Part shown: one piece after another, positions 1-64,000 of the stretch
Layout of the letters: each line of letters begins with the position of its first letter
Position numbering within the stretch: the stretch's first letter is position 1
Assembly (NCBI RefSeq): GCF_031880315.1
Contig: NZ_CP134771.1
Span: 1,550,001 to 1,614,000 of the forward strand
DNA length: 64,000 bases
Reading direction: 5' to 3'
From: Pseudomonas baltica
GTDB lineage: Bacteria > Pseudomonadota > Gammaproteobacteria > Pseudomonadales > Pseudomonadaceae
Position numbers and translations under genes: made by a program
Notes under the pieces: model-generated
What the model saw: the letters and a program-made list of their open reading frames with translations, nothing else
Database searches by the model: none
What the model was told of the DNA's origin: nothing

Positions 1-160
1 TCAGCAGCCGGAACGCGGGTACCCTGAGCGTCAGCGAAGGGCCAATGCTGGGCGTCGCACAGGCTGGAGCGCAAGCAGGACCAACACGCCATCCAAAAGC
101 CCCATAGCCAAGACACCCCAGCACTGAAGCCAAATCCGAACGCAGATGACAAAACGCGGC

Positions 161-201
161 AACCAGGAACCAGGAACCAGGAACCAGGAACCAGGAACCA
201 G
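161..201. repeat. 7-bp tandem repeat
   Basis: The unit GAACCAG is repeated without error for almost six copies (first copy lacks the leading G). It lies downstream of the tRNA-Asp terminator, outside any gene I can support. Such short perfect arrays usually arise by replication slippage. Confidence 0.9.
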
Positions 202-230
202 CCTCGGCCTTGCCATTAACCAGCGCCCAC

Positions 231-257
231 AAAAAAAGCGACCCGAAGGCCGCTTTC
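231..257 (-). terminator. Rho-independent terminator of the tRNA-Asp genes
   Basis: Read on the minus strand, AAGCGGCC-TTCG-GGTCGCTT forms a hairpin with a stable UUCG tetraloop, followed directly by a run of seven T. It lies about 45 bases downstream of the proximal tRNA-Asp gene, in the right orientation to end the tRNA transcript. Confidence 0.8.
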
Positions 258-299
258 TCTGTTTCGCTTCAAGGAGTTCAAGGGCCCTGAAGCTATGTA

Positions 300-376
300 T
301 GGCGCAGCGGACGGGACTCGAACCCGCGACCCCCGGCGTGACAGGCCGGTATTCTAACCGACTGAACTACCGCTGC
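300..376 (-). tRNA. tRNA-Asp (GTC)
   Basis: A 77-nt cloverleaf on the minus strand: acceptor GCAGCGG/CCGCTGC, D-arm with GTTCAGTCGGTT, anticodon GTC in loop CTGTCAC, T-arm GGGTTCGAGTCCC, and an encoded CCA end. It is nearly identical to the gene at 472-548. Confidence 0.97.
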
Positions 377-471
377 GTATCGCTCGGACTTGCGTCCGTT
401 TGAACCTGTGTGACTCCAAGGCTTCGGTGCCTTTGAATCGCCAACCGGATAAATCCAGCTGGTACATAAAA

Positions 472-548
472 TGGCGCAGTGGACGGGACTCGAACCCGCG
501 ACCCCCGGCGTGACAGGCCGGTATTCTAACCGACTGAACTACCACTGC
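472..548 (-). tRNA. tRNA-Asp (GTC), second copy
   Basis: A 77-nt cloverleaf with anticodon GTC and encoded CCA. It matches the tRNA-Asp at 300-376 except for one acceptor-stem base pair (GCAGTGG/CCACTGC instead of GCAGCGG/CCGCTGC), a compensatory C-G to T-A change that keeps the stem paired. Confidence 0.97.
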
Positions 549-607
549 GCGTCGGTGCTTCTTCTGAAGCGGTACAACCCATATTGCGATGCTGCTTTCT
601 CACGAAG

Positions 608-683
608 TGGTGGGTGATGACGGGATCGAACCGCCGACCCTCTGCTTGTAAGGCAGATGCTCTCCCGGCTGAGCTAATCACCC
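608..683 (-). tRNA. tRNA-Val (TAC)
   Basis: A 76-nt cloverleaf on the minus strand: acceptor GGGTGAT/ATCACCC, D-arm TTAGCTCAGCCGGGAGA, anticodon TAC, T-arm with GGTTCGATCCC, encoded CCA. It is probably cotranscribed with the two tRNA-Asp genes, being first in the transcript. Confidence 0.96.
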
Positions 684-767
684 TTTGCTTCGCTGAGGCC
701 GCGAAATTTACGCACCTAGCGATGCTAAGTCAATACTCTGATTGAAGTTTTTCTAAAAAAACCTTTT

Positions 768-1544
768 TCAGGGCTGATAGATCATCTTGCGCGACATGCC
801 ACCGTCGACGACAAATTCCTGCCCAGTGACAAAACCGGCCTGACGCGACAGCAGCCATGCGACCATCCCGGCAACGTCCTCGACCGTGCCCACACGCCCC
901 GTCGGGTGCTGCGCGTGATCACTGTCGCTGAGAGGCTCGGCACGCCTTACCACGGCATCCCGGGCGTCGATCCAGCCAGGGCTCACGGCATTGACGCGAA
1001 TCTCCGGCCCCAGGCTGATGGCCAGCGCGTGGGTGAGTGCCACCAGTCCGCCCTTGCTCGCCGCGTAGGCCTCGGTATCAGGCTCCGATTGCCGCGCGCG
1101 GGTGGACGTCAGATTGACGATCGCCCCACACCGCGCCCGCAGATACGGCGCGCAGTGTTTGGCCAAGAGCATCGGGCCGCCGAGGTTGACCGCCATGATG
1201 CGGTTCCAATGGGCGATATCCAGGGATTCGAGGGTGGTGTTGTGCGGATCGGCGATGGCCGCGTTGCACACCAGCGCATCCAGGCGCCCGAACTGGCCCA
1301 GCACCTGGGCGACGCCTGCGGCCACCTGGGCCTCGTCGGCGACGTCCATGGCGATGAACAAGGCATTCTCGCCCAGCGCCTGGGCGACCTTGGGGCCGCG
1401 CACACGGTCAAGGTCGGTGAGCACCACTTGCCATTGCTCGCTGATCAGCCAGGCAGCGATGCCCAGGCCGATACCCCGTGCCGCACCCGTCACCAACGCG
1501 ACGCGGCCATTGTGACCGCGCTCGGCGGGAGCGAAATCGATCAC
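768..1544 (-). CDS. SDR family NAD(P)-dependent oxidoreductase
   Basis: A classical short-chain dehydrogenase/reductase of 258 residues, usual family length. The cofactor motif TGAARGIG lies near residues 19-26, the structural NAA motif near 94-96, and the catalytic Ser/Tyr/Lys are seen in [11 protein letters not shown] and EAYAASK. The C-terminal [12 protein letters not shown] is typical of the family. The start is GTG and overlaps the metZ stop by four bases (GTGA), so the gene is translationally coupled to metZ and probably shares its transcript. The substrate cannot be read from sequence. Position at the end of the purF-metZ operon is conserved in Pseudomonas, but a role in methionine metabolism is not shown. 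Confidence 0.92.
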
Positions 1545-2752
1545 AGCGCAGCCAGGCCGCGGGCCAGATCGGCTTGCAGGTCGGCGACGTCCTCCAGCCC
1601 CACGGCGACCCGGATCAGGCTGTCACGGATGCCGGCGGCTTCACGTTCCTGCGGCGACAAGCGGCCGTGGGAAGTGGTGGCAGGGTGAGTGATGGTGGTC
1701 TTGCTGTCACCCAGGTTGGCGGTGATCGAGATCAACCGCGTGGCGTCGATGAAGCGCCACGCGCCCGCCTTGCCACCCTTGACCTCGAAACTCACCACGC
1801 CGCCAAAACCTTTGGTCTGGCGCTTGGCCAGTTCGTGCTGCGGATGGCTCGGCAAGCCCGAATAGTGGACCTTCTCGATACCGTCCTGCTGTTCCAGCCA
1901 CTCGGCCAGCGTCTGCGCGTTGGCGCAATGCTGACGCATGCGCAGGCTCAGGGTCTCGAGGCCCTTGAGGAAGATCCAGGCGTTGAACGGGCTTAGCGAA
2001 GCGCCCGCGGTACGGACCACGCCGACCATTTCTTTCATGTGCTCGGCACGACCGGCGACCACACCGCCCATGCAACGGCCCTGGCCATCGATGAACTTGG
2101 TGGCCGAGTGCACGACGATATCGGCGCCCAGCTTCAGCGGCTGCTGCAAGGCCGGCGTGCTGAAGCAGTTGTCGACGACCAGCAGCGTGCCTTTGGCGTG
2201 GGCAATATCGGCCAGAGCGGCGATGTCCACCAGTTCGGCCAAGGGGTTTGAAGGCGACTCGACGAAGAGGAACTTGGTGTTGGGCTTGATAGCCTTTTCC
2301 CAGCCTTCGAGATTGACCAGCGGCACGTAGTCGATCTCGATGCCGAAGCGCTTGAAGTATTTGTCGAACAGGCTGATGGTCGAGCCGAACACGCTTTGCG
2401 AGATCAGCACGTGATCGCCAGCGCTGCACAGGCCCATGGCGATGGCGGTGATAGCCGCCATGCCGGTGGAGAAGCCCACTGCCTGCTCGGCGCCTTCCAG
2501 AGCCGCCATGCGCTCTTCGAACGAGCGCACGGTGGGGTTGGTGTAGCGCGAATAGACGTTGCCCGGCACTTCACCGGCAAAACGCGCGGCGGCGTCGGCA
2601 GCCGTGCGGAAAACGTAGCTGGAGGTGAAGAACAGCGGATCGCTATGCTCCCCTTCCGGCGTGCGGTGCTGGCCGGCGCGCACTGCGAGGGTGTCGAACG
2701 AGACGCCCTCCAGATCACTGTCCAGCCGACCTGCGTCCCATTCCTGTGTCAT
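1541..2752 (-). CDS. metZ: O-succinylhomoserine sulfhydrylase
   Basis: A PLP-dependent enzyme of the Cys/Met metabolism family, 403 residues. MetZ joins sulfide to O-succinylhomoserine to give homocysteine, the direct sulfhydrylation route of pseudomonads. N-terminal [17 protein letters not shown] and the YSRYTNPT stretch fit the family. The PLP-binding lysine is in [11 protein letters not shown], and the substrate-binding SLGDSKT-like region appears as [12 protein letters not shown]. It lies 11 bases downstream of purF, an arrangement known from other Pseudomonas, and is followed by the overlapping SDR gene. Start is ATG. Confidence 0.96.
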
Positions 2753-2763
2753 GCAACGACTCC

Positions 2764-4269
<1,506 letters not shown>

Positions 4270-4310
4270 GCGACCCAACCCCTACGTAGTGAATCTGAAC
4301 TGAACAACCC

Positions 4311-4871
4311 TTACTGCCCTTTGGTGACGGACGGCAAGAGGTGATCCTTGAACGGAAGATCAACTGGTGAGCTGATTCCGCTGGCGAGCCACTGGCTGGT
4401 CATCCCCAGAATGAGGTTTTTCGACCAGTCGGCGACCAATAAAAACTTGGGCAGCAACTGCGATTGTTGCCACCATGGATCCTGTTGTACCGGGCCCAGG
4501 CTCAACAGCCCGGCCGCGACCACGACCAGCAGGCCCCCGCGCGCCGCGCCGAAGACCATGCCCAGAAAACGGTCGGTCCCGGACAGGCCGGTGACACGAA
4601 CCAGTTCGCTGATCAGATAGTTGACCATCGCCCCGACAATCAACGTGGCGACGAAAAGAATGGCGCACCCGGCAATCACACGGGCTGAAGGCGTCTGGAT
4701 ATAGGGCTCGAAATACTGAGCCAGACCGCCACCGAACATCCACGCCACCGCACCGGCGATGATCCACGTGACCAGCGACAGGGCCTCTTTGACGAAGCCT
4801 CGGCTCAGACTGATCAACGCGGAGATGGCGATTATCGCAATAATCGCCCAATCGACGTAGGTAAATGGCAC
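4311..4871 (-). CDS. cvpA: CvpA family inner-membrane protein
   Basis: A 186-residue membrane protein with about four hydrophobic segments (residues about 8-24, 29-47, 62-85 and 100-125). The start MPFTYVDWAII is typical of CvpA, which in E. coli is needed for colicin V production and is linked to envelope homeostasis. The conserved order dedD-cvpA-purF supports the call. Start codon is GTG. The biochemical activity of the family is unknown. Confidence 0.93.
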   Translation of the reverse strand: MPFTYVDWAIIAIIAISALISLSRGFVKEALSLVTWIIAGAVAWMFGGGLAQYFEPYIQTPSARVIAGCAILFVATLIVGAMVNYLISELVRVTGLSGTDRFLGMVFGAARGGLLVVVAAGLLSLGPVQQDPWWQQSQLLPKFLLVADWSKNLILGMTSQWLASGISSPVDLPFKDHLLPSVTKGQ

Positions 4872-5035
4872 GGTGCAGTCCGCAGACGGTTAAGGCGGCG
4901 CATTTTAGCAGAGCGGCGGCGTTGCGGTAAGCGGGGAATGTTAAGAGCGGCGATTTAGCGCGTCTATCGATATCAAGGGGCGCGGCTGCCGGCCCCTTAG
5001 CGGGCAGACCCCGCAGCCACATTGGAATGCTTACC

Positions 5036-5064
5036 CCTGTGAGAGCAGGCTCTGCCCGCGAAGC
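5036..5064. repeat. REP-like element
   Basis: A single degenerate copy of the Pseudomonas REP unit (CCTGTGAGAGCAGGCTCTGCCCGCGAAGC) directly after the dedD stop. REP units of this kind recur at several places in the window. Confidence 0.6.
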
Positions 5065-5066
5065 TT

Positions 5067-5789
5067 TTAGCCGCGCTCGGGCTCGAAGCGCACCACGAAG
5101 CCCTTCAGGCTCTGCTGGCGATTGAGCGTATCGCGCAGGCGCTCGGCCTCGGCGCGGTCGACCAATGGGCCGACGTACACACGGTTCTTGCCATCGGCCG
5201 AACGCACATAGGCGTTATAGCCCTGGGTGCGCAGGGTCTTCTGCAGATTGTCAGCGCCGTCGCGCGAGGACAGGCTCGCCAACTGCACCGACCAGCTAAT
5301 GGGCAGGCCATTGGGGTCGATCTTGGTCGGCGCCTGAGAGGGGGCTGCCGCTGGCTTGGCGGCCGTGGCCACTGCCGGTGCCGGTGCCGGCGTGGCCGCA
5401 GGCTTGCTCGGCGCAGCACCGCCGATAGGCATGCTTGGCTTGCTGGCCGTGGCGGGCGCTACGACGGTCGGCTTCGGCACATTGGCTGGCGCATTGACGG
5501 GGGCATTCTGGTTGGCAGCAGGCGGCAGCGGTGCGCTGGTCTGCTCCTCGGCGATGTCGGCGTCTTCCGGGATCGGTTCCTGGGCGACGGGTTGCTGCTG
5601 CGGCACCTGCACCGGTTGCACCTGCACCTGTGGCTGCACCGGGGCCTTGGGCGCGGCCGGCGCATCGACACGCACTTCGCGCATTTCGTCCTGACGCGAA
5701 AACAGCATCGGCAGGAAGATCACCGCCAGGGCGATCAACACCAGCGCGCCCACCATCCGTTGCTTGAACGTGTTATCCAGCAGAGCCAT
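5067..5789 (-). CDS. dedD: SPOR-domain cell-division protein (DedD-like)
   Basis: A bitopic membrane protein of 240 residues. One membrane segment (about residues 12-30, VGALVLIALAVIFLPMLF) is followed by a long Pro/Ala/Gln-rich periplasmic linker (about 45-155). A C-terminal SPOR domain (about 160-235, SWSVQLASLSSRDGADNLQKTL to the end) would bind denuded glycan at the septum. The folC-dedD-cvpA-purF order matches E. coli dedD. I chose ATG 5789 because a GGAGG lies nine bases upstream; a GTG two codons earlier (5795) has too short a spacing. The gene overlaps the end of folC by 17 bases. Confidence 0.9.
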   Translation of the reverse strand: MALLDNTFKQRMVGALVLIALAVIFLPMLFSRQDEMREVRVDAPAAPKAPVQPQVQVQPVQVPQQQPVAQEPIPEDADIAEEQTSAPLPPAANQNAPVNAPANVPKPTVVAPATASKPSMPIGGAAPSKPAATPAPAPAVATAAKPAAAPSQAPTKIDPNGLPISWSVQLASLSSRDGADNLQKTLRTQGYNAYVRSADGKNRVYVGPLVDRAEAERLRDTLNRQQSLKGFVVRFEPERG

Positions 5790-7080
5790 GCTCACCTACC
5801 TCCAGGGCGTTGCGCTCAAGCCATTGCAAGGCCTCGCCAACACAGAAAAATGATCCGAACAGGAGGATTTCGTCCTCGCCAGTCGCACGCTCGCACTGAG
5901 CCTGCAACGCGTGAGCGACACTGCCATAGGACGCTGCCGACGCGCCAAGGTTCTGCAATGCTTCCTGCAATTGCGCAGCGGGGCGGCTGCGCGGCGTCGG
6001 CAAGGGCGTGACCGCCCAGTTCTGCACCACGCCGACCAAAGGCGCGAGCACGCCGTCGAGATCCTTGTCGGTCAGCAAGCCGAACACGGCCAGGCGCTGG
6101 CCAGCAGGCGCGCGCCCTGCCAGGCGACGGCCCAGATACTCGGCGGCATGGGGATTGTGACCGACATCGAGCAGCACGTTGATGCGCTTGCCCTGCCACT
6201 GATAAGCACGGCGATCCAGGCGCCCGGTCACTCGGGTACGCAGCAATGCGGCGGTCAGCTGCGTGGCGTCCCAGGAAAGGCCTGTGAGGCAATAGGCCTG
6301 CAACGCCAATGCGGCGTTTTCCATGGGCAGGTCAAGCAGCGGCAGGTCGAGCAGTTCGACCCGCGCGCCCTCCCCGTCCAGCCCCGACCAGGCCCAGCTA
6401 TCGCTACCGATGCGCACATCGTATTGACGACCGCGGATAAACGCCGGGCAGCTCAGTTGCGCGATCTTGTCGAGCAAGGGTTGCGGCGGATCGATATCAC
6501 CGCAGAGCGCTGGGCGGCCTTGGCGCAGGATACCGGCCTTCTCGAACGCCACCGATTCACGGCTGTCGCCCAGCCAGTCACTGTGGTCGATGCCGATACT
6601 GGTGATCAGCGACAGATCGGCGTCGATCAGATTGACCGCATCCAGCCGCCCGCCCAAGCCCACTTCCAGCACCACGGCGTCCAGCGCCGCACGGGCGAAC
6701 AGCCAGAACGCCGCCAGGGTGCCCATTTCGAAGTAGGTCAGGGAGATGTCGCCACGGACTGCTTCGATGGCAGCAAAGGCTTCGCACAGTGCCTGGTCGG
6801 TCGCTTCGGTGCCGTCGATCTGCACCCGCTCGTTGTAGCGAATCAAGTGCGGCGAGCTATAGACCCCGACCCGCAGCCCCTGGGCCCGCAGCAGCGAAGC
6901 CAGAAACGCACAGGTCGAGCCCTTGCCGTTGGTGCCCGTGACGGTGATCACCCGCGGCGCCAAGGCGCCGAGCTGCAATCGATCAAGCACGTGCTGCGAA
7001 CGCTCCAGGCCCATGTCGATGGCCGAAGGGTGCAGCTGCTCGAGATAGGCGAGCCATTCGCCCAGGCCACGCTGGATCAT
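5773..7080 (-). CDS. folC: Bifunctional dihydrofolate/folylpolyglutamate synthase
   Basis: Adds glutamate to dihydropteroate and to tetrahydrofolate, in the cytoplasm. The ATP-binding loop [15 protein letters not shown] is near residue 47, and [17 protein letters not shown] (about 74-90) is the family signature of the FolC omega region. [16 protein letters not shown] near residue 300 marks the C-terminal Mur-ligase domain. Length (435) is usual. The start overlaps the accD stop by four bases (ATGA), so folC is coupled to accD; its end overlaps dedD. Confidence 0.97.
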
Positions 7081-7997
7081 ACGTTGGCAGGCACCGGCGG
7101 TACGACGATCGGTTCGATAGGCGCGGCGACATAGACCGGAGTCGGCAGGCCCATCATCTGTGCCAGCAGGCTGCCCAGGCGTGGGCGCAGTTCCTGACGG
7201 TGAACGATCATGTCGATGGCGCCGTGCTCCAGCAGGAATTCGCTGCGCTGGAAGCCTTCGGGCAGTTTTTCCCGCACGGTCTGTTCGATCACGCGCGGGC
7301 CGGCGAAGCCGATCAGGGCTTTCGGCTCACCGACGATCACATCGCCGAGCATCGCCAGGCTGGCGGAAACGCCGCCGTAGACCGGGTCGGTCAATACCGA
7401 GATGAACGGAATGCCTTCTTCGCGCAGGCGCGCCAGCACGGCGGAGGTCTTGGCCATCTGCATCAGCGAGATCAGCGCTTCCTGCATGCGTGCACCGCCG
7501 GAGGCGGCGAAGCAGATCATCGGGCAGCGATTTTCCAACGCATAGTTGGCAGCACGTACGAAACGCTCGCCAACGATGGCGCCCATGGAACCGCCCATGA
7601 ACGAGAATTCAAAGGCGCTGCACACCACTGGCATGCCCAGCAGCGTACCGCTCATGGAGATGAGGGCGTCTTTTTCGCCGGTCTGCTTTTGCGCGGCGAT
7701 CAGGCGGTCCTTGTACTTCTTGCCGTCGCGAAACTTCAAGCGGTCGACCGGCTCCAGATCGGCACCCAGCTCGTTACGGCCGTCGGCGTCGAGGAAGATA
7801 TCCAAGCGTGCACGCGCGCCGATGCGCATGTGGTGGTTGCACTTGGGGCAAACGTCCAGGGTCTTTTCCAGCTCCGGACGATACAGCACCGCTTCGCAGG
7901 ACGGGCATTTGTGCCACAGGCCTTCAGGAACCGAGCTCTTTTTCACCTCGGACCGCATGATCGAAGGGATCAGTTTGTCTACCAACCAGTTGCTCAT
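7077..7997 (-). CDS. accD: Acetyl-CoA carboxylase carboxyltransferase subunit beta
   Basis: Beta subunit of the carboxyltransferase that moves CO2 from biotin to acetyl-CoA, giving malonyl-CoA. The N-terminal zinc ribbon is seen as CPSC and CPKC near residues 31-55. The crotonase-fold core contains [15 protein letters not shown] sequence ([16 protein letters not shown]) and the [11 protein letters not shown] stretch. Length (306) is usual. accD and folC overlap by four bases. A hairpin lies in the short leader (8020-8049). Confidence 0.97.
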
Positions 7998-8019
7998 GCT
8001 TGCTTTTCTCCAGTACCGG

Positions 8020-8049
8020 GGGACCGAACGTCTGGCGTTTCGAGGTCCC
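8020..8049 (-). promoter_or_regulatory. Hairpin in the accD leader
   Basis: On the minus strand GGGACC and GGTCCC pair around an inner GAAACG/CGTTC stem. It is followed by a CTGGAGAA ribosome-binding region and the accD start 22 bases on. There is no T-run, so it is not a simple terminator. Role unknown; a 5' UTR structure for accD is possible. Confidence 0.35.
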
Positions 8050-8128
8050 GCGTATGCCCTTGAGCGTATTCATGTGTGTTGCGAATTCAGTGCAGCGTAA
8101 ATTCCGCCGCGAAACAGGTGGACGGCGG

Positions 8129-8785
8129 CTACTGGCCAGCCGTCACACTCTTTTCCCTGTGGGAGCGGGCGCCCTTTACTGCAGCCATGAAGGCCTCGAT
8201 CTTGTCGTGATCCTTGATGCCCTTCGCAGCCTCCACCCCGCCGCTGACATCCACCGCATAAGGTTTGACCCGAGCGATCGCCTCACCGACGTTAGCCGCC
8301 GAGAGTCCCCCCGCCAGGATGATCGGCTTGCTCAGGTGCTCGGGTACCAGCGACCAGTCGAACGCCTCACCCGTGCCGCCGGGCACGCCGGCCACGAAGG
8401 TGTCGAGCAAAATGCCCTGCGCGCCATGGTACAGCTTGCAGGCGGCCTCCAGATCGTCCCCCGGGCGCACCCGCAGCGCCTTGATCCAGGGGCGATGATA
8501 GCCCTCGCAATCGGCCGGGGTTTCATCGCCATGGAACTGCAGCAGATCGAGCGGCACCACCTCGAGGATTTCGTTGAGCTCGCAGCGGCTGGCGTTGACG
8601 AACAGGCCCACCGTGGTCACGAAGGGCGGCAGCGCAGCGACGATCTCGCGCGCCTGCACCGCCGTGACCGCCCGCGGGCTCTTGGCGTAGAACACCAGGC
8701 CAATGGCGTCGGCGCCAGCCTCGGCAGCGGCCAGTGCGTCCTCTATGCGGGTAATACCGCAGATTTTGCTGCGAACGGCGGACAT
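8129..8785 (-). CDS. trpF: Phosphoribosylanthranilate isomerase
   Basis: Third step from anthranilate in tryptophan synthesis, a TIM barrel of 218 residues. The first strand carries the catalytic cysteine in KICGITR (about residue 8). [15 protein letters not shown] and FHGDE follow, then the phosphate-binding [11 protein letters not shown] near 165-175 and VDVSGGVE near 188. I start at the ATG at 8785, just before SAVRSKICG; an in-frame start 15 codons upstream would add a non-conserved tail. The last ten or so residues are partly encoded by a REP-like fragment (8156-8175). Confidence 0.96.
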
Positions 8786-8845
8786 ATCCAAACAACCTCG
8801 TCGCACGGGTAAAGTCCCGGATGGTAGCAAATGCCGAGGGCAGCG

Positions 8846-9700
8846 TCAGCCCGGGAGTGTTTCGAAGCCCGTCAGGAAGTGCGGGCCGATGTAGCGCTCC
8901 GGCAGCGGGAAGCAGTCGTGGTACTCCACTTGCACCAGATACAGGCCAAACGGATGCGCCGTGACCCCACCGGTACGGCGGATGCGGCTTTCCAGCACTT
9001 CTCGCGCCCAGTCGACCGGGCGCTCGCCGGCACCGATGGTCATCAGCACCCCGGCGATGTTGCGCACCATGTGATGCAGGAAGGCGTTGGCGCGAATATC
9101 GATGACGATCATCTTGCCGTGCTGGGTGACCCGCAGGTGGTGGACTTTCTTGATCGGCGACTTGGCCTGGCACTGACCGGCACGAAAAGCGCTGAAGTCA
9201 TGGCTGCCGACCAGGGCCTCGGCGGCTTCGGCCATGCGCGTCACGTCGAGGGGGCGGTGGTTCCAGGTGATCTCTTCATTCAGATGCGCCGGGCGGATCT
9301 GGTCGTTGTAGATCACATAGCGATATCGCCGGGCGATGGCCTTGAAGCGCGCATGGAAATCCGCCGGCATGACCCGCGCCCAGCTGACGCTGACGTCGTG
9401 GGGCAAATTGATGTTGGCGCCCATCACCCAGGCCTTGAGGCTGCGCTCGGCCTGGGTGTCGAAATGCACCACTTGGCCACAGGCATGCACCCCGGCGTCG
9501 GTACGCCCGGCGCACATCAAGGAGACCGGCGAGTCGGCGACCTTGGACAGCGCCTTCTCGAGGGTTTCCTGCACGGTTTTCACGCCTGAGGCCTGGCGCT
9601 GCCAGCCGCTGTAGCGCGAGCCTTTGTATTCCACGCCAAGCGCGATTCTGAAAAAGCCGTCAGCCGCCCGTTCGGCGGCTGAGTTGTCGATGAATTCCAC
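8846..9700 (-). CDS. truA: tRNA pseudouridine(38-40) synthase
   Basis: Modifies U38-U40 of tRNA anticodon stems. The catalytic aspartate is in CAGRTDAGVHACGQVVHF. The N-terminal RIALGVEYKGSRYSGWQRQ and C-terminal HHMVRNIAGVLMTIGAGE are family hallmarks. Length is 284. The start codon is GTG, with no strong Shine-Dalgarno, so the first dozen residues are uncertain. It lies between fimV and trpF, its usual Pseudomonas place. Confidence 0.95.
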   Translation of the reverse strand: MEFIDNSAAERAADGFFRIALGVEYKGSRYSGWQRQASGVKTVQETLEKALSKVADSPVSLMCAGRTDAGVHACGQVVHFDTQAERSLKAWVMGANINLPHDVSVSWARVMPADFHARFKAIARRYRYVIYNDQIRPAHLNEEITWNHRPLDVTRMAEAAEALVGSHDFSAFRAGQCQAKSPIKKVHHLRVTQHGKMIVIDIRANAFLHHMVRNIAGVLMTIGAGERPVDWAREVLESRIRRTGGVTAHPFGLYLVQVEYHDCFPLPERYIGPHFLTGFETLPG

Positions 9701-9767
9701 GGGGGTTACAGCCTGTCGATTGCTTGATGGCGGGGATTATACGGCTTATCCATGATCACGACAGAAC

Positions 9768-9834
9768 CCTGTGTAAAGCGCTCTGCTCGCGAAGCCGTTA
9801 AACGCTTCGCGAGCTCTGAGTGCGCTTGCACAGG
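9768..9834. repeat. REP pair (BIME-like) between fimV and truA
   Basis: Two inverted, diverged REP units beginning CCTGTG and ending CACAGG. The core is a perfect 11-bp inverted repeat (9785-9795 GCTCGCGAAGC and 9804-9814) with an 8-base loop. No T-run follows, so it is not a standard terminator, though it lies where the fimV transcript ends. Confidence 0.7.
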
Positions 9835-9851
9835 GACTGTGTACAGGCAGG

Positions 9852-12506
9852 TCAAGCCAGGCTGGAGAGCATCTTGCGCGCTTCAGTGCGTTGCGCTTCG
9901 CTGCCTTCCTTGACCACCTCGTCGAGGATGTCGCGGGCGCCGTCGGCGTCCTGCATCTCGATATAGGCGCGGGCCAGGTCGAGTTTGGTGGTGACCTCAT
10001 CGGTACCCGCCAGAAAGTCGAACTCATCGTCCAGATCCTCGGCACCGGTACTGAGCCCGGGCTTGGCCATGGTCTGGGACAAGCGATCGAGCTCGGCGTT
10101 GACGTCATCCAGGTCGGAAGCGAATTTCTTCGACTCGACATCGTCGTCATCCGGCAGCGACAGGTCGAAGTCGGAGGACAGGTCGACCTCCTCCTTGACC
10201 GGCGGCACTACCGGCCTGGCCGGCTCGTCCAGAGTGCTCAGCGGCTCGGCAGTGTCCAGGTCGTCCACAGCAGACGGCGCCGGGTCGTCGGCGCCGAGGT
10301 CGAGATCGAAATCCGCCAGTTCGTCAGCCACTGCCTGTTGCTCGGCGGTGGAGCGCGCCAGCAGGGCATCGAAATCGCTGTCGGCGCTGTCCAACTCGTC
10401 GTCTGGCGTTGCGGTGAGAGGGTCGACGCCATCGAGGCTGAGGTCGAAGTCGGTGTCGAAGACATCACCGATCGGCTCGGGCGCGTCGCTGGCATCGTCT
10501 TCACTGAGCAGATCCTTGACGTACTGCGCGTCGAGCTCGGCAGCCACTGCGGCGGCGCTCAAGCCCAAGGCAGCGGCCCCTAGCATGGCTGGGTAGCGTT
10601 CCTTGAGGGCCTCGGCCTCGGCATGATTGCGACCGTTGGCGACCAACTGGCGCTCTTCGCCGACGAAGGCATCGCGGTCACCTTGCTGGGCGTAGACTTC
10701 CATCAGCTTGAGACGCAAATCACTGCGCTCCGGCTCACGGGCCACGGCAGCTTCGAGAATATCCGCGGCGTGGTTCAGGCGCCCATGATCGATGGCCCGC
10801 TCGGCTTCAAGCAACACGTCATCGGCGGCCGGGGCCACCACCAGCGAGGCCACCGACGGGGGCGTGTCGAGCGCCAGAGGCGGCGCCGGACGGTAAACCG
10901 CGTTGGTGGATTGCTCGTGCTGCTCGGAAGCTTGTGCCGCGGCAGCTGCCGCAGCCATTGCCGCAGACGTCAGACGCACATTAGGCGGAGTTTCCAGACC
11001 GTCAAAGGTGCCCGGAGGCATGTCGAAATCTTCTTCGCGATACAGCGGCTCATCGGTCAGCGCTGCCGCCATGCGCTTGTGCTTTTCCGCTTCGGCCAAC
11101 GCATTGCGTCGGCGTGCCAGCAGCAGTGCACCCAGCAACAGCAGCAACACCACGCCCCCGGCGATCAGGCCGTAGAGGATGGGGTTGCTGCGCATCTTGT
11201 CGAGCACGCCGGGCTGGGCCTCGGCGGGCACGACGACGGGTGTTTCGGTGGCGGGCGTTGGCGTGGCTGGCGCAGCGCTTGGCGCAGCTGGCGCGCCAGG
11301 CGTCAGGGTGGCATCGATCGGCGCTGTCGGCGCAGCACCTGGCGCAGTGCCGGGGGCCACGGCACCCTCGCCGCCAGGCGGCGTGGCCGGGGTAGCGGGC
11401 GCAGTGCTGCCGGGCGTCGCCGCGCCTGCGGCCGCTGCACCGGCTGCAGCACCCGCCGCGCTACCGGCATTGACGTCGATGCCGGCCGCTTGCAAACGAG
11501 CCAGTTGGTCGTTCTTGAGCTGAATCAGTTTTTGCAGTTTGTCGATCTGGCCTTGCAGATCGCCATTGCGGCTTTTCAGCTCGTCGTTGTTACGGCGCGT
11601 GGCGTCGAGATCTTCTTGAGTGGTCGCCAGCTTGTCGTTCAGCGCTCGCGCGTCCCCGGCGGCGCCCTTGCCGTTGGAACGGGCGCCCGAAACCAGGCTG
11701 AGCTTGTCTTGTTGAGCGTTGGCATCGGGCGCGGCATTGCCCGATCCACGGCGAGTGGCATCGAGCTGTTGCGCGCGTGGCCCCAGGCGCCGGCCATCAC
11801 GCCAGGCAGCGTTCTGCTTGGCCACTTCGGCGATGGCATCGTTTTGCGGCAGCGCGGTGGCTTGCTGGCCGTCTGGCAGACGCAGGACCTGGCCGGACTT
11901 GAGACGGTTGATGTTGGCGTCGATAAAGGCGTCCGGGTTGAGTGCCTGAATCGCCAGCATGGTCTGCTGCACCGACGCGCCGTTGCGATAGCGCGCCGCG
12001 ATTTCCCACAGGGTATCGCGGGCGGTGGTGGTGTACTGGCTGGTAGCGTTGGCGCCCGTGACCGCCGGGCGTGGCGCGTTCTGCGCGGCGGCGGCTTGCG
12101 GCGAGAAGCGCGCCGGGTCGACCAGCACGCTGTAGTCACGCATCAGCCGACCGGCAGGATAGACCACTTGCACGAGGAACTTGACCATCGGCGCCGACAA
12201 CGGCTGGCTCGACGTCACGCGGATGACGCTGCGGCCAGTGGCATTGATGACCGGCGTGAACACCAGGTCATTGAGATAACCGTCGCGGCTCACCCCGGCC
12301 TTGGCGAAGGCGTCTGGCGGCGCCAGCGTCGGCACCACCTCGGCGGCTGTAAGGTCGCGCACGTCGCGCAGCTCGATCTCGGCCAGCAACGGTTGATTGG
12401 CCGTTGACTTCAGGGTCAGTTCGCCCAGCACCAGCGCCTGCGCCATACCGGATGACAACGCCGAAGCGGCGGCTATTGCTAACACCAGTTTGCGAACGTG
12501 AACCAT
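9852..12506 (-). CDS. fimV: FimV/HubP-type polar assembly protein
   Basis: A large inner-membrane protein (884 residues) that binds peptidoglycan and organises the pole for type IV pili and twitching. From the ATG at 12506 there is a signal peptide (about 1-24, cleavage near AQA). The N-terminal FimV domain follows, then a LysM (TARDTLWEIAARYRNG, about 170-225), a coiled coil (about 285-335) and an Ala/Pro linker. A membrane segment ILYGLIAGGVVLLLLLGALL lies near residue 435. An acidic cytoplasmic domain ends in the conserved TPR-like FimV C-terminus (LDLARAYIEMQDADGARDIL). Upstream ATG codons precede the signal peptide and were not used. Confidence 0.95.
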   Translation of the reverse strand: MVHVRKLVLAIAAASALSSGMAQALVLGELTLKSTANQPLLAEIELRDVRDLTAAEVVPTLAPPDAFAKAGVSRDGYLNDLVFTPVINATGRSVIRVTSSQPLSAPMVKFLVQVVYPAGRLMRDYSVLVDPARFSPQAAAAQNAPRPAVTGANATSQYTTTARDTLWEIAARYRNGASVQQTMLAIQALNPDAFIDANINRLKSGQVLRLPDGQQATALPQNDAIAEVAKQNAAWRDGRRLGPRAQQLDATRRGSGNAAPDANAQQDKLSLVSGARSNGKGAAGDARALNDKLATTQEDLDATRRNNDELKSRNGDLQGQIDKLQKLIQLKNDQLARLQAAGIDVNAGSAAGAAAGAAAAGAATPGSTAPATPATPPGGEGAVAPGTAPGAAPTAPIDATLTPGAPAAPSAAPATPTPATETPVVVPAEAQPGVLDKMRSNPILYGLIAGGVVLLLLLGALLLARRRNALAEAEKHKRMAAALTDEPLYREEDFDMPPGTFDGLETPPNVRLTSAAMAAAAAAAQASEQHEQSTNAVYRPAPPLALDTPPSVASLVVAPAADDVLLEAERAIDHGRLNHAADILEAAVAREPERSDLRLKLMEVYAQQGDRDAFVGEERQLVANGRNHAEAEALKERYPAMLGAAALGLSAAAVAAELDAQYVKDLLSEDDASDAPEPIGDVFDTDFDLSLDGVDPLTATPDDELDSADSDFDALLARSTAEQQAVADELADFDLDLGADDPAPSAVDDLDTAEPLSTLDEPARPVVPPVKEEVDLSSDFDLSLPDDDDVESKKFASDLDDVNAELDRLSQTMAKPGLSTGAEDLDDEFDFLAGTDEVTTKLDLARAYIEMQDADGARDILDEVVKEGSEAQRTEARKMLSSLA

Positions 12507-12575
12507 GGTCTCAATCCTTGTCTGAACATTCCTCGGCAAGCGAGATACTTTATACAAAGTGTTGCCAAGTATCTT

Positions 12576-13577
12576 TTACACAAGGTCTTTTATCAACAAT
12601 TCAGCCAACTGCACAGCGTTGAGTGCGCCACCTTTGCGGACGTTGTCGACGGTGGCCCACAAATTCAATTCATCCGGGTCATCGACGCCCGTGCGCAAAC
12701 GGCCGACATAGACCACATCCTGCCCCACGGCATCGCCTACCGGGGTCGGGAAATCGTCGTTTTCAACCCGCTCGATACTGGCCGCGCAATCCAGCGCGGC
12801 GGTCACTTTGGCCAGATCGACCGGGCCGCCAGTGCGCAATGAAACGGTAAAGCTGTCGCCAAAGAACACCGGCACCTGGATGCAACTGACTGAAACCTTC
12901 AGTAAAGGCATATCCAGCAATTCGCGCAATTCGCTGACCACACGTCTTTCAATATTCAGATGGCCTTGGGTGTCCGGCTTGCCGACCTGAGGCAGCACGT
13001 TGAAGGCCACCTGCCGGTCGAAAAAACGCGGCTCCAGCGGGCGGACATTGAGCAACTCGGCGGTTTGCCGGGCCAGCTCGCTGACGGCTTCACGGCCCAG
13101 GGCAGAGATCGCCAGGCAAGCGGTGACCGTGACCTGCTGCAATTGCAGGTGCTCGCGCAATGGGGCCAGCAATACGGCCAGCGCGACGGCGGTGGAGCCA
13201 GGGCTGGCGATATGCACCGGCGTGGGCAGATCTGCCAAACGCTGGCTGTTGGCCTCTGGCACCAGATTCGGTACACCGGCGTCGGCAGCCAGATCGATGA
13301 TCGTGCAACCCGCCGCGCGCGCGCGCTCACTGAAGCTGCGGCTTACCGCCGGGCCGGCGGCAAAGAACACCAAGCGCACCTGGGCGAAGTTGAAATCATC
13401 GACCTCGCGCACCCGCACGTTCTTGCCGCGGAACGCCACCGAAGCGCCGGCCGACTCGCTGCTGGCCAGCAAATGCAGGGCCCCTACCGGGAAGTCGCGC
13501 TCTTCAAGGACCTGCACCAGGGTTTCGCCCAACGTGCCGGTGGCGCCGACGATGGCGATATCGAAAGTCTGGGTCAT
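12576..13577 (-). CDS. Aspartate-semialdehyde dehydrogenase paralogue (USG-1-like)
   Basis: Related to Asd along its whole 333 residues: Rossmann motif IVGATGTLGETLVQVL at the N-terminus and VTACLAISALGREAVSELARQT in the dimerisation half. Where active Asd of the V. cholerae/E. coli type has NPNCST, this protein has SPGSTA, so the catalytic cysteine is replaced by Ser128 by my reading. It is probably not a functional dehydrogenase. A second, cysteine-containing asd lies just upstream. The asd-like/asd/fimV neighbourhood is known from P. aeruginosa. Function unknown. Confidence 0.85.
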   Translation of the reverse strand: MTQTFDIAIVGATGTLGETLVQVLEERDFPVGALHLLASSESAGASVAFRGKNVRVREVDDFNFAQVRLVFFAAGPAVSRSFSERARAAGCTIIDLAADAGVPNLVPEANSQRLADLPTPVHIASPGSTAVALAVLLAPLREHLQLQQVTVTACLAISALGREAVSELARQTAELLNVRPLEPRFFDRQVAFNVLPQVGKPDTQGHLNIERRVVSELRELLDMPLLKVSVSCIQVPVFFGDSFTVSLRTGGPVDLAKVTAALDCAASIERVENDDFPTPVGDAVGQDVVYVGRLRTGVDDPDELNLWATVDNVRKGGALNAVQLAELLIKDLV

Positions 13578-13677
13578 GGGCTAATCCTCGAGCGTTACAG
13601 GGGGCGGCACTTTATCGGGAATGGGAGTGGATTGGAAATCCCGCGTCCACTTGCAGCCCCCAGCAAATTCGCCACAA

Positions 13678-13709
13678 AAAAACCCGCGACTCCGGGGAGG
13701 CGCGGGCTA
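13678..13709 (-). terminator. Rho-independent terminator after asd
   Basis: On the minus strand a GCCCGCG/CGCGGG(T) hairpin is followed by seven T. It lies 19 bases past the asd stop and separates asd from the USG-1-like gene. Confidence 0.8.
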
Positions 13710-13727
13710 TTTGTCATACAGCAGCGA

Positions 13728-14840
13728 TCAACGCTCCAGCAGGATCCGCAACATGCGGCGCAGCGGTTCGGCCGCGCCCCACAGCAGCTGGTCACCAACG
13801 GTGAACGCGCCCAGGTACTGCGAACCCATGTTCAGCTTGCGCAGACGCCCTACCGGAATGTTCAACGTGCCGGTCACCTTGGTCGGCGACAGTTCCTGCA
13901 TGCTGATTTCACGCTGGTTGGGTACCAGTTTCACCCAAGGGTTGTGCTGGCTGATCATGCCTTCGATGTCGGCGATCGGCACATCCTTGTTGAGCTTGAT
14001 GGTCAGCGCCTGGCTGTGGCAACGCATGGCACCGATGCGCACGCAGATACCGTCGACCGGGATCGGGCTCTTGAAGCGACCGAGGATCTTGTTGGTCTCG
14101 GCCTGGGCCTTCCATTCTTCACGGCTCTGGCCGTTCGGCAGTTCCTTGTCGATCCAGGGAATCAGGCTGCCGGCCAGGGGCACGCCGAAATTCTCGGTCG
14201 GGTAGGCCTCGCTGCGCATGGCTTCGGCCACTTTGCGGTCGATGTCGAGGATGGCGCTGGCCGGATTGGCCAGTTCATCGGCGACGGCCGCGTGGGTCGC
14301 GCCCATCTGCTTGATCAGCTCGCGCATGTTCTGCGCGCCGGCACCCGAAGCGGCCTGGTAGGTCATGGCACTCATCCATTCCACCAGACCGGCCTCGAAC
14401 AGGCCGCCCAGGCCCATCAGCATCAAGCTGACGGTGCAGTTGCCGCCAATGAAATTCCTGGTACCGGCATCCAGTTGCTGGTCGATGACCCGGCGGTTGA
14501 CCGGATCGAGGACGATGACCGCATCATCCTGCATGCGCAGGCTCGAGGCAGCATCGATCCAGTAACCCTGCCAGCCGGCTTCACGCAGCTTGGGGAACAC
14601 TTCGCTGGTGTAGTCGCCGCCTTGGCAGGTGAGGATCACGTCCAGGGTTTTCAGTTCGTCGATGCTGTAAGCGTCCTTGAGCGGAGCAATATCCTTGCCC
14701 ACTGCAGGGCCTTGGCCGCCCACATTGGAAGTGGTGAAGAACACCGGCTCGATCAGGTCGAAATCACCTTCTTCGAGCATCCGCTGCATAAGCACGGAAC
14801 CGACCATTCCACGCCAACCGATCAGACCTACACGTTTCAT
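13728..14840 (-). CDS. asd: Aspartate-semialdehyde dehydrogenase
   Basis: Reduces beta-aspartyl phosphate to aspartate semialdehyde, feeding lysine, threonine, methionine and diaminopimelate for the cell wall. N-terminal [18 protein letters not shown] is the NADP motif. The catalytic cysteine is in [18 protein letters not shown] near residue 134, and the substrate arginine region appears as [16 protein letters not shown]. Length 370 matches the gamma-proteobacterial form. It has its own terminator and is separated from leuB by another. Confidence 0.96.
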
Positions 14841-14858
14841 CGCAACTACACCTTCAAC

Positions 14859-14891
14859 AAAAAGTGGGCCGCTGCCTGTTGCAGCGGGCCC
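14859..14891 (-). terminator. Terminator between leuB and asd
   Basis: On the minus strand a GC-rich stem (GGGCCCGCTGC paired with GCAGCGGCCC, one bulged base, loop AACAG) is followed by ACTTTTTG. It sits six bases after the leuB stop. Confidence 0.75.
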
Positions 14892-14897
14892 AAGAGA

Positions 14898-15980
<1,083 letters not shown>

Positions 15981-16027
15981 GGGTTCCTCGTTGTTCTGCT
16001 GAATTTGAAGCGTTTCATGACATGTTC

Positions 16028-16060
16028 ATCGACTGGGAGGGCTTGCCCGCGAAGCTTTTG
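16028..16060. repeat. REP-like fragment between leuD and leuB
   Basis: GGGAGGGCTTGCCCGCGAAGC matches one arm of the REP consensus seen elsewhere in the window. It fills most of the short gap after leuD. Confidence 0.5.
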
Positions 16061-16063
16061 ACC

Positions 16064-16705
16064 TTAGTCGCGGAACAGCCACGGCTGGCTGGCGCGATGC
16101 TTGCTCTCGAAGGTGGCGATCGCGTCGCCATCCATCAGGGTCAAGCCGATGTCATCGAGGCCGTTGAGCAGGCAATGCTTGCGGAACTCGTCGATCTCGA
16201 ACTTGTGCGTCTGGCCATCGGGGCGAGTGACGGTCTGGCTGGCCAGATCGACCTGCAGCTGATAACCCGGGTTGGCTTCGACCTGCTTGAACAGCTCATC
16301 GACTTCGGCGTCGCTGAGAATGATCGGCAGCAGACCGTTCTTGAAGCTGTTGTTGAAGAAGATATCGGCATAGCTCGGCGCGATCACGCAGCGAAAGCCG
16401 TACTCGTCCAGGGCCCATGGGGCGTGCTCGCGGCTCGAACCGCAACCGAAGTTCTCCCGGGCCAGCAGCACGCTGGCGCCTTGGTAACGCTCGTGGTTGA
16501 GGACGAAGTCCTTGTTCAGCGGGCGCTTGGAGTTGTCCTGGTAGGGCTGGCCCACGTCGAGGTAGCGCCATTCGTCGAACAGGTTGGGACCGAAACCAGT
16601 GCGCTTGATCGACTTCAAGAACTGCTTGGGAATGATCTGGTCGGTGTCGACGTTGGCGCGATCCAGAGGCACGACCAGGCCGGTGACTTGAGTAAAGGCT
16701 TTCAT
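16064..16705 (-). CDS. leuD: 3-isopropylmalate dehydratase small subunit
   Basis: Swivelling small subunit of isopropylmalate isomerase, partner of LeuC, 213 residues. [31 protein letters not shown] is the conserved start, so I use ATG 16705, not the longer open frame. [16 protein letters not shown] near residue 80 is the family signature. The start overlaps the leuC stop by four bases (ATGA), so the two subunits are translationally coupled. Confidence 0.97.
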
Positions 16706-18135
16706 GCTGCGTTCCCCTGAGTCAATTCGCGCACATCGATAAAGCGGCCGGTGACGGCAGCGGCGGCGGCCATGGCCGGGCTCACCAGGTGGGTACGGCC
16801 ACCGGCGCCCTGACGGCCTTCGAAGTTGCGGTTGCTGGTCGATGCACAATGCTCGCCCGACTCCAGGCGGTCAGGGTTCATTGCCAGGCACATCGAGCAG
16901 CCGGGTTCACGCCATTCGAAACCGGCTTCGACGAAGATCTTGTCCAGCCCTTCTTTTTCGGCCTGGGCTTTCACCAGGCCCGAGCCGGGCACCACGATGG
17001 CCTGCTTGATGGTCGCGGCGACCTTGCGGCCCTTGGCGATCTCGGCGGCGGCGCGCAGGTCTTCGATGCGCGAGTTGGTGCACGAGCCGATGAACACGCG
17101 ATCGAGCTGGATATCGGTGATCGCCTGATTGGCGGTCAGGCCCATGTATTTGAGGGCGCGCTCGATGGAGCCACGCTTGATCAGATCACGCTCCTGGGCT
17201 GGGTCCGGCACGTTCTGATCGACAGCCAGGACCATCTCGGGCGAAGTACCCCAGCTGACTTGCGGCTTGATCTGCGTAGCGTCGAGTTCGACCACGGTGT
17301 CGAACACCGCGTCGGCGTCGGTGACCAGGTCTTTCCAGGCTTCTACTGCCTTGGTCCAGTCCTCGCCCTTGGGCGCGAACGGACGGCCTTCGACGTAGGC
17401 CACGGTTTTTTCGTCCGCCGCCACCAGGCCCACACGGGCGCCGGCTTCGATGGACATGTTGCAGATGGTCATGCGGCCTTCGACCGACAGGTCGCGGATG
17501 GCGCTGCCGGCGAACTCGATGGCATGGCCGTTACCGCCAGCGGTGCCAATCTTGCCGATCACGGCCAGGACGATGTCTTTGGCGGTCACGCCGGCCGGCA
17601 ATTGGCCTTCGACGCTGACCAGCATGTTTTTCATCTTCTTGGCGACCAGACACTGGGTGGCAAGCACGTGCTCGACCTCGGAAGTGCCGATGCCGTGGGC
17701 CAGGGCCCCGAAGGCGCCGTGGGTCGAGGTATGCGAGTCACCGCAGACCACCGTCATGCCCGGCAAGGTCGCGCCCTGCTCCGGGCTGATGACATGGACG
17801 ATGCCTTGGCGCACGTCGTTCATCTTGAATTCGGTGATGCCGTATTCGTCGCAGTTGTCGTCGAGGGTCTGCACTTGCAGGCGCGAGACCTGGTCGGCGA
17901 TGGCTTCGATTCCGCCCTTGCGCTCCGGTGTGGTCGGCACGTTGTGGTCCGGCGTGGCGATGTTGGCGTCGATGCGCCAGGGCTTGCGCCCGGCCAGGCG
18001 CAGGCCTTCGAAGGCCTGCGGCGAGGTCACTTCGTGAATGATGTGACGATCGATATAAATCAGCGCCGAGCCATCGTCGCGCTGTTTGACCAAGTGCGAA
18101 TCCCAGAGCTTGTCGTAGAGCGTTTTGCCAGCCAT
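16702..18135 (-). CDS. leuC: 3-isopropylmalate dehydratase large subunit
   Basis: Aconitase-family [4Fe-4S] subunit of 477 residues that isomerises 2- to 3-isopropylmalate. The three cluster cysteines are in GSCTNSR (about 347) and GCSMCLAMN (about 407-410). [17 protein letters not shown] and [21 protein letters not shown] are family signatures. I start at [14 protein letters not shown] (18135); an ATG five codons upstream is less conserved. The LysR gene at 18267 diverges from it. Confidence 0.97.
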
Positions 18136-18208
18136 CAGACGGTTCCTCATCAGCTTCTTTCTGCGCCAATAACCACTTGGCTTGTGGGGTAGATGGTAAG
18201 AGGTTAGA

Positions 18209-18248
18209 TTGGATAACTCAAATTCATAATTTTTATGCTTTGGATAAC
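18209..18248. promoter_or_regulatory. Candidate regulator-binding region between leuC and lysR
   Basis: TTGGATAAC occurs twice in direct orientation (18209-18217 and 18240-18248), 31 bases apart, three helical turns. Between them lies the inverted repeat CATAA-TTT-TTATG (18225-18237). The region is AT-rich unlike its surroundings. Placement between a LysR gene and its divergent neighbour suggests the binding region for that LysR protein. Confidence 0.45.
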
Positions 18249-18266
18249 CAAAAGGAATTCGAGCCG

Positions 18267-19157
18267 GTGGACTTCGCCAATCTAAATGCCTTCATCGCCA
18301 TCGCCGAGTACGGCAGCTTCTCCGGCGCCGGGGAACGTCTGCATCTGACCCAACCGGCCGTCAGCAAACGCATCGCCAGCCTCGAACAGCAACTCAATGT
18401 ACGCCTGTTCGACCGGCTTGGGCGCGAAGTCAGCCTGACGGAGGCCGGGCGCGCCCTGTTGCCCCGCGCCTACCAGATCCTCAATGTACTGGACGACACC
18501 CGCCGCGCACTGACCAACCTGACCGGCGAAGTCAGCGGCCGCCTGACCCTCGCCACCAGCCATCACATCGGCCTGCATCGCCTGCCCCCAGTCCTGCGGG
18601 CTTTTACCCGGCGGTATCCGGCGGTGGCCCTGGACATCCAGTTTCTCGACTCCGAGACCGCTTACGAGGAAATCCTTCACGGCCGCGCGGAACTGGCGGT
18701 CATCACCCTCGCCCCGGACCCGCACCCCCTGGTAAAGGCTATCCCGGTGTGGGACGACCCGCTGGACTTCGTGGTCTCGGCCGAGCATCAGTTGGCGACC
18801 CAGCCCCAGGTCAGCCTCGAGGAGATCGCCCGGCACCCCGCGGTATTCCCTGGCACCAACACCTTCACCCACCATATCGTGCGTCGGCATTTCGAGGTCC
18901 AGGGCCTGGCACCGAACATTTCGATGAGCACCAATTACCTCGAAACCATCAAGATGATGGTATCCATCGGGTTGGCCTGGAGCGTCCTGCCGCGCACCAT
19001 GCTCGACGAGCAGGTCGCCGCCATTCACTTACCCGACATGCAGCTGCGCCGCCAGCTAGGCTACATCCTGCACACCGAACGAACGCTCTCCAACGCGGCT
19101 CGGGCGTTCATGGCGCTACTTGATGCCGAAGTGGTACTTGACGCCGCCCCGGCTTGA
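18267..19157 (+). CDS. LysR family transcriptional regulator
   Basis: A 296-residue LysR protein. The N-terminal winged HTH runs about residues 1-60 ([39 protein letters not shown]). The effector domain follows from about 90 ([24 protein letters not shown]). The start is taken as GTG 18267 (VDFANLN), with AAGGA about 11 bases upstream; the in-frame ATG further up would add 30 unconserved residues. It diverges from leuCDB, so control of leucine synthesis is plausible but not shown. Confidence 0.9.
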
Positions 19158-19220
19158 GTGGGAAAAGCATGACTTGAGGTTTCATGCGCAGGCAACTGGC
19201 AGCAATAAGGTTCGCGATCG

Positions 19221-21563
19221 ATGCCCACACCTCTATTTCCATTCGTCGACACTTGCGACGCCGACGCCCCCAGCCTGCTGGAGCGAAAGGCGCGCGGCGA
19301 GCACGATATCGCCACGATAATCGACCGCCCGGCACCGCAGCCCTTGAGCTGGCATTGGGACCTGGACAGCGGGCAGATCATCGACACCCGTATTCGCGAG
19401 CGTAGCGTGAGCTATCAGGATGCCGACGGTGCCAATCGACACGTGGTCGGCAATCTGTCGAGCATCAGCCAGCAAATTGAACGTGAACAGCGCCTGGTGC
19501 ACTCCGAAGAGAAGTTCTCGAGCCTGTTCCAGGCCTGCCCGGATCCGATCTGCGTGACCCGCCTGAGCGACGGGGTGTTCATCGAGATCAACTCCAAATT
19601 CACCCAGACCTTCGGCTGGACGACCAAACAGATCATTGGCCATACCGCCCGTGAAGCGGGCTTCTGGGCCAACGACGACTTCCACGAACAGCGCATGCAG
19701 CAGTTCATGCGCGACCAGTCGCTCGATCAACTGACCATCACCGTGCACAGCCGCTATGGCCGCGCCCTCACCTGCCTGGTGTCGAGCAGCATGATCCGTG
19801 TCGGCGGCTACTCGTGCCTGGTCACTACCTTGCGCGACGTGACCAAGCAACAACGGGCCGAAGCCGCCTTGAAAGCCAGCGAAGAGAAATTCGCCAAGGC
19901 CTTTCACTCCAGCCCCGACGCCATCACCATCATCAACAAGGCCAACGGCCGCTACCTGGAGGTGAACGACGGGTTTTGCCGCTTGACCGGCTATCGCGCC
20001 GAGGATGTGCTGGGGCGCAAAGTGGACGATGTACCGATCTGGGCCGACGAACGGCAGTACGAACGGCTGATCATCGCTGTCGAGGACAGCGGCCGCGTGC
20101 TGCACCATGAAATGCTTGGGCGCACGCGCCAGGGGCAACTGATCACCGTCGAGGTGTCGGTCGAAACCATCATCCTCGATGAAAAGCCCTGCCTGCTGAG
20201 CACGTCCCGCGATGTCAGCCAGTTGCGCAACGCCCAGGCGCAGATTCGTCATCTGGCGTATCACGACTCACTCACCAACCTGCCCAACCGCGCCATGCTG
20301 ATGGAACGCCTGAGCTACCACATCGGCCAACTCAAGCAGCTCAATCAGCGCGGCGCCCTGCTGTTCCTCGACCTCGACAACTTCAAGCACATCAACGATT
20401 CGCTGGGCCACCCGGTCGGTGACTCGGTGCTGAAAATCGTCACCGCTCGCCTCGAGGCTTCGGTGCACATGGAGGACACCGTGGCGCGCCTGGGCGGCGA
20501 CGAGTTCGTAGTGCTGATCACGGGCCTCAAGGGCACGCGCCGCGAGGTTACCGCACAGGTGCGCCGTACCGCCGACGAATTTCGCCAACTGCTGGCGCAA
20601 CCGATGTCGCTGGACAGCCATCGGCTGCAGGTGACCCCGAGCATCGGCATCGCCTTGATCCCTGATCATGGCTCGACCCCGGCAGACGTGCTCAAACGGG
20701 CCGACATCGCCCTGTATCGGGCCAAGGATGCCGGGCGCAACACCACGCAGCTGTTTCACAGCTCGATGCAGAAAGCCGCCGTCGAACGCCTGCGCATGGA
20801 GAACGACCTGCGCATGGCCCTGGCCCGCAACGAGCTGCAGCTCAATTTTCAGCCGCAGGTGGATGCCCGTTGCGAGCGCATCGTCGGCGCCGAGGTACTG
20901 CTGCGCTGGCTCCATCCGGAACTGGGCATGCAGCCACCAGTGCTATTCATCCAGGTGCTGGAAGAAAGCGGGATGATTCTCGAGGTCGGCAGCTGGATCC
21001 TCGAGGAAGCCTGTCGCGCCGCTGCGCTATTGCTGCAGGAAGGCTTGATCGACCCCGCCACCTTCAGCCTGTGCGTGAATATCAGCCCGCGACAGTTTCG
21101 CCAGAATGACTTCGTCGAGCGGGTGCTGCTGAGCCTGAGCACCCATGCCGTGCCCTGTCGCGTGCTGAAGCTGGAGATTACCGAAGGCATCGTGATTCAG
21201 GATCTGGACGACACCATCGCCAAGATGCATGCCCTCAAGAAGCTGGGGGTAAGTTTTGCGATGGACGACTTCGGCACCGGCTATTCCTCACTGACTTACC
21301 TCAAGCGCCTGCCGGTGGATGCCTTGAAGATCGATCAGTCCTTCGTGCGCGATGCGGCGGATGACCCCAACGATGCTGAAATCGTCCGCGCCATCGTCGC
21401 CATGGCCCATAGCCTTGAACTGACGGTCATCGCCGAGGGCGTCGAGGCGTCGCATCAACTGGAGTTCCTGCAGGGGCTGGGCTGCCACTTGTATCAGGGT
21501 TATCTGCATAGCCAGCCGCTGTCGCTGCGGGCATTTCGCGAGATGTTGCTGGCCGAGAGTTGA
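19221..21563 (+). CDS. PAS-PAS-GGDEF-EAL cyclic-di-GMP protein
   Basis: A cytoplasmic sensor of 780 residues for c-di-GMP turnover; no membrane segment is visible. Order: N-terminal region (1-95), PAS (about 98-215), PAS (about 222-340), GGDEF (about 345-505), EAL (about 520-775). The diguanylate cyclase motif GGDEF is intact at 425-429. In the phosphodiesterase domain the signature reads EVL (558-560) instead of EAL. The other active-site stretches are present: NISPRQF, LEITEG, MDDFGTGYSSL, LKIDQSF and AEGVE. Both activities are therefore possible. It follows the lysR gene by 63 bases on the same strand. Confidence 0.93.
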   Translation: MPTPLFPFVDTCDADAPSLLERKARGEHDIATIIDRPAPQPLSWHWDLDSGQIIDTRIRERSVSYQDADGANRHVVGNLSSISQQIEREQRLVHSEEKFSSLFQACPDPICVTRLSDGVFIEINSKFTQTFGWTTKQIIGHTAREAGFWANDDFHEQRMQQFMRDQSLDQLTITVHSRYGRALTCLVSSSMIRVGGYSCLVTTLRDVTKQQRAEAALKASEEKFAKAFHSSPDAITIINKANGRYLEVNDGFCRLTGYRAEDVLGRKVDDVPIWADERQYERLIIAVEDSGRVLHHEMLGRTRQGQLITVEVSVETIILDEKPCLLSTSRDVSQLRNAQAQIRHLAYHDSLTNLPNRAMLMERLSYHIGQLKQLNQRGALLFLDLDNFKHINDSLGHPVGDSVLKIVTARLEASVHMEDTVARLGGDEFVVLITGLKGTRREVTAQVRRTADEFRQLLAQPMSLDSHRLQVTPSIGIALIPDHGSTPADVLKRADIALYRAKDAGRNTTQLFHSSMQKAAVERLRMENDLRMALARNELQLNFQPQVDARCERIVGAEVLLRWLHPELGMQPPVLFIQVLEESGMILEVGSWILEEACRAAALLLQEGLIDPATFSLCVNISPRQFRQNDFVERVLLSLSTHAVPCRVLKLEITEGIVIQDLDDTIAKMHALKKLGVSFAMDDFGTGYSSLTYLKRLPVDALKIDQSFVRDAADDPNDAEIVRAIVAMAHSLELTVIAEGVEASHQLEFLQGLGCHLYQGYLHSQPLSLRAFREMLLAES

Positions 21564-21589
21564 GTGTTGCCGCAAGAGGCACCTGTGGG

Positions 21590-21613
21590 AGCAGAGCCTG
21601 CTCGCGAGGGGGC
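21590..21613. repeat. REP-like fragment
   Basis: CCTGTGGGAGCAGAGCCTGCTCGCGAG, a single REP unit, lies between the convergent ends of the GGDEF-EAL gene and dusC. Confidence 0.55.
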
Positions 21614-21664
21614 CATGCGCATCACCAGCGTATCCAGGGGTGCCCAAGCCACTGAAATCGCGGT

Positions 21665-22624
21665 TCAGGCTGCGTCGCTGCGCTCGACACCAACCAATCG
21701 ATCGATATGGGTCAATTCGGTTTCGCGGCGCAGCACGTCGAACATCGCCACCGCCTCGGGGTAGGTGCGGGTCAACATCGCCAGCCACTGTTTGAGCCGC
21801 CCCGGTGCCTGACGCGGCGTGAGCTGGGCCACCGCTTGCAGCCAGAAGTCCTGGATCAACGGCAACAGCTGCGACCAGGTCATGTCCGGCAGCTCGATGC
21901 CCTGGGCGGCGGCGACGATCTGCCGAGCCAGATCAGGGCGCGACACCAGGCCTCGGCCAAGCATGAAGTCCTTGGCACCGCTGACTTCACGGCAGCGGCG
22001 CCAATCGTCGACTGTCCAGATGTCGCCATTGGCGAATACCGGCACCTTGACCACTTCCTGCACCTTGGCCACCCACTCCCAATGCGCCGGCGGCTTGTAG
22101 CCTTCGACCTTGGTGCGCGCGTGCACGACGATCTGTTCGGCGCCGCCTTCGGCCAGCGCCGTGGCGCATACCAGGGCGACATCCGGACTGTCGAAACCCA
22201 GGCGCATCTTGGCGGTCACCGGGATATGCGCCGGAGTGGCGCGGCGCACTTCGCGCAGGATCGCGTGCAGCAGCTCTGGCTCCTTGAGCAGCACCGCGCC
22301 GCCGCGGGACTTGTTGACGGTCTTGGCCGGGCAGCCGAAGTTCAGGTCGATGGCCGGCGCCCCCAGCTCGCAGGCCAGTGCGGCGTTTTCGCCCAGCAGC
22401 ACCGGATCGGAGCCCAGCAATTGCACACGCAGCGGCACGCCCGACGCGGTTTTTGCGCCGTGCTGCAACTCGGGGCCGAACTTGATGAACTGACTGGGCG
22501 GCAACAGGCGGTCGTTGACGCGAATGAATTCGGTCACGCACCAGTCCAGCCCGCCGACGCGGGTAAGGACGTCGCGCATGATGTCATCGACCAGGCCTTC
22601 CATGGGCGCCAAGGCTATTTGCAT
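21665..22624 (-). CDS. dusC: tRNA-dihydrouridine(16) synthase
   Basis: An FMN-dependent TIM-barrel enzyme of 319 residues that reduces U16 in t[20 protein letters not shown] at the N-terminus distinguishes the DusC branch. The catalytic cysteine is in [21 protein letters not shown] near residue 98. Flavin/tRNA-binding motifs [17 protein letters not shown] and ANGDIWT follow in order. Length fits DusC. Confidence 0.94.
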
Positions 22625-22688
22625 AGGGAACGGTGTCTCGAAAAAGGGCGCGGCATTGTAGCCTGAAATTTTATAGTGATGCTGGTGA

Positions 22689-22773
22689 CCTCTTCGCGGG
22701 CAAGCCTTGCTCCCACAGGTCTAGGACTCAGGATCGGCTTGCACTGTAGGAGCAAGGCTTGCCCGCGAAGAGG
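22689..22773. repeat. REP pair (BIME)
   Basis: Two 30-bp REP units face each other: CCTCTTCGCGGGCAAGCC... (22689-22718) and its reverse complement (22744-22773), with one mismatch, separated by 25 bases. They lie between the thioesterase gene and the start of dusC. Confidence 0.85.
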
Positions 22774-22800
22774 CCGGTATTGGCGACGAATCACTCCAGC

Positions 22801-23235
22801 TCAGGCGGATTGCAAAGCCGGCGCATAGCCTTCGATAAACTCGGCAGGCATGCGCTTGGGCTTGCCCGTGGACAACTCGATGCAGACGAAGGTGGTTTGC
22901 GCGCGCAGCAGCGTCACGCCGTCACTGGGGCGGGTCAGCTGAAAACGTCGTTGCATTTTCAGGCGTTGATCCCAATCGACGATCCAGGTTGCCAGCACCA
23001 GTTGGTCGTCCTCATAGGCGGCGGCCAGGTAATCGATCTCGTGCCGGACCACGGCCATGGCGCGATCGAGGCGTCGATAGGCGACCAGATCCAGCCCCAG
23101 GTGCTGGGAATGGCGCCAGGCGCCGCGCTCCAGCCAACTGACGTACACGGCGTTGTTGGCGTGCCCGAGGCCGTCGATATCGTCAGCGCCGACGCTCAGT
23201 TCGATCGTAAAGGGTGTGGGCAGATCCCAATTCAT
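22801..23235 (-). CDS. Acyl-CoA thioesterase (4HBT/YbgC-like hotdog fold)
   Basis: A 144-residue single-hotdog protein. The active-site region reads DIDGLGHANNAVYVSWLERGAW (about residues 18-39), the 4-hydroxybenzoyl-CoA thioesterase family pattern of an Asp near GHxNN and a following Glu. It is expected to hydrolyse an acyl-CoA in the cytoplasm; the chain is unknown. I start at MNWDLPTPF (23235); the open frame extends 32 codons upstream without conserved features. Confidence 0.88.
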   Translation of the reverse strand: MNWDLPTPFTIELSVGADDIDGLGHANNAVYVSWLERGAWRHSQHLGLDLVAYRRLDRAMAVVRHEIDYLAAAYEDDQLVLATWIVDWDQRLKMQRRFQLTRPSDGVTLLRAQTTFVCIELSTGKPKRMPAEFIEGYAPALQSA

Positions 23236-23309
23236 CGCGGCTCTCACTTGGCTGTGGTCGACAAGGGCGCAGTGTAGCGAATCAGGGATGACGGTTTTTG
23301 CTCCGCCAG

Positions 23310-23347
23310 AAAAAACAAAAGGCCCATTCAATAATCGAATGAGCCTT
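23310..23347 (-). terminator. Terminator of the Glu/Ala tRNA array
   Basis: On the minus strand AAGGCTCATTC and GAATGGGCCTT pair (one G-U) around a short loop, followed by TTGTTTTTT. It lies 23 bases downstream of the last tRNA-Glu. Confidence 0.8.
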
Positions 23348-23369
23348 GGTCCCGCAGAGCGGGAAATCG

Positions 23370-23445
23370 TGGCGTCCCCTAGGGGACTCGAACCCCTGTT
23401 ACCGCCGTGAAAGGGCGGTGTCCTAGGCCACTAGACGAAGGGGAC
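23370..23445 (-). tRNA. tRNA-Glu (TTC)
   Basis: A 76-nt cloverleaf: acceptor GTCCCCT/AGGGGAC, anticodon TTC in loop CTTTCAC, T-arm GGGGTTCGAGTCCCC, encoded CCA. It appears identical to the copy at 23617-23692. Confidence 0.97.
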
Positions 23446-23487
23446 GCAAACCTTCATGCAGATCCGCTGACGCGAACCCTGGCAAAT

Positions 23488-23563
<76 letters not shown>

Positions 23564-23616
23564 GAATTTATCGCCCTGCGGCGGGATGAAGCCTTCACGC
23601 TTCATCCTTTTACAAC

Positions 23617-23692
23617 TGGCGTCCCCTAGGGGACTCGAACCCCTGTTACCGCCGTGAAAGGGCGGTGTCCTAGGCCACTAGACGAAGGGGAC
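23617..23692 (-). tRNA. tRNA-Glu (TTC), second copy
   Basis: A 76-nt cloverleaf with anticodon TTC and encoded CCA, the same sequence as the tRNA-Glu at 23370-23445. The spacer to the neighbouring Ala gene differs, so the copies are not a recent perfect duplication of the whole unit. Confidence 0.97.
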
Positions 23693-23762
23693 ATACCTTC
23701 TACCAATGATCAGTGTGAGACTGATCGGCGTAAAGTCAAACTTCAACGTTACACCTGGAAAT

Positions 23763-23838
<76 letters not shown>

Positions 23839-23998
23839 AAACAGTGTGTTGCTGTGTGGACGGGGCGCATATTAAGTGCGGACCGCTGGGCTGTCAAACT
23901 TATTTTGAAAAAATCTCAAAACAATTTACCGCGATAACAGTGACTTACCGGATTCCCCCTGCGGGAGTGGGCTCTGCACACTCCCGCAGGTCACTGGA

Positions 23999-25480
23999 TC
24001 AGCCGAGGGTAGCCAGCAGCTTTTCCCACTCCTTGTTTTCTTTCTTCGACACGCCGCCCAGCAGGTCCAAGGCTTGGCGCAGACGGAAACGGGTCAGGTC
24101 CGGCCCGAGGATTTCCATGGCATCGAGCACCGACACCGAACTCGCCTGGCCGGTAATGGCGGCGAACATCAGCGGCATCGCGTCACGCAGCTTGAACTCC
24201 AGCGCGTCGACCACCGCCTGGATAGTCCCGGTGATACGGTCCTTTTCCCACTGGCGCAAGGCTTCGAGCTTCCACAGGATCAACTGCATCAGTTGCCGTA
24301 CCTGGTCCCCGGAGAGTTTTTTGCTTTCAAACAGCTTCACATCCGGATTCACGCCGCCCGCGAAGAAAAATCCCCCCAACGGTGCGATCTGGCTGAAGGT
24401 CTCTACCCTGCCCTGCACATGGGGCGCGATCTTCATCATGTAGTCGCTGTTGAAGGCCCACTGCTGCACCCGTGTGGCGAATTCCTGCACCGGCAGTTCA
24501 CGCAGCCACTGGCCGTTGAGCCAGGACAGCTTCTCGATATCGAAGATCGGCCCGCCCAGGGAAACGCGTGACAGGTCGAAATGCTCGACCATCTCCGCCA
24601 GGCTGAACTTCTCGCGCTCGTCGGGCATCGACCAGCCCATGCGCCCCAGGTAGTTGAGCATGGCTTCAGGCATGAAGCCCATGCGCTCGTAGAAGGTCAC
24701 CGAGGTCGGGTTCTTGCGCTTGGACAGCTTGCTCTTGTCCGGATTGCGCAGCAGCGGCATGTAGCACAACTGCGGCTGTTCCCAGCCGAAGTACTCGTAA
24801 AGCTTCATCAGCTTGGGCGCCGACGGCAGCCATTCTTCGCCACGCAGCACATGGGTGATGCCCATCAGGTGATCGTCGACCACGTTGGCGAGGAAGTAGG
24901 TGGGCAGGCCGTCGGTTTTCATCAGCACTTGCATGTCCATGCGATCCCACGGGATCTCGACGTTGCCGCGCAGCATGTCCGGGACCACGCAGATGCCTTC
25001 GGTCGGCACTTTCATGCGGATCACATGGGGTTCGCCGGCAGCCAGACGACGGGCGACTTCTTCAGCCGACAGCAGCAATGCACGGCCGTCGTAGCGCGGG
25101 GTTTCGCCGCGGGCCAGTTGTTCGGCGCGCATCTGGTCCAGCTCTTCGCTGGTGCAGAAGCACGGGAAGGCATGACCGAGATCGACCAGTTGCTGGGCGT
25201 ACTGCTGGTAGATATCGCCCCGCTCGCTCTGCCGGTATGGGCCGTGCGGGCCGCCGACGTCCGGACCTTCGCTCCACTCGATGCCCAGCCAGCGCAGGGC
25301 GTCGAAGATCTGCTGCTCGGACTCGCGGGTCGAACGCAGTTGATCGGTGTCTTCGATGCGCAGGATGAATTCGCCGCCATGCTGTTTGGCGAAGCAATAG
25401 TTGAACAGGGCGATATACGCCGTGCCGACATGAGGGTCGCCAGTGGGCGACGGCGCGATGCGCGTACGAACGGTGGTCAT
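23999..25480 (-). CDS. gltX: Glutamate--tRNA ligase
   Basis: Class I aminoacyl-tRNA synthetase, 493 residues, that charges tRNA-Glu. The HIGH-type motif appears as [16 protein letters not shown] near residue 10, and the KMSKS-type motif as [10 protein letters not shown] near 245. The Rossmann catalytic core is followed by the helical anticodon-binding part. I start at [14 protein letters not shown] (25480), nine codons inside the longest open frame. It lies just upstream of two tRNA-Glu genes on the same strand, an arrangement that may link synthetase and substrate supply. Confidence 0.97.
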
Positions 25481-25573
25481 GGAAAGTCCCGCAGCTGTAT
25501 GAATCAAGGGGGCGGATGTTAGCAGGGGTTGGGGGGACGGCTCCAGACATGAAGATTTGCATCGAGCCAGCGG

Positions 25574-25680
25574 GCCTCATCGCGGGCAAGCCTTGCTCCC
25601 ACAGGCATGCACCTCAAGAGCGGGCAACTCTGTGGGAGCAAGGCTTGCCCGCGATGAGGCCTGCAGCCTTGCTCCCACAC
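25574..25680. repeat. REP pair (BIME) with perfect 31-bp arms
   Basis: Two 31-bp arms (25574-25604 and 25630-25660) are exact reverse complements separated by 25 bases; a partial third unit (GCCTTGCTCCCACA) follows to 25680. Read on either strand, the long stem would form a strong hairpin between uvrB and gltX. The arms match the 22.7-kb pair, the 39.4-kb copy and others here. Confidence 0.92.
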
Positions 25681-25688
25681 TCCCTGAC

Positions 25689-27704
<2,016 letters not shown>

Positions 27705-27768
27705 GAGGACCTCTGAGTGGCGACCCTCGCCCAGGCGACAAGGGGCAGGCAGCCCGACATCGGCCAAC

Positions 27769-27784
27769 CTGTATTTATAAACAG
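27769..27784 (-). promoter_or_regulatory. LexA (SOS) box of uvrB
   Basis: CTGTATTTATAAACAG fits the gamma-proteobacterial LexA consensus CTGT-N8-ACAG exactly, with an AT-rich centre. It lies 65-80 bases upstream of the uvrB start. The intergenic region 27705-28015 holds this box and the divergent promoters of uvrB and the aminotransferase; I see nothing else in it. Confidence 0.85.
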
Positions 27785-28015
27785 TACTTGTATCAAAGTG
27801 GTGCCGCTAAAGCACGCTTTCAAGGGGCAACCGGGCAGTTTTTGCCGGCACCTCGAAGGCGGGTGAAATAAATGGAAAAATTAAAGGTAAAACTCGGTGC
27901 AACCTGTCGCCGTGTTTCCCAAGGATCACTATACTGACTCCCCGTTCGTGCACCGCTCCAGTGCATTCACTCGAGCGCGTGTCCTTTATCATCCTAAATC
28001 AGAGCCACGGTCAAA

Positions 28016-29212
28016 ATGAGCCTGTTTTCCGCTGTCCCATTGGCACCCCGCGATCCTATCCTGGGCCTCAACGAAGCGTTCAACGCCGATACCCGTACCG
28101 ACAAGGTCAATCTGGGTGTAGGCGTGTACTGCAACGAAGAGGGGCGAATTCCCCTGCTGCGCGCCGTGATCGAAGCGGAGGCGACGCGTGTGGCCGCTCA
28201 TGCCGCCCGTGGCTATTTGCCGATCGACGGTATCGCCGCCTATGACCAGGCCGTGCAGACCCTGCTGTTCGGTGTCGATTCGCCACTGATCGGCAGCGCC
28301 CGCGTCATCACTGCACAAGCCGTCGGCGGCACCGGCGCTCTGAAGCTGGGCGCCGACTTCCTCAAGCAGATCAAGCCCGATGCCATCGTCGCCATCAGCG
28401 ACCCAAGCTGGGAAAACCACCGGGCGCTGTTCGAGACCGCCGGCTTCCCGGTGCAGAACTACCGTTACTATGATGCGACCAGCAATGACGTCAACCGTTC
28501 CGGCATGCTCGAAGACCTGCAGGCGCTGCCGTCCGGTTCGATCGTCGTGCTGCACGCTTGCTGCCACAACCCGACTGGCGTTGAACTGAACGCAGCCGAT
28601 TGGCAGAACGTCCTCGACGTGGTCAAGGCCAAGGGCCACGTGCCATTTCTGGATATGGCCTACCAGGGCTTCGGCGATGGCATCTACGAAGACGCCGCCG
28701 CCGTGCGCCTGTTCGCCGAGTCGGGGCTGAGCTTCTTCGTCTCGAGCTCGTTCTCCAAATCGTTCTCGCTGTACGGCGAACGTGTCGGCGCGCTGTCGAT
28801 CGTCACCGACTCCAAGGATGAAAGCAGCCGTGTGCTGTCGCAAATCAAGCGCGTGATCCGCACCAACTACTCCAACCCGCCGACCCACGGCGCCAGCATC
28901 GTGTCGGCGGTCCTCGCCAGCCCCGAGCTGCGCGCACAGTGGGAAGCCGAGCTGGGCGAGATGCGCCAACGCATCAAGGCCATGCGCACCGCGATGGTCG
29001 ACGCCCTGGCCGGCAACAGCGCCGGTCGCGACTTCAGCTTCGTCGGTCGCCAGGTCGGCATGTTTTCCTACTCGGGCCTGAGCGTCGAGCAGGTCGCACG
29101 CCTGCGCACCGAGTTTGGCATCTATGCACTGGACACCGGCCGGATCTGCGTCGCCGCTCTGAACCGCAGCAACATCGGCAAGGTGACCCAGGCGATTCTG
29201 GCTGTTCTGTAA
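28016..29212 (+). CDS. Aromatic/aspartate aminotransferase
   Basis: A class I PLP aminotransferase of 398 residues, closest by motif to the AspC/TyrB group: LGVGVYCNEEGRIPLLRAV, PSWENHRALFETAG and LHACCHNPTGVEL. The PLP lysine is in SSSFSKSFSLYGERVGAL near residue 246, and the substrate arginine is probably in the C-terminal RICVAALN region. It moves amino groups between glutamate and aromatic amino acids or aspartate. It diverges from uvrB, as the homologous gene does in P. aeruginosa. AspC versus TyrB specificity cannot be decided here. Confidence 0.92.
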   Translation: MSLFSAVPLAPRDPILGLNEAFNADTRTDKVNLGVGVYCNEEGRIPLLRAVIEAEATRVAAHAARGYLPIDGIAAYDQAVQTLLFGVDSPLIGSARVITAQAVGGTGALKLGADFLKQIKPDAIVAISDPSWENHRALFETAGFPVQNYRYYDATSNDVNRSGMLEDLQALPSGSIVVLHACCHNPTGVELNAADWQNVLDVVKAKGHVPFLDMAYQGFGDGIYEDAAAVRLFAESGLSFFVSSSFSKSFSLYGERVGALSIVTDSKDESSRVLSQIKRVIRTNYSNPPTHGASIVSAVLASPELRAQWEAELGEMRQRIKAMRTAMVDALAGNSAGRDFSFVGRQVGMFSYSGLSVEQVARLRTEFGIYALDTGRICVAALNRSNIGKVTQAILAVL

Positions 29213-29280
29213 CCGTAAGCGCGGGAGAGGTCGGGTGAAAGCTTGACTTCTCCTTAGCAATCAGTAACATGCATGCAAAT

Positions 29281-29356
29281 TCCGTGATAGCTCAGTCGGT
29301 AGAGCAAATGACTGTTAATCATTGGGTCCCAGGTTCGAGTCCTGGTCACGGAGCCA
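29281..29356 (+). tRNA. tRNA-Asn (GTT)
   Basis: A 76-nt cloverleaf: acceptor TCCGTGA/TCACGGA, anticodon GTT in loop CTGTTAA, T-arm CAGGTTCGAGTCCTG, encoded CCA. It marks the boundary between the core block and the accessory segment to its right. Confidence 0.97.
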
Positions 29357-29362
29357 GCTTTG

Positions 29363-29393
29363 AAAGCCCCATTTATTGGGGCTTTGCTGTTTC
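29363..29393 (+). terminator. Terminator of tRNA-Asn
   Basis: AAAGCCCC-ATTTATT-GGGGCTTT is a perfect 8-bp stem followed by GCTGTTT, seven bases after the tRNA. Confidence 0.75.
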
Positions 29394-29403
29394 TGGGGTA
29401 TCC

Positions 29404-29610
29404 CTAAGGATGCGCTAGCGGTATGGAAAGCTCACTGCGGAAAATATTTTCAGGATCAAACTTCTGTTTGGTCTCAATCAGCTTCTGCCGCTTGTCACCG
29501 TAATACAGCTCGAGCCATCGCGTATCGACCACCTCATGGCTATCGTCCGTATATTTCATATCCACATCTGGATAGTTTATGTAACACCTGGCCGAGCAGC
29601 GCTCCAGCAC
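29404..29610 (-). pseudogene. 3' remnant of a berberine-bridge-type FAD oxidase gene
   Basis: The 68 readable residues match only the C-terminal BBE domain of FAD-linked oxidoreductases: YINYPDVD, then LELYYGDKRQKLIETKQKFD and PENIFRSELSIPL, ending at a normal stop. The FAD-binding bulk (about 400 residues) is missing. Upstream the frame loses resemblance within about 20 codons and stops, and the space is taken by the next gene. This is a decayed or truncated gene lying directly against tRNA-Asn, which suggests a deletion or integration event at the tRNA. Confidence 0.8.
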
Positions 29611-29708
29611 ACATCCGAGACCTCCCAGCAGCAGACCTTCCCCCTAAAGATTCCCGCAGGGCTCCCGATACAGATTTATCCTCCTCTCGCCCCACTCCCG
29701 GAGCTTCA

Positions 29709-30086
29709 ATGCGTCTTTTGCCCTACCTGACCTTGTTGTCCCTGTGCAGCCTAAGCGCCTGTGGCTCGGCGATGGCTCCGGCGACTTCGGCGCAGACCGA
29801 CAAGGGCCCGGTGCTGGTCGATGGCAAGGGGATGACGCTCTACACCTTCGAGCGCGACAAGAACGGCCAGTCGCTGTGCAACGGCAACTGCCTGCAAAAA
29901 TGGCCGGCTTTACTGGCACCGGACGGCGCGCAGCCGCATGGGGACTGGACAGTGATCACCCGCCGAGATGGTGCCTTGCAGTGGGCCTACAAGGGCCAGC
30001 CGCTGTACACCTGGTATCAGGACAGCAAGCCCGGCGAAACCACAGGTGACAATGAGGGGGACGTCTGGCACCTGGCACGGCCCTGA
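29709..30086 (+). CDS. Small lipoprotein with Yx(FWY)xxD repeats
   Basis: A 125-residue exported protein. The signal peptide ends in a lipobox (LCSLSACG, cysteine about residue 18). The mature part carries two repeats of the secreted-repeat family: LYTFERDKNGQSLCNGNC with WP following, and LYTWYQDSKPGE. Homologues are annotated as conserved lipoproteins of unknown function. I start at ATG 29709, immediately before the signal peptide; the open frame extends upstream without similarity. Confidence 0.88.
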   Translation: MRLLPYLTLLSLCSLSACGSAMAPATSAQTDKGPVLVDGKGMTLYTFERDKNGQSLCNGNCLQKWPALLAPDGAQPHGDWTVITRRDGALQWAYKGQPLYTWYQDSKPGETTGDNEGDVWHLARP

Positions 30087-30150
30087 GCGTCTGAGCGTCT
30101 GAGTGTGAAACCTTCGCACAATCGGGTTTGCGACAGGCCAGCAAGGTTGA

Positions 30151-30522
30151 TCAGGAAGCGCACTGCTCGGGATAGCTGTACTCGAACACCCGTACCACTT
30201 CAGAGGCATGCCAGGAGGCGGCTGCAACACCATCCGAAGGTCCGGAAAAGCGCCCGAGGCGTTCGACGCATTCGAAAAAGCCAGGGCGCGGCAAACGGCT
30301 CGCGCCCTGGCTGATGACTAATGAGCTGCGAATCGGCTGCTCGGCTTTCGCGTCCAGGGAGGCCAGATGTTCAAGGGCTGCGGTCAAGGTCTGCATGGCG
30401 GGCGTGGGAAACTGCAAGCGCTCGAGCAGAGCACGATAGGTGAGCAGATGCCTTTGCCGACGGGCGTGGTCCAGCTCGCCCAACAAGCCATCCCATTGCT
30501 GGCGGCTGATACGCACGCTCAT
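30151..30522 (-). CDS. Conserved hypothetical protein paired with XRE gene
   Basis: I do not recognise this 123-residue protein with confidence. It is soluble. An N-terminal helical part (LTYRALLERLQFPTPAMQTL) is followed by SSLVISQGASRLPRPGFFECVERLG, which loosely recalls the small winged-helix domain seen in some restriction/HNH-associated proteins (a PGxGFF-like element). Its ATG overlaps the stop of the upstream XRE gene by four bases (ATGA), so the two are coupled. The layout, DNA-binding protein first and small basic protein second, would suit a toxin-antitoxin-like pair, but no toxin fold is identified. Confidence 0.75.
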   Translation of the reverse strand: MSVRISRQQWDGLLGELDHARRQRHLLTYRALLERLQFPTPAMQTLTAALEHLASLDAKAEQPIRSSLVISQGASRLPRPGFFECVERLGRFSGPSDGVAAASWHASEVVRVFEYSYPEQCAS

Positions 30523-30857
30523 GATGCCTCCCTCCAGCCCGGCACCCCCAACTCCCACGCCAGGCTACGCTTGATCGCTGCATCGGGGTCACGTTCGCCA
30601 CTTTCGATCATCGCCAGGTACGCCGGGCTGATGCCGACGGCGCGCGCCAGGGTATTGGCTTCAAGCCCCTTGGCTTCGCGCAGGGCGGCGAGTTCAGTGA
30701 AGGCAGGATGCCCAGCCTCGCTGGCCGCCGCACTATGCGCTGTCGGCTCCAGCGCAGGTGTAGCCTGACCTGCGGCTGCCAACAAAGCCTGATATTCAGC
30801 CCATGGCACCACGGCGTATTCCGGCTGGCCATCACGACTGATCACCTGAATCCCCAT
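30519..30857 (-). CDS. XRE-family helix-turn-helix regulator
   Basis: A 112-residue protein. The C-terminal half is an XRE helix-turn-helix (FTELAALREAKGLEANTLAR with AVGISPAYLAMIESGERDPD, about residues 53-95). The N-terminal segment (QVISRDGQPEYAVVPWAEYQALL) looks like the start of Phd/YefM-type antitoxins, where GxPxxVVxPxxxYxxLL is typical. It is coupled to the downstream hypothetical gene. Probably autoregulatory. I use ATG 30857; a second in-frame start one codon upstream is possible. Confidence 0.85.
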   Translation of the reverse strand: MGIQVISRDGQPEYAVVPWAEYQALLAAAGQATPALEPTAHSAAASEAGHPAFTELAALREAKGLEANTLARAVGISPAYLAMIESGERDPDAAIKRSLAWELGVPGWREAS

Positions 30858-31190
30858 CACATCCCCCTGTCCGCCCGAAACGAGTGCTCGGTAGGCATAT
30901 TCCTGAATGCGATTATCTTAACAGCGGAATCTCAGGGAGGGGATATTTGTCCTTGAATTGGCGGTAACCGGCGCCTGCAAGGCTGGTGGCAAGGCGCCAC
31001 CCATAAGATCGACGAGAAGGCCAGCCACCGGCGTGTCATGGTGCGGCCTGGAGTGCGGCTCGATCGGGCGGCCACTGGCCAGTACTCCCAGCCCATTCGC
31101 CGCCGAACGCGCTAGCCCCCCCCCACGCGTCTACGTGGCCCCTGTGCGGGAGCGCTGCGCGCGAAGGCGCCGGCTGGGACTTTCGCCAGA
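30858..31190. other. Intergenic region without a recognisable gene
   Basis: 333 bases between the XRE start and the YkvA-family stop. An AT-rich stretch near 30890-30950 could carry the XRE promoter. Near 31139-31175 a diverged REP-like unit (CCTGTGCGGGAGCGCTGCGCGCGAAGG) is seen. Open frames here lack similarity to anything I recognise. Confidence 0.5.
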
Positions 31191-31637
31191 TCAACCCTTG
31201 CGCGGATCCAGCTCCAGCGGCTCTTCGACATGCGGCACACGTTCGAGCACGCGCAGTTTTTCGGGCGACTGGCGGGCGCGCCAGGCGCGGAAATCTTCAA
31301 GCTCGTCCGCCACCACCTTCATCACCCAACTGAGCACGGCGATGTCATCGAGCATCCCCACGCCCACCAGCCAGTCCGGAATGGCGTCGAAGGGGCTGAC
31401 GAAATACAGCAGACCGGCCACTATCGACAGCATCGACTTGCCACTGATAGCGCGGTATTCCCCGCGCCAGTAAGCCAGGCACAGCGCCTGCAGCAGGCCG
31501 ACATCCTCGCGCAGTTTGCCGAGGTTATGGCCCTTGACCTTGCGCGTCACCGCGAAGACCAATGCCGGTAAACGACCGCGACTCAGCAGCCTTTCGGCCA
31601 GTGGCAGGAAACGGCTGAAACTCCAGGGTGCTTTCAT
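31191..31637 (-). CDS. YkvA family (DUF1232) membrane protein
   Basis: A 148-residue protein with the DUF1232 core LLYFVSPFDAIPDWLVGVGMLDDIAVLSWV (about residues 77-106), which forms one or two membrane-associated helices. The N-terminus is basic and amphipathic. Function of the family is unknown. Two inverted DnaA boxes lie just upstream of its start. Confidence 0.88.
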   Translation of the reverse strand: MKAPWSFSRFLPLAERLLSRGRLPALVFAVTRKVKGHNLGKLREDVGLLQALCLAYWRGEYRAISGKSMLSIVAGLLYFVSPFDAIPDWLVGVGMLDDIAVLSWVMKVVADELEDFRAWRARQSPEKLRVLERVPHVEEPLELDPRKG

Positions 31638-31664
31638 GAACCCTCCCGAAAAATATAGGGGAAA

Positions 31665-31691
31665 GGTTATCCACAGATATTGTGGATAACC
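31665..31691. promoter_or_regulatory. Inverted pair of consensus DnaA boxes
   Basis: GGTTATCCACA (31665-31675) and TGTGGATAACC (31681-31691) are a perfect 11-bp inverted repeat with a 5-base centre. Each contains TTATCCACA, the strict DnaA-box consensus. The pair lies 28 bases upstream of the YkvA-family start, within the 301-base gap before fklB; the rest of that gap is AT-rich and holds the fklB terminator. Confidence 0.6.
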
Positions 31692-31885
31692 TTGTGAACA
31701 GAGGCGAATTTAGGCCTGTAGGCCCCCGATATACAAGGGCCGAACACAAATCGCGCGTTTTTTACTCACATAAAAAACACAGATTTTCGTTGACTGGATA
31801 GCCACTTACGGGCTAGTCCATGAGGGCGTATAGCTGTGACTACAGCCATTTCCAGGGGTTCGAAAAAATCAGCGACGCGAACCGC

Positions 31886-31920
31886 AAAAACGCAAACGCC
31901 CCGTCGAGACGGGGCGTTTG
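31886..31920 (-). terminator. Terminator of the FKBP gene
   Basis: On the minus strand CAAACGCCCCGTC and GACGGGGCGTTTG form a perfect 13-bp inverted repeat, followed by GCGTTTTTGC. It lies 19 bases past the stop of the FKBP gene. Confidence 0.85.
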
Positions 31921-31938
31921 CAGTACAGCCAGGCAGAA

Positions 31939-32724
31939 TTACTTCTTGGCTGGCGCAGCCGGTGCGGCTGGAGCGTCTTCTGGCGTGTCTTCGTCTTCCG
32001 GAGACTGCTCAGGTGCGCCGGCATCAGCCTTGGACGGATCCTTGATAGCGATCAGTTCCAGGTCGAAGACCAGTACCGAGTTGGCAGGGATCGCCGGGCT
32101 CGGGCTCTGGGCACCGTAGGCCAGGTTGGCCGGGATGAACAGTTTGACCTTTTCGCCAACGTGCATCAGTTGCAGACCTTCGACCCAACCCGGGATCACG
32201 CCGCTGACCGGCAGGTCGATCGGGCTACCGCGCTCGATGGAGCTGTCGAAGACCTTGCCGTCGATCAGCTTGCCTTCGTAATGAACGGTGACCACGTCAG
32301 TCGGCTTGGGCTGAGCGCCGTCGGCTTTCTTGATGATCTGATACTGCAGGCCGGAAGCGGTGGTGACCACGCCATCCTTCTTGCCGTTTTCTTCGAGGAA
32401 CTTCTTGCCGGCGGATTCAGCTTCGGCGCTCATCTTGGTCATGCGCTCTTCAGCACGCTTCTGCAGATCAGCAAAAGCGGCGACCAATTCGTCGTCCTTG
32501 AGTTTCTGAGGCTTTTTGCCCACGGCATCTTCGATACCTTGAGCCACGGCCTTGGAATCCAGGTCGTCCATGCCTTCTTGCGCCAGGCTCTTGCCCATGT
32601 TCAGGCCGATACCATAAGAAGCTTTCTGCGCCGGTGTTTTCAGCTCGACACTGGCCTGCTGATCGCAGCCTGCGAGTACCAAACCAACCAGGGCGATCGC
32701 CGCTGCCAACCGATGCTGTTTCAT
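31939..32724 (-). CDS. fklB: FKBP-type peptidyl-prolyl isomerase lipoprotein
   Basis: A Mip/FkpA-like proline isomerase of 261 residues, membrane-anchored. The signal peptide ends in the lipobox LVLAGC (cysteine about residue 20). The N-terminal FKBP dimerisation domain (about 30-125, SYGIGLNMGKSLAQEG) leads through a long helix to the FKBP catalytic domain (about 130-230, VTVHYEGKLIDGKVFDSS, PGWVEGLQLM, IPANLAYG). A low-complexity acidic/Ala-Pro tail of about 30 residues follows. I start at ATG 32724, before the signal peptide. Monocistronic, with its own terminator. Confidence 0.93.
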   Translation of the reverse strand: MKQHRLAAAIALVGLVLAGCDQQASVELKTPAQKASYGIGLNMGKSLAQEGMDDLDSKAVAQGIEDAVGKKPQKLKDDELVAAFADLQKRAEERMTKMSAEAESAGKKFLEENGKKDGVVTTASGLQYQIIKKADGAQPKPTDVVTVHYEGKLIDGKVFDSSIERGSPIDLPVSGVIPGWVEGLQLMHVGEKVKLFIPANLAYGAQSPSPAIPANSVLVFDLELIAIKDPSKADAGAPEQSPEDEDTPEDAPAAPAAPAKK

Positions 32725-32888
32725 GCTATTTCCTTGTTCATGCGCCAATAGGGCATTCGAGTAAAGCCGCGAGCTTATCAGGCGGCCACGACCAATGGCT
32801 ACCGGCATGAGAGGCACTAAAGGAGGATAAGTTCAGGTATTACAAGGATTTCATCTTCACCGGACTCGGGACCGAGGTAAAACCACGC

Positions 32889-33824
32889 TTAGCGCGCTTC
32901 GCTCGCCTGGCGGTACTCGACGGCCACCTCGCGCACCACTTCGCAGAGCCATTGAGCCGGCAACGGCAAGGCCCGCGCGGCGTTGCTGCAGATGCCTACC
33001 GAGCCGCCCGGCTCGCTGACACCCAACTGCAACTCGTGCAACTCGCCTTGGCTGACGTCCAGGCGCACCGCATCCCGTGGCGCCACCCAGATCGCATCGC
33101 TGGTTTGCACGTAGCGGCGGCTGAGGGTCGGGGAAAGTGTTTCGACCCTTTGCGAAGACGGGCTGACGGCACATTGCACGAACAGGCTGTCGGCGTGTTT
33201 GCGAATGGTCGTCCCCGCCAGCGGCAGCACCAGCGGGTAGCGGCTGATCTGGCTGCGTTCCAGTGGTTGCACGGCCAACAGCGGGTGGCCGGTACGCACC
33301 ACCAGCGCCATGGCCTCGCTGTACAGGTGCTCGAAGATCAAGCCCTGGATCTGCGGGCTGTCGGTCATGCGGCCAATCACCAGGTCAAGGTCGCCCACAT
33401 GCAATTGCCCCAACAGATAAGCGCCGGGCCCAGTGGACACGCTGACTACCAAGGCATCGTGGCGCTGGTGCAGACGCTTGAGGACTTCGGGCATGAGCTG
33501 GCTTTCGACCGTCGACAGGATGCCGACGCGCACCTGTGGTGGCTCGTGCTCCTCACTGCGCAGGGTGCTGACACCGTCGCGCAGGGCCTGTACGCAGGGC
33601 GCCGCATAGCGCATGAAGCGGATGCCGGCAGGGGTCAGCTCGACGCCGGTCTTGTCCCGCTCGAACAGCCGGGTCTCGAGCAGCTCTTCAAGCTCCTTGA
33701 GTGTTTTCGAGATCGCCGGCTGACTGATCGCCACGGCATCGGCGGCCTTGGCAAAGCTGCCTTGGCGGGCGATTTCGAGAAAGCACAGCAGGTGGCGGAA
33801 TTTGATCCGGGTATCGAGGTTCAT
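32889..33824 (-). CDS. pcaQ: LysR-type regulator, PcaQ-like
   Basis: A 311-residue LysR protein. The N-terminal HTH (IKFRHLLCFLEIARQGSFAK, then AADAVAISQPAISKTLKELE) and the effector-domain start VRVGILSTVESQLMPEVLKRL resemble PcaQ, activator of protocatechuate genes. No pca structural gene is nearby; its neighbours are nirD and fklB, so the target is not evident. I start at MNLDTRIKFRH (33824) and not three codons earlier. Confidence 0.75.
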   Translation of the reverse strand: MNLDTRIKFRHLLCFLEIARQGSFAKAADAVAISQPAISKTLKELEELLETRLFERDKTGVELTPAGIRFMRYAAPCVQALRDGVSTLRSEEHEPPQVRVGILSTVESQLMPEVLKRLHQRHDALVVSVSTGPGAYLLGQLHVGDLDLVIGRMTDSPQIQGLIFEHLYSEAMALVVRTGHPLLAVQPLERSQISRYPLVLPLAGTTIRKHADSLFVQCAVSPSSQRVETLSPTLSRRYVQTSDAIWVAPRDAVRLDVSQGELHELQLGVSEPGGSVGICSNAARALPLPAQWLCEVVREVAVEYRQASEAR

Positions 33825-33881
33825 GCCGCGCATCGTAGCAGGACTGCGCGGTTTTACAGAACGTGAGGCGCGCTCTGACTC

Positions 33882-34229
33882 TCAATCGCTGATCTCGACC
33901 TCCTCACCATTCAACCTCACCGCCCAGGTCGCCAGCGCCTGGGACGGGTCCTCGACACACTGCCCCGTCACCAAACTGAAATGCTGCTTATAAAGCGGCG
34001 CCGCCACCACCAGTTCACCCTTGAGCAGCCCGACGATCCCGCGGCCGATGACGTTGGCACCCGACTGCGGGTCGCGGTTGGCCACCGCGAAGATCGGCGG
34101 GTTCTGCTCGGGCAGATAGAACAGCGCCACCTGCGCGCCGTCCACCCACGCCACCACTCCCGACTGCGCCACCAGATCACTCACAGCGCACACCCGCCGC
34201 CATGATTGCTGCAATTGCGCCTGGCCCAT
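33882..34229 (-). CDS. nirD: Nitrite reductase small subunit
   Basis: Rieske-like small subunit (115 residues) of assimilatory NADH-nitrite reductase. It has the NirD pattern (VALFYLPEQ, IFAVANRDPQSGANVIGRGIV and PLYKQHFSLVTGQCVED), and as in other NirD proteins the canonical Rieske CxH pairs are not conserved. The nirB stop and nirD start overlap as TGATG, so the subunits are coupled; the GTG just before the ATG is a less likely start. Confidence 0.94.
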   Translation of the reverse strand: MGQAQLQQSWRRVCAVSDLVAQSGVVAWVDGAQVALFYLPEQNPPIFAVANRDPQSGANVIGRGIVGLLKGELVVAAPLYKQHFSLVTGQCVEDPSQALATWAVRLNGEEVEISD

Positions 34230-36781
34230 CACAGCACCTCCTCGGTCACGGCAATCAACTGCACCGCCGGCGCCGGTCGGCGTTGCTCGCGTTCGGTGAT
34301 GAACTGAATATCCGGATCACTGCGTTTGTCGTTGACGAAGGTGCGGAAGCGCTTGAGTTTTTCCGGGTCCTTCAAGGCGTTGGCCCATTCGCATTCATAA
34401 CGATCCACCACCAGCTGCATCTGCCCTTCCAGCTCCGCGCCCAAGCCCAGGCTGTCCTCGATGATCACCTGCTTGAGAAAATCCAGCCCGCCCTCCAGGC
34501 TCTCGCGCCACACCGAGGTACGTTGCAGCTTGTCGGCCGTGCGGATGTAGAACATCAAAAAGCGATCGATGTAGCGGATCAACGTGGCATCGTCCAGATC
34601 GGTGGCGAACAGCTCGGCGTGCCGCGGGCGCATGCCGCCATTGCCGGCGATGTACAGGTTCCAGCCCTTCTCGGTCGCGATCACGCCCACATCCTTGCTC
34701 TGCGCCTCGGCGCATTCGCGGGTACAGCCCGACACCGCGAACTTAAGCTTGTGCGGCGAGCGCAGGCCCTTGTAGCGATCCTCGATCAGCAGCGCCATCT
34801 GCACGCTGTCCTGCACGCCGTAACGGCACCAGGTGCTGCCCACGCAGGACTTCACCGTGCGCGTCGACTTGCCGTAGGCATGCCCGGTCTCGAAGCCCGC
34901 GGCGATCAGTTCGCTCCAGATGTCCGGCAGTTCGTGCAGCTGCGCGCCGAACAGGTCGATGCGCTGCCCCCCGGTAATCTTGGTGTAGAGGTCGTATTTC
35001 TTTGCCACCGCGCCAATGGCGATGAGCTTGTCCGGGGTGATCTCGCCTCCAGGAATGCGCGGCACTACCGAGTAGGTGCCGTTTTTCTGCATGTTGGCCA
35101 TGAAGGTGTCGTTGGTGTCCTGCAGTGGTACCAGGGACGGGTCCATGATCGGCCGGTTCCAGCACGACGCCAGCACGTTGGCCACAGTGGGCTTGCAGAT
35201 ATCGCAGCCGACGTGACCCCGGCCGTGCTTGACGAGCATCTCGTCGAAACTGTGAATGCCCTCGACCCGGGCCAGCGCGTAAAGCTCTTGCCGGGTGTGG
35301 GCGAAGTGTTCACACAGGCTCTTGTCGACCGCCACGCCGCGGGCGATCAGTTCGTGTTCGAAGACTTGCTTGAGCAACGCCGCGCACCCGCCGCAGCCGG
35401 TGCAGGCCTTGGTCTGCGCCTTGAGTTGCCCCAGCTCGGCGCAGCCGTCGTCGATGGCCGTGCAGATCGCGCCCTTGGTGACGTTGTGGCAGGAGCAGAC
35501 AGTGGCCGTGTCCGGCAACGCGTCGGCGCCCAGGCTCGGCGCGCCGGAGGCCAGCGGCAGGATCAGGCACGCGGGATCGGCTGGCAGCTTGATAGCGTTC
35601 TGCACGTATTGCAGCAAGGTGTCGTAGTAGCTGTTGTCACCCACCAGCACGGCGCCAATGACTTTCTTGCCCTCGGCATCCACCACCAGGCGCCGGTAGC
35701 TGGCGTTGGCCTCGTCGATGAAACGATAGCTCCTGGCACCCGGCGTGGCGGCGTGGGCGTCGCCGATGGAGCCGACGTCGACCCCCAGCAGCTTGAGCTT
35801 GGTAGACATGTCGGCACCGGCGAAGGTCGCGTGCTGCTCCCCGGCCAGGGTGCTGGCGACATTGCGCGCCATGCTGTAGCCCGGCGCGACCAGGCCGAAG
35901 ACGCTGCCATTCCATGAAGCACATTCGCCGATGGCGAAGATCCGCGCATCGCTGCTGCGGCAGTGCGCGTCGATCACCACGCCACCGCGCGCCGCGATCT
36001 CCAGGCCACTGCTGCGGCCCAGCGCATCCTGAGGGCGAATGCCGGCCGAGAACACGATCAGGTCGGTCTCGAGAAACTCGCCGCCGTCGAAATTCATCCG
36101 ATAGCGATAGCCTTCACCCGCCACCACCGATTGCGTGGCGCGGGAGGTGTGCACACCGACGCCCAAGGCCTCGATCTGTGCACGCAAGGCGGCGCCGCCA
36201 TCGCTGTCGAGTTGCACCGGCATCAAGCGCGGCGCGAACTCCACCACATGGGCTTCCAGGCCCAGGGACTTCAAGGCGTTGGCGGCCTCCAGGCCCAGCA
36301 GGCCGCCACCCACCACCACGCCGCGACGGGCGTTGGCCGCCGCCGCACGAATGCTGTCGAGGTCATCCAGGGTGCGGTAGACCAGTCGCGCGTTGCCCTC
36401 GGATCCGCTGATCGGTGGCACGAACGGGTAGGAACCGGTCGCCAGCACCAGGCGATCGTAGCCATAACGACCGAGTGCGGTGACCACTTCGCGGCGTTCG
36501 CGATCGATCTCGAGCACCGCCTCGCTCAGATGCAGATGCACGCCATGGCGGCCATACAGATCGGCTTCGCCCAGCGCCAGTGCCTCGGCATCGGAACCAC
36601 TGAAATATTCGGACAGATGCACGCGGTCGTAAGCGCGCTGGCGCTCTTCGCCGAACACCCGTACGTCGAAGCGGCTCAGCGCCCCGCGCTCGATCAGTTG
36701 TTCGACGCAGTGGTGGCCGACCATGCCATTGCCGATGACGATCAGTCTTTCCCGCGGCTCGATGCTCAGTGGCGCATTCAT
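34229..36781 (-). CDS. nirB: Nitrite reductase large subunit
   Basis: NAD(P)H-dependent assimilatory nitrite reductase, nitrite to ammonium, 850 residues. Domains in order: FAD/NAD-binding reductase (1-about 400, RLIVIGNGMVGHHCVEQL), BFD-like [2Fe-2S] region (about 425-480, CSCHNVTKG and ACTGCGGC) and a further CDIC motif near 525. The siroheme/[4Fe-4S] part has cysteines in CVGSTWC (about 647) and GCTREC (about 689). I start at ATG 36781 (MNAPLSIEPRERL) with GAGGAG upstream. The leader contains an attenuator. Confidence 0.96.
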   Translation of the reverse strand: MNAPLSIEPRERLIVIGNGMVGHHCVEQLIERGALSRFDVRVFGEERQRAYDRVHLSEYFSGSDAEALALGEADLYGRHGVHLHLSEAVLEIDRERREVVTALGRYGYDRLVLATGSYPFVPPISGSEGNARLVYRTLDDLDSIRAAAANARRGVVVGGGLLGLEAANALKSLGLEAHVVEFAPRLMPVQLDSDGGAALRAQIEALGVGVHTSRATQSVVAGEGYRYRMNFDGGEFLETDLIVFSAGIRPQDALGRSSGLEIAARGGVVIDAHCRSSDARIFAIGECASWNGSVFGLVAPGYSMARNVASTLAGEQHATFAGADMSTKLKLLGVDVGSIGDAHAATPGARSYRFIDEANASYRRLVVDAEGKKVIGAVLVGDNSYYDTLLQYVQNAIKLPADPACLILPLASGAPSLGADALPDTATVCSCHNVTKGAICTAIDDGCAELGQLKAQTKACTGCGGCAALLKQVFEHELIARGVAVDKSLCEHFAHTRQELYALARVEGIHSFDEMLVKHGRGHVGCDICKPTVANVLASCWNRPIMDPSLVPLQDTNDTFMANMQKNGTYSVVPRIPGGEITPDKLIAIGAVAKKYDLYTKITGGQRIDLFGAQLHELPDIWSELIAAGFETGHAYGKSTRTVKSCVGSTWCRYGVQDSVQMALLIEDRYKGLRSPHKLKFAVSGCTRECAEAQSKDVGVIATEKGWNLYIAGNGGMRPRHAELFATDLDDATLIRYIDRFLMFYIRTADKLQRTSVWRESLEGGLDFLKQVIIEDSLGLGAELEGQMQLVVDRYECEWANALKDPEKLKRFRTFVNDKRSDPDIQFITEREQRRPAPAVQLIAVTEEVL

Positions 36782-36806
36782 GGCGACTCCTCGGTAAAAA
36801 AAAGGC

Positions 36807-36905
36807 AAAAAAAAAGCGCCTGGAGCCGTTAAGCTCCAGGCGCCTTTGCCTGGTATTCGATGGGGTTGTGCACTGGCCGAATGTGGTCGGCGAGTCAGTA
36901 CCAGG
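36807..36905 (-). promoter_or_regulatory. Attenuator in the nirB leader
   Basis: On the minus strand four complementary segments occur in order: CCTGGTA (36905-36899), TACCAGGC (36855-36848), GCCTGGAGC (36841-36833) and GCTCCAGGC (36826-36818), then nine T (36815-36807). Segments 3 and 4 form a perfect 11-bp terminator stem with a TTAACG hexaloop. Segment 2 can pair with 1 or, alternatively, with 3 (CCAGGC/GCCTGG), which would open the terminator. The nirB start is 25 bases beyond the T-run. This is the layout expected for nitrate-responsive antitermination of the NasT/NasR (ANTAR) type; that regulator is not in the window. Confidence 0.7.
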
Positions 36906-36978
36906 GTGAAAGCAGCATCTGTGCCAATCTGAAAATTTGCGCTGCCAGTGGAGGCCTCTTCCTCGGCAGCCCCAGTCC

Positions 36979-37035
36979 CACAGGCATCGCGCGCGCCGTG
37001 TGGGGGCGGGCTCTGCTCGCGGAGCTGTTCTGTGA
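36979..37035. repeat. REP-like elements in the nirB leader
   Basis: CCCACAGGCATCGCGCGCG and GTGTGGGGGCGGGCTCTGCTCGCGGAGCTG are two diverged facing REP units, between the nitrate reductase stop and the nirB attenuator. Confidence 0.5.
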
Positions 37036-37086
37036 CTTCACCCATCCTGCGCCACCGGAGTGCATCCCCCGGCGCAACGCCTCCTT

Positions 37087-40000
37087 TCAGTACACATCGC
37101 GCACATAACGCTTGGCGTTACTCAGACCCTGCACATACGCCTGCGCCTGCTCGCCGCTCATGCCACCGTGCTCGGCCACTACCTGCCTGAGCGCCGCATC
37201 GACGTCCCGGGCCATCGCACTCGCATCGCCACAGACGTAAAAGTGCCCGCCCTCCTCCAGCCACTGCCACAGCTGCGCGCCCTGCTCGAGCAGGCGTTGT
37301 TGCACATAGACCTTGGCCTGCTGATCGCGGGAAAACGCCGTGTCCAGACGCTGCAGATGCCCGTCGCGCTGCCACGCCTGCAGCTCGTCGCGATAATAGA
37401 AATCGCTGGCCTGGCGCTGCTCGCCGAACAGCAGCCAGTTCTTGCCCGGCGCGCCGGTGGCCTGGCGCTCCTGCAGGAAGGCGCGAAACGGCGCCACACC
37501 GGTGCCGGGGCCGACCATGATCATCGGCGCATGGGGATCGGCGGGCACACGAAAATGCGCCGAGCGTTGAGTGAAGATCGGCACCAACGTCTGCTGCGCG
37601 CGGTCAGCCAGAAAGCCCGAGCACACACCGCTGCGGGCGCGGTCGTTGCAGCGATAACGCACAGTCGAAACGGTCAGGTGCACCTCGTGGGGGGTGACCT
37701 TGGGGCTCGAACTGATGGAGTACAGGCGGGGCTGCAAGGGTTTGAGCAGGCCCAGCAGTTGCGTGGCATCGATATCCACCGGGAACTCGTGCAGCAGATC
37801 CACCAGTTGCCGGCCCCATAGCCAGTCCTTGAGCCGAGCCTTGTGCTCGGGCGCCAGCAGTTCGGTGAGCAGCGCGCTGTTGCTGTGTTCGGCCACGATG
37901 CGCAACCAGTCAGGGGTGATGCGGCAGATATCCAGATGCTTTTGCAGCGCCACGGCCAGCGCCATGTCGCCCTGATCCTTGAGGGTCACGGCCTGGCCGC
38001 TGTCCAGGCGCAGGGTACCGAGCAGGTCTTCGACCAGCGTCAGGCAGTTGCTCGGCCAGACGCCCAGGGCGTCGCCGGCCTGGTAATCGAAGCCGCTGTC
38101 GGTGAGGTCGAAGGCGATGTGGCGGGTTTCCTTTTGCGCGCCGGGGCTGTTGAGTCGGTGGTTGTGCAGCAGGCGGGCCTTGTAGGGGCGGTGCTTGCTG
38201 TACAGAGGCGCGGAAGGTTGTGGGGGCTGGGAGATTGTTCGGGGGCGAGCCCTCTCGTTAGAGGTTTGACGAGTCGGCTCGAACAACGGAGCGATCGCAC
38301 TGACCTCAAGAGCGACGCGAATCGAGGCCAGCCAGGCGCTGGCCGACTCCTCGTAATCGGGCTCGCATTCCACCCGCTCCAGCAAGCGCCGGGCGCCGAG
38401 GCCGTGCAGACGCTCATCGAGCTTGCGGCCAAAGCCGCAGAACTGATCGTAGCTGGAATCGCCCAGCGCCAGCACCGCATAACGCCACTGGGCGCAGTCG
38501 AGGGCCGCCTCGCCGTGCAGCGCCGTCCACAAACCCGCGCCGTTGTCCGGAGCATCACCGTCACCAAAGGTGCTGGCAATCAACAACAGGCTGGCCGCGC
38601 CTTTGAGGTCGCTCAATGCCACCTCGCCCATGGCACCGCTGCGCACCACATGCCCGGTGTCACGTAACTGGGTAACCACGCGCTCGGCCAGTGCTTCGGC
38701 GTTGCCGGTCTGCGACGCCCACAGCACCCACTGCGCGGCGGGCTCTTCTACCGGGCACGACCGTTGCGCAGCGGCCTGCCCAAGTGCCTGCGACTGTTGC
38801 GCGTCTGCGTGCTCAGCGACCCTCGGTAACGCCAAGGGGATGGCGGGGTGATCTTGCCATTCGCGGGTCGCGATCAGTGGCGAGCCGACACGCTGCAAGG
38901 CCACCGCGGCGTATTTGAATTCCGGCTGCAACGACAGCGGATCGACGGCATCGCTGGTGAGCGCGTTGATCGCCCACTGCTCGCCGAACACATCGTTCCA
39001 GTGGAACGGCGCAAAACAGCTGCCCTGCCGGACCCGATCGGTAATGCGCGCCGGTAGCACCGCGAGGCCACGGCGTGAACGGACCTCGACCTGGTCGCCC
39101 TCGCCGATCGCCAAGGCCTGGGCATCCTCGGGATGCACCTCGATAAAGGGCCCGGGGTTGAGCTTGTTAAGGGTGGCGATCTTGCCGGTCTTGGTGAGGG
39201 TGTGCCATTGGTGCTGCACCCGCCCGGTGTTGAGCACCAGCGGGTAGTCATCGTCTGGCAGCTCGGCGGGTGGCATGTGGGGGCGGGCGAAGAACTGCGC
39301 GCGGCCGTTGGCGGTGGCGAAGCGCAGAGCACGGGTTGTGCCTGGGATCATTGCACTATCTGACGGCCCCTTCGCGGGCAAGCCTTGCTCCCCCGGGTGT
39401 ACGGCGTCAGCACTGTTTGTACTGCGGGAGCAAAGCTTGCTCGCGAAGAGGCCGGCATGGCTGGCATCACCTTCAAGGTAACGAATCGGCGCTCGGGTGC
39501 TGCTACTGTCCGGCGCGCAGGGCCACTGCAGCGGCGCCTCGCGCAAGCGTGCATAGCTGGCACCGCGGAGGTCATAACCGGTGCCGGGATTCCAGGCGCC
39601 TTTGATCTCCTCGAACACCTGCTCGGCGCTGCTGTAGCTGAACCCTTCGACGTAGCCCATGGCACAGGCGATGCGGGCGATGATCTGCCAATCGGCCATG
39701 GCCTCGCCGGGCGCGTCGACTGCCTTGGGCATCAAGGTCAGGTTGCGCTCGGAGTTGATCATCACCCCTTCGGCTTCGGCCCACAGAGCGCCGGGCAGCA
39801 GCACATCGGCGTAACGGTTGGTCTCGGTGTCGAGGTAGGCATCCTGAGTGATCACCAGCTCGGCCGTGCGCAGGGCCTCGATGACCTGCTGGCGATTGGC
39901 GACGCTGGCCACCGGATTGGTGCAGATGATCCAGCAGGCTTTGATGCTGCCCGCCGCCATGGCGTCGAACATGGCCACGGTGCCGACCCCCGCCTCGCTG

Positions 40001-41127
40001 CGCAAATGACCGGCGGGTAGTTGCCAGAGTTGCTCGATGAAGGCCCGGTCGGCGGCCACCTGATTGGAGCGCTGGCCAGGCAGGCCGGGGCCCATGTAGC
40101 CCATCTCGCGGCCGCCCATGGCATTGGGCTGGCCGGTGAGGGAAAACGGCCCGCTGCCCGGCCGACAGATAGCCCCCGTCGCGAGGTGCAGGTTGCACAG
40201 GGCATTGGTGTTCCAGGTGCCGTGGGTGCTCTGATTGAGGCCCATGGTCCAGCAGCTCATCCATTCGCCAGCCTCGCCGATCCATTGCGCGGCGGTGCGG
40301 ATATCGTCCTCCTTCAGGCCCGTGATCTCCGCTACGTGGGCCGGTGTATAGGCTTGCAGAAAGGCCGGCATGGCCTCCCAGCCATCGGTGTGACGCGCAA
40401 TGAAGTCGGCGTCGACATGGCCGTTCTCGACCAGCAGATACAGCAGCCCGTTGAGCAGTGCCAGATCGCTGCCGGGCGCTATCTGCAGGAACAGATCGGC
40501 CTTGTCGGCGGTGGCGCTGCGCCGCGGGTCGACGACGATCAACCGCGCCCCGGCCTTGCGCCGATCGAGCAGGCGCAGGAACAAGATCGGGTGACAATCG
40601 GCCATGTTGGCGCCGATCACGAAAAATACATCGGCGTGATCGAAATCGTCATACGAGCCCGGCGGCCCATCGGCGCCCAGCGACAACTTGTAGCCGCTGC
40701 CGGCGCTGGCCATGCACAACCGCGAGTTGGATTCGATATGGCGGGTGCGCACGAAGCCCTTGGCGAGCTTGTTGGCCAGGTACTGGGCTTCCAGCGACAT
40801 CTGCCCCGATACGTAGAGCGCCAGCGCGTCCGGGCCGTGCTCGTCGATGATCGCGCGCAAACGCCGTGCGGTGCTGCTGATGGCCTCATCGATGGCAACC
40901 TGCACGGGCTCGCGCTGGCGCTCGTGGCGCATGAATGCCGCGTTCATCCGACCCGGTGCGGTGAGGGCTTGCGCACAGGTGCTGCCCTTGGTGCACAGGC
41001 GGCCAAAGTTGGCGGGGTGCAGTTTGTCGCCGCTGACCTTGATCACACGGTTGTCGGCCACGCTCATGACGATGCCACAGCCGACACCGCAATAGGGGCA
41101 CACGCTACGAACGTGGGTGCTGTTCAT
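37087..41127 (-). CDS. Fused assimilatory nitrate reductase / CysJ-like flavoprotein reductase
   Basis: One polypeptide of 1346 residues joins a molybdenum nitrate reductase to its NADPH-dependent electron donor. N-terminal [4Fe-4S] cysteines are C10, C13, C17 and C45 ([18 protein letters not shown]). The Mo-bis-MGD body runs to about 540, and the molydopterin-binding domain about 595-730. A flavodoxin domain (about 797-940, [15 protein letters not shown]), FAD-binding domain (about 960-1190, RLYSISSSP) and NADPH domain (about 1195-1346, [18 protein letters not shown]) follow. Residues about 559-588 are encoded by a REP element. Start is ATG 41127; the longer open frame runs through the leader terminator. 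Such fusions are annotated in other Pseudomonas. Confidence 0.93.
39366..39453. repeat. REP pair inside the nitrate reductase coding sequence
   Basis: CCTTCGCGGGCAAGCCTTGC (39370-39389) and the facing GGAGCAAAGCTTGCTCGCGA (39427-39446) are recognisable REP arms with a 30-40 base spacer. They lie wholly within the reading frame of the fused nitrate reductase, which stays open, and encode about 30 residues between the catalytic core and the C-terminal Mo-cofactor domain. Confidence 0.85.
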
Positions 41128-41655
41128 GGGCTCTCGCTCATCTTTGTGGCGGTGTGCAAAACAAAAAAGGCGCCAGCTGCCTACGCTCGATGAGCGGGGC
41201 AACACGGCGCCTTTGTCGTGTCTGGTTCGGGTTGTGGGGATTACCTGAGTGAGGACGATGCAAAGGTCGCGCCATGGTCGGCGATGGGCGGTCGTACTGG
41301 GGCAGACAGGTAACTGCGCGAGGCTCAACGTCGTTCATGCCCCCCAAGCGAGCATCCCTGCACCCTGCCGGAGCACAGTCGCGAGGGAGCGATAGCGGCG
41401 CTGGAGTCGTACCGACGAGCTGCTGTGTTATCCGATTGAACGATGCCAAGCCGCAAATCCGCGAGCTAGAGCGGTTGCACTACTTGTTGAGGTAAAAATG
41501 CCAAAAATAGTGGATTTCGTCCTGTCGTGAGCCGCGTTGACAGCCTCAGGACCCCGTCATAGGATGTCCTACAGGTCCATTCAAGCTGTCGCTTTCTCGA
41601 TGAAATGGATGCCGCGCTCGACACGGTCAATAACAATAAAAAGGAAGCCGCAATA
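41128..41655. other. Divergent intergenic region, nitrate reductase / MFS transporter
   Basis: 528 bases with no gene I can support. The left third is the nitrate reductase leader with its attenuator (listed separately). An AT-rich stretch near 41480-41530 probably holds promoters for one or both divergent genes. I could not recognise a convincing sigma-54 site, which would be expected if NtrC controls nitrate assimilation here. Confidence 0.5.
41163..41273 (-). promoter_or_regulatory. Attenuator in the nitrate reductase leader
   Basis: On the minus strand AAAGGCGCC (41214-41206) and GGCGCCTTT (41174-41166) form the outer stem of a terminator with inner TGCC/GGCA and CGCTC/GAGCG stems, followed by six T. 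Upstream, GGCGCGACCTTTG (41273-41261) can pair with CAAAGGCGCC, the 5' arm of that terminator, giving a mutually exclusive antiterminator with a small bulge. The T-run ends 36 bases before the ATG. The same logic is seen in the nirB leader. Confidence 0.65.
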
Positions 41656-42984
41656 ATGACAATACAGGTCCCTCCACAGCTCCAGCCGCAAATAGCGGTG
41701 CCGCAATCACGCTTGACCCGCTACCGATGGATCATCTGCGCCCTGCTGTTCATCGCCATCGGCATCAACTACATCGATCGCCAGATGATCGGTATCCTCA
41801 AGCCCACCCTCGCCGCTGAACTCAAGTGGTCGGAAACCGACTACGCCAACATCGTCTTCTGGTTCCAGTGCGCCTACGCCATCGGCTTCCTGACGTTCGG
41901 CCGCATCATCGACAAGGTCGGCGTGCGCATCGGCTATGCCATGGCCTTCACTATCTGGACCATTGCCAGCATCGGTCACGGGCTGGTCACCACGGTCACT
42001 CAGTTCGCCCTGGCACGCTTCACCCTCGGGCTGGGTGAGTCGGGCAGCTTTCCGTCCAGCCTCAAGGCCGTGTCGGAATGGTTTCCGCAAAAGGAACGGG
42101 CGCTGGCCACCGGGATCTTCAACGCCGGTACGGCCTTCGGCCCGATCGTTACCCCGCTGCTGGTACCGGCCATCACCCTGGCCTGGGGCTGGCGCGCGGC
42201 GTTCATCTCCATCGGTATCGTCACCTCCTTTTGGCTGATCGCCTGGGTGATCATGTACCGTCGCCCGGCAGAGCACTCGAAAGTCAGCCCGGCGGAACTG
42301 GCCTATATCCAGTCCGATGACAGCGTCATTTCAGCCGGCGCCCCGCCAGTGAAAATCTCTTGGGTCAAGCTGCTGGGCTTTCGCGAGACCTGGGCTTATG
42401 CGGCCGGCAAGTTCCTCACCGACCCGATCTGGTGGCTGTACCTGTTCTGGCTGCCGGACTTCCTCGGCAAGACCTACGGCCTGGACCTCAAATCGTTCGG
42501 CCCGCCGCTGATTGCCGTGTATATCCTCGCCGATGTCGGCTCGGTGTTGGGTGGCTGGGGCTCGTCGAAGCAGATGAAACTGGGCCGCTCGGCCAACGTG
42601 TCGCGCAAGACCACCATGCTGCTGTGTGCATTGGCCGTGACCCCGATCGTGACCGCGCAGTTCGTCTCCAGCCTGTGGCTGGTGGTGGCGATCATCGGCC
42701 TGGCAGCGGCGGCGCATCAGGCCTGGTCGGCGAACCTGATGACCTTGCCTTCCGATCTGTTTCCCAAAGAGGCGGTGGCTTCGGTGATCGGTATCGGCGG
42801 CATGGCCGGTGCCATGGGCGGCATGCTGATGACCACTTACAACGGCTACATCCTTGAAGTGTTCAAGTCGTATCAGCCGATCTTTATCGTGGCCGGCAGT
42901 ATGTATCTGGTAGCGATTGTGGTGATTCACTTCCTTACCCCACGGCTTACGCCAGTGGCGGTGGAGCGGATCAAGGCCAGTTGA
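41656..42984 (+). CDS. MFS transporter, hexuronate/galactonate (ExuT-like) type
   Basis: An inner-membrane major facilitator of 442 residues with twelve predicted segments. YRWIICALLFIAIGINYIDRQMIGI (about 21-45), the motif-A-like FGRIIDKVGVRIGY near 80 and FPSSLKAVSEWFPQKERALATGIFNAG (about 132-158) place it with the anion:cation symporters for hexuronates and sugar acids, not with NarK nitrate transporters, despite its position beside nitrate reductase. I start at ATG 41656 with AAGGAAG upstream; an earlier ATG lacks conservation. No catabolic enzyme for sugar acids lies nearby. Confidence 0.88.
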   Translation: MTIQVPPQLQPQIAVPQSRLTRYRWIICALLFIAIGINYIDRQMIGILKPTLAAELKWSETDYANIVFWFQCAYAIGFLTFGRIIDKVGVRIGYAMAFTIWTIASIGHGLVTTVTQFALARFTLGLGESGSFPSSLKAVSEWFPQKERALATGIFNAGTAFGPIVTPLLVPAITLAWGWRAAFISIGIVTSFWLIAWVIMYRRPAEHSKVSPAELAYIQSDDSVISAGAPPVKISWVKLLGFRETWAYAAGKFLTDPIWWLYLFWLPDFLGKTYGLDLKSFGPPLIAVYILADVGSVLGGWGSSKQMKLGRSANVSRKTTMLLCALAVTPIVTAQFVSSLWLVVAIIGLAAAAHQAWSANLMTLPSDLFPKEAVASVIGIGGMAGAMGGMLMTTYNGYILEVFKSYQPIFIVAGSMYLVAIVVIHFLTPRLTPVAVERIKAS

Positions 42985-43001
42985 TCGCGCCGCCCCACTG
43001 T

Positions 43002-43083
43002 AGCGAGGGGCTTGCCGCGGAAAATATCAGGTCGCATGCATTAGCGCCGACCTGGCATCTTTCCGGGCAAGCCCCTTGCGACA
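43002..43083. repeat. Inverted repeat pair of a second REP type
   Basis: TGTAGCGAGGGGCTTGCCGCGGAAA (from 43002) faces TTTCCGGGCAAGCCCCTTGCGACAC (to 43083), separated by about 33 bases. The GTAGCGAGGGGCTTGCC core differs from the GGGAGCAAGGCTTGCCCGCG type used elsewhere. It lies after the MFS gene. Confidence 0.7.
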
Positions 43084-43237
43084 CGGTTGATCTCCCTCAT
43101 TCACCCTCGTATCATCCCGGACCAGGCGTGCTCTGCGCCTCCATCCGCGGAAAGGGCTGTGCCCAGGACCTGATTCACCCTCATTCTCGCTACGACTCCC
43201 GACCTTAAAGCGGACAAGGTTCATTCAAGGAGTTCGT

Positions 43238-44473
43238 ATGTCCGTACCGCGCATTTTTTCGCCCCACCACGGCCGCCTCAACCTCGAGCAGCTCAAGAAG
43301 CAAGCCAAGGAACTGCTGCGTGAACTTCACGCAGGCTCGGCGCCCAAGCATCAGGCCCAGCTCAAGCGATCGCCCGCCACCCTGACCGATGCCCAATGGC
43401 TGATCGCTCGCGGCTATGGTTTCGCCACCTGGCCCAAGCTCAAGGCGCATGTCGATGCCATCGACTTCGCCGCCCGCCAACCGGATTTCACCGCCAGCGA
43501 CGAGGCCAACAGCTGCCACTGGCGCTGCGGCAACGATATCGAACACAGCCTGCGCCTGGCCGGCTTCAAGGGCGGCTTCCAGATGATGGCCGACCCGCTG
43601 TGCATGGGCCCGGTACAAGCACTGCCGGTTGAGGCGTATCGCGCGCAACGCAGCCAGTACATCAGCCAGGTATTCAACCTGCCGCTGGCCGATGTGCAAC
43701 GGCGCACCGACCACGAATACGACCGGCTGGCGCAATTGGGCGACACACCTGGAGTGTTGTGGTGCGAAGCCGATGCCTACGACCAGCTGTTTCTGGTGCG
43801 CGCCCTGGCAGGTCTCGATCGCCTGCCGGAGCACCGCCTGGAACTGGTGCAGATCAACGCCGTGCCGGGGGTGCAGCGCTTTATCGGCATCGGCCAACTG
43901 GCCCCCGACCTGCTGGCGTGGCTATGGCCGCAACGCCGGGCCGTAACGGCCGAAGCACTAGCGCTCGCACGCCGCACTTGGGCCGCCTACTGTGCGGCTT
44001 CACCGCTGGCGCTGGCGGATATCGCCGGCGCTGAACACCCCAGCCTGCCGCTGCTTGCCCCCGCACTGCGCCGACAATTGCAAGAGCTGCCCGGTGTGCG
44101 CGATGGCCTGTCACTGACCGAGCGCCTGGCCTTGCAGACGTTGCTTGAGGGCGGCGAAATGCCCTGTGGGCGAGTGTTTGCCGCGCTGATGGAGATACGT
44201 GAACCGCTGCCATATCTGGGCGACATGATGTTCTACGCCATGATGCGGCCGCTGATCGATGGCGCCAGGCCCTTGATCAGCGAAACAGGAAAAGAGTTGG
44301 ACCGGCCTCTGCGGCCACTGCAATTGACCAGCTTGGGGCAGCAAGTACTGGCAGGTGAAGCCTACTGGCCGGACCACGCGGATGCGCCGCGGTGGATTGG
44401 CGGGGTCTGTATTCAAACTCGCGAGCCGCACTGGGCCATGGGTGGCGATGGCCGGCCTGTCTGGCGGGGCTGA
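43238..44473 (+). CDS. DUF1835 domain-containing protein
   Basis: A soluble 411-residue protein of unknown function. The N-terminal segment (LEQLKKQAKELLRELHAG, then LTDAQWLIARGYGFATWPKLKAHVDA, about residues 16-70) is the short helical module often found in front of ankyrin-type and related proteins. The DUF1835 core follows (CHWRCGNDIEHSLRLAGFKG and MADPLCMGPV, about 90-125). The C-terminal part (about 230-400) has an all-helical look and resembles the DUF3658-type region that accompanies DUF1835. AAGGAG lies seven bases before the ATG. Monocistronic by position. Confidence 0.82.
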   Translation: MSVPRIFSPHHGRLNLEQLKKQAKELLRELHAGSAPKHQAQLKRSPATLTDAQWLIARGYGFATWPKLKAHVDAIDFAARQPDFTASDEANSCHWRCGNDIEHSLRLAGFKGGFQMMADPLCMGPVQALPVEAYRAQRSQYISQVFNLPLADVQRRTDHEYDRLAQLGDTPGVLWCEADAYDQLFLVRALAGLDRLPEHRLELVQINAVPGVQRFIGIGQLAPDLLAWLWPQRRAVTAEALALARRTWAAYCAASPLALADIAGAEHPSLPLLAPALRRQLQELPGVRDGLSLTERLALQTLLEGGEMPCGRVFAALMEIREPLPYLGDMMFYAMMRPLIDGARPLISETGKELDRPLRPLQLTSLGQQVLAGEAYWPDHADAPRWIGGVCIQTREPHWAMGGDGRPVWRG

Positions 44474-44491
44474 TTTGCGATGTGCTTCAGG

Positions 44492-44585
44492 GCCTCTTCA
44501 CCGCGAACGCGCACCCTTGTGCCCACAGAGTCGAGCGGTCTTGAGTCGTACACCTGTGGGAGCAAAGCTTGCTCGCGAAAGGGCC
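44492..44585. repeat. REP pair
   Basis: GCCTCTTCACCGCGAACGCG...CCCACAG (44492-44527) faces CCTGTGGGAGCAAAGCTTGCTCGCGAAAGGGCC (44553-44585). It lies between the DUF1835 gene and the GNAT gene. Confidence 0.7.
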
Positions 44586-44699
44586 CTATGCCCCCACACA
44601 TCAGCCACTGAATACATCCAGCAGCATCCAGCCGCCTCCTGGCTGGACAACCACCCCCCGCAGACGCTAGCGTCCACCTCTTTGCCAAGAGGCCTGACT

Positions 44700-45131
44700 A
44701 TGGACGCTATCGTCGACTACTCCGATTCTCTGCACCGGGCCAGCGTCATCGCCCTGTGGGACAACGTCTTCGATCACCCCACCGAACACCGCCTGCCAAG
44801 CCGCTCCATCGACATGAAACTGGCCCACGCGGATCAGTTGTTCTTCGTCGCCCTCGCCGGCGACAAGGTGGTCGGCACGGTGCTCGCCGGCTACGACGGC
44901 CACCGCGGCTGGCTGTACTCGGTGAGCGTCGATCCAGGCCACCGCCGCCAAGGCATCGGCGAAGCCCTGGTGCACCACGCAGAGGCAGCGCTGGTGCGCC
45001 TCGGCTGCTTGAAAATCAACCTGCAAGTGGTCAATACCAATACCGAGATCGTGCCGTTTTACGAGTCACTGGGCTACAGCGTCGAGCACCATGTCAGCAT
45101 GGGCAAACGCCTCTACGACCGGCTGGATTGA
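44700..45131 (+). CDS. GNAT family N-acetyltransferase
   Basis: A 143-residue acetyltransferase. The acetyl-CoA loop appears as VSVDPGHRRQGIGEALVHHAE near residues 77-97, and the C-terminal VVNTNTEIVPFYESLGYSVE is the usual motif-B end. It resembles the YpeA group; the acceptor is unknown. I start at ATG 44700, since the open frame upstream runs through the REP pair and has no family similarity. Confidence 0.9.
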   Translation: MDAIVDYSDSLHRASVIALWDNVFDHPTEHRLPSRSIDMKLAHADQLFFVALAGDKVVGTVLAGYDGHRGWLYSVSVDPGHRRQGIGEALVHHAEAALVRLGCLKINLQVVNTNTEIVPFYESLGYSVEHHVSMGKRLYDRLD

Positions 45132-45223
45132 AGCACCACCAGGGTTGCGCAGCAGTGTGAACCAAGCGCTGCAGATAGGGCCCCGCGAACGTGATTACCA
45201 CTGAAATATGTTTTAAGTTCGGG

Positions 45224-45276
45224 CCATCCAGCGATGTATATAGTGAGGTCTCTCACTTCTCGACAACCCTGGATGG
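45224..45276. promoter_or_regulatory. Nested inverted repeats upstream of the propeller gene
   Basis: CCATCCAG (45224-45231) and CTGGATGG (45269-45276) enclose GTGAG-GTCT-CTCAC (45243-45256). They lie within 70 bases of the start of the next gene and could be an operator or a leader hairpin. Confidence 0.4.
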
Positions 45277-45289
45277 ACCTGGAAAGCAC

Positions 45290-46474
45290 ATGACCACACC
45301 TTCTTTTCGCTTCGCCTTGAAACCGGTTTCAGTCTGCCTTCTGGCCCTGTTTGCGGCGCACTCTGCCTTCGCTGCCGACTGGGTGGTTTCCTCGAACGAC
45401 GGCAAGTACCAGCGCGCTCAAGGCCTCGACACCTACCCCGCCAACCCTGTCCCGGACACCCTTACGGTGCTGGATGCCAGCGTCTTCCCACCCAAGGTCA
45501 ACCAGACCGTCGAGATCGAAAACGGTATTCAAGGCCCACCCCAGGCCGCTGCCATCAGCCCGGACGGCAAACTGGCGCTGATCGCTGCGCCCACCCGCTA
45601 TGACCAGGCGAACAAAAAGCTGTTGATGGACACTTTCCTGCAAGTGGTCGACCTCTCCGCCAAACCTGCCAAGGTCACCCACATCGAACTCGGCAGCCAT
45701 CCGCAAGCCGTCGCGTTTGACCGTAGCGGCACCTGGGGCCTGGTGACCTGCGTGGACGGCAGCGTGCGGCCGCTGCGTATCGAAGGGCAGCAGGTGACAC
45801 TGCTCGACCCCATCAACATCAGCAGCAAACGCCTGGCCGGCGTAGTGTTCACCCACGATGGCCAGCACGCGCTGGCCGCCATGCGTGACGAACAAGGCGT
45901 CGCGGTGCTGGACCTCAAGGACGGCAAATGGGTCGACAGCGGCGACCGGGTCAGCACCGGTGTGGCGCCGTACACCGTCGATGCCTCCAGCGATGGCCAC
46001 TGGGCCGTGGTCAGCAACGTCGGCCTCGCCGGCCTGGCTTACAAAGGGCGCTTGGCGGCGGACGTGGACAGCGTGACCCTGATCGACGTGTCCAAGGCCC
46101 CATTCCGCGCGGTGCAGCACCTCACCGTACCGGCCACCCCCGAAGGCGTGGCAATCTCCCCCGACGGCAAATGGATCGCGGCCCAATCGATCGACGGCTC
46201 CAACCTCACCCCCGACAACCCCGGCGCCCGCCCCCACGGCCTCGTAACCCTGTTCGCGATCAAGAACGGCAAGGCCACGCAGGTGTCGCAAGTGGCCGAT
46301 GGTGTCGCAGCACAGGGCGTCGTTTTCAGCGCCGACAGCAAGCACGTCATCGTGCAGTTCAACGTCGAACACCAGTTGGGGCTGTACAGCATCGAAGGGC
46401 AGAAACTGGTGGATACCGGCAAGCGCATCCCGGTCGCTGGCGGCCCCTCCTCACTGCGCAGCACCCCTCGCTGA
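45290..46474 (+). CDS. Exported beta-propeller (YncE/lactonase-like) protein
   Basis: A periplasmic protein of 394 residues. A signal peptide (about 1-28, ending AHSAFAADW) precedes repeated blades of the type AAAISPDGKLALIAAP, VAFDRSGTWGLVTCVDG, VVFTHDGQHALAAMRDEQ, VDASSDGHWAVVSN, VAISPDGKWIAAQS and VVFSADSKHVIVQFN, about six to seven blades. No catalytic residues can be assigned; binding or lactonase function is possible. I start at ATG 45290, directly before the signal peptide. Confidence 0.87.
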   Translation: MTTPSFRFALKPVSVCLLALFAAHSAFAADWVVSSNDGKYQRAQGLDTYPANPVPDTLTVLDASVFPPKVNQTVEIENGIQGPPQAAAISPDGKLALIAAPTRYDQANKKLLMDTFLQVVDLSAKPAKVTHIELGSHPQAVAFDRSGTWGLVTCVDGSVRPLRIEGQQVTLLDPINISSKRLAGVVFTHDGQHALAAMRDEQGVAVLDLKDGKWVDSGDRVSTGVAPYTVDASSDGHWAVVSNVGLAGLAYKGRLAADVDSVTLIDVSKAPFRAVQHLTVPATPEGVAISPDGKWIAAQSIDGSNLTPDNPGARPHGLVTLFAIKNGKATQVSQVADGVAAQGVVFSADSKHVIVQFNVEHQLGLYSIEGQKLVDTGKRIPVAGGPSSLRSTPR

Positions 46475-46564
46475 AATCCCTGTAGCGAGAGGGATTTTCC
46501 CCGACAGCGTCGTGTCAGAACACCATCCGTGGCTGACACACCGAATCGGCGCCAAGCCCCTTCG

Positions 46565-47449
46565 CTATAGCTGCGCGCGTTGCAAATCCTCCAGCAGCCC
46601 CGCCCCTGTCGGGTCCCAGCCCAACTCGGCGCGGGTCTTGGCGCTCGTGGCCTTCAAGTCCTTGTCCACGAACGTCGCCAACCAGCCAAAATGCCCAACG
46701 GCTTCTTCTGCGGATAACGCCACCAACGGCACGTCCAGGCGCTGTGCCACGGTCTGGGCGATGCTTTTGAAACTCACGTCGACCTCGGCCGAAGCGTGAT
46801 AGCGCATGCCCGCCGTGCCCTTCTCCAGCACCAGGCGATACAAGCGTGCGGTGTCTGCGGCATGGGCCGCCGACCAGCTGTTCAGGCCCTCGCCGACATA
46901 AGCGCAGCGGCCGGTGCGCTGGGCGTGGGCGATGAGATAACTCACCAGCCCCTGCTTCAGAGTGTCGTGAATCTGCGTCAACCGTATCACCCTGACGTCA
47001 ACGCCACGCTGTGACAACTCGCGCCCGGCCAGCTCCGAGGCCACGCGCGGATTGGGGTGCTCGGGGTCGAAGTGGTCTTCGATCGCCGCCTGTCCGGGAC
47101 CTGGCGAACCCGCAGCAGCGCCAGTAGTGATGATCAACGGCCGCTCGGAACCCTCCAGCGCCGCGCCCAGGGCGATGATCGCGCGGTAGTCCTTCTGGCA
47201 GTTGTCGGCGAAGTGGGTGAAGTCATGATCGAACGCCGTATGGATCACCGCCTCACAAGCCGCCGCCCCCCGTTGCAGGCCCGGCAGGTCCTCGATATCG
47301 CCATACAGCACCTCGGCCCCCAGCGCCTTGAGCGCCTGCGCGCCCGCATCCGAGCGAGTCAGGCCCAGCACTCGGTGGCCGGCGTCGATCAACTCGGCCG
47401 CCACCCGGGAACCGATAAAACCTGTAGCACCCGTAAGAAATACACGCAT
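46565..47449 (-). CDS. SDR/NAD-dependent epimerase-like protein
   Basis: An atypical/extended SDR of 294 residues. VFLTGATGFIGSRVAAELIDAGH at the N-terminus binds NAD(P), and HTAFDHDF follows near residue 72. The extended-SDR YxxxK active site is not obvious: the region where it should lie reads RVASELAGRELSQRG, so it may be a non-catalytic or atypical (NmrA-like) member. It diverges from the XRE/MmyB-type gene, which probably regulates it. Confidence 0.85.
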   Translation of the reverse strand: MRVFLTGATGFIGSRVAAELIDAGHRVLGLTRSDAGAQALKALGAEVLYGDIEDLPGLQRGAAACEAVIHTAFDHDFTHFADNCQKDYRAIIALGAALEGSERPLIITTGAAAGSPGPGQAAIEDHFDPEHPNPRVASELAGRELSQRGVDVRVIRLTQIHDTLKQGLVSYLIAHAQRTGRCAYVGEGLNSWSAAHAADTARLYRLVLEKGTAGMRYHASAEVDVSFKSIAQTVAQRLDVPLVALSAEEAVGHFGWLATFVDKDLKATSAKTRAELGWDPTGAGLLEDLQRAQL

Positions 47450-47497
47450 GATCCTGTCCCCTGTCGTTGATATGGCAGCAGCCTGCGCTTAGTCTCT

Positions 47498-47544
47498 ATC
47501 CTGTAAAAGTAGGGACGTTATCAGGGTATACGCACTAACAGGAT
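47498..47544. promoter_or_regulatory. Candidate operator between SDR and MmyB-type regulator genes
   Basis: ATCCTGT (47498-47504) and ACAGGAT (47538-47544) form an inverted repeat with 33 bases between arms, in the 99-base divergent promoter region. Confidence 0.4.
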
Positions 47545-47548
47545 CAAC

Positions 47549-48385
47549 ATGCCGGATCAGCTCGCGAACCCCCTTGGGGTCTACCTCAAAGATTGCCGCA
47601 GCCGCCTCGACCCGGCCGCCTTCGGCCTGCCTGCAACGCGCCGGCGCACGCCCGGCCTGCGCCGTGAAGAAGTCGCCCAGCGCGCCAATATCAGCGCCAC
47701 CTGGTACACCTGGCTGGAACAGGGCCGCGGCGGCGCGCCCTCCGCGCAGGTGCTCAATCGCATCGCCCAAGGCTTGCTGATGACCGAACCGGAGCGCGAG
47801 CATCTGTTCATGCTCGCCTTCGGCCATCTACCCGAAGTCGTCTACAAAGCCCCGGACGGCGTGACGCCGCGCTTGCAACGCCTGCTCGACAGCTTCGAGT
47901 CCAGCCCGGTGATCATCAAGACGGCCACTTGGGACGTCCTGGCGTGGAACCGCGCCGCGACCGTGGTCTTTACCGACTACGGGCAGCTGCCGGTGGCGCA
48001 GCGCAACATCTTGCGGCTGATGTTCTGTAACCCGCGTATGCGCGCCAAGCAGGACGACTGGGACGACATCGCGCGCTTCGTGGTGGCGGCGTTCAGGGCC
48101 GATGCGGCGCGGGCCGGGGCAACCTTGCAAGTGAACAAGCTGGTGGATGAACTGTGCGCCGCCAGCGACCACTTCGCCCGGTTGTGGCGAGATAACGATG
48201 TGCGTGTGCACGGTGAAGGGACCAAGAAGCTGCATCACCCGGTGCTGGGGTTGATCGAGTTGGAGTATTCGGGGTTTGCCGTGGATGGGCGGCCGGATTT
48301 GGGGATGATTGTTTATAACCCGGTGTCGGCGGCGGATGCGGGGCGGATAAAGGCGTTGATCGGCAACATGGATGCACCTGGCTGA
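47549..48385 (+). CDS. XRE regulator with MmyB-like ligand-binding domain
   Basis: A 278-residue regulator. The N-terminal XRE helix-turn-helix (TPGLRREEVAQRANISATWYTWLEQGRG, about 34-61) is followed by the MmyB-like PAS-type domain (about 100-270) with the diagnostic DVLAWNRAATVVFTDY and KKLHHPVLGLIELEYSGFAVDG. In actinomycetes MmyB-like domains bind fatty-acid ligands. Genes of this type usually diverge from a dehydrogenase they repress, as here. Confidence 0.92.
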   Translation: MPDQLANPLGVYLKDCRSRLDPAAFGLPATRRRTPGLRREEVAQRANISATWYTWLEQGRGGAPSAQVLNRIAQGLLMTEPEREHLFMLAFGHLPEVVYKAPDGVTPRLQRLLDSFESSPVIIKTATWDVLAWNRAATVVFTDYGQLPVAQRNILRLMFCNPRMRAKQDDWDDIARFVVAAFRADAARAGATLQVNKLVDELCAASDHFARLWRDNDVRVHGEGTKKLHHPVLGLIELEYSGFAVDGRPDLGMIVYNPVSAADAGRIKALIGNMDAPG

Positions 48386-48459
48386 CGCGATACCAGCACC
48401 TCCCCCGCAGGGAAGGCGCCGCGCCGGAACCGCCGAAAAAATGCGTCGCGTGATAGACG

Positions 48460-49656
48460 CTACTTGCGAGCGATCACTCGTGCGACGATCGGATCATCGT
48501 CACCGTGCTTGGCCAGTCCATCACGCTCGATGCAGTAGTCAACCGTGAACCCGATCGCTACGAGCCGTTTGCAAAAATCGGCAACATTGATAAAGCGCCG
48601 GTAGTGGTCGGTCACCCGCTCATTCTCACCGACCTCGATCCCTTCTTGCATCAGGGCGTCCTTGTCGGTACGGAACTCCAGATAGAGCTTGCCCCCGGCT
48701 TTCAATATTTTGTAGGCATGACCCAGCACGTTGCCCTCGTCGTCGAGCGACATAGCATGCATGACGAATCGCCCATACACCGCATCGACCACTGTCGGCA
48801 GTCCGCTTACATCGCCCGCAAAATCTCCTTCGACGAAATCAATATTTAGGATCTGTTCGTCTTTCGCCCGCTGCCTGTTGATGTTGATCGCGACGGCAGA
48901 CTGATCAATGGCAGTGACCTGGAATTTTTTCGAGAAATAAAAGGCATCCCGACCGTTCCCGCAGCCGAATTCCAACAAGTGGCAATCGTTACTGAAAAAG
49001 TTTTCAGCACAAAAAATCGCGAACGAAGACGGCGGGATCGGTGCGCCGCGCTTTTGATAGTAGGCATCCCAATACCTGGCCCTGTCCTGATAAACGGCCG
49101 GCACGGGTATTTGCTTGCGCTGGCGAAGCTGCACCGCCTGCCGAAAATGCCGAACGATTTCTCCCGCCGCCATTTGCGGGGTCGTGTCACCATAATTCTT
49201 GAGGATGAGATCGGGGTTTTCGGGCTCTTCGAATCCAGCGGGCGTGGGCGATATGTTCTGCTTGGCCTGGGCACGGTAGATGCCTTTGGGGTCGCGCTCG
49301 GCCCTGATATCCAGTGGCACGTCGAGGTAGGCTTCGACGTAGAGATCATTGGATAAACGGTTTTTGACACGCACCGACTCGAACATCGCGACGGTCGCGA
49401 TGACCACGGTAATGCCGTTCTCGCTAACGCGCTTGCACAGCCTCGAATAGACATAGGCCAAGCGTTTACGCTCGTCCAGCTCATGGCCGAATTTTTCACC
49501 GAGGATGCTGCGCAGGTCGTCGCCATCCAGCAACAACACAGGCAGCCCCTCCTCTCTGAGCGCCTGACTGACGATTTGCGCAACCGTCGTCTTGCCAGCA
49601 CCGGAGTAGCCAGTGATCCAGATCAGTCCGCCGGTTTGCATCAGCTCACTACTCAT
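48460..49656 (-). CDS. APS-kinase-like P-loop kinase fused to SAM methyltransferase
   Basis: A two-domain protein of 398 residues. Residues about 8-180 resemble adenylylsulfate kinase: P-loop GYSGAGKTT (16-24), DGDDLR (44-49) and EEPENPDLILKN near 144-155. Residues about 195-398 are a class I SAM methyltransferase, with YWDAYYQKRG, then motif I LLEFGCGNGRD near 230 and YGRFVMHAMSLDD. No sulfate adenylyltransferase is nearby, so sulfate activation is unlikely. It is 28 bases downstream of a TagF-like transferase gene, which suggests phosphorylation and methylation of a polysaccharide or its precursor. Compare WbdD, an unrelated kinase-methyltransferase that caps E. coli O-antigen. A later ATG (residue 6) is possible. 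Confidence 0.85.
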   Translation of the reverse strand: MSSELMQTGGLIWITGYSGAGKTTVAQIVSQALREEGLPVLLLDGDDLRSILGEKFGHELDERKRLAYVYSRLCKRVSENGITVVIATVAMFESVRVKNRLSNDLYVEAYLDVPLDIRAERDPKGIYRAQAKQNISPTPAGFEEPENPDLILKNYGDTTPQMAAGEIVRHFRQAVQLRQRKQIPVPAVYQDRARYWDAYYQKRGAPIPPSSFAIFCAENFFSNDCHLLEFGCGNGRDAFYFSKKFQVTAIDQSAVAININRQRAKDEQILNIDFVEGDFAGDVSGLPTVVDAVYGRFVMHAMSLDDEGNVLGHAYKILKAGGKLYLEFRTDKDALMQEGIEVGENERVTDHYRRFINVADFCKRLVAIGFTVDYCIERDGLAKHGDDDPIVARVIARK

Positions 49657-49684
49657 TTTTCAGGCCCGTTCAAAAAGCAGCGGT

Positions 49685-50947
49685 TTAAAGTGATTCAAGA
49701 TACTTGGCAACCCGGGCGGCGTTACGACCTCGGGGCGAGCCAAAGTACTGTTGAAAGAGGTGTTCGATTGCAGCGTCATTACGTTGCATGAATGCTGGCG
49801 AAGACAGCGCCTCGGGCAACTGCTCGACAGTATCGGGCGTATACACCGGCAGCGATTTTTTCAGTTCGAGCACCGAAGAGCCAACATTCATCGGCGACTC
49901 GTCTCCTCCTGGCACATCCAGCAGCACCGTATTCTTGCCCAGGAACACCGCAGAGAACGGTGTGCCGCCGTAGTCAGCCAGCACCAGATCCGCAGCGCCA
50001 TACAGCTGATTCATATTACGGGTAGAGGTACGATCGATTTTAAAATCGCAGGCTTCCAGTGCCGCAATGTATTCCCGCTCCTGCACGAACGAGAGCGGGT
50101 GAGGCCTGACGATGATATTGACCTGGTCGTGCAATCGCGCGATCGCATGCGCATACACCGGGATGGAAGAGCTTTCGCCTCCCAATGTCGGCATCCACAA
50201 CAAGGTCTTTTTGCCTGGAGTCAGGTCAAACTCCTTGCTGATGCTGGCCACATCAAGATCTGCCTCGAAATACTCGTCATAACGCGGATAGCCCATGACG
50301 AATACCTCGCCTGCAAACCGCTCCTTTATGATCCGCTCGTCATTCACGCCATGGCACAGGAAGATATCGTAGATCTCGTTCCAGTCCATCAAACTCCAGG
50401 CGTCGCTGAGATCGGCCCCGTACATGTAGCGGATCTGCTTTCTGCCCACTTGCAGGGGTAGCAGCGTGTCGATATCCACCCCGTAATGCCACCGGGCTCG
50501 ACGCCCCAGCGCGATGAGGATTCGATTCCACAGCTTTTTGTAGCGATCGTGTCTTTGTTCGGGTTTGCGAGTCTTGCTACCGCCCGAGATAGGATGATTA
50601 CTGACGGAATAGTCGAACCTGATGCCGCTGTCTATCACCTGCTCTATATCAAGCACCTGATAGCCTCGCGCTTGGACATGCTTGAAAAATGCAGGGATGC
50701 CTTCTTTCTGTTGGCCGTTCTGATCCAGATAAAAATATTGCGTCAGGACGATGGAAAACTGCGACTTGCCCAAGGCCTGCCAGACACTTTCATAATGATT
50801 GAGCATCATTGGCTCATGCAGCAGAAAGGCCATTTTTTTGGTAGGGCACAAATACTTGGCATTGGATGATCGTTGGCCAGCCCTGCTCATAAAACTCCTT
50901 AGCGGCTGAAGAAAACTATTCAGCATCCTGACTTCATTGCTAATCAT
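49685..50947 (-). CDS. CDP-glycerol glycerophosphotransferase-like (TagF-type) transferase
   Basis: A 420-residue GT-B-type protein. The C-terminal half carries the family motifs VMGYPRYDEYF (about 229-239), LLWMPTLGGESS (about 257-268), IIVRPHPLSF and ADLVLADYGGTPFSAVFLGKNTVLLD (about 337-362). These are the positions where teichoic-acid polymerases and capsule polyol-phosphate transferases bind the CDP-polyol donor. No signal peptide; membrane-associated cytoplasmic action is likely. It is the second gene of a three-gene minus-strand unit. The donor is unknown. The start is uncertain: ATG 50947 or the ATG seven codons in. Confidence 0.82.
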   Translation of the reverse strand: MISNEVRMLNSFLQPLRSFMSRAGQRSSNAKYLCPTKKMAFLLHEPMMLNHYESVWQALGKSQFSIVLTQYFYLDQNGQQKEGIPAFFKHVQARGYQVLDIEQVIDSGIRFDYSVSNHPISGGSKTRKPEQRHDRYKKLWNRILIALGRRARWHYGVDIDTLLPLQVGRKQIRYMYGADLSDAWSLMDWNEIYDIFLCHGVNDERIIKERFAGEVFVMGYPRYDEYFEADLDVASISKEFDLTPGKKTLLWMPTLGGESSSIPVYAHAIARLHDQVNIIVRPHPLSFVQEREYIAALEACDFKIDRTSTRNMNQLYGAADLVLADYGGTPFSAVFLGKNTVLLDVPGGDESPMNVGSSVLELKKSLPVYTPDTVEQLPEALSSPAFMQRNDAAIEHLFQQYFGSPRGRNAARVAKYLESL

Positions 50948-51031
50948 GCTAGCAGCTCTGAACAGGCAGGTCGCGCCACCGACGCGCAGTTAAACGGTCG
51001 ATTGGCGCCAGGCATGGATCGCTGACTGAGC

Positions 51032-51493
51032 CTACTTCAGATACCGGGTGACTTTAGCCGGGTTACCGACTACGACGGCGTAGTCTGGGACATCCCGCGT
51101 GACCACGGCCCCCGCGCCCACCATCGCGCCCTGGCCGACAGTGATGCCTGGCAGCAACGTAGCATTGGCGCCGATGCTTGCCCCCGTCCGCACGGTAATG
51201 CCTTCGAAAGCATCGGGGTACACCTTCGACCGCGGCATTCTATCGTTGGTGAAGGTCGCGTTCGGACCGATGAACACATTGTCTTCAAGACGTGTCCCCG
51301 CCCACAGGTAGACGCCACTTTTGAGGGTAACGTTGTGACCGATCACCACATCGTTCTCTACGTAAGTATGCGCGCAGAGGTTGCAGTTTTCGCCGATGAC
51401 GGCCCCCTCGAGAATGACCGCGAACTGCCACACGCGGGTCCCGGCACCGATGGAAGCACTGGCGACGTCAGCTAGTTTATGGATCATGGGCAT
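51032..51493 (-). CDS. Left-handed beta-helix N-acetyltransferase (WbpD/WlbB-like)
   Basis: A 153-residue hexapeptide-repeat acetyltransferase of the sugar-nucleotide type. Repeats run from residue 12 to about 140 ([41 protein letters not shown]). [10 protein letters not shown] near residue 82 holds the region conserved in 3-amino-sugar N-acetyltransferases such as WbpD, WlbB and FdtC, and [10 protein letters not shown] ends the helix. It probably N-acetylates an amino sugar of a surface polysaccharide. GAGGTG precedes the ATG. It is first in a unit with the TagF-like and kinase-methyltransferase genes. Confidence 0.87.
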
Positions 51494-51551
51494 TGCTCGT
51501 TCACCTCAGGAACAGGACGTTTGCAGTAGTGTACGCGCTCATGCAGCGGGC

Positions 51552-52430
51552 TCATTGCACCCGCCCCTCGAAGTGTTTTACGAAGGCTGATGCCGCCGGG
51601 CTCAGGCCCTGCTCCGCGCGAGTGATCAGGCCAATCTCGCGGTTCATGTGCGGCCCGTCGATCACCCGGCACGACACCCCGACCTGCCCTTGCGCCGCCG
51701 ATTCCGGCAGCAGACTGATGCCCTGCCCCTGCTGCACCAAGGCCAGCACCGTAGACATGTAATTGGCCTCGGCACGGGCGATCAGCCGCAAGCCGTGGTC
51801 GGCGAATACGCGTTCGACCTGCTCACGCACGCTGCTGTCGCGGCCGGTCAGGATCATCGGCTGGCCGCTCAGATCGGCCAGCGTCAGCGGCTGCCTGCGC
51901 GCCAATGGGTGATCATCGCGAACACACACGCACAACCGGTCCATGAGCAAGAATCGAAAGTCCAGACCGCCACCCTTGCCCCGCCCTCCAAGGCCGAACT
52001 CCACGTCACCGTTGCGCACCAAGTCGTCGATACGGTGCGCCACCACATCACGCAGGCGTATTTCCACACCTGGATACTGCTGCTGAAACTCACCCATCAC
52101 CCTGGGCAACACCCCCGAACACAACGACGGTAACGCGGCCAGTTCCACCACTCCACGGCGCAAGCCTGCCAGGTCGTGGCTTTGCTCGACAATATTGTCG
52201 AGGTCCATCAGCAGTTTTTCCATGGGGGCCAGATTCTGTCGCCCGGCGGGCGTCAGCGCCAAGTGCCGCGGGCCACGATCGAGCAAAGTGATGCCCAACC
52301 AGGTTTCCAACTGCTGCACCTGCACGGTCAGGGCCGAAGGCGACAGGTGCAGCTGGGTGGCGGCCTTGGCAAAGTTGCCAGCATGGGCCACGGCGATAAA
52401 GGCACGGATGTGCTGAAGGGCGTTCTTCAT
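51552..52430 (-). CDS. LysR family regulator divergent from CitMHS cassette
   Basis: A 292-residue LysR protein with N-terminal HTH (HIRAFIAVAHAGNFAKAATQLH, then LSPSALTVQVQQLETWLG) and effector domain (RRGVVELAALPSLCSGVLPRVM onward). It diverges from the CitMHS-AtuA genes with a 125-base gap, the usual layout for a LysR activator and its target, so it probably responds to the substrate of that cassette. Confidence 0.92.
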   Translation of the reverse strand: MKNALQHIRAFIAVAHAGNFAKAATQLHLSPSALTVQVQQLETWLGITLLDRGPRHLALTPAGRQNLAPMEKLLMDLDNIVEQSHDLAGLRRGVVELAALPSLCSGVLPRVMGEFQQQYPGVEIRLRDVVAHRIDDLVRNGDVEFGLGGRGKGGGLDFRFLLMDRLCVCVRDDHPLARRQPLTLADLSGQPMILTGRDSSVREQVERVFADHGLRLIARAEANYMSTVLALVQQGQGISLLPESAAQGQVGVSCRVIDGPHMNREIGLITRAEQGLSPAASAFVKHFEGRVQ

Positions 52431-52555
52431 TCTGTTTTACCGAACGTGACCACAGGTATATTTCAATTTACACCGAGCGCCGCATCTTTCGATACTCACC
52501 AAACAACAACAAAACTCGCTACGCCCATGCCGGCGTGGCTACGCGGAGAGCCGCT

Positions 52556-53851
52556 ATGCTCGCAATACTCGGTGTCATCACCATTCTGTGCCTGCTCGTA
52601 AGTGTCATGAGCAAACGCCTTTCTCCTCTCGTCGCCCTGATCGCCTTGCCCATCGTCGCCGCCTTGATTGGCGGATTCGGGCTGCAGACCAGCACCTTCA
52701 TCATCGCAGGCATCAAGAACGTCGCCCCGGTGGTGGGCATGTTCGTCTTCGCCATCCTCTATTTCGGCGTGATGACCGACGCCGGCATGCTCGACCCGAT
52801 CATCGACCGCATCCTGCGCACCGTCGGCACCCGCCCCACGCGCATCGTTTTCGGCACCGCACTGCTGGCCTTGCTGGTGCATCTGGACGGTTCGGGCGCG
52901 GTGACCTTCCTGGTCACCGTGCCAGCCATGCTGCCGCTGTACACCCGCCTGGGCATGGATCGGCGGATCCTCGCCTGCGTGGCTGCGATGGCCGCCGGGG
53001 TCAACTTTCTGCCGTGGACCGGCCCGGTGCTGCGCTCATCCGCCGCCTTGCATGTGCCTGTCAGCCAGTTGTTTCAGCCGCTGATCATCGTGCAACTGGT
53101 GGGCCTGGCATTCGTGTTTGCCTGCGCTTGGGGCCTGGGCCTGCGCGAAGAACGCCGCCTGGGCCTGGGCGCTGGCAGTCTGGGCAGTGAGTCGACGCCC
53201 AAACGCGTGCTCGGCGTCGATGACGAAGCCCTGCGTCGGCCGCGGCTGTTCTTGCCGAACCTGTTGCTGACCGTGGTGGTGATGGCGGTAATGATCGCCG
53301 GCTGGGTCGACCCCGTGGTGATGTTCATGCTCGGCACCGTGGTCGCGCTGTGCCTCAACTACCCCAACGTCGACGCCCAGCGCGCCCGTATCGACGCCCA
53401 TGCAAAAACCGCCTTGACCATGGCCAGCATCCTCCTTGCTGCCGGGGTGTTCACCGGCATCATGCAAGGCTCTGGCATGCTCAAGGCCATGGCCGAAGTC
53501 GCGGTCGCGGGCATCCCTGCTGGCCATGGCAAGCTCATCCCGGCTGTGGTCGGCTTTTTGTCCATGCCGCTGAGCCTGCTGTTCGACCCAGACTCCTACT
53601 ACTTCGGGGTCATGCCGGTGATCGCCGAAGTCGGCCGCTCGCTGGGCGTCGACCCGTTGCAGGTCGCCCAGGCCTCACTGCTGGGCGTGCACACCACAGG
53701 CTTCCCGGTCAGCCCGCTGACCCCGGCGACCTTCCTGTTGGTGGGCCTGTGCAAAGTCGAACTGGCCGACCACCAGCGCTTCACCATCCCCTTTCTGTTC
53801 GCCGCCTCGGTGTTGATGACCTTCACCGCCCTGCTGCTGGGAGTGTTTTGA
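52556..53851 (+). CDS. CitMHS-type citrate/metal-citrate transporter
   Basis: An inner-membrane secondary transporter of 431 residues with about twelve segments. MLAILGVITILCLLVSVMSKRLSPLVALIALPI at the N-terminus, VHLDGSGAVTFLVTVPAMLPLYTRLGMD (about 110-137) and the C-terminal GVHTTGFPVSPLTPATFLLVGL (about 380-401) match the CitMHS family (citrate-Mg:H+ or citrate-Ca:H+). I start at ATG 52556 with GGAGAG upstream. The next gene starts immediately after its stop (TGA-ATG). Confidence 0.9.
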   Translation: MLAILGVITILCLLVSVMSKRLSPLVALIALPIVAALIGGFGLQTSTFIIAGIKNVAPVVGMFVFAILYFGVMTDAGMLDPIIDRILRTVGTRPTRIVFGTALLALLVHLDGSGAVTFLVTVPAMLPLYTRLGMDRRILACVAAMAAGVNFLPWTGPVLRSSAALHVPVSQLFQPLIIVQLVGLAFVFACAWGLGLREERRLGLGAGSLGSESTPKRVLGVDDEALRRPRLFLPNLLLTVVVMAVMIAGWVDPVVMFMLGTVVALCLNYPNVDAQRARIDAHAKTALTMASILLAAGVFTGIMQGSGMLKAMAEVAVAGIPAGHGKLIPAVVGFLSMPLSLLFDPDSYYFGVMPVIAEVGRSLGVDPLQVAQASLLGVHTTGFPVSPLTPATFLLVGLCKVELADHQRFTIPFLFAASVLMTFTALLLGVF

Positions 53852-55201
53852 ATGAAAGTGTTACGCATCGGCTCCGGCGCCGGCTATTCCGGCGACCGCA
53901 TCGAGCCAGCTGTGGAGCTGGCCGCCAAGGGCGAGCTGGATTACCTGGTATTCGAGTGTCTGGCCGAGCGCACCATCGCCCTGGCGCAACAGGCACGCCT
54001 GGCCGACCCCGAGTCGGGCTTCGACCCGTTGCTGGAAGAACGCATGCGGCGAATCCTGCCCTATGTACTGAGCGCTCGCGGTAAACGGCGTTTGCGGGTC
54101 ATCACCAACATGGGCGCGGCCAACCCGGTGGCGGCGGCGCGGCTGGTGCGGCGCATTGCGTGGGAACTGGGCGGTGAGCATCTCAAGATCGCTGCGGTCA
54201 CGGGCGATGATGTGCTCGCTTTACTGGCAACGGGGTCGCGCCTGGATAATCAGGTGACTCTGGAGCAGATGGGCGATCGAGTCATCTCCGCCAATGCTTA
54301 CATGGGCGTCGAAGGGATGGTCGAAGCGCTGCAGGCCGACGCCGATGTGATCATCACCGGTCGTGTGGCCGACCCCTCGTTGTTCGTCGCGCCGCAGGTA
54401 TTCGAATTTGGCTGGGCGCTGGACGACTGGCCGTTGCTGGGGCGCGCGACCCTGGTGGGACATCTGCTCGAGTGCGCCGGACAGATCACTGGCGGCTATT
54501 TCGCCGACCCTGGGCTCAAGGATGTCGAGGGCCTTGCGCGCCTGGGCTTTCCGCTTGCCGAGGTGGGCAGCGATGGCAGTGTGTTGATTACCAAGGTCGA
54601 GGGCAGCGGCGGTTGCGTCACCCCCGCGACTTGCAGCGAACAGTTGCTGTATGAGGTGCACGACCCAGCGGCGTATTTGACCCCGGACGTAACGGCGGAC
54701 TTCAGTGATGTGCGCTTCGCGCAGGTGGGGCCGGACCGGGTGGCCGTCAGTGGTGCGACCGGACGTTTGCGGCCGCCGCAACTGAAGGTATCGGTGGGCT
54801 ACCTGGATGGTTGGATCGGCGAAGGGCAAATCTCCTACGGCGGGCCAGGCGCCCTCGCCCGCGCCGAGCTCGCCCGCGCCGTGGTGCTGGAACGGCTGCG
54901 GCTGGTGGCCGTGGAGTGCGAGGAGGTACGGGCCGACTTGATGGGCGTCGACTCCCTGCATGGAGCAGTTATCGGCAATCGCGCGGGTGTCGAGCCTTGG
55001 GAAGTACGGCTGCGCGTCTCGGCACGGTGTACGGACAAAGCCACCGCCGTGAAGATTGGCAATGAAGTGGAAACGCTCTACACCAACGGCCCGGCGGGTG
55101 GTGGTGGCGCGACCAAGAGCGTACGGCAGGTGGTGGCAGTGGCGTCGCTGCTGGTTGATCGCGGCCGGGTGGCGGCGCGTGTTCATCTGGAGGATGTGTG
55201 A
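53852..55201 (+). CDS. AtuA family (DUF1446) protein
   Basis: A 449-residue protein of the AtuA/DUF1446 family, which takes its name from acyclic terpene (citronellol) utilisation but has no established reaction. The conserved start LRIGSGAGYSGDRIEPAVEL is followed by FECLAERTIALAQQ (about 34-47), ITGRVADPSLFVAPQVFEFGW (about 168-188) and TNGPAGGGGATKSVRQVV near 411-428. It directly follows the transporter gene and is coupled to the small downstream gene. No other citronellol genes (atuB-H) are present, so an organic-acid substrate taken up by CitMHS is more likely than terpenes. Confidence 0.88.
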   Translation: MKVLRIGSGAGYSGDRIEPAVELAAKGELDYLVFECLAERTIALAQQARLADPESGFDPLLEERMRRILPYVLSARGKRRLRVITNMGAANPVAAARLVRRIAWELGGEHLKIAAVTGDDVLALLATGSRLDNQVTLEQMGDRVISANAYMGVEGMVEALQADADVIITGRVADPSLFVAPQVFEFGWALDDWPLLGRATLVGHLLECAGQITGGYFADPGLKDVEGLARLGFPLAEVGSDGSVLITKVEGSGGCVTPATCSEQLLYEVHDPAAYLTPDVTADFSDVRFAQVGPDRVAVSGATGRLRPPQLKVSVGYLDGWIGEGQISYGGPGALARAELARAVVLERLRLVAVECEEVRADLMGVDSLHGAVIGNRAGVEPWEVRLRVSARCTDKATAVKIGNEVETLYTNGPAGGGGATKSVRQVVAVASLLVDRGRVAARVHLEDV

Positions 55202-55527
55202 TGGCTACCGTAATGCTCAGGACATTGGCGCACTCGCGCACGGGGGACAAGGGCGATACCTCGAATATTTCAGTGATTGCTTATCGGCAGGAGGATTATG
55301 CGGTGTTGCGCGCGGAGGTGACGGTGGAGCGGGTTCAGGCGTTTTTTGCTGAATTGCTGCCGGCGGGAGCGGTGGTGACGCGGTATGAGCTGCCGGGGTT
55401 GGGGGCGCTGAATTTTGTGCTGCCGGGGATTTTGCGCGGTGGCGTGACCAGGGCGTTGGCCCTGGATGCGCATGGGAAGTGTTTGGGGGCGGGGTTGTTG
55501 GTGATGGGGATTGAGGTGGTGGATTGA
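55201..55527 (+). CDS. Small AtuA-related protein
   Basis: A 108-residue protein matching the C-terminal extension found on larger AtuA homologues (RTLAHSRTGDKGDTSNISVIAY, then ELPGLGALNFVLPGILRGGVTRALALDAHGK). In this genome the AtuA unit is split into two genes whose junction reads TGATG. A GTG one codon before the ATG is possible. The two products probably act as a complex. Function unknown. Confidence 0.87.
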   Translation: MATVMLRTLAHSRTGDKGDTSNISVIAYRQEDYAVLRAEVTVERVQAFFAELLPAGAVVTRYELPGLGALNFVLPGILRGGVTRALALDAHGKCLGAGLLVMGIEVVD

Positions 55528-55606
55528 ATCTGCCGGGCCAGATCGGGCTGATAAATCCAGCCCCCACCACCCTGTAGATTCGGCCACGTAAGTACTGAGC
55601 CCGCTA

Positions 55607-56965
55607 TTATCGGCGGTTTGCAGAAAGCGGGACTTCGACCATTTTATAAAAGAAGTGGCTAACAGCCCAGACCAGCGCGATAACCAACGGCAGATAAAAT
55701 AGCTCTGAATGGGGTGCAAGTGTCGCAGGTGCTATCTTCCTGACCTGTTCCATCAGCTGAGAATGGAAGGCATACAAGCAATAAGTGATGGTACCGCCAT
55801 ACTGTGTCGAACGTACAACGTAGAAAGTGAAACCCCGTTCTATTTTTTCTCCGGTCTCGAATATCCATATCGTTGCCAGCGTCCCCAAGACAGCGAGCGG
55901 CGGTGCGTAAACCCAGTATTTACCTAAGGCCAATAATGGTTTCCCATAGCCGGTGTATGAAATCCAAAGGGTCAACACCAACACGACCGTGATAAAAAAC
56001 GGAATACCAAGGAATGCCCATCGGTGGCCAACATGAGTTTTTTTCTGAGCGATCATTTTCGCCAATACCATCCCACTGACAAACATATACAGATTAGGAC
56101 CCAACGGCGAATAGACGCCATGAACAAGCACATTCATATCCCAGTCATGAATATTGGCCAAACCTATCGATATGGACAACCCGAGCATGACAACAATGAG
56201 GATAGACCAAACGCCCACCCCCCTCTTCGCAGCCAACGCATCTATCGCCATAGCTATGAAAGGAGCCAGCAAATAGAATTGGAACTCAGTAGTGACCGAC
56301 CACAACGCGCCAACCGCTATCCAGCGATTGTCGTCAAGCATTGCAGACTGGAATAAACCCCAAAGATTTTCAGGCCTGAAAATTTCTGGCGAGAGAAAAA
56401 CCCACTGAGCCCCCAATGCAAAAATATAGATCGGGTAAATGCGTATCGCCCTATTAAAGTAAAATTTAGCTATGCCATTTTGGTCAGTTATATACCGCCC
56501 TGAAAAAAAGCCTTTGCCCATCAGGTATCCTGACAATGTAAAAAAAATCCACACCCCTGCCCAAGGCGAAGACATAGCCAGACGATAAATAATGCCCGAG
56601 CTTGTGAGCTGAACCGGCGGGGCAAAAATCACAAAGAAGAAATGACCAAACAATACCATAAGACATGCGCAAAATCTTATAGTCAGCAAAGGGTCCATAC
56701 CGGGATAAAGAGAATCAGTTCTTGACGAGTCTCGCCGGCTACAGTTTCTCCGAACCCATAGAAACACCAATATACCGGGCACAATATCACTTACAACTAT
56801 ATATATCCATTTCTGTACAGGCGTCATCTGAACAAGTTGCGAATAACCCAGCAACTTAGGCACTACGAACATCAACACCAGCATAAATAATACCGGCATA
56901 CGAAATACCACCGGATGCCTTCGATGAGCCTCTGACGGCGTTCCAACGCTCAACAATTCTCTCAT
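55607..56965 (-). CDS. Acyltransferase 3 (OafA/YrhL-like) membrane protein
   Basis: An integral membrane O-acyltransferase of 452 residues with roughly ten to twelve segments. The active-site arginine/histidine region reads LTIRFCACLMVLFGHFFFV near 93-111, followed by VWIFFTLSGYLMGKGFFSGRY (about 138-158) and YFNRAIRIYPIYIFAL. It probably O-acetylates a surface polysaccharide. Base composition is clearly more AT-rich than the AtuA genes to its left, and codon choice is less GC-biased, suggesting transfer with the neighbouring glycosyltransferase genes. Confidence 0.9.
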   Translation of the reverse strand: MRELLSVGTPSEAHRRHPVVFRMPVLFMLVLMFVVPKLLGYSQLVQMTPVQKWIYIVVSDIVPGILVFLWVRRNCSRRDSSRTDSLYPGMDPLLTIRFCACLMVLFGHFFFVIFAPPVQLTSSGIIYRLAMSSPWAGVWIFFTLSGYLMGKGFFSGRYITDQNGIAKFYFNRAIRIYPIYIFALGAQWVFLSPEIFRPENLWGLFQSAMLDDNRWIAVGALWSVTTEFQFYLLAPFIAMAIDALAAKRGVGVWSILIVVMLGLSISIGLANIHDWDMNVLVHGVYSPLGPNLYMFVSGMVLAKMIAQKKTHVGHRWAFLGIPFFITVVLVLTLWISYTGYGKPLLALGKYWVYAPPLAVLGTLATIWIFETGEKIERGFTFYVVRSTQYGGTITYCLYAFHSQLMEQVRKIAPATLAPHSELFYLPLVIALVWAVSHFFYKMVEVPLSANRR

Positions 56966-57666
56966 GTAGGCTCCCTGACTATCCTGTCGATGGACTTTCT
57001 TATACGATTACATTAGCGCAGACTAGCGCCAAGCCTCGTCAAAAGTTGGCAGCAATAATATTCGCTGTCGAGTACATTTACAATACTTGTAAAAAAGCGG
57101 ATGAAACCAACAGATTAAGATAATTTTACCCATGCCTCCAAGGCTCCAGTCACAAAAAAACCTCACTGTCCTGTTCCGGCCACCTGTCTACTTCATGGCT
57201 CGTGCTGCTGCGGCTCGTAAATCAGAATGACAGCGGGGGCCCAGTCACAGAGTGAGCCATCGTCGTCATATCCCAAATGGCAGGCTGGCTAGAAGGAGTT
57301 GAATCGATCAGCCTGACGGATCCCCTTACCCATCGGCTTGACCGCAGCGCGGTGATTTCCTCAGCACAACGGGGTGGTAGGCAAAACCCGCAGACATGAG
57401 CGCAGGAAACAGTCAAGGCCCGGCGGTTAGCTGGAGAAAAAGAGTGGCCCCCTAAAATGAGATCTGATGAGGACAAAGATATGAAAGATGCAATCCTAGG
57501 TTCCCCACGTTCGGATTTTTCGGGTAAAGTGGTGCGACCTGGCGGACTAGACGAAACCGAATCAACATCGATAGTCCGCCACAAAAATCGGTCGGTGTGG
57601 ATCAGCAGCGGTTATCCATCCCGGAAACATGTGTAGTGATATAGCGATGGATTATTTACGTCACCC
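56966..57666. other. AT-rich intergenic region with no supported gene
   Basis: 701 bases between the divergent acyltransferase and glycosyltransferase genes. Inside, 57235-57452 is more GC-rich and bounded by GGGGGCC and GGCCCCC, which could be the ends of a small mobile-element remnant. A 59-codon frame (57457-57636, plus strand) and a 120-codon frame (57222-57584, minus strand) are open, but neither shows a domain or good ribosome-binding site. Confidence 0.45.
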
Positions 57667-58911
57667 ATGAAATCAATTATCCCTGTCGAGAAAAACCCTT
57701 TTTACATTGTCACTCCACCTTACACTAAAGTATCCGCTGGCGTAACCTCACTTCATCTACTTTGCCACTACCTCAATTTGGCAGGCGAATCTGCCTATAT
57801 TGTTCAGTACCCTGCCGCGCAAGTGCCGATAAGAAGTTTGCCGGCCTACGTGACGCTGCAAGGTCAGACCGAGTATCCGGGCGGGATGATTGTCCCACCG
57901 TTGACCCTGGATATTATCGAGCATTACGACCGCCGCAAGTTGACGCCCATTGTTGTTTACCCCGAAGTTTTTGACAATCCACTCCGCGCCAAATTTTTTG
58001 GCCGCTACATTCTGAACTACCCTGGCAAGCTGAACACAAAATACACCGAAGCCGCTGACTTTGGCGTTGCTTACGCAAAGACGCTGGCGGATTTTTGTGC
58101 GACCGAGTATCCAGATCACGCACGTATCGAAGACATCTTGTTTGTCCCTACGGTTGACTTGGAATTTTGGCGCGCTCCGGATCGCGCTGAAAAGAGATCA
58201 GGAAGCTGCTTTTATGCAGGCAAACTTAAAGGGATCCATGGTGAGACGCCCGAGAACGTCCCTGCTGACTCCATCGAGATCTTGCGCAGCGACAAGATGA
58301 CCACCGAGGAAGTGCGCGATCTGTTCTGGCGTACCGAGGTTTTCTATTGCTACGAGGATACCGCCCTCGCAATCGAGGCGATATTGTGCGGCTGTCCAAC
58401 AGTGTTCGTGCGTAACAAGCACTTTGCCGGCCCACCATTAGGCGCCAATGAAACAGGGAAGTCTGGATGGTGTATGTCAGATGATGAGGGCGGCCTGGAG
58501 CAAGCCAAGGCAACAATCGGCCAATTTGCCGAACACATCAATAGCTACCTGCATGATATACCATCGCAGATTGCGAAACTCGGCCTCAAATGGCGAGCGC
58601 TAGCGGTAGAGCAGCCGTATGCAGGGACCATCAAACTGCCGCTAGAGCCCAGGATTGTACTTTTCGATCAACCACTACCTCCGTCATTCTCGCTGACAGG
58701 TGCAGATGAGTTTGATACAGGAGTTATCACTCAAAAAGTTCTCGATAGGGCCCCAACTATCGTTCGTTTCACCCGAATATTGATAATTGATACCTTGAAA
58801 ACACGAGGGCTCAGCGGAATAGCCCGTCGTGCTGTCGTAGGCTTGAAAAATCACGGGCCCATAGGGTTTTTGCGTATCCTCTCTGGCCGTCCGCCAAAAG
58901 GGGAGGAGTGA
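57667..58911 (+). CDS. Probable glycosyltransferase of the polysaccharide island
   Basis: A 414-residue soluble protein that looks like a GT-B glycosyltransferase. The N-terminal part (FYIVTPPYTKVSAGVTSLHLLCHYLNLAGESAYIV) is a Rossmann-like start. The middle has FYAGKLKGIHG (about 179-189), MTTEEVRDLFWRTEVFYCYEDTALAIEAILCGCPTVFV (about 214-251), where the family's donor-binding EAxxCGxPV pattern is recognisable. Codon use is AT-rich. The stop overlaps the next start as TGATG. Acceptor and donor are unknown. Confidence 0.75.
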   Translation: MKSIIPVEKNPFYIVTPPYTKVSAGVTSLHLLCHYLNLAGESAYIVQYPAAQVPIRSLPAYVTLQGQTEYPGGMIVPPLTLDIIEHYDRRKLTPIVVYPEVFDNPLRAKFFGRYILNYPGKLNTKYTEAADFGVAYAKTLADFCATEYPDHARIEDILFVPTVDLEFWRAPDRAEKRSGSCFYAGKLKGIHGETPENVPADSIEILRSDKMTTEEVRDLFWRTEVFYCYEDTALAIEAILCGCPTVFVRNKHFAGPPLGANETGKSGWCMSDDEGGLEQAKATIGQFAEHINSYLHDIPSQIAKLGLKWRALAVEQPYAGTIKLPLEPRIVLFDQPLPPSFSLTGADEFDTGVITQKVLDRAPTIVRFTRILIIDTLKTRGLSGIARRAVVGLKNHGPIGFLRILSGRPPKGEE

Positions 58912-60146
58912 TGGCTTACAAAATCACGATCTTGATACCTAATTATAATCGGGTCGACGCACTCGCTCGCCTGCTGGCAAGCACATTCGCCTCAATCGAG
59001 AAAGCAAACGCAGCAGAGATGTGTTCTGTATTGGTGGTCGATGATTTCTCGTCTGATGATTTATCCAAAATCGTTGAAAAATACAGCCATCATCCAAATT
59101 TTAAATTTTTACTTCAGGACAAAAAGTGCGGAAATGCTGAAACTGCATTCCTAACCTCTCTCCATCATGTGCAAAGCGAGTATTTCTGGCTTTTGGGTAA
59201 CGATGATCAAATTTCCATCGATGGTGTTGGACACGTATTATCTCTCATCGCCGATTCGAACCTAGGCTTTATCTTACTGAACCCAAGAATCAACAAGGAA
59301 AAAATCGCGCAAAGTTTTGTGCCACTGCACACGACAAGCCCTACTGTTTACTATGAACGAGGCAGGGACCTTTTTTATGACTTTGGATTCGTCACCTCTA
59401 CGACGACCTTCCCCTGCTTGTTAGGAAAGACAGCGCCAGTCGTTGATTATCATAGACTGCACGACCTGAATAAGTTTGCTACTGTCTACTCTCATACCTT
59501 TACACTGTTCGGCGCCTTTAAAGATCTACCTGCTTTATTTGTAAGCACACCTATCGTCAGTTTCACGCTGAATGAGCGAAAGGAAGAGTTTCACAAGCTG
59601 CTGAAGCAAGCCCCAGCGGGAATCGCATTTTATCATCAGTCATTAGGATTGATACGCCTGATTCGCGAAGCGGCACGAACGACGGAAATCTCGATTGCGG
59701 AGATCGGTTCCGCACTTGAAGATGAGGTTGACAAGGATAAAATGCAAGTTTATCCGACCTCTCTAGCTTACTTTGTGGGCTTTTTCTTTCTGGAGCAACT
59801 TTGTCGCGAACAGCACAATGTCATGTATCCACGTCCAGAGTTCGGCCATTTGGTTCGCTCCGAAACCAATGAAATAATGGGTATTATCGAGAGCTTTGGG
59901 GATATCGATCTGCATGACGCATGTTCAAAGGCACTTGCAGCATTCAACTGGCAAACCCCTCCCGCCAGTTGGAAACTTCACTTTCTCCGTTTGACACAAT
60001 CGAAGCTGAGAGAACTGGCTCATCTACGTGGTCAAGACAATACTGTTATAGACCCGAAAGACCGCCCACTAAAAATTGCCACTGGCAACTACCACGCATT
60101 GAAGCTACGAGGTGTTCAATCGACAAATGACGGTAGACCACTTTAA
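58911..60146 (+). CDS. Family 2 glycosyltransferase
   Basis: A 411-residue protein whose N-terminal 250 residues are a GT-A fold: ITILIPNYNRVDALARLLAS (about 4-23), VLVVDDFSSDDLSKIVEKY (about 39-57) and YFWLLGNDDQISIDG near 87-101, with the metal-binding DD in GNDDQ. The C-terminal 150 residues are helical and unassigned. The ATG is preceded by GGGGAGGAGTG and overlaps the upstream stop (TGATG), so it is coupled to the previous glycosyltransferase. AT-rich, as its neighbours. Confidence 0.85.
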   Translation: MAYKITILIPNYNRVDALARLLASTFASIEKANAAEMCSVLVVDDFSSDDLSKIVEKYSHHPNFKFLLQDKKCGNAETAFLTSLHHVQSEYFWLLGNDDQISIDGVGHVLSLIADSNLGFILLNPRINKEKIAQSFVPLHTTSPTVYYERGRDLFYDFGFVTSTTTFPCLLGKTAPVVDYHRLHDLNKFATVYSHTFTLFGAFKDLPALFVSTPIVSFTLNERKEEFHKLLKQAPAGIAFYHQSLGLIRLIREAARTTEISIAEIGSALEDEVDKDKMQVYPTSLAYFVGFFFLEQLCREQHNVMYPRPEFGHLVRSETNEIMGIIESFGDIDLHDACSKALAAFNWQTPPASWKLHFLRLTQSKLRELAHLRGQDNTVIDPKDRPLKIATGNYHALKLRGVQSTNDGRPL

Positions 60147-60164
60147 AAGAGGACTATGGGCTTC

Positions 60165-60196
60165 GGGCTTTTATACTCGTTTTGCGTATAAAAGCC
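60165..60196 (+). terminator. Hairpin after the glycosyltransferase pair
   Basis: GGGCTTTTATAC (60165-60176) and GTATAAAAGCCC (60185-60196) are a perfect 12-bp inverted repeat with an 8-base loop, 19 bases past the stop. No T-run follows on either strand, so termination is likely but unproven; it would also lie at the end of the convergent wbpM transcript. Confidence 0.5.
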
Positions 60197-60295
60197 CAAG
60201 ACGTGGGATGCCAGTCAGAACAAATGCGCTTCAAAACTTTCAAAGGGTAACAATGCGCTTGCTTTCCCTATTCGCGCAACTTCGTTCGTCTATAG

Positions 60296-62290
60296 TTATG
60301 GCTCGCGCCGCTGCTGCAGATGCTTCCAGTCGACTATATCGCAGGCGGGCGAATAACCACTGACCAACTGGCACATCACGTGGCGCCCGCGCGCAAAATC
60401 ATCAACCTTCAAAGCATCGAGTAACGACACTAATCCAGGTTTCAAGACTTCCCATGCCAGAAAATCTTCATTGGCACTCATGATCATCGGATGGTTAGTC
60501 GCGCAGACGTTATCGCCAATCAACAACTCTTCATACAGCTTTTCCCCTGGCCGCAGCCCGGTAAACTCGATGGCGATATCGCCTTGAGGATTTCTCTCCG
60601 AGCGTACCGAGAGCCCGGACAAATGCACCATTTTTTCTGCCAGTTCGATAATGCGGACCGGTTCGCCCATATCCAGCACGAACACATCCCCGCCCTTGCC
60701 CATCGAGCCGGCTTGGATGACCAACTGCGCCGCCTCGGGAATGGTCATGAAATAGCGGGTGACGTTCGGATGGGTCACGGTCAACGGCCCACCCTTCTTG
60801 ATCTGCTTGTGGAACAACGGAATTACCGAGCCTGAGGAGCCCAGCACGTTACCAAAACGCACCATGGTGAAACGAGTACGGTTGACGTGGGAAACCCGTG
60901 CGGAGTCCTGGAACAATACCGGAGCAACCTCTTTGCTCAGCGCCTGCAAGACCATCTCGGCCAGGCGCTTGGTGCTGCCCATCACGTTGGTAGGACGGAC
61001 TGCCTTGTCGGTCGAGATGAGTACGAAATTCGCGACGTTGGCCCGTACCGCCGCTTGCGCGGTGTTCAACGTACCCATGACGTTATTGAGCACGCCCTCA
61101 CCAATATTGTGCTCGACGATGGGCACGTGCTTGTAGGCGGCGGCGTGATAGACAGTATCGACGCTCCAGGTAAGCATTACATCCAGTAGCTTGTCCGCGT
61201 GGCGCACGGAGCCCAGGATAGGCAACACCTTAACCCCCCCACCCAAGCGATCGGCCAAGGCTTCAAGCTCCTGATGGATGACGTACAGGTTGTATTCACT
61301 GTGCTCGAACAGCAGCAACTGCTTAGGCTGCAGCGCCACGATCTGGCGGCACAGCTCTGAACCGATCGAGCCACCGGCACCGGTGACCAGCACCGTCTTG
61401 CCGGCGATACAGTGAGACAGCAGTTCCTGATCAGGGCTGACCGAATCGCGGCCCAGCAGGTCGGCAATGTCGACCTCTTGCAGGTCTTGGACGGTGACCC
61501 GGCCGGTGGCCAGGTCGGAGAAGTTCGGGACGCTGCGCACGTGCAGCGGAAAACTCTCGAGCAATCCAAGAATCTCCCGACGCCGGGAGCGACTGACCGA
61601 AGGTAACGCTAAAAGAATTTCTGTGGCTCCGGTCTCGCGGATCATTCGCTCGATTTGCTTGGGCGGGTAGACCAACAGGCCGGCGATGATGCGATTGCCG
61701 ATGCTGCCATCGTCATCGATGAACGCTACCGGGCGCATTTGACGACCCAGGCGCAGCGCCGCCACCAATTGGTTGCCGGCGTCTCCGGCACCATATATGG
61801 CCACACGGGTCAGGCCTTCATCACGACGCAGCAGGGGGGAACTCTGCATGCCCATGAACCAGTCGCCATGGAAGTATTGGCGCATGACCAGCCGCAAGCC
61901 ACCGACCAGGACCAGGCTCAACCACCAGTAGTTGAACACGATCGAACGTGGAACCAGCACTTGATGGTTGCTGTACCAGTAAACGATCAAAGCGAGTACC
62001 AAGGAAGCCAAGGTCACTGCCTTGCAGATGGCAATCAAAGCATCATTGCCGAAATAGCGCATGACCGCGCGGTACATGCCAACTCGGATGAAAATGGGCA
62101 ACGATACCAAAGGCGCGGCGACGAACAGCCAGCTATGCCGGACCATTGGATTGTGGGCGTCCTCGAAGCCCAGGCGAACCACAAAGGCCAGGTACAAGGA
62201 CAGCCATAGCACCAATACGTCCACACCCAGTTGCAGTGTGCGTTTGGTACGGCGTGACAGGCCCAACAGTTTCATTTTGAAGGCGTTCAT
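60296..62290 (-). CDS. wbpM: UDP-GlcNAc 4,6-dehydratase, WbpM family
   Basis: A 664-residue inner-membrane nucleotide-sugar dehydratase of the large WbpM/FlaA1 class, needed for B-band/O-antigen sugars such as QuiNAc or FucNAc. Four membrane segments occupy residues about 15-150. A first Rossmann domain (VAIYGAGDAGNQLVAAL, about 170) and the catalytic SDR domain (VLVTGAGGSIGSELCRQI, about 304) follow. The active site reads STDKAVRPTNVMGSTKR near 445, with Met in place of the usual SDR Tyr as in WbpM. GLRPGEKLYEELL near 580 is the family signature. In P. aeruginosa wbpM closes the O-antigen locus beside the uvrB/aminotransferase block. Confidence 0.96.
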   Translation of the reverse strand: MNAFKMKLLGLSRRTKRTLQLGVDVLVLWLSLYLAFVVRLGFEDAHNPMVRHSWLFVAAPLVSLPIFIRVGMYRAVMRYFGNDALIAICKAVTLASLVLALIVYWYSNHQVLVPRSIVFNYWWLSLVLVGGLRLVMRQYFHGDWFMGMQSSPLLRRDEGLTRVAIYGAGDAGNQLVAALRLGRQMRPVAFIDDDGSIGNRIIAGLLVYPPKQIERMIRETGATEILLALPSVSRSRRREILGLLESFPLHVRSVPNFSDLATGRVTVQDLQEVDIADLLGRDSVSPDQELLSHCIAGKTVLVTGAGGSIGSELCRQIVALQPKQLLLFEHSEYNLYVIHQELEALADRLGGGVKVLPILGSVRHADKLLDVMLTWSVDTVYHAAAYKHVPIVEHNIGEGVLNNVMGTLNTAQAAVRANVANFVLISTDKAVRPTNVMGSTKRLAEMVLQALSKEVAPVLFQDSARVSHVNRTRFTMVRFGNVLGSSGSVIPLFHKQIKKGGPLTVTHPNVTRYFMTIPEAAQLVIQAGSMGKGGDVFVLDMGEPVRIIELAEKMVHLSGLSVRSERNPQGDIAIEFTGLRPGEKLYEELLIGDNVCATNHPMIMSANEDFLAWEVLKPGLVSLLDALKVDDFARGRHVMCQLVSGYSPACDIVDWKHLQQRREP

Positions 62291-62331
62291 CGGTACTCGA
62301 CCTCGCCACCTTTGATGGGACTGGCGGTCAC

Positions 62332-62421
62332 CTTGCGAACGTTCGCAAGATTGAAAAATGAGGCCGCGAGACTAGCTCGCGGCGGGTGTTTCAATGATCG
62401 ACCCGGCAGGGTGCCGGGTCG
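62332..62421. promoter_or_regulatory. Three palindromes between the ThDP gene and wbpM
   Basis: CTTGCGAACGTTCGCAAG (62332-62349) is a perfect 18-bp palindrome 42 bases upstream of wbpM. CCGCGAG-ACTAG-CTCGCGG (62364-62382) and CGACCCGGCA-GGG-TGCCGGGTCG (62399-62421) are perfect hairpins. The last may end the upstream transcript, but no T-run follows. The first could be an operator or leader hairpin. Confidence 0.55.
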
Positions 62422-62429
62422 TTCAGTTA

Positions 62430-64000
62430 TTACAGATAACGTGCAACCTTCCCGACCACCGCTTCAGGCAAGTCCGGAGACATCTGATGCAGCGGATTGG
62501 AAGCCATACCGGTCGGTGTGACACGGCTGGTAATTTTCGGGAAGTAGGTCTGCTCTGGGTCGACCTTGACGATAAAGGCACCCGGGCCATCACTCTCGAG
62601 CAGCGCGGCAAAGTCAGTCGAGCTCTCGAAGCCCGGCTCTACACGCACTACTGGGATACCGTAGGCCGCGAACAGCGCTGCCCAGTTCGGCAGGCCGAGG
62701 CCAGTCTCGATATCGCAACCCACATAGCGGCCACCGAAGTAGCTGCGCTGGGTGGAGCGGATGGACGCGTAACCCGAGTCGTCGAAGATGAAGATCTTCA
62801 AATTCAGGCGATTGACGCCCACAGTACCGATTTCCTGCAGGTTCTGGGCGAAACCGCCGTCACCTTCAACCAGGATGACCCGCTGCTCAGGGTTGGCAAA
62901 CGCGGCGCCGATGGCTCCGCTAAGGCCGTAACCCATGGACGCCAAACCCTTGTTGGTAACCACGCGCTGCCCAGCCTTTTGGGCGAACACTTGCATCATC
63001 ACGGTAAAAGCCCCACCGCTGCTGCATGGCACGACCACGTCGTCGGCCTTGAGCAAGGTGGACAGGTGCTCGACCAGCTTGAAAGGCGACTGGTAGCCGT
63101 CGTGAGTGACGTTATCTTCGATCAGTGGCACGGATGCTTGCACTTCACGGCAGTAGCCATGCCACTCGCTCCACTGGCCCTCGATCTTGCCAGCCAGGGT
63201 CTTGAGCCAAGGATTGACGTCAGCGCAGATCGGCACATCGACGGTAGGATGGCCCTTGGTCAGCTCGGCAACGTCAACATCGACTTGCACGACTTTGCCG
63301 CCACGGCCAAATTCCTGCCAGTTGAAGCCTGTCTGTTGCAGACCCAGGCGCGTACCCAAAGCCAGCACCACATCTGCCTGTTGCAGCAACAGGTTGGCGT
63401 AACGCTGGCCCCAGGTGTTCGGCCTGCCGAAATAGCACGGGTGATCGGCAGGGATGCGATCCAGGCCGTTCCAGGTAGTGAACAGCGGCAGCGAGTGCTG
63501 TTCGGCGACTGCGGTCAGCGCCGCGGCAGCTTCGCGGCTGACGCCGCCACCGATCAGTACCGCCGGGCGCTGGGCGCTACGCAGTAATGCCAGGACTTCC
63601 TCCAGGGAGTTGTCAGCGGTACGCACGCCAGCAGGTATTGGAAGCGCTTTGCCGGTGATAGCAGCGGCTGGCGTAGTCGGCAGCTCTTCGGCGCTCATCA
63701 GGCGGCCTTGTACGTCCAGCGGCAGCTCGATGAACACCGGGCCTGGGCGACCACGCTCGGTGGCAGCGCAAAGGGCCAGGAAAGCTTCGCGGGACACCTG
63801 AGTGTCCAGGCGCTCTGCGGCCACTGTGATCGGGCGAGCAATGGCAATGCCGTCGATTTCCTGGATGCCGCGCTGGCGCAGCTGGCCATGGCTGAGGTCA
63901 GCGGTCTTGACCTGACCACCAATCACCAGCAACTCACGGCTTTCGAGGAACGCGCCACTCAGGGCGGTCACGATGTTGGTAAGGCCAGGGCCGGCCGTGA
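62430..64000 (-). CDS. Thiamine diphosphate-dependent enzyme (acetolactate synthase-like), partial
   Basis: The 5' end lies beyond the right edge; 522 codons to the stop are visible, starting within TAGPGLTNIVTALSGAF, a motif about 75 residues into such enzymes. The central domain (about 130-270 of the visible part) and the C-terminal ThDP domain are complete. The metal motif is GDGGFAQNLQEIG; the second ligand position, usually NN, reads DDSGYASIRSTQ. The catalytic glutamate would be outside the window. Its position beside wbpM, not an ilvH-type subunit gene, suggests a role in an O-antigen sugar or acyl group and not branched-chain amino acid synthesis. Confidence 0.85.
   Translation of the reverse strand, partial: TAGPGLTNIVTALSGAFLESRELLVIGGQVKTADLSHGQLRQRGIQEIDGIAIARPITVAAERLDTQVSREAFLALCAATERGRPGPVFIELPLDVQGRLMSAEELPTTPAAAITGKALPIPAGVRTADNSLEEVLALLRSAQRPAVLIGGGVSREAAAALTAVAEQHSLPLFTTWNGLDRIPADHPCYFGRPNTWGQRYANLLLQQADVVLALGTRLGLQQTGFNWQEFGRGGKVVQVDVDVAELTKGHPTVDVPICADVNPWLKTLAGKIEGQWSEWHGYCREVQASVPLIEDNVTHDGYQSPFKLVEHLSTLLKADDVVVPCSSGGAFTVMMQVFAQKAGQRVVTNKGLASMGYGLSGAIGAAFANPEQRVILVEGDGGFAQNLQEIGTVGVNRLNLKIFIFDDSGYASIRSTQRSYFGGRYVGCDIETGLGLPNWAALFAAYGIPVVRVEPGFESSTDFAALLESDGPGAFIVKVDPEQTYFPKITSRVTPTGMASNPLHQMSPDLPEAVVGKVARYL

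Follow-up and report, generated by a model that had tools for sequence, protein, structure and literature searches.

A kinase-methyltransferase fusion with a TagF-like partner as a candidate phospho-group decoration unit for the O-antigen of Pseudomonas baltica

The window analysed here is a stretch of 64,000 nucleotides from Pseudomonas baltica (contig NZ_CP134771.1, positions 1,550,001 to 1,614,000). It carries three intact open reading frames on the minus strand in low-GC DNA, which code for a hexapeptide acyltransferase, a TagF-like transferase and a fusion of an APS-kinase-like kinase with a class I SAM methyltransferase, termed KinMT. The original prediction had described these three genes and a kinase-first fusion, and both observations were confirmed by the ORFs and Pfam. 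KinMT (48460..49656, 398 aa) is further backed by database homologues and dN/dS. Its kinase domain comprises residues 10-152 (49201..49629; APS_kinase PF01583, 7.8e-28) and is followed by the methyltransferase domain at residues 187-398 (48463..49098; Methyltransf_25 at 228-322, 7.3e-14). The TagF-like gene (49685..50947, 420 aa) and the acyltransferase gene (51032..51493, 153 aa) are on the same strand, with intergenic gaps of 28 and 84 bp. Judging by this spacing and the conserved gene order, the three genes are likely co-transcribed. No sigma-70-like site was found for the trio. A weak terminator-like stem lies at the KinMT stop codon (48443..48460, minus strand) in a region where such sites occur at chance level (three found, 2.8 expected). 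Compared with the copy in locus L004, KinMT is under purifying selection with a dN/dS of 0.085 (0.088 for the kinase and 0.073 for the methyltransferase part). The value was 0.144 for the TagF-like gene, while dS was saturated for the acyltransferase.

The acyltransferase is FdtC/NeuD-like (Hexapep, 1.1e-23) and 60-66% identical to its counterparts in six of the 18 Pseudomonas phosphoramidate-type loci scanned. It had been predicted as an amino-sugar acetyltransferase. The assignment as hexapeptide acyltransferase stands, and the amino-sugar specificity is plausible, with the NeuD/PglB/VioB acetyltransferase model scoring 105.9 and thus below its NCBIfam cut-off of 160.8.

A surface-polysaccharide cluster starts at 57667 and runs to 63971 and past the window edge. 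It contains glycosyltransferase-like ORFs recognised by eye (starting at 57667 and 58908), an FnlA/PseB-like dehydratase (60296-62290) and an acetolactate-synthase-like TPP enzyme identified via its L003 counterpart (from 62430). In two related genomes the trio adjoins a CDP-sugar O-antigen cluster. Here, unrelated genes fill the roughly 6 kb between the trio and the cluster's first glycosyltransferase-like ORF, which counts against the explanation preferred below. The proposed link to surface polysaccharides is supported by the gene neighbourhoods. In the window genome's own cluster there are also genes for a Wzt-like ABC export ATPase (234.8 bits, cut-off 400) and for a protein in which sulfotransferase-like motifs were noticed by eye and for which Pfam reports GT2 only.

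KinMT gave 1076 matches at E <= 0.001; among the best 120, the top 92 each cover 98-100% of the query. The fusion thus recurs across database proteins and is no chance product. The automatic name 'adenylyl-sulfate kinase' conceals this family, and no paper on the fusion or on a methyltransferase-LicD module was found among the titles and abstract openings of open-licence PubMed Central, a collection with subscription papers mostly outside. KinMT occurred in two of 398 Pseudomonas genomes, window genome included, and in one of 369 Gammaproteobacteria genomes, the window genome itself. A census in the phylum with the methyltransferase profile likewise found it in two of 398 genomes, namely the window genome and G771. 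In the latter, its neighbour is not TagF-like but a TPR/sulfotransferase-like protein with a weak sulfotransferase match, a point against the explanation preferred below. A plasmid search with KinMT returned six records, none with the fusion. Given this rarity, most of the context rests on few genomes. The pairing with the TagF-like protein was also seen in the database, where 25 of the 120 best-listed KinMT clusters share the exact length of the longest contig with a TagF-like cluster, compared to a mean of 0.7 and a maximum of 5 in a jitter control.

The kinase domain was placed in a tree based on an alignment of 33 of the 120 listed homologues and the window sequence, omitting four close copies (P0001, P0002, P0005 and P0009). 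Kinases were obtained from 27 of 32 loci scanned, with none from L130, L131, L132, L135 and L136. In this tree, the 30 rows of KinMT fall into a single clade, which sits within the kinases from phosphoramidate-type clusters (98/88, then 94/79). Both together are separated from 11 APS-kinase rows with a support of 100/99. The APS-kinase group consists of the kinase-only loci L005-L014 and L002. Sulfate genes were read beside at least L005, L007, L011, L012 and L013, and the remaining loci of this group are assumed to encode APS kinases. The phosphoramidate-type branch is defined by gene neighbourhood, and its rows do not include Cj1415 or other Campylobacter sequences. Its residues F92, N99 and R100 are kept in 27, 27 and 28 of the 30 KinMT rows. 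The equivalents of F75, N83 and F165, which we take to be APS-contact residues of APS kinase (fungal numbering), are largely lost: F75 is present in one of 30 rows and N83 in none, and no F165 appears among the 23 rows shown for this gappy stretch. N83 is, however, kept in the 10 TagF-linked kinases, which counts against the preferred explanation. Tree placement and neighbourhoods thus uphold the Campylobacter phosphoramidate precedent that had been suggested for the kinase.

The TagF-like protein matched Glyphos_transf (PF04464) with 1.3e-12 and 47.8 bits against a curated cut-off of 22.1. The domain spans residues 211-416 (49700..50317, minus strand). TagF (3l7j, 4.2e-9) and TarL (8va1, 4e-6) were its solved relatives by profile. 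The His motifs HG and PHP, conserved and presumably functional in PF04464 transferases, are both present, with PHP (282-284) within RPHP inside the domain and CHG (198-200) just ahead of it. The protein is therefore predicted to be a CDP-alcohol-type phosphotransferase moving a phospho-group. Five aligned relatives from phosphoramidate-type loci do not have the H of CHG, so that their donor handling may differ, which again counts against the preferred explanation. The gene or a relative was found in 12 of 398 Pseudomonas genomes (E <= 1e-20). In all ten of those without KinMT, a distant relative lies 1.9-4.5 kb from a glutamine-kinase-like gene (naive P 8e-12), and a kinase was found in each of these ten loci.

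The methyltransferase domain belongs to a family with a conserved HYRRF motif. When viral sequences were scanned with the fusion alignment, 41 loci came up, and the best matches span the methyltransferase part only. In viruses, 20 of 24 distinct family members are beside or fused to LicD compared to none of 44 control loci; scored like for like by motif, the numbers were 18 of 24 and 0 of 44. A LicC-like cytidylyltransferase motif was absent from stretches of up to 4 kb around 23 of the 24 viral loci and present at L165, 2.1 kb away. Without an adjacent LicC-like gene, the two-gene methyltransferase-LicD module must draw its donor from common metabolites. With stand-alone methyltransferases as queries, a plasmid search returned nothing and a phage search with another member only S-CAM7 (four records). 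The closest solved relatives are phosphoethanolamine methyltransferases (9e-23).

The use of CDP-linked donors is common to the TagF and LicD families. Taken together, the trio probably serves to place a CDP-activated phospho-group on a surface glycan. This broader claim is safer than any particular chemistry; it agrees with the phosphate-type decoration predicted originally, for which methyl phosphate is the leading guess. We tentatively favour a donor-first O-antigen modification unit. In this scheme, the methyltransferase domain would transfer a methyl group from SAM to the terminal phosphate of CDP. The resulting CDP-O-methyl would be isosteric with CDP-NH2, the intermediate of the Campylobacter route. 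The kinase domain, by its family placement, would then add a 3'-phosphate to CDP-O-methyl as Cj1415 does to CDP-NH2. Finally, the TagF-like enzyme would move methyl phosphate from the nucleotide donor onto a sugar of the O-antigen, which the adjoining cluster may build from CDP-linked sugars, and the acyltransferase may modify the same glycan at an amino sugar or a hydroxyl. The observations beneath this scheme are the domains, the linkage of the genes, the placement in families, the missing phosphoramidate-type genes and the tie between methyltransferase and LicD. A more speculative extension is that CDP-O-methyl could be a natural glycan-decorating donor made by one methyltransferase family and used by two or more kinds of module, with kinase-methyltransferase and TagF-like enzyme in bacteria and methyltransferase and LicD in phages; the 3'-phosphate would be a handle for recognition, comparable to that of PAPS. 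We know of no report of CDP-O-methyl, which counts against the scheme.

The main rivals are decorations of the phosphocholine or phosphoramidate type. In the former, the methyltransferase would methylate phosphoethanolamine or a similar phospho-alcohol; with CDP as its carrier, this group would then be attached by a LicD or the TagF-like enzyme. The likeness to phosphoethanolamine N-methyltransferases and the LicD link suit this route equally well, which speaks against our preferred explanation, and the LicD family is known to use CDP-choline according to the available part of PMC10434233. It is still unlikely with LicC-like genes missing from the stretches examined around nearly all viral loci and the nucleotide-type kinase left without a role. 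Moreover, the catalytic Asp of phosphoethanolamine methyltransferases presumably corresponds to the F of the YSRF motif in KinMT, although domain 1 of 5wp5 does not have Asp at this position either.

In a phosphoramidate route, the kinase would act on CDP-NH2 and the methyltransferase would add the O-methyl group, with the P-N group coming from an unrecognised source. The shared kinase branch and TagF relatives speak for it, as does a methyltransferase of another kind beside the kinase in L129, L133 and L134 (domain checked for L129 and L133). The 18 Pseudomonas phosphoramidate-type loci considered include eight sampled from 25 other loci with a glutamine-kinase-like gene, and 13 were read gene by gene (not L092, L095, L096, L098 and L132). 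The kinase was not found in five of the 18, which also counts against the preferred donor-first reading. A complete pathway elsewhere in the genome was searched for with Azospirillum queries and with Pseudomonas queries backed by positive controls, and was not found. The glutamine-kinase-like gene was present in 35 of 398 Pseudomonas genomes, including G014 as source of the query, but in neither KinMT genome (G000, G336) of the same search; the Azospirillum query, run without positive control, was negative in G000, G336 and G766. For the Cj1416-like cytidylyltransferase, these three genomes gave only generic matches (1.7e-5 to 1e-4), while the controls G014 (source of the query), G353 and G203 scored 1.5e-58 or better. 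The Cj1417-like amidohydrolase was found in none of the three but in all three controls, one being the source of the query. Azospirillum queries gave weak cytidylyltransferase matches (best 1e-6 to 1.8e-7) and one weak amidohydrolase match per KinMT genome (1e-4), which were taken as apparently generic. With all three upstream genes missing against positive controls in G000 and G336, and two in G766, we regard this route as quite improbable for KinMT. The gene sets nonetheless suggest that phosphoramidate-type decoration reaches beyond Campylobacter. A 2022 review describes the glutamine kinase as C. jejuni-specific in the section available (PMC9561416), and unmethylated phosphoramidate is already known from LPS of Xanthomonas campestris and Shewanella (excerpt of PMC3907429).

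It is doubtful that the kinase phosphorylates the glycan end before the methyltransferase methylates that phosphate, the manner in which WbdD makes methyl phosphate (excerpt of PMC3482155). Both activities reside within one protein and the Wzt-like ATPase is encoded in the same genome's cluster, but such a cap would leave the TagF-like partner without a function. All members of this kinase family with an activity known to us act on nucleotides. Similarly doubtful is the transfer of glycerol or ribitol phosphate by the TagF-like enzyme with methylation of the polyol or a sugar. TagF and TarL as solved relatives would fit, but the kinase is unexplained and no polyol cytidylyltransferase was seen nearby by reading. 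The model for the CDP-glycerol synthase TagD exceeded its cut-off in none of three KinMT genomes (one weak 42-bit match each, cut-off 165.4), and a CDP-glycerol system was rejected on these grounds. TagF-like proteins also transfer single groups; the predicted 'polymerase-type partner' is thus not established. An ordinary APS kinase producing PAPS for sulfation, as the PF01583 match, automatic names and sulfotransferase-like signals in the own cluster and beside KinMT in G771 might suggest, is hardly tenable and was rejected given the tree split, the lost APS-contact residues and a second, CysNC-like kinase ORF elsewhere in the window genome.

If true, the proposed methyl-phosphate route would represent previously undescribed chemistry. 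Should KinMT build a methylated CDP donor, donor-first phosphate methylation could be tested directly with one purified protein. Related chemistry in viruses is suggested by the LicD modules of phages. In the available part of PMC11800397, the methyl-adding step on phosphoramidate has no assigned enzyme, and Cj1419 and Cj1420 are given no function, their knockouts being without apparent change. In Campylobacter, phages use surface groups of this kind as receptors (PMC9561416, excerpt).

Among known systems, the methyl phosphoramidate route of C. jejuni (Cj1415-Cj1418) resembles the trio in an APS-kinase-like kinase, which would act on a CDP-linked small group, and in a decorated surface polysaccharide, with the methyl proposed here to sit on phosphorus. 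This likeness rests on relatives defined by neighbourhood rather than on direct comparison with Cj sequences. The trio differs in that glutamine kinase, cytidylyltransferase and amidohydrolase were not found in the KinMT genomes searched, that the methyltransferase is fused to the kinase and that the transferase is TagF-like instead of Cj1421/Cj1422. WbdD of E. coli O9a shares kinase and methyltransferase in one protein, the O-antigen and a methyl phosphate product. However, in WbdD the methyltransferase comes first, the kinase has a eukaryote-like protein-kinase fold and the enzyme acts on the glycan itself (PMC3482155, in part), whereas KinMT has a P-loop kinase in front, whose characterised kin act on nucleotides (PMC11800397, in part, and established knowledge). 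The predicted differences in fold and domain order therefore hold, while WbdD-like descent or mechanism is not supported and WbdD is an analogue only. The TagF/TarL teichoic-acid transferases share domain family and motifs with the window's transferase, which pairs with KinMT and not with a CDP-glycerol synthase. LicD phosphocholine transferases are viral partners of the same methyltransferase family and use a CDP-linked donor, but LicD is not the window's transferase and no LicC-like gene is adjacent in the viral stretches examined. The phosphoethanolamine N-methyltransferases finally align their HYR stretch (5wp4 and 5wp5) with HYRRF; KinMT differs from them by the presumed loss of the catalytic Asp and by its fusion to a kinase.

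All three open reading frames of the trio were recovered on the minus strand, with coordinates identical to those of the original prediction. According to ORF and Pfam analysis, an APS_kinase domain precedes a class I methyltransferase in KinMT (48460-49656), and the second and third genes encode a PF04464 (TagF-like) transferase (49685-50947) and a hexapeptide acyltransferase (51032-51493). GC content was 50-60% over the trio compared with about 59-66% in the flanks (46000 to 53000), which suggests a horizontal origin. Purifying selection acts on both halves of KinMT. Within the host genome (6.63 Mb, single contig), a surface-polysaccharide cluster starts at 57667 and extends past the end of the window. 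The trio directly adjoins a CDP-sugar cluster in Pseudomonas sp. MWU16-30317 (locus L003) and in a bog genome (locus L004, apparently the same contig as C105 of the KinMT genome G336). RfbH, CDP-glucose 4,6-dehydratase and glucose-1-phosphate cytidylyltransferase of L003 all scored above the model cut-offs, and an acetolactate-synthase-like TPP enzyme adjoins KinMT there; the cluster of L004 was compared by reading. A 7.1 kb block (window 48458-55551, L003 4106-11199) is 97% identical between P. baltica and L003, and its position relative to the polysaccharide cluster differs between the two. Transposase-like ORFs were seen by eye near this block in L003.

The polysaccharide cluster beyond the window (locus L016) also encodes a 731 aa protein with a GT2 domain (15914-18109), whose N-terminal part shows sulfotransferase-like motifs by eye and has no Pfam match. 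An AroB-like phospholyase and an epimerase-like gene lie inside the CDP-sugar cluster (L003 16356-19905, L016 11762-13803), in L003 accompanied by genes for an SDR and for a protein weakly resembling an aldolase; this group may be a route to an unusual sugar or cyclitol.

A plasmid search yielded two Azospirillum kinases (L019, L020) with 51% identity to the KinMT kinase domain, next to a methyltransferase, a PEP-utilizing enzyme, a gamma-glutamyl hydrolase and a phosphocholine-cytidylyltransferase-like gene. A third Azospirillum locus (L023, 42% identity) has the same set with the PEP-utilizing gene ~6 kb away. All three share the gene make-up of Campylobacter Cj1415-1418, which converts glutamine, ATP and CTP to CDP-phosphoramidate 3'-phosphate, according to an excerpt of PMC11800397. 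A 57-row kinase tree placed all 30 KinMT kinases in a single clade (100/99), nested within the kinases of phosphoramidate-type clusters (98/88, 94/79) and separated from 11 APS-kinase rows at 100/99. F75 and N83, two APS-contact residues of APS kinase, occurred in 1/30 and 0/30 KinMT rows compared with 9/11 and 10/11 APS rows; N83 was retained in all ten kinases of TagF-linked clusters. In the fusion protein at L019 10030-12570, the kinase follows ~640 aa in which sulfotransferase-like motifs were seen by eye and which have no Pfam match.

The upstream phosphoramidate genes were missing from the KinMT genomes searched. With a Pseudomonas query and positive controls, no glutamine-kinase-like gene was found in the P. 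baltica genome or G336; none was found in the KinMT genome G766 with an Azospirillum query run without a positive control. Pseudomonas queries that were positive in three control genomes (one being the query's own) gave only generic cytidylyltransferase matches and no amidohydrolase in KinMT genomes. Azospirillum queries gave weak matches (best 1.8e-7 for cytidylyltransferase, 1.4e-4 for amidohydrolase), which we read as generic relatives. The KinMT genomes thus contain the late part of the route without the part that makes the P-N bond.

The fusion is rare among sequenced species, being present in 2/398 Pseudomonas and 1/369 Gammaproteobacteria genomes and, by methyltransferase profile, in 2/398 genomes of the phylum, own genome counted each time. 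It is a clear family in the protein collection (1076 matches; many of the best 120 listed are full-length, with 41-95% identity). For 25 of the 120 listed KinMT clusters, the longest-contig size was exactly that of some member of the 120 listed TagF-like clusters (jittered mean 0.7, maximum 5 in 1000 trials), which implies, as opposed to proves, that both genes often share a contig. Among the 398 Pseudomonas genomes, a near-full-length TagF-like gene (E <= 1e-20) occurred only in the two KinMT carriers.

At the same threshold, ten further Pseudomonas genomes contained a 33-37% identical relative matching the C-terminal part of the TagF-like protein. A glutamine-kinase-like gene, present in 35/398 genomes overall, lay 1.9-4.5 kb from this relative in all ten (naive P 8e-12, kinship ignored). 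All ten loci had an APS-kinase-like kinase, and in the six whose genes were read individually it directly adjoined the relative; in L090, the only one of these loci run through Pfam, genes for a methyltransferase, an NTP-transferase, a Peptidase_C26 protein and a PEP-utilizing enzyme followed. An acyltransferase 60-66% identical to that of the window was found in six of 18 loci scanned, namely five of the ten and L133. Elsewhere, a CDP-alcohol phosphotransferase (L131, L135), a different TagF-like protein (L130, L136) or a transferase without Pfam match (L129, L134) was present, so that several CDP-alcohol-type transferases accompany the phosphoramidate-type gene set. The His of the CHG motif of KinMT-linked TagF-like proteins was absent from all five relatives aligned, which counts against simply equating the two. 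Of the glutamine-kinase-like loci (L089-L098, L129-L136), the 13 that were read had phosphoramidate-type genes nearby (amidohydrolase- and cytidylyltransferase-like, often also an APS-kinase-like kinase), and their transferases were of differing types.

Sulfotransferases use a 3'-phosphonucleotide donor. In the KinMT genome G771 (L154/L155), the gene after KinMT encodes not a TagF-like protein but a TPR protein that matches Sulfotransfer_3 weakly (25.4 bits, cut-off 27). This partner fits a 3'-phospho-CDP donor and also warns that the transferase paired with KinMT can vary.

Stand-alone relatives in viral contigs indicate the role of the methyltransferase part of KinMT (METHYLTRANSFERASE). LicD was adjacent, within 0.5 kb or fused in 20 of 24 distinct viral members scoring at least 90 bits: 18 by motif, 16 of these also by Pfam (L177 only via its near-copy L178; L218 lay outside the Pfam scan), plus two fusions, L168 and L170, that Pfam identified. 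Two more members, L173 and L184, are likewise fused to LicD. L175, L180, L194 and L197 lacked LicD; L194 has a CDP-alcohol phosphotransferase ~1 kb from the methyltransferase gene. Of 44 further viral loci that these scans returned, 0 had the LicD motif (Fisher 1.1e-11 by motif alone, 1.3e-13 with the Pfam additions; members not all independent, and the profile built partly from at least two of them). LicD also adjoins the methyltransferase gene in cyanophage S-CAM7; on a Shinella plasmid, a gene weakly matching LicD plus methyltransferase lies 0.5 kb further on. LicD transfers phosphocholine from CDP-choline, as stated in an excerpt of PMC10434233. By motif, the flanking sequence covered around the 24 members (up to 4 kb) showed no APS-kinase-like gene, and no cytidylyltransferase-like gene except one 2.1 kb off. 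The phage pairs (viral contigs L036, L038, L164-L208 and L218, and L024) are likely a glycan-decorating module. The S-CAM7 gene (L024 5983-6552) is annotated as adenylylsulfate kinase, yet only the methyltransferase part matches KinMT; the label may be a misnomer carried over from the fusion family.

The closest solved relatives of the methyltransferase profile were phosphoethanolamine methyltransferases (9e-23), and the HYR stretch of 5wp4 and 5wp5 aligned with HYRRF of the family, which we read as a putative pocket for a phosphate group. This resemblance leaves a phosphocholine-type decoration standing as a rival reading. A donor-first scheme is the smallest that accommodates such a kinase, a CDP-alcohol-type transferase, the missing source of P-N and a methyltransferase found elsewhere with partners that likewise use CDP donors. 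We infer all its chemical steps: the methyltransferase would form CDP-O-methyl from CDP and SAM, the kinase would phosphorylate this CDP-linked small group at the 3' position, and the TagF-like enzyme would transfer methyl phosphate from the donor to O-antigen. This exact scheme is tentative, at somewhat short of even chances; that a CDP-activated phospho-group is placed on a surface glycan is, more broadly, probable.

Searches of open-licence PubMed Central, judged from titles and abstract openings, listed no paper on the KinMT fusion or the LicD-methyltransferase pair. Campylobacter methyl phosphoramidate synthesis, suggested as a precedent, holds up as the nearest known system; since three of its four defining genes are absent, the trio is not classed as a member of that route. 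WbdD, the other precedent, produces methyl phosphate and differs from KinMT in fold, domain order and substrate (PMC3482155); it is an analogue of KinMT rather than a relative.
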